DNA of 21,105 bases from a virus: positions 1-21,105 of IMG/VR virus record IMGVR_UViG_3300048784_000030. The stretch is one strand, 5' to 3'. A program made the translations under genes and the position numbers. Below the pieces are notes generated by a model. That model was given only the letters and a program-made list of their open reading frames with translations, had not been told where the DNA came from and did not search any database. Below are positions 1 through 21,105 of this stretch, piece by piece (the first letter of the stretch is position 1; every line of letters begins with the position of its first letter).

Positions 1-1
1 G

Positions 2-673
2 TCACAGACTATGGCTGACTCTCGCATTCAGCTCACTATCCAGGACATCAGACAGATCGATGCTGGTGGCAACATCACGTGGTTCGAACCATGGGCTGGA
101 GCTTGCTTGCTAGCAGGCGCTCGCGGCGGCTCTCCAGTTGGTCTCCCAATGACCTTCAAGTACTTCAACATGTCAGGTATCCGTCAGACGGCGCAACCTA
201 TGACAACACCTGAGGCGCAGATTGTTCAAGGTTTCAATCCTGGCATTCAGTATGACGACGCGATTGCTAACGGCATCACGTTCTGGGAACAACCTCTAAC
301 TGGTGGCTTCCGTCTCGTAGTTGACAACACGACTTACGGCGCAGATGCAAACTGGGTATTCAATCGCGGCAACGTGCAGTACGCTGCTGACGTTCTTGCG
401 TATGACTTCCGTAATCAACTTGAGAACATCTATGTAGGTGTGAAGAACACGATCAGTGCCGCAGCCGTAATGAATACGTGCAGCAGCATCTTGACCGGCT
501 ACTTAGCCCAGGGCATCACGGTTTCGACCACTGACGCTCCTAACGGTTTCAAGCAGTTGGTTGTTCAGATCGTAGGCAACACTATTAATATTAGTGTAGT
601 AGTTAAACTGGTGGAAGGGATCGACTTCGTTCTCGCCACGATCACGCTTCAAAGAGCGTCTTCAAGCGCCTAA
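2..673 (+). CDS. Tail sheath protein, C-terminal part (5' end outside window)
   Basis: The reading frame is open to the left edge, so the ATG at 11 is probably internal and this is the last ~224 codons of a longer gene. The C-terminal third has the layout of contractile-phage sheath C-terminal domains: a segment rich in aromatic and Asn/Gly residues ending VFNRGNVQYAADV, an amphipathic stretch with NQLENIYVGVKNTISAAA (a helix that binds the neighbouring subunit in known sheaths), then beta strands ending NISVVVKLVEGIDFVLATI. The early segment (DIRQID..GNITWFEPWA, then AGARGGSPVGLP) also matches the pattern of sheath proteins, where a hydrophobic Ala-rich helix is followed by a Gly/Pro loop. 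The position upstream of tube genes fits, since sheath then tube is the usual order. The sheath forms the contractile outer tail cylinder. An ordinary terminator follows. The family call is by pattern only; the missing N-terminal part limits certainty. Confidence 0.82.
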   Translation, partial: SQTMADSRIQLTIQDIRQIDAGGNITWFEPWAGACLLAGARGGSPVGLPMTFKYFNMSGIRQTAQPMTTPEAQIVQGFNPGIQYDDAIANGITFWEQPLTGGFRLVVDNTTYGADANWVFNRGNVQYAADVLAYDFRNQLENIYVGVKNTISAAAVMNTCSSILTGYLAQGITVSTTDAPNGFKQLVVQIVGNTINISVVVKLVEGIDFVLATITLQRASSSA

Positions 674-687
674 TCAATCCAACTTCT

Positions 688-732
688 CCCCAGAAGTTTA
701 AGACAAAGTTCTTCGGCTTCTGGGGTTTTGTT
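688..732 (+). terminator. Rho-independent terminator after the sheath gene
   Basis: A perfect 9-bp stem, CCCCAGAAG (688-696) with CTTCTGGGG (717-725), encloses a 20-nt loop and is followed directly by TTTTGTT. It lies 15 bases after the sheath stop codon. It separates the high-expression sheath gene from the accessory cassette that follows. Confidence 0.85.
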
Positions 733-785
733 ATCTGATTTAGCAAAATTTCCATCCTCACCATGAGTCTTCATAGGATCCTAAT

Positions 786-1391
786 ATGAGCGAAACTTTA
801 AAGTTTGATAAAAATGGTCAATGGAGCTTGGACAAGGCTCAAATCATTGACATGAAGTCTAAGAAGACGTTGGCAAATTTGCCACACGAGAAAACCCCAC
901 GAGTAAGCGAATCTGGTCACTGGCCATCATACAGCGAAGATCCAGAAAAGCCAATGAGTCCAGCAAGAATGGCCGGTAAGACTATTCATCCGGGTTCTGA
1001 AGAGCACTGGAAAAACATAGAAAATCAAAAAAAGAAACCAGGCCGCACAGGCTCAACTCCACACAGGAAATTGAAAAAGTGTGAAGAGTTACTGGGAGAG
1101 ATCCTTGAAACTCTAGAAAAAATGGCCGTTCCAGGCATTAAGTCTAATCATATCTTTAGCATGGATCATATTAATCAAGTTAGTAATACTCCTGATCACG
1201 CCACTGCTAAAAATATTGCCCACGAAGCTATTCGTTCAAGTAGCGCTCATCCGAATAACAAGGCTAAAGCTTCTCTAGCTGTCGATCAATCGAAAGATCA
1301 CAAGCACTTAGCGCAAACTATGACTAATTTCCATATGGCTCGTGACGCAAAAGTTAGAAGACGTTTAGGCGGACAAGCGGATCACGAGTAA
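786..1391 (+). CDS. Hypothetical Lys/His-rich hydrophilic protein, 201 aa
   Basis: I do not recognise this protein. It starts at an ATG with AGGA at 775-778, seven bases upstream, and ends in TAA. It is strongly hydrophilic and basic, with no membrane segment, signal peptide or clear catalytic motif. The N-terminal half is rich in Pro, Lys and Ser and probably extended (for example SGHWPSYSEDPEKPMSPARM). A short amphipathic helix follows (KKCEELLGEILETLEKM, about residues 97-113). The C-terminal ~70 residues are His- and Ala-rich (HATAKNIAHEAIRSSS, then DHKHLAQTMTNFHMARDAKV) and look helical. It sits between the sheath terminator and a convergent regulator-like gene, so it is probably not part of the conserved tail operon. 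It could be a virion-associated or nucleic-acid-binding accessory (moron-type) protein, but nothing in the sequence proves a role. Confidence 0.72.
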   Translation: MSETLKFDKNGQWSLDKAQIIDMKSKKTLANLPHEKTPRVSESGHWPSYSEDPEKPMSPARMAGKTIHPGSEEHWKNIENQKKKPGRTGSTPHRKLKKCEELLGEILETLEKMAVPGIKSNHIFSMDHINQVSNTPDHATAKNIAHEAIRSSSAHPNNKAKASLAVDQSKDHKHLAQTMTNFHMARDAKVRRRLGGQADHE

Positions 1392-1397
1392 GTGAAC

Positions 1398-1418
1398 CCG
1401 GTGTTTAGAGCACACCGG
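1398..1418. other. Hairpin between convergent genes, no U-tract
   Basis: A 7-bp inverted repeat, CCGGTGT (1398-1404) with ACACCGG (1412-1418), has a 7-nt loop. It lies between the stops of the convergent genes at 1391 and 1431. Neither flank has a run of T in the right orientation, so it is at best a weak or non-canonical terminator for either gene. Confidence 0.45.
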
Positions 1419-1430
1419 AAAGCTCATACA

Positions 1431-1676
1431 TTAAAATGCGAGACGATAATTAGTCCAATTAACAATATGACCGGTATGTGGATTCTTAGTTGGCTCAATT
1501 TTTGAGGTGATGTAATTGTTTTGGATTAACTCAATTACGGCAGCAGTAACCTGAGTTTGTGTTAGGTCGCATTTTTGGGCGATGGTGTCGACTGAAGGAA
1601 TAGCCGTACCATAGCAATTCATCTGAGGGAATAGATAACCAAATACAGCAGCAGCAGGATACGTTAGTTTCGTCAT
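1431..1676 (-). CDS. Small winged-helix DNA-binding protein, 81 aa
   Basis: This gene is transcribed against the tail genes. Residues 28-50 form a clear helix-turn-helix (SVDTIAQKCDLTQTQVTAAV...), with the pattern of the HTH_36/MarR-like winged-helix group: Ser, then a helix starting with a hydrophobic-Ala pair, then a Thr-Gln-rich recognition helix. Residues 54-79 (YITSKIEPTKNPHTGHIVNW..YRL) fit a beta-hairpin wing ending in the N.Y.L signature common in this group. There is no effector or enzyme domain. On the - strand a TATAAT box lies at 1718-1713, about 37 bases before the ATG; the Shine-Dalgarno site is weak. The gene diverges from the first tube gene, which would suit a local repressor or activator. 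A role in replication, as for many phage HTH_36 proteins, is an alternative. Its target is inferred only from position. Confidence 0.72.
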   Translation of the reverse strand: MTKLTYPAAAVFGYLFPQMNCYGTAIPSVDTIAQKCDLTQTQVTAAVIELIQNNYITSKIEPTKNPHTGHIVNWTNYRLAF

Positions 1677-1712
1677 TTTTTACTCATTTCGTGTTGTTTA
1701 GAGGACGAGTAA

Positions 1713-1718
1713 ATTATA
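1713..1718 (-). promoter_or_regulatory. Possible -10 box for the winged-helix gene
   Basis: The - strand reads TATAAT at 1718-1713, followed by a ~36-base leader to the ATG at 1676. No convincing -35 box is seen 17 bases upstream. Confidence 0.4.
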
Positions 1719-1781
1719 CTAATGATTGTTTTGTGGCGGTAGGTATAGCGGAAGACCCCTAATAAAACTTAACCCAGAGTC

Positions 1782-1857
1782 TGATATACTTAAGTTAATC
1801 CACAATGTTGTGGGGTTAAATTCTAGGTAGCCAGAACCGAACTGGCAAGGATAGTAT
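1782..1857 (+). promoter_or_regulatory. Leader of first tube gene: extended -10 and small inverted repeats
   Basis: TGATATACT (1782-1790) matches an extended -10 promoter (TGn plus TATACT); no good -35 is visible. A start near 1797 would give a ~61-base leader. That leader carries the inverted repeat CCACAA-TG-TTGTGG (1800-1813), a second 5-bp stem GCCAG/CTGGC (1830-1834 with 1842-1846), and the Shine-Dalgarno AAGGA (1847-1851), six bases before the ATG. A longer pair, TTAACCC (1769-1775) and GGGTTAA (1813-1819), brackets the -10. These repeats could be an operator for the neighbouring winged-helix protein or structures in the mRNA leader. This covers most of the 181-base gap between the divergent genes; nothing else is seen in that gap. 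Confidence 0.5.
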
Positions 1858-2460
1858 ATGGCTAATCAGGTCCCAACTTTTATTACTGGCGCAAATGCCA
1901 AGATCACCGTCGATAACATCACGTTCGCTTACGCATCTGATGTAAGCTACAACGTAGTTGTTGACACCATTCCGATCGAGACGATGGGCCGTTATGAAGC
2001 TGTAACGAATGAGCCAGTTAACTACTCTGTTAGCGGCGAGCTCAGCGTTGTTAGATACACTAGTCTTGCCAACAAGACCGCTGAAACTTCTAGCCTCAAG
2101 GGCAACGGTTTGGGTAATGTTACTGGTAACACTGGCTTGGCACAATCAAACCAGTTTGATCCAGGCAACATGCTCCTCTCTTCAAGCTGGGATCTAGTTG
2201 TTTATCAAAAGTATGCAACTGCCGCTGGCTTAACAGGAACGTCTTCGATTGGTTCAGGCGGAGCAGATAGTGCTGCTCTTTCTTCTGGTGTTAGCCAGTT
2301 AGGCGTAATCAGGATCTCTGACTGTCGCTTCAACCGCATGTCAGCTGGAATCACCAAGCGTGGAATTCTCGTTAACAGGTTGAGCTTCGTCGGCATCCTA
2401 GCAAGTGACGAGTCGTTCGCAGCAGGTCCTTCCGGAGATACAGATCTTAGCATCGGTTAA
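1858..2460 (+). CDS. Tail tube protein paralog 1, 200 aa
   Basis: This is the first of three related genes in a row. Residues 11-67 align without gaps to residues 11-67 of the gene at 3205 and to residues 40-96 of the gene at 3830. Shared features are GANAKITVDNITFAYASDVS, a Gly-Arg-Tyr-Glu turn (44-47) and PVNYSVSGELSVVRY (53-67). The C-terminal strands (LGVIRISDCRFNR, 148-160; ILVNRLSFVGILAS, 170-183) also recur in the second paralog. The beta-rich size and the place between sheath and tape measure fit the gp19-type tube fold, which stacks as hexamers to make the inner tail channel. The middle (residues 78-147) is Gly/Ser-rich and not shared with paralog 3. The start has a good Shine-Dalgarno (AAGGA, spacing 6) and a probable own promoter. 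A terminator follows, so this copy may be expressed separately; it is the best candidate for the major tube protein, which is an inference. Confidence 0.82.
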   Translation: MANQVPTFITGANAKITVDNITFAYASDVSYNVVVDTIPIETMGRYEAVTNEPVNYSVSGELSVVRYTSLANKTAETSSLKGNGLGNVTGNTGLAQSNQFDPGNMLLSSSWDLVVYQKYATAAGLTGTSSIGSGGADSAALSSGVSQLGVIRISDCRFNRMSAGITKRGILVNRLSFVGILASDESFAAGPSGDTDLSIG

Positions 2461-2491
2461 TTTCTTAAGTTCAGTATAAAGTCAATAGATT

Positions 2492-2520
2492 GGGCAACCT
2501 AGCGGTTGCCCTTTTTATTT
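2492..2520 (+). terminator. Strong rho-independent terminator after tube paralog 1
   Basis: A perfect 8-bp stem GGGCAACC (2492-2499) / GGTTGCCC (2504-2511) with a TAGC tetraloop is followed by TTTTTATTTT. It is oriented for + strand transcripts and overlaps the last codons of the - strand HNH gene. Confidence 0.9.
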
Positions 2521-3171
2521 TCTAAATTCTAAATATTGCTCTCTAGTGTTTGGAGTTGCTTTCCCATTGCCATAAATTTTATGAAACTCTCTATGACAAG
2601 GATCGCAGAGGGTGACTAGATTATTAACATCAAATCTTTGCTCAGGAAAATGTTTCCAGGAGTTAAGGTGATGAGCATTGAGTGTGCCACCCCTAATTGA
2701 GCATTTAAGACAAGTATAATCATCCCTTTCAAAGCATGTAATATGTAATTTAGCGCTCGTTAGTTTATTTCGCTCTACTTTACTAAGTTCAGTAGTAAAG
2801 TCATTAAAATCTTCTACCTTAATTCCTCTGTTAACACAACTCAACTTTACACGTTGTTCTAGTGTTAAATATCTACCCTTCATAGGCGCAGGTTTGCCTA
2901 ACTTTGCTTTTGACATTTTAGCTTTAGCTTCTGCTGTGTGTTTGTAGCCTTTTGATCCAGATGTTTTGCCAGTCTTGGCCTTTGACATCTTTTCTCTAGT
3001 CTCAGTAGACATGTTATAGTGACAACATTTTCTACACATAGCATGATTAATGGCATTGTCTTTTGTTAAATATCCTCTATCTAAACCACACTTATCGCAA
3101 TAAGTCCTATATAGGGTTCTATAGTGAGTTGAATCTATGTATTTCTTCTGAGTGTCATCAAGCTTTATCAT
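2515..3171 (-). CDS. NUMOD3/HNH homing endonuclease, 218 aa
   Basis: This is a free-standing homing endonuclease, a selfish enzyme that cuts a related phage genome at a defined site so that its own gene is copied in. Residues 25-49 hold two CxxC pairs (C25/C28 and C46/C49), a small zinc-finger-like unit. Residues 55-99 carry NUMOD3-type repeats (EKMSKAKTGKT.. and AKMSKAKLGKP..), which bind DNA in such enzymes. The HNH nuclease spans about 145-202, with zinc cysteines C154, C157, C189 and C192, the His-His pair H167/H168, Asn at N183/N184, and His at H193 and H197. All key residues are present, so it looks intact. It lies on the opposite strand between two tail-tube paralogs and is richer in A+T than they are (sampled 60-base lines 27-43% GC against about 47% in tube 1), consistent with recent arrival. 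It is very probably free-standing: no intron is apparent and the flanking tube genes are whole. Confidence 0.93.
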   Translation of the reverse strand: MIKLDDTQKKYIDSTHYRTLYRTYCDKCGLDRGYLTKDNAINHAMCRKCCHYNMSTETREKMSKAKTGKTSGSKGYKHTAEAKAKMSKAKLGKPAPMKGRYLTLEQRVKLSCVNRGIKVEDFNDFTTELSKVERNKLTSAKLHITCFERDDYTCLKCSIRGGTLNAHHLNSWKHFPEQRFDVNNLVTLCDPCHREFHKIYGNGKATPNTREQYLEFRK

Positions 3172-3183
3172 GCTATAATTATA
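3171..3183. promoter_or_regulatory. Bidirectional -10 palindrome TATAATTATA
   Basis: The 10-base palindrome TATAATTATA (3174-3183) gives a TATAAT box on both strands. On + it reads TGCTATAAT (3171-3179), an extended -10 about 25 bases before the second tube gene. On - it gives TATAAT at 3183-3178, so the expected transcription start falls on the A of the HNH start codon at 3171. No -35 box is evident in either direction. Confidence 0.55.
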
Positions 3184-3204
3184 CCTGATAGGGAGATAAG
3201 ATTA

Positions 3205-3819
3205 ATGTCGGATGTAAGGCCATTTTTTGTCACTGGTGACAAATTGCGTATTGTTTTGAACGGCAAGACGATAGCGTTTGCCACCGATTTATCTTGCTCC
3301 GTACAAGTATCCCACCAAACTCCTCACGTTCTAGGCATGTACGAGGGCGTCAGTGTTGAGCCATTAGCTTACAACGTATCTGGCAGCTTCAATCTCATTA
3401 GATATGTTCACAACGCCATCGCTAACATAGGTGGAACTCCGCCAAGCGGTGTCAGTCCAAGTGATGCCGGTAATGGAGTTGGCAACTGGGGTTCTGTTTG
3501 GGGTGGTGGAGCTCTAGGCAACCTGCAGCAGATTACCGGAGCTGTGAATCCTTTCGGCGGCTCTGACGGTAGAGCAAACGAAGCCTTAGACCCTAGCACG
3601 TATCAGACAGGCACGACCTTCGACCTTCTCGTGTACCAACACAATCCTAATGGAGATCCGCTGGGAGTTATCAGGATAAGAAGTGCGAGAATAAGTAAGG
3701 CAGACTTCAACGTCAACAAGAAGGGTCCTGGCCAAGATAGGTTCGACTTCGTAGCGCTCTATGTCGACGGCGACGCGTACCAGGCTAAACCTAGTGGTAC
3801 TGGTCAACAGAATTCCTAA
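3205..3819 (+). CDS. Tail tube protein paralog 2, 204 aa
   Basis: This is a clear paralog of the gene at 1858. The first 70 residues align in the same register, with TG at 10-11, Y46-E47, PLAYNVSGSFNLIRY at 53-67 against PVNYSVSGELSVVRY, and FDLLVYQ (139-145) against WDLVVYQ. The strand LGVIRIRSARIS (153-164) matches LGVIRISDCRF in paralog 1. The central ~65 residues (74-138) are a Gly/Pro/Asn-rich insertion containing VGNWGSVWGGGALGN, different from the linker of paralog 1. It is probably a tube, tube-initiator or tube-completion protein of the contractile tail. A good Shine-Dalgarno GGGAG (3191-3195) precedes the ATG by nine bases, and an extended -10 lies just upstream. Which of the three copies forms the bulk tube cannot be told from sequence. 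Confidence 0.8.
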   Translation: MSDVRPFFVTGDKLRIVLNGKTIAFATDLSCSVQVSHQTPHVLGMYEGVSVEPLAYNVSGSFNLIRYVHNAIANIGGTPPSGVSPSDAGNGVGNWGSVWGGGALGNLQQITGAVNPFGGSDGRANEALDPSTYQTGTTFDLLVYQHNPNGDPLGVIRIRSARISKADFNVNKKGPGQDRFDFVALYVDGDAYQAKPSGTGQQNS

Positions 3820-3829
3820 GAGATAGTTT

Positions 3830-4462
3830 ATGGCACCAACAAGTGGATTCGACACAACTCCAGGTTTTATAGAGAACACAGTTAACAATCTTGCTAGCAA
3901 CGTTGCTGGCATTGTCTCTACTAGACCAAATGCTAAGTTCATGTCTGGTGCGCGCTGCACCTTGAAGATCAACGGGCAACTCGTTGGGTTTGCTTTCGGC
4001 ATCAGCTGGAACATCAACACGCTAGTGACAGAGGTAAACACAATTGATGATTACTTGCCATATGAACTTGCGCCTCAACGCGTAACAGTAGAGGGTACCA
4101 TATCCGCTCTGCATATTCCTGGAACTAGTGCTAACACTCTCAGCTGGCAACCAAACGTCCTGTCGTTTCTATTTCAACCATACATCTCTATTGAAGCCAG
4201 AGATTCTGCCACAAATCAGATCATATTTGCTACAGATAAGGCTACTATAGTTACTCGCAGTGAGGAACTTAGAGTTGACCAACTATCTAATGTAACTCTT
4301 CGTTGGAGAGCTATTGGATACATTGACGAGCAGACTCCACAACCTCTTAATAACTATAATCAGCCTAGTGGTCCTAACACTATTCCGACTAGACAAACTA
4401 ATCCAATTACTAGTGCGATATCTGGTGCCGCTCAAACTATCAGCAGCGCGATCACCGGGTAA
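3830..4462 (+). CDS. Tail tube-like protein paralog 3, 210 aa
   Basis: This is the most diverged member of the triplet. It has a 29-residue N-terminal extension, after which residues 40-96 align without gaps to residues 11-67 of the other two: GARCTLKINGQLVGFAFGIS, the Y78-E79 pair and RVTVEGTISALHI. The Gly/Ser linker of the others is replaced by a shorter ordered segment (VLSFLFQPYISIEARD, 120-135). The final strands (ELRVDQLSNVTLRWRAIGYI) match the end of the fold. The C-terminal ~40 residues are Pro/Asn/Ser-rich and probably disordered. It starts 10 bases after paralog 2 with AAGAG (3818-3822) as Shine-Dalgarno, so the two are likely co-translated. A tube-terminator or tube-to-baseplate adaptor role is plausible, as single-layer rings of the tube fold occur at tube ends in other phages; this is inference. 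Confidence 0.75.
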   Translation: MAPTSGFDTTPGFIENTVNNLASNVAGIVSTRPNAKFMSGARCTLKINGQLVGFAFGISWNINTLVTEVNTIDDYLPYELAPQRVTVEGTISALHIPGTSANTLSWQPNVLSFLFQPYISIEARDSATNQIIFATDKATIVTRSEELRVDQLSNVTLRWRAIGYIDEQTPQPLNNYNQPSGPNTIPTRQTNPITSAISGAAQTISSAITG

Positions 4463-4463
4463 T

Positions 4464-4490
4464 TGGTATAATCTGCAAGAGGTTTAATAA
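4464..4490 (+). promoter_or_regulatory. Extended -10 promoter and RBS before the chaperone genes
   Basis: TGGTATAAT (4464-4472) is a perfect extended -10 starting two bases after the stop of tube paralog 3. It is followed by the Shine-Dalgarno AAGAGG (4477-4482), eight bases before the ATG at 4491. A start near 4479 would leave GAGG in a 12-base leader. No -35 box is seen. Confidence 0.5.
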
Positions 4491-4877
4491 ATGGAACTAC
4501 CTAAGAACGAAGCAACTTTTGACGTAGACATGCTGGGTGATACCACGTTCAAGCAGTATCAGGGACAGTTTACGTGTCGCTGCATTCTCAACATTGGGCA
4601 AAAGCATTCCATGGAGCTTGAGAAGAGTAGACTCCTTGGAAGCTATGTAAATCCAACTGAAGATCTACAAGGATTGGCCATCATTTTCGCGAACCTAAGA
4701 GCTAAGATTATTGAAGCTCCAGAGTGGTGGAAGCAAAGCGCTGGTGGTACGACCATCAACGACGAGAATATCCTTGTTGAACTCTTTAAGCAACTTCAGA
4801 AGGCAGAGAAAGAATGGCGTCAGAAGGTCAAGGACCTGGCGAATCCCTCAGCGGACTCTCAGTTGCCGAATCAATAA
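4491..4877 (+). CDS. Tail assembly chaperone, first ORF (gpG-type position), 128 aa
   Basis: This small acidic soluble protein sits between the tube genes and the tape measure gene, the place held by the tail assembly chaperones (lambda gpG, P2 gpE). It starts with ELPKNEATFDVDMLGDTTFKQYQGQF, a beta segment, continues with a mixed core (SRLLGSYVNPTEDLQGLAIIFANL) and ends in a charged helix (LVELFKQLQKAEKEWRQKVKDL). Its last 64 bases overlap the next ORF, which is in the -1 frame, the classic geometry of the G/GT pair. The chaperones hold the tape measure protein in solution until the tube forms around it. No sequence motif is decisive for the family, so the call rests on position, size and overlap. 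The start is supported by AAGAGG and an extended -10 just upstream. Confidence 0.7.
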   Translation: MELPKNEATFDVDMLGDTTFKQYQGQFTCRCILNIGQKHSMELEKSRLLGSYVNPTEDLQGLAIIFANLRAKIIEAPEWWKQSAGGTTINDENILVELFKQLQKAEKEWRQKVKDLANPSADSQLPNQ

Positions 4878-5290
4878 GACAGATAGCAGCTAAAAACGCT
4901 AGAGCAAGTCTCGACAGCGAAGAGCAACTTCTACTATTCCTACAAAGCTGGTGGTCTCGCACTTATAATAGACCGCTGCTCGACCCTCTATTACTTTCAT
5001 ACACAATTGATCAACTCTTATATGAGTTCTACGACCGCGTTGAGCGCAGGGCAGCAGAAGAAGAGCGCGCCAAGGAAGACGAACTCGCCAAGGAAGATAA
5101 CAAGGAAAAGGCTGACCTTGACTGGGCCGACAAGATGGAGCAGGAAGAGCTTGAGATGAAGGCTAAGGCAACTGAAGATCCTACTAAAAATCCAGACAAT
5201 GTAAAATGGATGAAGGAACAGATGGACGCGCATAAGGCCCAATTTGGTGAAGATTTTGGCGAAGATTTAGAGGTCAACTTTGAAGAATAA
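4814..5290 (+). CDS. Tail assembly chaperone, second ORF (T-type), 158 aa
   Basis: This ORF overlaps the previous gene by 64 bases in the -1 frame. Residues 16-75 form a helical domain with a conserved look: VAESIRQIAAKNARA, EEQLLLFLQSWWSRTYNRP, LLDPLLLSYTIDQLLYEFYD. The rest is a long charged helix (78-120) with an internal tandem repeat (AKEDELAKED, coded by two copies of GCCAAGGAAGA near 5069 and 5087), and ends with a second tandem repeat, FGED-FGED (bases 5243-5266). It could be made alone from the ATG at 4814, which has AGAAGG (4798-4803) ten bases upstream, or as the extension of the first ORF by -1 frameshifting. The frame is open back to 4790, so a shift could only occur at 4790-4877; I find no standard slippery heptamer there. 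The two-ORF arrangement before the tape measure gene supports a chaperone role. Confidence 0.75.
   Translation: MASEGQGPGESLSGLSVAESIRQIAAKNARASLDSEEQLLLFLQSWWSRTYNRPLLDPLLLSYTIDQLLYEFYDRVERRAAEEERAKEDELAKEDNKEKADLDWADKMEQEELEMKAKATEDPTKNPDNVKWMKEQMDAHKAQFGEDFGEDLEVNFEE
5269..5282 (+). promoter_or_regulatory. RBS that fixes a TTG start
   Basis: AGAGG (5269-5273) lies six bases before TTG at 5280. An in-frame TAG at 5268-5270 rules out any earlier start, and the first in-frame ATG is not until about 5385, so TTG is the best start for the next gene. Confidence 0.65.
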
Positions 5291-5561
5291 CAACCCCTAC
5301 TCAAAATACAGGTATGATAACAACCTCTCTGTCAAGGTGAGAACCAACGAGACCAACAAGATTGTAGACGTCTTTGGGGCTTCCATGCGTCCGCCTAGCG
5401 ACAACATCAGCACAAAGTTGTACGACACCCCATGTGAACCTTATGGTGCTACCACCGTAGTAAACTACGTATACAGGGTAGAGCGCATCAACCAGGTTGA
5501 TAAGTCTATAGTTCCTCCTTCCTACAAAGGTCCCACTTTCTTTAAGCTTTTTAAGCTATAA
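5280..5561 (+). CDS. Small basic Tyr/Asn-rich protein, TTG start, 93 aa
   Basis: I do not recognise this protein. It overlaps the end of the second chaperone ORF by 11 bases and ends nine bases before the tape measure gene, so it is translated as part of that group. It begins with an Asn/Tyr-rich stretch (NNNPYSKYRYDNNLSVKV). A short beta-type core follows (NKIVDVFGASMRPP, then ATTVVNYVYRVERINQV), and it ends in a basic, Phe-rich tail (PTFFKLFKL). There is no membrane segment or enzyme motif. A role in tail assembly, or as a small tail-tip or tape-measure-associated part, would suit its place; this is inference from context. The TTG start is supported by AGAGG at spacing 6. Confidence 0.7.
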   Translation: MKNNNPYSKYRYDNNLSVKVRTNETNKIVDVFGASMRPPSDNISTKLYDTPCEPYGATTVVNYVYRVERINQVDKSIVPPSYKGPTFFKLFKL

Positions 5562-5562
5562 T
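5557..5562 (+). promoter_or_regulatory. TATAAT box nine bases before the tape measure ATG
   Basis: TATAAT at 5557-5562 overlaps the TAA stop of the preceding gene. The expected start is near 5569, giving an mRNA with a 0-2 base leader. No Shine-Dalgarno is seen before the ATG at 5571. Confidence 0.4.
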
Positions 5563-5570
5563 AGCTAGAT

Positions 5571-8279
5571 ATGGCTAAAGATCCTAACAGCAGTGACAAC
5601 GGAAATACCCCCAATCAGATAGGGGACTTTGGCCTATCCCGCCTAGCGGAGATCGCGGCTGAAAGTAGGCCATCTGCCGAGGAGCGCGAGCTTAGAAGAA
5701 GAGCTAAGGTTGCTCAAAAGGGCATTGACATCTATAACTCCTTAGGAGATGTGGCTCGTCAGTATCCACCTATTCAAAGTTTACACAAGCGCAACATCAA
5801 CACGCTCTCTGTCGCTCAACCCAGAATCAGAATCGCCGTCGAAACTAGGCAGCAGCGTCTCACTGGACAAGCCATCAATGCTATCAGTGGGGAGTTCTCC
5901 GAGACAAGCATCAACGGAACCTTAGGCAGGTTGGCAAACTCTCTAGAAGCTCAGCATGGTGCGCTGAGCATGATGAACACTCCATACAACGATTTAGTGG
6001 GAGAGCAACGCTCTCGCCAAGCGCGCCTGCAGGAACTAGGTGAATCTAACAGAGCACTAGCTTCTAAGGTTATCGGCAGACAGGGCATCAATCAAGGAGT
6101 CTACGGTAGCATCCAAGCGAACACCAGGGAAGCTCAAGGAATAATGAACGAGCTCGGCACGATCGGTGCCGCTCTCGGTCAGCAAAAAGGTTTAGGTCTT
6201 GATCCTAAGTCTCGCACGTCTGCGCTTATGCAAGACGTTACTAAAGCTCAAGGCGTCTCAGAAGGTTCTGGAGCATATAATGCAGCGCAAGAACTCATCA
6301 AGGCGTTTGAGCGTCTCAGCGAAGTTACAGATGTCACCTCTAAGGAATTTAAAGATCTTCAGAAGACAACCGATGAAGCTCGCAAAAAGTTTGCTAACAG
6401 TGGCGGTAATGGCGATGGTAATGCCATGGCTCGTCTTGGCATGGCAGCTGGTGGCTTTAACACTGCAGCAGGCGCAGTGCAAACCATCATGGTCAATCAG
6501 CGTCTAGCTCAAGCTCAGAATGCTGCAGGACTCGCGGACATTGAGAACCAAAAGTATCAGACGTACAAGGCGGCTGCTGGCGGCGATATAGCGTCGCTGA
6601 TGCAACTCTCACAGTTTACAGGCGCTGAAGGTTTTGGCGGAGAAGTTGGTACTGCGGCCAAGGTGGCAGTGAGAGCTCAGCAAGTTGCTGGATATGCCCA
6701 GCTTGCTCAAGGAGTTTTACAACTTGCTAACCCCACTGAAGGCGCAATGGACACTGGCGCTGCTGGAGTTAACAACTCTCTAAGCGGTCTGGTCACATCC
6801 TCGATAGCAGAGGCAGATGCCAATAGACAGGTAAGTGAGAATCAAGCTAGGATAGCGGCCACTCAAGCCAGACTAAACGTATCGCGTGCCGTGAACGCCG
6901 TTGGCGCTGAGCAGGTACAGGGCTTCAGAGACTTCGCTGTTGGCATGGGCACAGCTGCTATCGGCATGGGATCTCGAGGCGAAGAGTTCTTAAATACCTC
7001 CATCTCTGACAGCTCATTGAACAGAATGGCATCCGCCAGGATTAGCCCGGAGCAGATGGCCCAGATGTCACAGATGGGTGTGGCAAGCATGGGTTCTATG
7101 TTCAACCAAAATCAGGTCTTTACAGCTCGTGAGAATGAGCAGCGTGGACTTGGAACCATGCAAGAGAACATGCAGAGGATGGGTGCGCTAGCGTCAGCGG
7201 GATCTAACAATCCTGCATCGTCACTAGGTGCAATCACTGAAGCAGCGGTAGCAAAAGGTTTAGATTCGTCTAAGGCTCTTAACATGGTTGTAGAGCATAC
7301 TGCTTCTATGGCAGCTTCATCAGCTGGTCGCGCGATCGGCATTGATACGACTGCAGCCGCGGCAACACTGCTGATGTCCGGCATCAACAAAGATACGCCG
7401 AATAGAGAAGCCGCAATAGAACACGCAGCAGATGTTCAGGGCATCGCTAGAGGTATAAGCACTAACATAGGTGCAAACTATGCCGGCATGGTCTCGACGG
7501 CTAGAACTCAAAAAGCTCTCGGCATTGGCGGTATACAAGCTGTAGCTGCTGAAAGCATCGACACAGAGACGCTGATGTCCATCAACGAGGAGAAAGATCC
7601 TAAGAAAAAGATACGTAGACTTCAAGAGTTAGGTGTAAATCTTGAAGGTAATAGGGATGTCAACAAGGCAGTCTCTGCCATGGTAGATAACAGGCAAACA
7701 AAGTTGTTAGAAGCAGGTGGCAAAGGTCTCCTATTCAATAACCGCGGAGCCTTACAGAAGAGAGTTAACGCTGCTAAGTCCATAGATGAGTTGAGTGGAA
7801 CTGATGTGACTGAACTCGGTGATATCGCTCGTCTCTCTGGCATGAGCGGTGGAGCAAAAGATGAGTTCAATGTCCTGAAGGGCGTTAAGGCTCAAGTCGC
7901 AAAAGAATCGGCTGGACCTGCGAACGTCAACGACGGATCGAAGCTAGCTTCGCTTGACAAGCTTCGCACAGCAGGATTTGAACAGCTCTCTACAGCTGCT
8001 AGCACAGCTGCCAGCAATCTAGGCGGAGCGTCAAAAGCAATAAGCACGCTCACTACAGCAATCGAGAGCCTATCCAAGGAGATGCCTAGCATCGAGAAGA
8101 ACGCCACTACAGCAGCTGGAAAAGCAGCGGCCGGTGACAAGGGCATGAACGTTAATGTAACTCAATTCAATGCTGCCATCGATAAGCTTGACAAAGTTTT
8201 AAGTAATGTATTAGCAAAGTCTAGTCTAGGCGCTGGAAGCGGCGCAGACAGACAGAGAACAAAAGCACCTGGACCATAA
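5571..8279 (+). CDS. Tape measure protein candidate, 902 aa
   Basis: This large Ala-, Gly-, Gln- and Ser-rich, mainly helical protein lies directly after the chaperone pair and before the baseplate hub, the usual place for the tape measure protein. That protein is packed along the tube interior and sets its length. Helical stretches (for example EVTDVTSKEFKDLQKTTDEA) are broken by Gly/Asn linkers, such as SGGNGDGN near residues 277-284. An Ala-rich hydrophobic section follows (GGFNTAAGAVQTIMV, AAKVAVRAQQVAGYAQ). Residues about 485-515 are Met/Gln-rich (ISPEQMAQMSQMGVASMGS). The C-terminal ~130 residues are coiled-coil-like (TAASNLGGASKAISTLTTAI). No lysozyme, transglycosylase or peptidase domain is apparent. 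With the usual 1.5 angstrom per residue rule, 902 residues predict a tail of roughly 135 nm. The start lacks a Shine-Dalgarno. The call rests on composition and order, not on a specific motif. Confidence 0.8.
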   Translation: MAKDPNSSDNGNTPNQIGDFGLSRLAEIAAESRPSAEERELRRRAKVAQKGIDIYNSLGDVARQYPPIQSLHKRNINTLSVAQPRIRIAVETRQQRLTGQAINAISGEFSETSINGTLGRLANSLEAQHGALSMMNTPYNDLVGEQRSRQARLQELGESNRALASKVIGRQGINQGVYGSIQANTREAQGIMNELGTIGAALGQQKGLGLDPKSRTSALMQDVTKAQGVSEGSGAYNAAQELIKAFERLSEVTDVTSKEFKDLQKTTDEARKKFANSGGNGDGNAMARLGMAAGGFNTAAGAVQTIMVNQRLAQAQNAAGLADIENQKYQTYKAAAGGDIASLMQLSQFTGAEGFGGEVGTAAKVAVRAQQVAGYAQLAQGVLQLANPTEGAMDTGAAGVNNSLSGLVTSSIAEADANRQVSENQARIAATQARLNVSRAVNAVGAEQVQGFRDFAVGMGTAAIGMGSRGEEFLNTSISDSSLNRMASARISPEQMAQMSQMGVASMGSMFNQNQVFTARENEQRGLGTMQENMQRMGALASAGSNNPASSLGAITEAAVAKGLDSSKALNMVVEHTASMAASSAGRAIGIDTTAAAATLLMSGINKDTPNREAAIEHAADVQGIARGISTNIGANYAGMVSTARTQKALGIGGIQAVAAESIDTETLMSINEEKDPKKKIRRLQELGVNLEGNRDVNKAVSAMVDNRQTKLLEAGGKGLLFNNRGALQKRVNAAKSIDELSGTDVTELGDIARLSGMSGGAKDEFNVLKGVKAQVAKESAGPANVNDGSKLASLDKLRTAGFEQLSTAASTAASNLGGASKAISTLTTAIESLSKEMPSIEKNATTAAGKAAAGDKGMNVNVTQFNAAIDKLDKVLSNVLAKSSLGAGSGADRQRTKAPGP

Positions 8280-8288
8280 GTATAAAGT

Positions 8289-10052
8289 ATGATCTTAAAT
8301 CAGAACACCAACTTTAAGCTTACAACTCCGCATGCCTGTGTCATCATATGGAATTATGATGACAGGTTAGGTGTTACTCCAACTACAACCGCAACCATAA
8401 ATACAGTGAACCAGGTCATACTGGATACCATCTCTTGCATGTCGATACATACTAGTAAGGGCAAGGGTTCTCCAGCTGGTTCTTTCACCGTAGAACTTGC
8501 CCCATGGAGAGATTGGGTCTCTCAGATTACCGCCGGAAGTTGGTGCACAATTCTAATGTCGAATCAACCCATAACACAGGCACAGCTTGCTAACGCAGAT
8601 CCAAGTTATGTCAAGATGATTGGCAAGATTGAATCTGTCAGAGTAGATGTCAATGTAAACGAAGAGGGCGCAAGACAGACTAGGTACATAGTCTCTGGAA
8701 CAGACTGGGGACATATATTTAATAACGTCTTGTACATAGATAATCTCATTGCTGCTGCTAGCGACCCAACTAATCAAGGGAACACCATTGCTATTGCCCT
8801 TCAAAAGCAGATGTTCGGTAATGGAAATGCCCCACAAAGTTTTAAAGTAGCAGATAATTTAGTAGCATTACTTGGTATCTTTGGCGCATCGTCAAGTGGA
8901 CTGGTTGAAGCTTCTAATGCTATCAACAGGCTAGATAAGTCTATATATGATTTTTTAATACCAACTCAGATGGCCCAGTATTTCAACTTCATAGACGGAG
9001 ATGGGAACATCAATCAGTCTACCACTCTCTCCGATTTGCTAACTCTACAAACAGGAAGATTGACTAGTTACAATAGCTATAGCGATACTAACGAGGCCTT
9101 TGGCTTCATAGATCCGTTCTCGCTGCAAGGAACTAACTCATTCTGGCAGATACTGATGGACAACAGCAATCCTGCCCTAAACGAGATGTACAACGAGATT
9201 GAGTGGGATCAAAGTAACCAAGGTACTGTGGGTCCGTCGTTGACCATATACAACAGGATCAAGCCGTTCTCATACTTAACAAATCCTCCTTCGAATGGGG
9301 CCGAGACATCTATTAGATCTCCTTTCACACTGCTGAAGACGCACATGATTGACAACATCAAGGTTGTTAGCGTAAGTGCAGGAACTAACTGGCGCGACAA
9401 GTACAACTTTGTAGAGGTTAGACCGCTATTTCAAGACTTCGACATATTAGCAGGTTGGACAGGACAAAAGTCTCAAGGTTCTGATCCTTTGGCCTTCAAC
9501 AGGGAAGGCTTCAGACCGATGATCGTTGGAACGAAGCAATTCCCTGTCGACCCAACCAATCCCTCTGGCACGTACGATGCAAACCTGTTGACGAGTTGGG
9601 TTGCTCTGTTAAAAGAGTGGTTCTTCGACACGCACAAGCTGCTGAACGGCACGATCGTCATGACCGGCGTTACAGAGTACATCGGCGTTGGTAACAACAT
9701 ACTGTTTGAGGTTGGATTAATAAGTCCAACCATGAACATTAATAACGCTGCCAATAACAGCATAAATACTAACTATATTCTTGCCCACGTAGAGAACGTA
9801 GATCACAGCTTTACAGTATCTCCTGATGGGGCAAGAAGCTACACAACCACTGTCCAGTTTGTGAGGGGCATAGTTGTCAATAAGAGCAACAATAACTTCA
9901 TCCCAGTGGGCAGTGGGTCGCTCGACGAGTTGGCATCTACGCTGCAGAACATTGAGTACAAGAACACCGTAAACACGTTCAGCACGTCCGACGGAATTAG
10001 TGATCCGACTCATCCTATTGATCCAGATCCACAGAAGCTGCGTGGAGACTAA
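8289..10052 (+). CDS. Baseplate hub protein, gp27/gpD-like, 587 aa
   Basis: The N-terminal part has the beta-barrel signature of gp27-type hub proteins. A strand pair (HACVIIWNYDDRL and ILDTISCMSIHTSKGKGSP) leads into GSFTVELAPWRDWVSQITAG (64-83), where the phrase 'SFTVELAP' followed by an aromatic loop and GSWCTILMS is typical of these barrels. Another strand pair follows (MIGKIESVRVDVNV with RQTRYIVSGTDWGHIFNN, 110-146), again as in hub proteins. The rest (150-587) is a large mixed region with further barrel strands (ILAHVENVDHSFTVSPDGAR). Hub trimers join the tube to the central spike, and the next gene, four bases downstream, encodes that spike. TATAAA at 8281-8286 lies two bases before the ATG and no clear Shine-Dalgarno is present. 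The assignment is based on pattern and synteny. Confidence 0.8.
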   Translation: MILNQNTNFKLTTPHACVIIWNYDDRLGVTPTTTATINTVNQVILDTISCMSIHTSKGKGSPAGSFTVELAPWRDWVSQITAGSWCTILMSNQPITQAQLANADPSYVKMIGKIESVRVDVNVNEEGARQTRYIVSGTDWGHIFNNVLYIDNLIAAASDPTNQGNTIAIALQKQMFGNGNAPQSFKVADNLVALLGIFGASSSGLVEASNAINRLDKSIYDFLIPTQMAQYFNFIDGDGNINQSTTLSDLLTLQTGRLTSYNSYSDTNEAFGFIDPFSLQGTNSFWQILMDNSNPALNEMYNEIEWDQSNQGTVGPSLTIYNRIKPFSYLTNPPSNGAETSIRSPFTLLKTHMIDNIKVVSVSAGTNWRDKYNFVEVRPLFQDFDILAGWTGQKSQGSDPLAFNREGFRPMIVGTKQFPVDPTNPSGTYDANLLTSWVALLKEWFFDTHKLLNGTIVMTGVTEYIGVGNNILFEVGLISPTMNINNAANNSINTNYILAHVENVDHSFTVSPDGARSYTTTVQFVRGIVVNKSNNNFIPVGSGSLDELASTLQNIEYKNTVNTFSTSDGISDPTHPIDPDPQKLRGD

Positions 10053-10055
10053 GAT

Positions 10056-10958
10056 ATGTCAGGCATAGTAAAGGACAGTTCTATCTGGGTAGATCCAGAC
10101 AACATGGCCGTAGTCAACAGACTAGACAGCATGATCAGGATAGGCATCGTGAAGGGCGCTTTCAACGACGCTGACACGGGCGAACTAAGATATTTAGTTG
10201 AGATCCAGAGCAACGCCAAGAAGATCAACATGAACTGCCGAATTATGAGAAGGTTCGGCGGCGTATATAACTATGAAGACTACATAAACCGCGGCTACAA
10301 GACCAACGACAGTCCAGACCCTGTCACTGGGTTCGATGCTAAGGCTGGAGACGCAGTTTTAGTGGGTCAATTTAACGGGCAAGGTAGAGAGGGCGTAATA
10401 TTAGGTGGTCTCACCCACGCAGCTCGCGAAACCACCATTCAAGCAAGTGATGGCCCACAGTACGATTCCGAGTTTAATGGAATTCACACCAACATCAATG
10501 CCACAGGAGAGTGGACACTAACCTTTAAGGGACAACCAACCAATCTTAGTAATTTAGACAACAATCCGTCTGGAGCCATTCCACCGCCAACATATGACAC
10601 GACAGTGGGAGGTAGCTTCATGAAGTTTGACGCTACCGGCGGATGGACTATAGGCGACAATGCTACAAGCAATCCCCAGTCAATATTCGTAGATAAGGCA
10701 AATAATGCAATTACTACGTTAGCCGGCACCTACAAGATAACCGCCGCTAAGTCCGCAACTATTGATGCCCCTCAAGTAGCTATAGGTCACGGTGCTATTG
10801 AACTTCTTGATCAACTTACTCAGCTTATAGATGCCATTGGTAAATTAATACCCATATCTCCAGTAGGTAACTGTACTGAACTAAGTTCAGTGCCAACATG
10901 GCAAGGCGTAACACAGATTAAGGCAAAGATTAACCAAATCAAGGGCAGCCTAAGTTAA
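10056..10958 (+). CDS. Baseplate spike protein with OB fold (gp5/gpV-like), 300 aa
   Basis: Residues 27-120 have the OB-fold pattern of gpV/gp5/VgrG-type spikes: IRIGIVKGAFNDADTGELRY, strands containing Val-Glu-Ile-Gln, and a closing GDAVLVGQFNGQGREGVILG (98-117). Residues 130-235 are beta-rich with Gly and Thr (NGIHTNINATGEWTLTF, GGSFMKFDATGGWTIG), suiting a needle or extended beta-helix region. The final 55 residues (IELLDQLTQLIDAIGKLIPI, then TWQGVTQIKAKINQIKGSL) are helical and resemble the C-terminal tail seen in many phage spike proteins. No lysozyme domain is present, unlike T4 gp5. The spike sits at the tip and pierces the outer membrane or wall. The gene begins four bases after the hub stop with GGAG (10044-10047) at spacing 8, so both are probably co-translated. 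Confidence 0.83.
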   Translation: MSGIVKDSSIWVDPDNMAVVNRLDSMIRIGIVKGAFNDADTGELRYLVEIQSNAKKINMNCRIMRRFGGVYNYEDYINRGYKTNDSPDPVTGFDAKAGDAVLVGQFNGQGREGVILGGLTHAARETTIQASDGPQYDSEFNGIHTNINATGEWTLTFKGQPTNLSNLDNNPSGAIPPPTYDTTVGGSFMKFDATGGWTIGDNATSNPQSIFVDKANNAITTLAGTYKITAAKSATIDAPQVAIGHGAIELLDQLTQLIDAIGKLIPISPVGNCTELSSVPTWQGVTQIKAKINQIKGSLS

Positions 10959-10967
10959 TTGCTTAAA

Positions 10968-10982
10968 TGATACAATCTATCT
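10968..10982 (+). promoter_or_regulatory. Extended -10 placed for a leaderless start
   Basis: TGATACAAT (10968-10976) has its -10 hexamer (10971-10976) six bases before the ATG at 10983. With the standard seven-base step from the -10 end, transcription would begin on the A of the ATG. No Shine-Dalgarno lies in the 5-13 bases upstream. Confidence 0.42.
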
Positions 10983-11981
10983 ATGGGTATCTTCAGCTCC
11001 TTAGCACAAACATTTAGCACCCCGAATCCTTCACAGAAGCCTCGTGGGCCATATGGTGATGACGCCGCTGCGGACACAGATCTTAAGCTTAACAACATCT
11101 ACACCCCAGATCCAAACAATTGGTACACGGCTAAGCCTTACGGTTTTAGATTCACGTCTAGGAAAACTGGCAGACAAGCTACCATGTTCATGCCTATCAA
11201 TCCTAGTAACCTTAATATTTCTACTAGCTTTGCAACCAACGTAATTCCAACCTTGTATGGAACAGTAGAAGAACACTCAGATGTTAGGTACTTCGATATC
11301 GTCATAGAGGGAACCACAGGGATGGTTCCTAAGTTTGTAAAACCAGGATTTAGCGGGAATGTAGTATCGACCAGTGAAACAAGTGATGCCACCGATGTGA
11401 CATACGCTGCCCTTCTTCAGCCAGGCAGAGCAGCGTATCCAATTGCTAACGCGGCTGCCTTAGGTGGTTTCTTCTCAAACACAGTAGCTCAGATCAGCAA
11501 TGTTCTAAATCAAGCTGGTAAGGCCGTAAGCGCTATCACTGGTCAGGCCAATCAACCTGTTGAAACCGGAGTCTACAACAATCAAACAGGTTACTTAGCA
11601 TTTCACAACCTGTACAGATTCCTACTTAAGTATAAAAAAGATGCTGCCGGAGTTGACAGTCATAATGCCCGCATTGTTCATCCTCTTACGTTCTTCAACT
11701 ACAAAGACGGCAACGAATACGACGTAGCCATTAAAAACTTCACGTTGAGAAGGTCAGCAGAGAATCCAATGCTGTACTACTACTCAATCACTATGAGGGG
11801 TTACAACATTAGGTCGTGCGGTGGTTTGAAAGCGCTTGAAGATCTCAATCAGAGGCTCAATGATTTAGGTTTGAATGGAGTTCAATCGTCGAGCTTACTA
11901 TCCACTGTCTCAGGTATCTCTAATAATGCTAAGGCTGTTGTAGGATCTGCAGTCAATGGCGTAAACTTATTCGGTAGGTAA
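10983..11981 (+). CDS. Baseplate hub/Dit-like protein, 332 aa
   Basis: The N-terminal 40 residues look flexible (Pro/Asp-rich). A beta domain then opens with PYGFRFTSRKTGRQATMFMP (52-71) and INPSNLNISTSFATNVIPTL (72-91), followed by YFDIVIEGTTGMVPKF (103-118). The phrase 'P.NP....I..S...T.....G', followed by a strand ending in 'IEGTTG', recurs in distal-tail and XkdP-type baseplate proteins. Residues about 135-200 form an Ala-rich insertion. The second half (YRFLLKYKKDA, then YDVAIKNFTLRRSAENPMLY and YYSITMRGYNI, ~210-277) completes the barrel. The C-terminal tail is Ser/Asn-rich. It lies between spike and gp25-like genes, so it is probably a ring protein around the hub. The start has no Shine-Dalgarno but a -10 box six bases upstream. 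Exact family is uncertain; the role as a baseplate component is fairly safe. Confidence 0.68.
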   Translation: MGIFSSLAQTFSTPNPSQKPRGPYGDDAAADTDLKLNNIYTPDPNNWYTAKPYGFRFTSRKTGRQATMFMPINPSNLNISTSFATNVIPTLYGTVEEHSDVRYFDIVIEGTTGMVPKFVKPGFSGNVVSTSETSDATDVTYAALLQPGRAAYPIANAAALGGFFSNTVAQISNVLNQAGKAVSAITGQANQPVETGVYNNQTGYLAFHNLYRFLLKYKKDAAGVDSHNARIVHPLTFFNYKDGNEYDVAIKNFTLRRSAENPMLYYYSITMRGYNIRSCGGLKALEDLNQRLNDLGLNGVQSSSLLSTVSGISNNAKAVVGSAVNGVNLFGR

Positions 11982-11982
11982 C

Positions 11983-13578
11983 ATGGCAACTCTTACTCAA
12001 GCTTATCAAAGTATTGCCAATGTCAATCTCTGGTTTAAACTTCAAAATGGCACACCGCTTGTCTTGACAGATGTGCCCTCTATCATTCCGCTAAGATGGA
12101 CATACTTCAGTCAAAACTGGAACATAATCTTGCCAGTGTTGCAAGCTCTTGTCCCTGGGTACCAGTTTTCTGATCTGTTTGCTCAACAGCTAATCGATTT
12201 TACTGCATTCGTAGAAGTTCAGAGAAACAACGCTTCTATTATTAACCCGCTATCGAACGGCAACACGCTCTACAAGTTTTATACGGTATTTGATAACATA
12301 CCCATCAAGTCTATCAACTTAACAACGCAAGAGCAGACAATCCTAACAAACGCTACAACAGTAGTTTCTCAGTATAATAGAAACGACTTCGTAACTTTGC
12401 AAAACAACATAACCTCATACAGAGATGCGCAAGCTGATACTCTAGGACTGACTGATCCTACTTATAACTCTACGTTCAATAGGAATCCCATAGCTGCCCA
12501 AACTGTTGCAGCAGTACAGGACATAGAGTACTTAGAGACGCTGCAAGCTTCTATCCAAACGATTGACTTCATTCTAGCGAACCTATTCGCTGTTGACACG
12601 GCGGTAGATCCTTTTGCTCTAGCCCGTGCAAACGCCAACAACCCAGACATCAACATAGGTCAGTATTCATCTGGCACTCTCGTTAGGTTCCAATACGGAG
12701 ACGACCTAGAATCTTTGGCTTTCAGGTACCTGGGCGATCCAAACAAGTGGATAGATATTGCCCTTGCCAACGGTCTTCAGCCACCGTACATCGATGAGAT
12801 CGGTCAGACGGTGTTTCTAGAGGCTAACGGTAGCGGAAATCAAATCAACATAGCAGCGACAGATCTTAACGGCAATGATAATAGCGCGAAGTTCTATGTT
12901 AACCAAACTATCTTCTTGCAGTCTACAACATTGCCATTTCCGAACCAAGTCAACATCTCAAGTATAAACGTAGCCGCTTCTAATGGTGACTTAGTTTTAA
13001 CTGTTACTGGACCAAGAGATTTAAGTAAGTACACTACTGCTGACAACGCCTATGTGCTTGTGTACGCGCCTGATACAGTAAACAGCAATGTGTTTATCTT
13101 GATACCATCCACTGATCCACTGCCAAACCAGAGGCAGGACACTATTCCTTGGTTCTTGGCCCAGAGCGCCGCGGACGAAATAAGGATGGGCATAGACCTG
13201 CTCATCGGTCCAGACGATGACCTCGTATTTACTCCTAACCATGACCTCAGTCTAAGTTACAGTCTACAGAATGCATCTCAAGCGATGAAGTTGAAGATAG
13301 TGACAGAGTTGGGAGAATTAAGATATCATCAGGGATTTGGTTTGATAAGCGTAATAGGTAATAAAAATAACAACATAAGCGCAGTGCAGACTGCTATCAC
13401 CAGTTCACTTGTTAATCAGGTCAGCCAGGACAGCAGGTTTGACAGGATAGAGTCGCTGAGTGTAGGCTATGCAACTGCTGGTAATTCTGCCTCCGCCGTG
13501 AATATCCAGATGACTGTTAGACTTGCTGGCGGTGGCGGACAGGTCATCCCAATTAGCTTTAGCGTTAAGTATAGTTAA
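11983..13578 (+). CDS. Fusion of LysM-like and gp25-like (sheath initiator) domains, 531 aa
   Basis: This gene starts one base after the previous stop. Residues 1-225 are mainly helical and unrecognised, with a possible coiled coil at 118-205. Residues 232-280 form a LysM-type unit (TLVRFQYGDDLESLAFRYLG, then DPNKWIDIALANGLQPP...), the peptidoglycan-binding or assembly fold seen in baseplate proteins such as gp53 and XkdP. A beta insertion (285-385) follows. Residues about 402-531 match the gp25 family: GIDLLIGPDDDLVF, LQNASQAMKLKIVTELGELR, YHQGFGLISVIG, then SQDSRFDRIESLSVGY. The Glu-Leu-Arg-Tyr-His stretch (EL.YH..FG), with the downstream 'QD.RF..I' helix, is the family hallmark. gp25 nucleates sheath polymerisation on the baseplate and is normally 110-140 residues alone; here it is the C-terminal quarter of a larger protein. 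TAGGT shortly upstream may serve as ribosome binding site. Confidence 0.82.
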   Translation: MATLTQAYQSIANVNLWFKLQNGTPLVLTDVPSIIPLRWTYFSQNWNIILPVLQALVPGYQFSDLFAQQLIDFTAFVEVQRNNASIINPLSNGNTLYKFYTVFDNIPIKSINLTTQEQTILTNATTVVSQYNRNDFVTLQNNITSYRDAQADTLGLTDPTYNSTFNRNPIAAQTVAAVQDIEYLETLQASIQTIDFILANLFAVDTAVDPFALARANANNPDINIGQYSSGTLVRFQYGDDLESLAFRYLGDPNKWIDIALANGLQPPYIDEIGQTVFLEANGSGNQINIAATDLNGNDNSAKFYVNQTIFLQSTTLPFPNQVNISSINVAASNGDLVLTVTGPRDLSKYTTADNAYVLVYAPDTVNSNVFILIPSTDPLPNQRQDTIPWFLAQSAADEIRMGIDLLIGPDDDLVFTPNHDLSLSYSLQNASQAMKLKIVTELGELRYHQGFGLISVIGNKNNNISAVQTAITSSLVNQVSQDSRFDRIESLSVGYATAGNSASAVNIQMTVRLAGGGGQVIPISFSVKYS

Positions 13579-13590
13579 GATGGTTTAGAG

Positions 13591-13605
13591 TAGAATAGGT
13601 TGATA
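13591..13605 (+). promoter_or_regulatory. TAGAAT box and AGGT just before gpJ-type start
   Basis: TAGAAT (13591-13596) is followed by AGGT (13597-13600) and ATG at 13606. The AGG at spacing 6 supports ATG rather than the TTG at 13600. If TAGAAT acts as a -10, the leader would be only about three bases. Confidence 0.35.
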
Positions 13606-16600
13606 ATGGCTTCACAATCAAACATTCAGATCCAGAGTTTTAATCAGCTCCTAGGTGCCATGCTGCGCACCATCATAGCTAACACCCCTCTGAACGACAT
13701 TAATCAGGGGTCAGTGCTTCTCACTCTGCTTGAAGCTGCTGCCGCAAATGACTTTGAAAACTCTACCGCTGCCTTAAGTCTGCTCAATTTACTTAACATA
13801 GCCACTGTTTCTGGTAGTGACTTAGATAACAGAGCAGCTGATTATGGTTTGACTCGTTATGCTGCTACTCAAGCATCTGGCAATGTGAGTATTTTCAATA
13901 CTAGCATCAAGCTTCAAAGCACTAACTTGTACATCCTTAAGCCACCACCAATTGCCAGTCAAACTGTTATATACGTTAACAATACTGCCGGTTGGGCATC
14001 TTCTGGAACATTGTACATAGGCAGAGGAACTATTTCGTTTGAAGGACCTATTCCTTATAGCTCGATTGACGTATTTCCAACCTTCTCTCAGATCAATCTT
14101 TCATCTGCCTTGCAGAACAACCATCTCGCGTCAGATACCGTTATAAACTCCCAGGGTCAGCCGGATCGCGTTATTGCGGCAGGAACGGTCGTCAGCATAC
14201 CTGCGAACAATCAGAACCCTCAGATCAATTATACGACCCTCAGGGATGCGACTCTGCCATCTGGAAACACAGAGGTTGACAACATCCCTGTCATAGCACA
14301 GGTAGCTGGCTCTATTGGTAACGCACCTATCAATACCGTAGTTCAGTTTCAGACATCTCCATTCCCTGGAGCTGCTGTCTCTAACACGTCGGCCCTATCA
14401 GGTGGAGCGGACGTAGAAACTGACCAAGACCTAAGGGACAGAATTAATCAGTATCCTAATACTCTAGCCAGAGGTACTGAAGCTGCCATTTTAGCTGCTG
14501 TCATCAATGTCTCTGACTCTACTGACAACAAGCAAGTAGCCTCTGCCATCATCCAAGAACCACCAGCCGTAGACGAGCCATCTATCCTCTACATCGACGA
14601 CGGCACGGGCTTTCAACCTTCTTTTGCAGGTCAGAGTGTAGATAATCTACTCATCAACGCCTCAGGAAAAGAAGAGTTCTTGCAGTTGGCCAACTACCCA
14701 GTGGCAAGACCACAGGTTATCAATACGGGTGTTGGTCCTTTCGCCCTCATGGACAACAGCTTTCTCACTGTGGTGGTAGATGGCGTCTCAGAGACGATCG
14801 TGTTCCATACGTCAGATTTCGTGAACATCTCTACGGCCCAGGTTGCGGAGATAGTTGTAGCGATTAATAATCAAGCTAAAAACTTCAGCGCAAGGTTGAC
14901 AAACAACTCTGCTAACATACTTTTGTATCCTCAGGCCTTCGACGCCGAGATAATCCAGGTATTGCCGCTTCAATCTACGGATGATCCAACCCTATATGCG
15001 AACACGCAGTTTGAGTTTCCTACCTCCCAGTTCTCGTTTATTGCCCTGTATCAGAACAGTGTAAGACTAAGAGAGAAAACTCTCACCGCTCAAGTAGAGA
15101 CTACTGGATTTGCCTCGTGGAATATCAGTGGTCCTGGCGATCTTGCCATCTCTGTTGACAACACGCCTACGCAGGATAGAACGTTTAGCCTAGCCAACTT
15201 CCCAGGTATGTCATCGTTTGCATTGCTAACGCTCGCTGATTGGGTTACGGCGTTCAATCAGCAGTTTGCCGGTATCACTGCAGTTGCCACTTCTACTCAG
15301 ACCATGCAGATTAATTCTAATCAGAGTGGAACAAACTCTGCCTTGAATATTACTGGTGGGACGCTACTTGCCAACTTGTTTCCTACGCAGGCAACGAGCT
15401 CAGTTGGACAGGCCGGTCAGTTTATCCTCAACAGGCAGACAGGCAACTTGCAGATGCTCACCACCATTAACCCTGGTGACAACATTACTGCTGGCAGTCC
15501 TGATACAAGAGGCTTTGCAGTTTCTGCTGCAACTTCAAGCGGAACGTATAACCTATCAACTGATAGCAGTGGACGTCCAGCCGAGATGATAGTTGTTGCA
15601 GATTCAACTTACTGCAACCAAGTATCAGTTAGTGCCACAATTGGCTCTACCGTTACTATTAGCAATCCTAGTGGCAACATAATGAGAATTATGTCAAGTT
15701 CGCTAGCGGCATTTCAGAACATCTTGCCTGGCAACTTCATCTTCATACCAGTGCGCACTTCAGCATGGCTAGCTACCGGTAACACCGGCCTATTTAAGGT
15801 TGTAGACAAGGGTGCTCAGATTACTGCAGGCACAGACACCTACATAGATGTATTGAATCCAAGTACCAGCATTACTCCGCAGGTAGTATCAGTGGCAGAT
15901 GCTGCCGATTTGCAGGCGTTCTCTACAGATGGATATCCGCAGCTTTGGCTCCCAGGTCGTCTTGGAACTTCAATAGCAAATCCATCTAGTGCTGCAATCA
16001 ACGACATTGTAACTTCTATAAACACAGATTTAATCAACGTTCTAGCGAGTGTATACCAATCTGACGCAATTAAGGTAACTTCTACAACAGAGTTGAACGG
16101 CAGCATCGCAATACCTATAGTTATTGGTAATGCAACTGCCCTATTCACCTCAACTACTGCTGCCCAGTTTGGCAACCCACCGCTAGTGGCAAGCATCGTA
16201 TCTAGTAAGAGTCTACTAACATACTTTAAGATTGCTCCACCTAGCAACGTAAATACCTTCCTGAACAGGCAGGTATTTGTAGACTCTAAGGGTGCTCTTA
16301 CCGCAAATGCCATCCCTGATGTTCCTCCATACTCAGGTCCTTACAGCGAAGTGTTGGAATCTACTGGAAAGCTGAATACTACCTACGTCGATTACGACGA
16401 CTACATCTCGTTAACCAGAGGAAATAACAGGGATCAACTTAGAACTATTGCTGCCTTTAATCCAGTTGGGTATCCAACCGACACTGTTGGCACACAAGAA
16501 AATCTAGCTAGAACAAGTCTTAACCACGTGGTAGGAGATGAGTTTGAGGTCGTTAAGGGTTTACAACTTTCTAGTTTTGATACACTTGTTACTGTAATTG

Positions 16601-19600
16601 ACCAAAATCCTCAAAACAACACTATCAATGTCAGCATGGCTAGAGCGGGTCAAGTTAATTCAGGCAATGGGTCTGAACCAGGATATGCAGGTGGAGACAC
16701 AATTGTAGGAACCTTTATTCCAACCAGTACAGAATTTTCTGCTACTGATTTTGACAATCAACCAGGTATTGACTTTGGAAATATCAACGTTTGGGGTACT
16801 ACGTTAAACGATACAGATTTTAATGATTATGCAGTTTGGATGATGGCTAGAAATTGGTATGCTTCCGGCGGCGTAGGATCTGGTCAAGGTGCAATGATTG
16901 TAAGAGCAGATGATTATGGTCCAAACGGAAACTTCATGCGCTTCAATTTACAGTACCCTACAATACCTAGTCAGGCAGCAACCACAGGGTGGGTCAATAC
17001 ACCATCATTTACTACCTTTACGTATTATTTTGGTTCTGGTGCACCTAGATCGACTTCTATTACTGGAGGTACTATTACTATTAAAGGTCCATACCCAGAT
17101 AAAACTACTAATTTTCCTGATGGAACTGTGTCTACGGGTAATTATTGGGACTACACATTTTCTATAGCGGACCTATCAACTGTCATGGTCGGAGACATAT
17201 TGAGTATTGCTCCTGCATCTGGCATATCTGTCCCTAATCAGGGTCAGTTTAGCATTCAGAGCATATCAGGAGAAACCGCGCGCGTTTATAACCCAAATGG
17301 TTCATCTGCGCTGTCGCCTGAACCTATTTCAAATCCTACGGGTGTAAACATATTTCCGCTTAATGGAAATACCGTAGCGGCTATCTCTGCGGTTATTAAT
17401 AGTAGCTTACTTATGTCAGCTACTCCAGTTGGATCTAGCAGTTTAACTATTTCTCTAGCTACACAAGAAGAAACTTCGCCCACTCTTGCATTTGACTATA
17501 CACCTGGTAGTAACTATGTAAGCATGTTTGATGGCGTAAATTGGATTAAGACATTTGAAAATTCTAACCCTAATTTTACGTTAAAAACCCCAATGGTTCT
17601 TCAGGGTGCTAATCCAGCTATTTACTCTATGGATACTGCACCAAATAATGACGGTATCTCAGTCGGTGAATTGTTCAAACTCATACCAATTACGGTTCAA
17701 AATTTATACAATCAACTAACTCAAGCACCTATATCACAATTACCTATTGTAGCCATAGTTGAGATTACCGATGACAGAAAAAACATCCAGATTGAGTCTA
17801 AAAGCCTTGGATCTAATGGTGCTGTTCAGATAGTCGGTGGCACCGGCAATGAGTCGGAAGCGTTCTTGCAATCTGAATCTGAAGTAGCAACAGACGGAAG
17901 TGGAAGTTACCTTGAAATTCAAGTTCCAGCTTTTCCAGACACATTTAACACTGGAGACACAGTACTTCTAACAAATCCAGTGGGCGTACAAAGATTTAAT
18001 CGTTTATTGCTTTCTGATACGATGAACGTAATAAACACTAGCATAGGTGTATTTGACTACACGTACAATGCTAAAGACACTGGCATTAATTCTGCAAATT
18101 CATTCACGATTGTAGATTCCGGTTCACTTCAAACTCCACCAGTTCCACCAGGATTTGTGTGGAGATGGACAGTGGATGCCCCAGCGACTGGCGTTAATTT
18201 AATAGACATAAGGCCAGGCGACCTACTATATGCTTTCGGATCTTTAACAGGATGGAGTCAGAACAATCAGGCAAGACCAGCAGGAGACACTTTGGTTTCA
18301 GGTTTTCCAATTATTGGAGTAAATGTTGGAGCCAATTGGGTAGATGTGGTTAATCCTTTCGGTGTAGCAATGGCATCCACTTCCGTTGGCACTGGAAAAA
18401 TTCAAATATGCCCAAGTCCAAGCATACAGTGGCTTTTAACGCATGCTGGATATATTCCAGCTGTGAGTCTGTCAGCTACTTCTAACACTGTAACTGTTAC
18501 AACAGAGGGAGCGCATTTCTTAAGTTCTGGTAACAGCGTAACACTTCGTGACAGTTTCAATGTGCCAGATGGTACTTATGGACCTATAACCGTTACTGGA
18601 CCTAACACTTTTACTTTTGCCATAGTCATTGCCAATTTCACAGAAAATTTGACATTTGCCTCTGTCATCAATAACGCACTTACGCCAACTAGATATAGAT
18701 TGCAAAGTTTGGGTTTTAATGGACTAGTAAGAATGTCGGCTGTAAGTGGACAGTCACCTAATTTTGTAAATAGTGGTGTGGCCGTGGATGATTATATATC
18801 TATCAGCGGAAATACCTTCAGCTCAAACAATAACGGCTTATTTAGAGTTCTCGCTGTGGATAACTCCTCTGTGATATTCATTAACAAGAATGCTACAGAT
18901 CAACTTAATACCGTTATGTCCATGAACAACCAAAACATAGAGGCCGTATGGACCAGTGGCACAAACACTGTAACTGGAGTCACTGGCACGTTCAAGTACG
19001 TTACTGTAGGAACTTGGGTTAAGAAGGTATCTGATCCTGATACGTCCTATTTACAGGTAGAAAGTTTAAATAACCTTAATCCTGCATTAGCTACCTCTAT
19101 TACGATCGGTGGCGGGTATCCAGGAACTACGGGTAGCGCTCTTGGAACTGTGTACGATGAAACTAGCGGCTATGACAGTGGTGTTAACCTTCAAAACGTA
19201 AACGACATACAGGTACTAGAAGGTGATTCAGTAATAGCTGGAGACACCCTATTTGTTCAAAATATTGTTAACTCTGTTTGGTTCAATGCTCAAAATGTAG
19301 GTAGCTTTCCTATATCTCAATATGGTACAGAACCTTCAACATACTTACCATTCGTTAGGGTGAGCAATAGTATTGGAATTGCACAATCTGGCGTTGAGAT
19401 GTCCGTTAATCCAGGCGGATTGTACGTGATTGAGAGTTTAGCTAATAAGTTTAGCACTATTAGAGAAATTACTTATGCTGTTATCGATGGTACAGATAGC
19501 ACTCTAAGAGATGTGTACATTACGCCTTACAGCAGGAGTTACAAATTTAACTCAGCCAACAACTCAACAATTACCCACCTTGGAAAGATTGGCTATAGCA

Positions 19601-20022
19601 ATATTACGGAAATAGGTATAGACGGATACATCTATTACACCGGACTACTTCAAAAGGTTCAACGAATCGTTGACGGATTTGAGCCAGACATAACAGATTT
19701 CCCAGGACAACGAGGGTTGGGAACCTCAGTGGAGACATTACCTCCTCTACCATTCCAGGTTAACTTATCACTCAATATTGTTACCAACGTTGGTGTAAAC
19801 TTAGGCGACGTGTCGAACAACATCAAGTCAGTAATCATCAACTATGTTGAGGGTCTTGGCGTTGGACAATCTATCGTCCTGTCGCAGATCATTGCGGATG
19901 TTCAGGCAGTAACCGGCGTAGCTTCAGTGGTGTTTACCATACCAGCACCAAGTACGGCAAGTATAGCCTTGAACAGCAATGAGAAGGCAATTATAAGTTC
20001 TAACAATATTTCTATCGCTTAA
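13606..20022 (+). CDS. Giant gpJ-type baseplate wedge protein with repeat modules, 2138 aa
   Basis: Residues 1-95 are the gpJ/gp6 N-terminus: FNQLLGAMLRTIIANTPLND, then INQGSVLLTLLEAAAA, NIATVSGSDLDNRAADYGL and TRYAATQASGNVSIF. Residues 225-320 are the J core: NIPVIAQVAGSIGNAPINTV, LSGGADVETDQDLRDRI (GG-D-E-D-LR-R signature) and LARGTEAAILAAVINVSD. The last ~90 residues (from FQVNLSLNIVTNVG) form the usual C-terminal domain, including IKSVIINYVEGLGVGQSIVL and SQIIADVQAVTGVASV. Classic J proteins are about 300-650 residues; here ~1700 residues of repeated beta modules separate core and C-terminus. Among them is an AWMMAR/RADDYGPNGNFMRF segment near 16825-16968. J-type proteins form the baseplate wedges that open on triggering. 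ATG 13606 is chosen over TTG 13600. The gene starts 27 bases after the previous stop and ends three bases before the next ATG. Confidence 0.92.
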   Translation: MASQSNIQIQSFNQLLGAMLRTIIANTPLNDINQGSVLLTLLEAAAANDFENSTAALSLLNLLNIATVSGSDLDNRAADYGLTRYAATQASGNVSIFNTSIKLQSTNLYILKPPPIASQTVIYVNNTAGWASSGTLYIGRGTISFEGPIPYSSIDVFPTFSQINLSSALQNNHLASDTVINSQGQPDRVIAAGTVVSIPANNQNPQINYTTLRDATLPSGNTEVDNIPVIAQVAGSIGNAPINTVVQFQTSPFPGAAVSNTSALSGGADVETDQDLRDRINQYPNTLARGTEAAILAAVINVSDSTDNKQVASAIIQEPPAVDEPSILYIDDGTGFQPSFAGQSVDNLLINASGKEEFLQLANYPVARPQVINTGVGPFALMDNSFLTVVVDGVSETIVFHTSDFVNISTAQVAEIVVAINNQAKNFSARLTNNSANILLYPQAFDAEIIQVLPLQSTDDPTLYANTQFEFPTSQFSFIALYQNSVRLREKTLTAQVETTGFASWNISGPGDLAISVDNTPTQDRTFSLANFPGMSSFALLTLADWVTAFNQQFAGITAVATSTQTMQINSNQSGTNSALNITGGTLLANLFPTQATSSVGQAGQFILNRQTGNLQMLTTINPGDNITAGSPDTRGFAVSAATSSGTYNLSTDSSGRPAEMIVVADSTYCNQVSVSATIGSTVTISNPSGNIMRIMSSSLAAFQNILPGNFIFIPVRTSAWLATGNTGLFKVVDKGAQITAGTDTYIDVLNPSTSITPQVVSVADAADLQAFSTDGYPQLWLPGRLGTSIANPSSAAINDIVTSINTDLINVLASVYQSDAIKVTSTTELNGSIAIPIVIGNATALFTSTTAAQFGNPPLVASIVSSKSLLTYFKIAPPSNVNTFLNRQVFVDSKGALTANAIPDVPPYSGPYSEVLESTGKLNTTYVDYDDYISLTRGNNRDQLRTIAAFNPVGYPTDTVGTQENLARTSLNHVVGDEFEVVKGLQLSSFDTLVTVIDQNPQNNTINVSMARAGQVNSGNGSEPGYAGGDTIVGTFIPTSTEFSATDFDNQPGIDFGNINVWGTTLNDTDFNDYAVWMMARNWYASGGVGSGQGAMIVRADDYGPNGNFMRFNLQYPTIPSQAATTGWVNTPSFTTFTYYFGSGAPRSTSITGGTITIKGPYPDKTTNFPDGTVSTGNYWDYTFSIADLSTVMVGDILSIAPASGISVPNQGQFSIQSISGETARVYNPNGSSALSPEPISNPTGVNIFPLNGNTVAAISAVINSSLLMSATPVGSSSLTISLATQEETSPTLAFDYTPGSNYVSMFDGVNWIKTFENSNPNFTLKTPMVLQGANPAIYSMDTAPNNDGISVGELFKLIPITVQNLYNQLTQAPISQLPIVAIVEITDDRKNIQIESKSLGSNGAVQIVGGTGNESEAFLQSESEVATDGSGSYLEIQVPAFPDTFNTGDTVLLTNPVGVQRFNRLLLSDTMNVINTSIGVFDYTYNAKDTGINSANSFTIVDSGSLQTPPVPPGFVWRWTVDAPATGVNLIDIRPGDLLYAFGSLTGWSQNNQARPAGDTLVSGFPIIGVNVGANWVDVVNPFGVAMASTSVGTGKIQICPSPSIQWLLTHAGYIPAVSLSATSNTVTVTTEGAHFLSSGNSVTLRDSFNVPDGTYGPITVTGPNTFTFAIVIANFTENLTFASVINNALTPTRYRLQSLGFNGLVRMSAVSGQSPNFVNSGVAVDDYISISGNTFSSNNNGLFRVLAVDNSSVIFINKNATDQLNTVMSMNNQNIEAVWTSGTNTVTGVTGTFKYVTVGTWVKKVSDPDTSYLQVESLNNLNPALATSITIGGGYPGTTGSALGTVYDETSGYDSGVNLQNVNDIQVLEGDSVIAGDTLFVQNIVNSVWFNAQNVGSFPISQYGTEPSTYLPFVRVSNSIGIAQSGVEMSVNPGGLYVIESLANKFSTIREITYAVIDGTDSTLRDVYITPYSRSYKFNSANNSTITHLGKIGYSNITEIGIDGYIYYTGLLQKVQRIVDGFEPDITDFPGQRGLGTSVETLPPLPFQVNLSLNIVTNVGVNLGDVSNNIKSVIINYVEGLGVGQSIVLSQIIADVQAVTGVASVVFTIPAPSTASIALNSNEKAIISSNNISIA
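14734..14970 (+). repeat. FHTSDF/AIN module, copy in gpJ
   Basis: The translated segment runs GPFALMDNSFLTVVVDG, then TIVFHTSDFVNISTAQVAEI and VVAINNQA, and ends in a beta pair. It matches a segment of the next protein (20398-20673) almost residue for residue: PF.LMD, VDG, FHTSDF..IS, A.EI..AIN.QA. Related but weaker copies lie further on in gpJ near 15180-15360 (WVTAFNQQFAGITAVAT), 15979-16146, 17362-17493 and 17659-17840. Confidence 0.75.
15718..19376 (+). repeat. Array of diverged 'GD-x-L...G-x-F-x-V...V-x-N' beta modules in gpJ
   Basis: At least six segments share a pattern of Gly-Asp/Asn plus hydrophobic strand, a loop with Asn-x-Gly-x-Phe, then a strand ending in Asn-Pro or Asn-x-x-Gly. 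They are near 15718-15864 (LPGNFIFIPV, GLFKVVD, DVLNPS), 17184-17312 (VGDILSIAPA, GQFSIQSIS, RVYNPNG), 17946-18030 (TGDTVLLTNP), 18208-18366 (RPGDLLYAFG, VDVVNPFG), 18779-18897 (VDDYISISG, GLFRVLAV, IFINKNA) and 19231-19376 (AGDTLFVQN, GSFPIS, VRVSNS). A further copy is in the next gene (20789-20896: IGDVIISLLPG, GYFTITNI). The copies are diverged at DNA level. Confidence 0.6.
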
Positions 20023-20025
20023 CAT

Positions 20026-21105
20026 ATGGACAACATCACTAAGATAGATCAGCTTCACGACCTGATGCCGCAACACTACAACTCACGCGTCAACCCGAAC
20101 TGGAACGCTTTGATTGCAGCCCTTGGCCAATCTGACCAGAATGTTGCTGAGCTTATAGTCGCCATTAAGAATCAGTTCTTTATTAAGACTGCTTCTGCTC
20201 CATACCTAGATAACTTAGCAGCCAATGATGGAGTAGCTAGACCAGCTCAAGTAGGCATGAACGATGCCACATTCAAAAAGTACATTCCTATCTTGGCTTA
20301 CACCCCAAAGCAAGTTAAGTTCATCATCGACGAGCTTTTGAATATATTCTTTGCCAAGGAGACCACGACTGCTTTTGTTGTGTCTGGGCAGGCACAACCT
20401 TTCGTGCTGATGGACGACTGGGAACTAGAGTACACAGTGGATGGGATCTATGATGAACTCATCTACTTCCATACTTCAGACTTTACAGATATCAGCGCAG
20501 CAACCGCAGTAGAGATAGCTGCAGCCATCAATAGACAGGCCTTGCACAGTTCTGCTGAGAGCTACTTTGACAATATCTCTAAGGGTTACTACGTAAAGAT
20601 ATTCACTAACACTATTGGCTCTAAAGGATCAATACAACTTGTAGGCGGTAGAGCAGATATTCCACTTCAGTTTAACGGTTTTATATCTGGCGCAGGCACA
20701 GGGACGAATACGGTGTGGACCGTTACCAAGATTGGCCAGATGGTAACCTATCAATTTGTGGGCGGTGAGAATCCTAATATCAACCTGTTGCAAATTGGGG
20801 ACGTCATTATATCGCTCCTACCTGGCAATGCAGGTTATTTTACGATTACAAATATTAACTTAAGTACAGCAAGTTTCACGTTTGAGAACCTGTTTGGGAC
20901 GCCTGGAACTTACACGCAGACAGATGCAACGCAGACTAAATTTTTTACTCCAACTAAGAATGTTGTATACACTCAGGACAGCAGGGCTTTGACATGGCAG
21001 GTTATGCCTGGTGAAGCTATTGTAGAGTTACCAGCAACTCCCCCAGTTGTTAAGAGATCCTTAATAGGTTCAGCTCACATAAACGGCTCTGAAAGCGTGA
21101 TGACT
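20026..21105 (+). CDS. gpI-like baseplate protein with shared modules (3' end outside window)
   Basis: This gene starts three bases after gpJ (TAA, CAT, ATG) with no Shine-Dalgarno, so translation is probably coupled; it stays open to the right edge (360 codons visible). Residues 1-110 resemble P2 gpI-type tail proteins: IDQLHDLMPQHYNSRVNPNW, a helical hairpin (NVAELIVAIKNQFFIKTASA), YLDNLAANDGVARPAQVG, and FKKYIPILAYTPKQVKFIID. gpI binds gpJ in the wedge, and gene order J then I is standard. From about residue 125 it carries the same FHTSDF/AIN module as gpJ (PFVLMDDWELEY, YFHTSDFTDISAATAVEI, AAAINRQA), then a GDVIISLLPG/GYFTITNI module near residues 255-290. Normal gpI proteins are near 200 residues, so this one is already extended. 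The gpI assignment is by pattern and order. Confidence 0.75.
   Translation, partial: MDNITKIDQLHDLMPQHYNSRVNPNWNALIAALGQSDQNVAELIVAIKNQFFIKTASAPYLDNLAANDGVARPAQVGMNDATFKKYIPILAYTPKQVKFIIDELLNIFFAKETTTAFVVSGQAQPFVLMDDWELEYTVDGIYDELIYFHTSDFTDISAATAVEIAAAINRQALHSSAESYFDNISKGYYVKIFTNTIGSKGSIQLVGGRADIPLQFNGFISGAGTGTNTVWTVTKIGQMVTYQFVGGENPNINLLQIGDVIISLLPGNAGYFTITNINLSTASFTFENLFGTPGTYTQTDATQTKFFTPTKNVVYTQDSRALTWQVMPGEAIVELPATPPVVKRSLIGSAHINGSESVMT
20398..20673 (+). repeat. FHTSDF/AIN module, copy in gpI-like gene
   Basis: The segment begins PFVLMDDWELEYTVDG, continues ELIYFHTSDFTDIS and VEIAAAINRQA, and ends with a strand plus loop (FTNTIGSKGSIQLVGG). It pairs with 14734-14970 in gpJ; the end also resembles ESKSLGSNGAVQIVGG of the gpJ copy near 17659-17840. 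DNA identity is partial (for example TTCCATAC-T-TCAGA against TTCCATAC-G-TCAGA), which points to an old duplication. Confidence 0.75.

Follow-up and report, generated by a model that had tools for sequence, protein, structure and literature searches.

The question raised by this locus is why a baseplate wedge protein should be about six times the usual size of its type, and what its additional residues do. The window, which is the whole stretch of DNA analysed here (21,105 bases) and the entire viral record IMGVR_UViG_3300048784_000030, contains a giant open frame at 13606–20022 of the + strand (ATG at 13606, stop at 20020–20022) that encodes 2138 amino acids (aa). Pfam Baseplate_J (PF04865) matches the product at 5.6e-23 in two stretches, residues 179–290 and one near the C-terminus, and PHROG 6, 'baseplate wedge subunit', matches it at 1.5e-37. 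In the predicted structure, residues 49–336 superpose on solved J wedges (8kea_d, Z 15.2; 9gb2_A, Z 14.8; phi812 9euf_I, Z 13.3) and also align to the Mu, diffocin and T4 gp6 wedges, with Z scores in the range of 12–15. Residues 2007–2138 superpose on the C-terminal parts of J proteins (9euf_I, Z 11.4; pyocin R2 5ces_A, Z 10.3). As the two segments match parts of the same J proteins, they make up one J core, split by ~1670 residues. In the alignment with phi812 ORF62, the match of the N-terminal half runs to about residue 228 and that of the C-terminal half sets in at about residue 200, which places the insertion mid-chain in an ordinary J.

The predicted structure thus confirms a J-type (T4 gp6 / P2 gpJ / Afp11 type) baseplate wedge whose core is split by an arm. 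The N-terminal core half comprises residues 1–336 (13606–14613), the arm residues 337–2006 (14614–19623) and the C-terminal core half residues 2007–2138 plus the stop codon (19624–20022), all on the + strand. A preliminary description of this DNA had proposed a gpJ-type wedge enlarged by about 1700 residues of modules between standard gpJ ends; the profile matches, split core and domain chain described below bear this out, with ~1670 residues measured. Ordinary J and T4 gp6-type wedges (phi812 ORF62, 9euf; phiCD508 gp65, 9g8s/9gb2; Mu; pyocin R2, 5ces and 6u5b; A-1(L) gp31, 8kea) resemble the window protein in both core halves and in operon position, but their chains are mostly about 290–490 aa long (about 650 aa in T4 gp6), whereas window J carries its ~1670 extra residues in the middle of the core.

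Window J occupies the operon position of a J wedge, adjoining a gp25/gp53-like gene upstream and a gpI-like gene downstream. The upstream ORF, 11983–13578, matches PHROG 975 (baseplate protein) and PHROG 120 (baseplate wedge), with a sub-threshold LysM match and a gp25-like C-terminus. The order of the contractile-tail genes is sheath end, three tube-like proteins, tape measure, hub/spike proteins, a tube-initiator-like protein, the LysM/gp25-like protein, J and the gpI-like protein, several of these roles being assigned from gene order and weak profile matches. The gpI-like gene (20026–21105, + strand; PHROG 1160/4056) is truncated at the window end, with 360 aa seen, and separate fibre genes are present downstream of J.

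Several side observations concern the rest of the operon. A homing-endonuclease gene with NUMOD3 (2.6e-13) and HNH (4.5e-5) matches lies on the opposite strand at 2515–3171, between two tail-tube-like genes. The three tube-like proteins (1858–2460, 3205–3819 and 3830–4462) are consecutive and similar in length; two match PHROG 3776 and one also PHROG 985, and they may be tandem tail-tube paralogues. Directly before the tape-measure gene, ORFs 4491–4877 and 4814–5290 overlap in different frames. Frameshifted tail assembly chaperones are usually encoded at this position, and a quick look at the two ORFs revealed no obvious slippery site. The tube-initiator-like and gp53/gp25-like ORFs of the window (10983–13578) look fused, by eye, into one 806-aa protein in Myxococcus phage Mx1 (L004 9359–11779), where a block of opposite-strand genes separates this protein from J.

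The arm was modelled with AlphaFold2 in two pieces, with 53–55 relatives each. The model of residues 960–2138 has a pLDDT of 88.7 and a pTM of 0.76; that of residues 1–1140 has a pLDDT of 79.8 and a pTM of 0.38, which leaves the domain layout of the N-terminal half uncertain. In both models the arm is a chain of beta-rich domains with no single core fold, so the modules are not absorbed as one ordinary domain. BLASTP of window J against itself returned the trivial match only, and the repeats were therefore tested profile against profile: a 20-member family profile was compared with itself in 100-column windows, with 220 column-shuffled searches as the null, the maximum score of which was 26.6. 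Repeat signal is present above this null. The preliminary description had counted at least five AIN units and six GD units. Five GD units are supported, matching one another at about 40–52 (residues 690–755, 1190–1233, 1510–1584, 1703–1764 and 1876–1930), but a sixth is not. Two to three AIN units score above the null, whereas the rest are consistent with the models and unproven.

The units that bear names in the arm lie as follows. AIN domain 1 (residues 365–478; 14698–15039) is a flagellin-like decoration domain by its predicted structure, residues 367–477 aligning to Vibrio cholerae flagellin 9n8h (Z 10.1, 2.6 Å over 93 residues). AIN domain 2 (residues 491–604; 15076–15417) aligns to phage XM1 7kh1_A6 (Z 11.1, 2.1 Å over 103 residues) and also to the Pa193 and E217 sheath proteins and FliD D2/D3 (Z about 8–9; 6kty, Z 9.0). 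In the profile comparison, residues 369–439 of AIN1 match residues 495–569 of AIN2 at 36.0. By the models, the AIN domains are similar to decoration domains of flagellin, FliD and sheath proteins. A fifth AIN-like unit (residues 1355–1425; 17668–17880) also exceeds the null, residues 1391–1430 matching residues 564–603 of AIN2 at 30.5. Two weak AIN-like units, near residues 794–838 and 1252–1269, are not above the shuffled null taken alone, and the models show a strand-helix-strand pattern at both. The third unit (residues 780–850; 15943–16155) is in register with AIN1 (794–838 against 409–454) and has a helix and strands modelled; the fourth (residues 1240–1300; 17323–17505) has a modelled helix, 1257–1264, between strands. 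GD units 1 to 5 are placed at residues 690–755 (15673–15870), 1190–1233 (17173–17304), 1526–1590 (18181–18375), 1700–1768 (18703–18909) and 1866–1935 (19201–19410). Pfam and PHROG scans of individual AIN and GD units gave weak sub-threshold matches only (Flagellin_D3, 0.057; E1_FCCH, 0.006).

Between GD units 3 and 4 lies a beta-barrel of E1-FCCH/endosialidase type (residues 1615–1692; 18448–18681). Its predicted structure superposes on the UBA1/UBA6 FCCH half-domain (7pvn, Z 10.4, 2.1 Å over 74 residues) and on the endosialidases of phi92 (4hiz, Z 9.8) and K1F, with Z scores of 8.6–9.8 for the latter group; Pfam E1_FCCH matches at 0.006, below the cut-off. Among close relatives, identity is 80% in the J core and 59–76% in the arm, the barrel being the least conserved named arm domain at 59%. 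The arm is thus moderately more variable than the core, and not hypervariable like a typical fibre tip. AIN and GD sequences extend beyond J: the gpI-like protein contains an AIN domain (about 20377–20715) which, when 20353–20730 is compared with the AIN1 region of J (14698–14985), shows 50% identity across 60 aa, and a GD-like stretch was recognised by reading at about 20779–20895. Since the gpI-like AIN domain is closer to AIN1 than AIN1 is to AIN2, the unit appears to have been copied between neighbouring genes.

Mx1 is the only deposited phage with a full-length J homologue. This 'baseplate protein J-like protein' (WNM70274.1, in OR576727) has 1925 aa, is colinear with window J and is 29% identical to it over the first ~830 residues; it differs in carrying one ~117-aa insert at the position of residue 1233 and in being without about 92 aa after GD unit 4. 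A scan of viral contigs with window J alone as query gave no match, but the pair with Mx1 used as a profile worked: the family profile returned 127 matches in IMG/VR, of which 80 were kept. Two further relatives come from MAG bins that carry the labels Cyclobacteriaceae and Cytophagales; binning is weak evidence of host, and Bacteroidota are on this basis no more than suspected hosts of the window clade. Complete J proteins of the family range from 1880 to 3881 aa; L023, a distant relative, is far shorter at 634 aa. In all close relatives, J is at least as long as in the window. We thus rejected the idea that window J is an enlarged member of its clade, as it is among the smallest there and is nested among insert-bearing relatives. 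In one 165,836-base record (L084), J lies in two ORFs, 9998–12550 and 12583–21612 (850 and 3009 aa), and is near the 3881-aa single-ORF protein of L058; the split could be a frameshift, a sequencing error or a real division.

Relatives carry inserts at fixed points of the arm. When 61 non-redundant relatives were aligned to window J, 59 had an insert at residue 1233 (17302–17307), a slot that is empty in the window, and the inserts form a ladder with steps of ~120 aa (~128/~245/375): 117–142 aa in 17 cases, 242–255 aa in 34, 375 aa, 453–466 aa in five, 579 aa, and one of 70 aa. A second slot, at residue 1525 (18178–18183), is likewise empty in the window and filled in 28 relatives, mostly by 127–148 aa, otherwise by 219–220 or 1633 aa. 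The insert unit is a module of ~107 aa, as defined by an HMM from two-module inserts, and the same HMM finds 0 to 7 copies per J; the module also occurs in some gpI-like and fibre ORFs. No sequence relation between it and the AIN units of the window was detected (hhalign probability 0.1%), and we therefore treat the two as separate repeats without asserting identity. Searches for the module in deposited phages, and for arm DNA in plasmids, gave no match.

Four indel sites coincide with the ends of GD units, an equivalent position in four homologous units: slot 1233 (GD unit 2), Kelch propellers at 741/754 in L019 and L020 (GD unit 1), an L034 insert at 1589/1597 (GD unit 3) and, directly after GD unit 4, an indel at 1769 where a distant clade is without 92–96 aa; this coincidence was spotted post hoc, and the gaps are placed to within several residues at best. 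We read the arm as a chassis whose fixed insertion slots lie at the ends of GD units and at a few further points. In a tree of shared columns, the window falls inside a clade whose other members carry 242–461 aa at slot 1233, and L029 and L030, also without an insert there, branch elsewhere. With the window nested among insert-bearing relatives, loss is the simplest reading, and the empty slot probably arose in this way, as judged from the tree; it lies within an intact frame.

Alongside the modules, the arms of relatives carry domains of adhesion type. PF11999 (ice-binding-like) occupies slot 1233 in 5 of the 20 scanned members, with E values down to 2.2e-36; in L005 J it covers residues 1367–1553 at 118.8 bits, against a cut-off of 28.7, and profile positions 1–205 of 208. 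Kelch propellers occur in two of the same 20 (E down to 6.7e-20), the 1633-aa insert of L058 contains nine FG-GAP_2 repeats (3.3e-105) among modules, and L016 J has a KIB1-4-type propeller (1.4e-6). Some inserts at slot 1233 thus hold PF11999 or a propeller, and in other relatives Kelch or FG-GAP propellers sit at different points of the arm. The Kelch propeller of Mx1 is located in the gene next to J. A Pfam scan found none of the PF11999, Kelch, FG-GAP_2 and KIB1-4 binding domains in window J, unlike in its relatives, and a search of deposited phages for the PF11999 cassette gave no match.

PF11999 cassettes do not track the J framework. The copy in L008 J is 66% identical to that of L009, against a framework identity of 57/47%, and 60–64% identical to those of L005, L006 and L012, against 72–75% for the framework; it is closer still, at 71%, to the copy in the L008 fibre gene. 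Among 35 relatives with the fibre gene in view, fibre PF11999 was present in 4/4 with PF11999 in J and in 0/31 without it (Fisher p 1.9e-5, uncorrected for kinship), so these phages appear, from their sequences, to carry the domain in both wedge and fibre or in neither. Together, the L008 identities and this co-occurrence indicate that the cassette moves between wedge and fibre. Besides the J copy, two to three tandem PF11999-like stretches were seen in the fibre genes of L005 (19266–24170) and L009 (18333–25199). PF11999 was also seen in small stand-alone ORFs (about 350–580 aa) without J or fibre similarity in L112, L114, L115, L117 and L124–L131, which could encode free ice-binding-like proteins.

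Parts of this organisation have precedents. Evolved Dit and Tal of siphophages are structural tail proteins with exchangeable carbohydrate-binding (CBM) insertions; they are distal tail proteins of siphophages, far smaller than window J and with other folds. Another precedent is Vp4 Gp119, a baseplate wedge 3 protein with CBM folds. It decorates host cells, whereas Deep-Blue Gp177, a homologue without CBMs, fails to do so (PMC11406892). Here a wedge is enlarged (831 against 341 aa) by binding domains that a sister phage lacks; Gp119 is the third wedge protein rather than J and has two CBMs only, and the accessible part of the report describes no slot system (PMC11406892). A recognised binding domain inside a wedge, of the Gp119 type, is present in relatives of window J and not in window J itself. 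Cis11 of the Anabaena tCIS (7b5h chain AH, 1227 residues) is a J-type wedge with three extra domains (PMC8894136). Together with the smaller cases Afp11/Pvc11 and PlPVC1 (9qgl), it shares with window J the insertion of large domains between the J core halves; this group has 887–1227 aa, against 1880–3881 aa in the window family, and the accessible part of the Cis11 report describes no copy-number ladder and no Kelch, FG-GAP or PF11999 cassettes (PMC8894136).

Taken together, these data are best explained by wedge-borne arms with exchangeable surface-binding cassettes, a reading to which we give a probability of slightly below 0.6. The core is split, the arm is divided into domains, and the ladder, the cassettes and their exchange are seen in the relatives. 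In this explanation, the arm would be a chassis of serial beta domains (AIN, GD units and the FCCH-type barrel) whose slots take spacer modules of ~120 aa, in 0 to 7 copies, and cassettes (PF11999; Kelch, FG-GAP and KIB-like beta-propellers). The arms would project outwards in the assembled baseplate and, with their cassettes, touch the host surface in a secondary contact, probably one directed at glycans; primary recognition would fall to the separate fibre genes downstream. Window J would be a stripped version, its slots empty. That the cassettes bind is best supported, by analogy, by the kind of domain they are, by the fact that the fibre gene has them too, and by the Gp119 precedent. The preliminary description had suggested that six or twelve such chains per baseplate would form large arms and may act in receptor contact or fibre docking; receptor contact agrees with the adhesion-type domains in relatives and with the finding of PF11999 in J only together with fibre PF11999; but window J has no cassettes, contact is something we infer, and since separate fibre genes exist, receptor recognition does not require the arm. 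Without cassettes, the window arm could be scaffold alone. Our best guess at a binding element within it is the FCCH-type barrel, a candidate because its modelled fold, on which the guess rests, is shared with phage endosialidases.

The arms could instead form a cage or collar around the central spike or needle, or a scaffold of the wedge ring, with no direct role in host binding and with modules that tune its size. We consider this unlikely, though it is the strongest competitor. Of the three extra domains of Cis11, one forms a hexagonal cage around the spike, another braces Cis12 and the third contacts a fibre-like protein (PMC8894136), so a J-type wedge with a cage-forming extra domain exists. 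Both core halves of window J align with 7b5h_AH (Z 9.4 and 7.8), and among the matches listed they alone do so, absence from that list being uninformative for the cage domain. The arm domains are also well conserved, and the ~120-aa steps look like spacers. A pure cage, however, leaves unexplained why unrelated lectin- or adhesin-like folds sit at the slots and recur in the fibre gene. Less probable again is an arm that serves mainly as a fibre-docking platform, in which AIN and GD units bind the gpI-like and fibre proteins and the cassettes are neutral or accessory. The same domain types in J, gpI-like and fibre proteins could give matching interfaces, and the Cis11 extension contacts the fibre-like Cis13 (PMC8894136); but module exchange explains the shared domain types equally well, and relatives without cassettes keep the fibre gene. 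Finally, although the window is a metagenomic contig and repeats are prone to misassembly, we rejected an assembly or annotation artefact (gene fusion or misassembled repeats) as highly improbable, as J reads through as a single open frame here and in over 60 independent relatives, the complete Mx1 genome among them, divergence between the five GD units is too great for a collapse, and the empty slot lies in an intact frame.

Within the preferred reading of wedge-borne arms with exchangeable cassettes, a bolder and more tentative picture is possible, which we favour somewhat less than its negation. In a whole family of large myophages, the J wedge would serve as a rack: each virion would bear roughly a dozen giant arms, and the slots at homologous GD-unit ends would gain and lose spacer modules and adhesion cassettes (ice-binding-like, Kelch, FG-GAP) and exchange them with that phage's own fibre gene. 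This would make the baseplate ring a second organ of receptor binding, one that is rapidly reconfigured, and the PF11999 genes that viromes list as host-cryoprotection genes would be tail adhesins, in these phages at least.

Taken singly, the J wedge, large insertions into it and binding domains in a wedge are already known. In the open-access literature, we found no report of giant J wedges or of PF11999 inside baseplate proteins, nor a description of this J size, of the slot-and-ladder organisation or of the sharing of PF11999 between wedge and fibre. The findings bear on annotation practice, as PF11999 hits in viral genomes have been taken for auxiliary metabolic genes with a role in shielding the host against freezing (PMC11515562). 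Contrary to this reading, PF11999 in this family is built into the wedge and the tail-fibre gene; as the domain sits in what are, by sequence, virion proteins, membership in PF11999 would imply nothing about ice here.

The family is widespread and almost unstudied, with 127 IMG/VR matches, genomes of up to ~177 kb and one cultured member, Mx1, which makes the question of binding directly testable. Wedge proteins are usually taught as the conserved scaffold of the baseplate and fibres as its variable, host-binding part. In this family the scaffold also carries a variable, exchangeable part, so host-range predictions that consider only the fibre genes would overlook half of the binding repertoire. 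That relatives swap modules and sticky domains into fixed slots of the arm suggests a role for the wedge itself in gripping the host.
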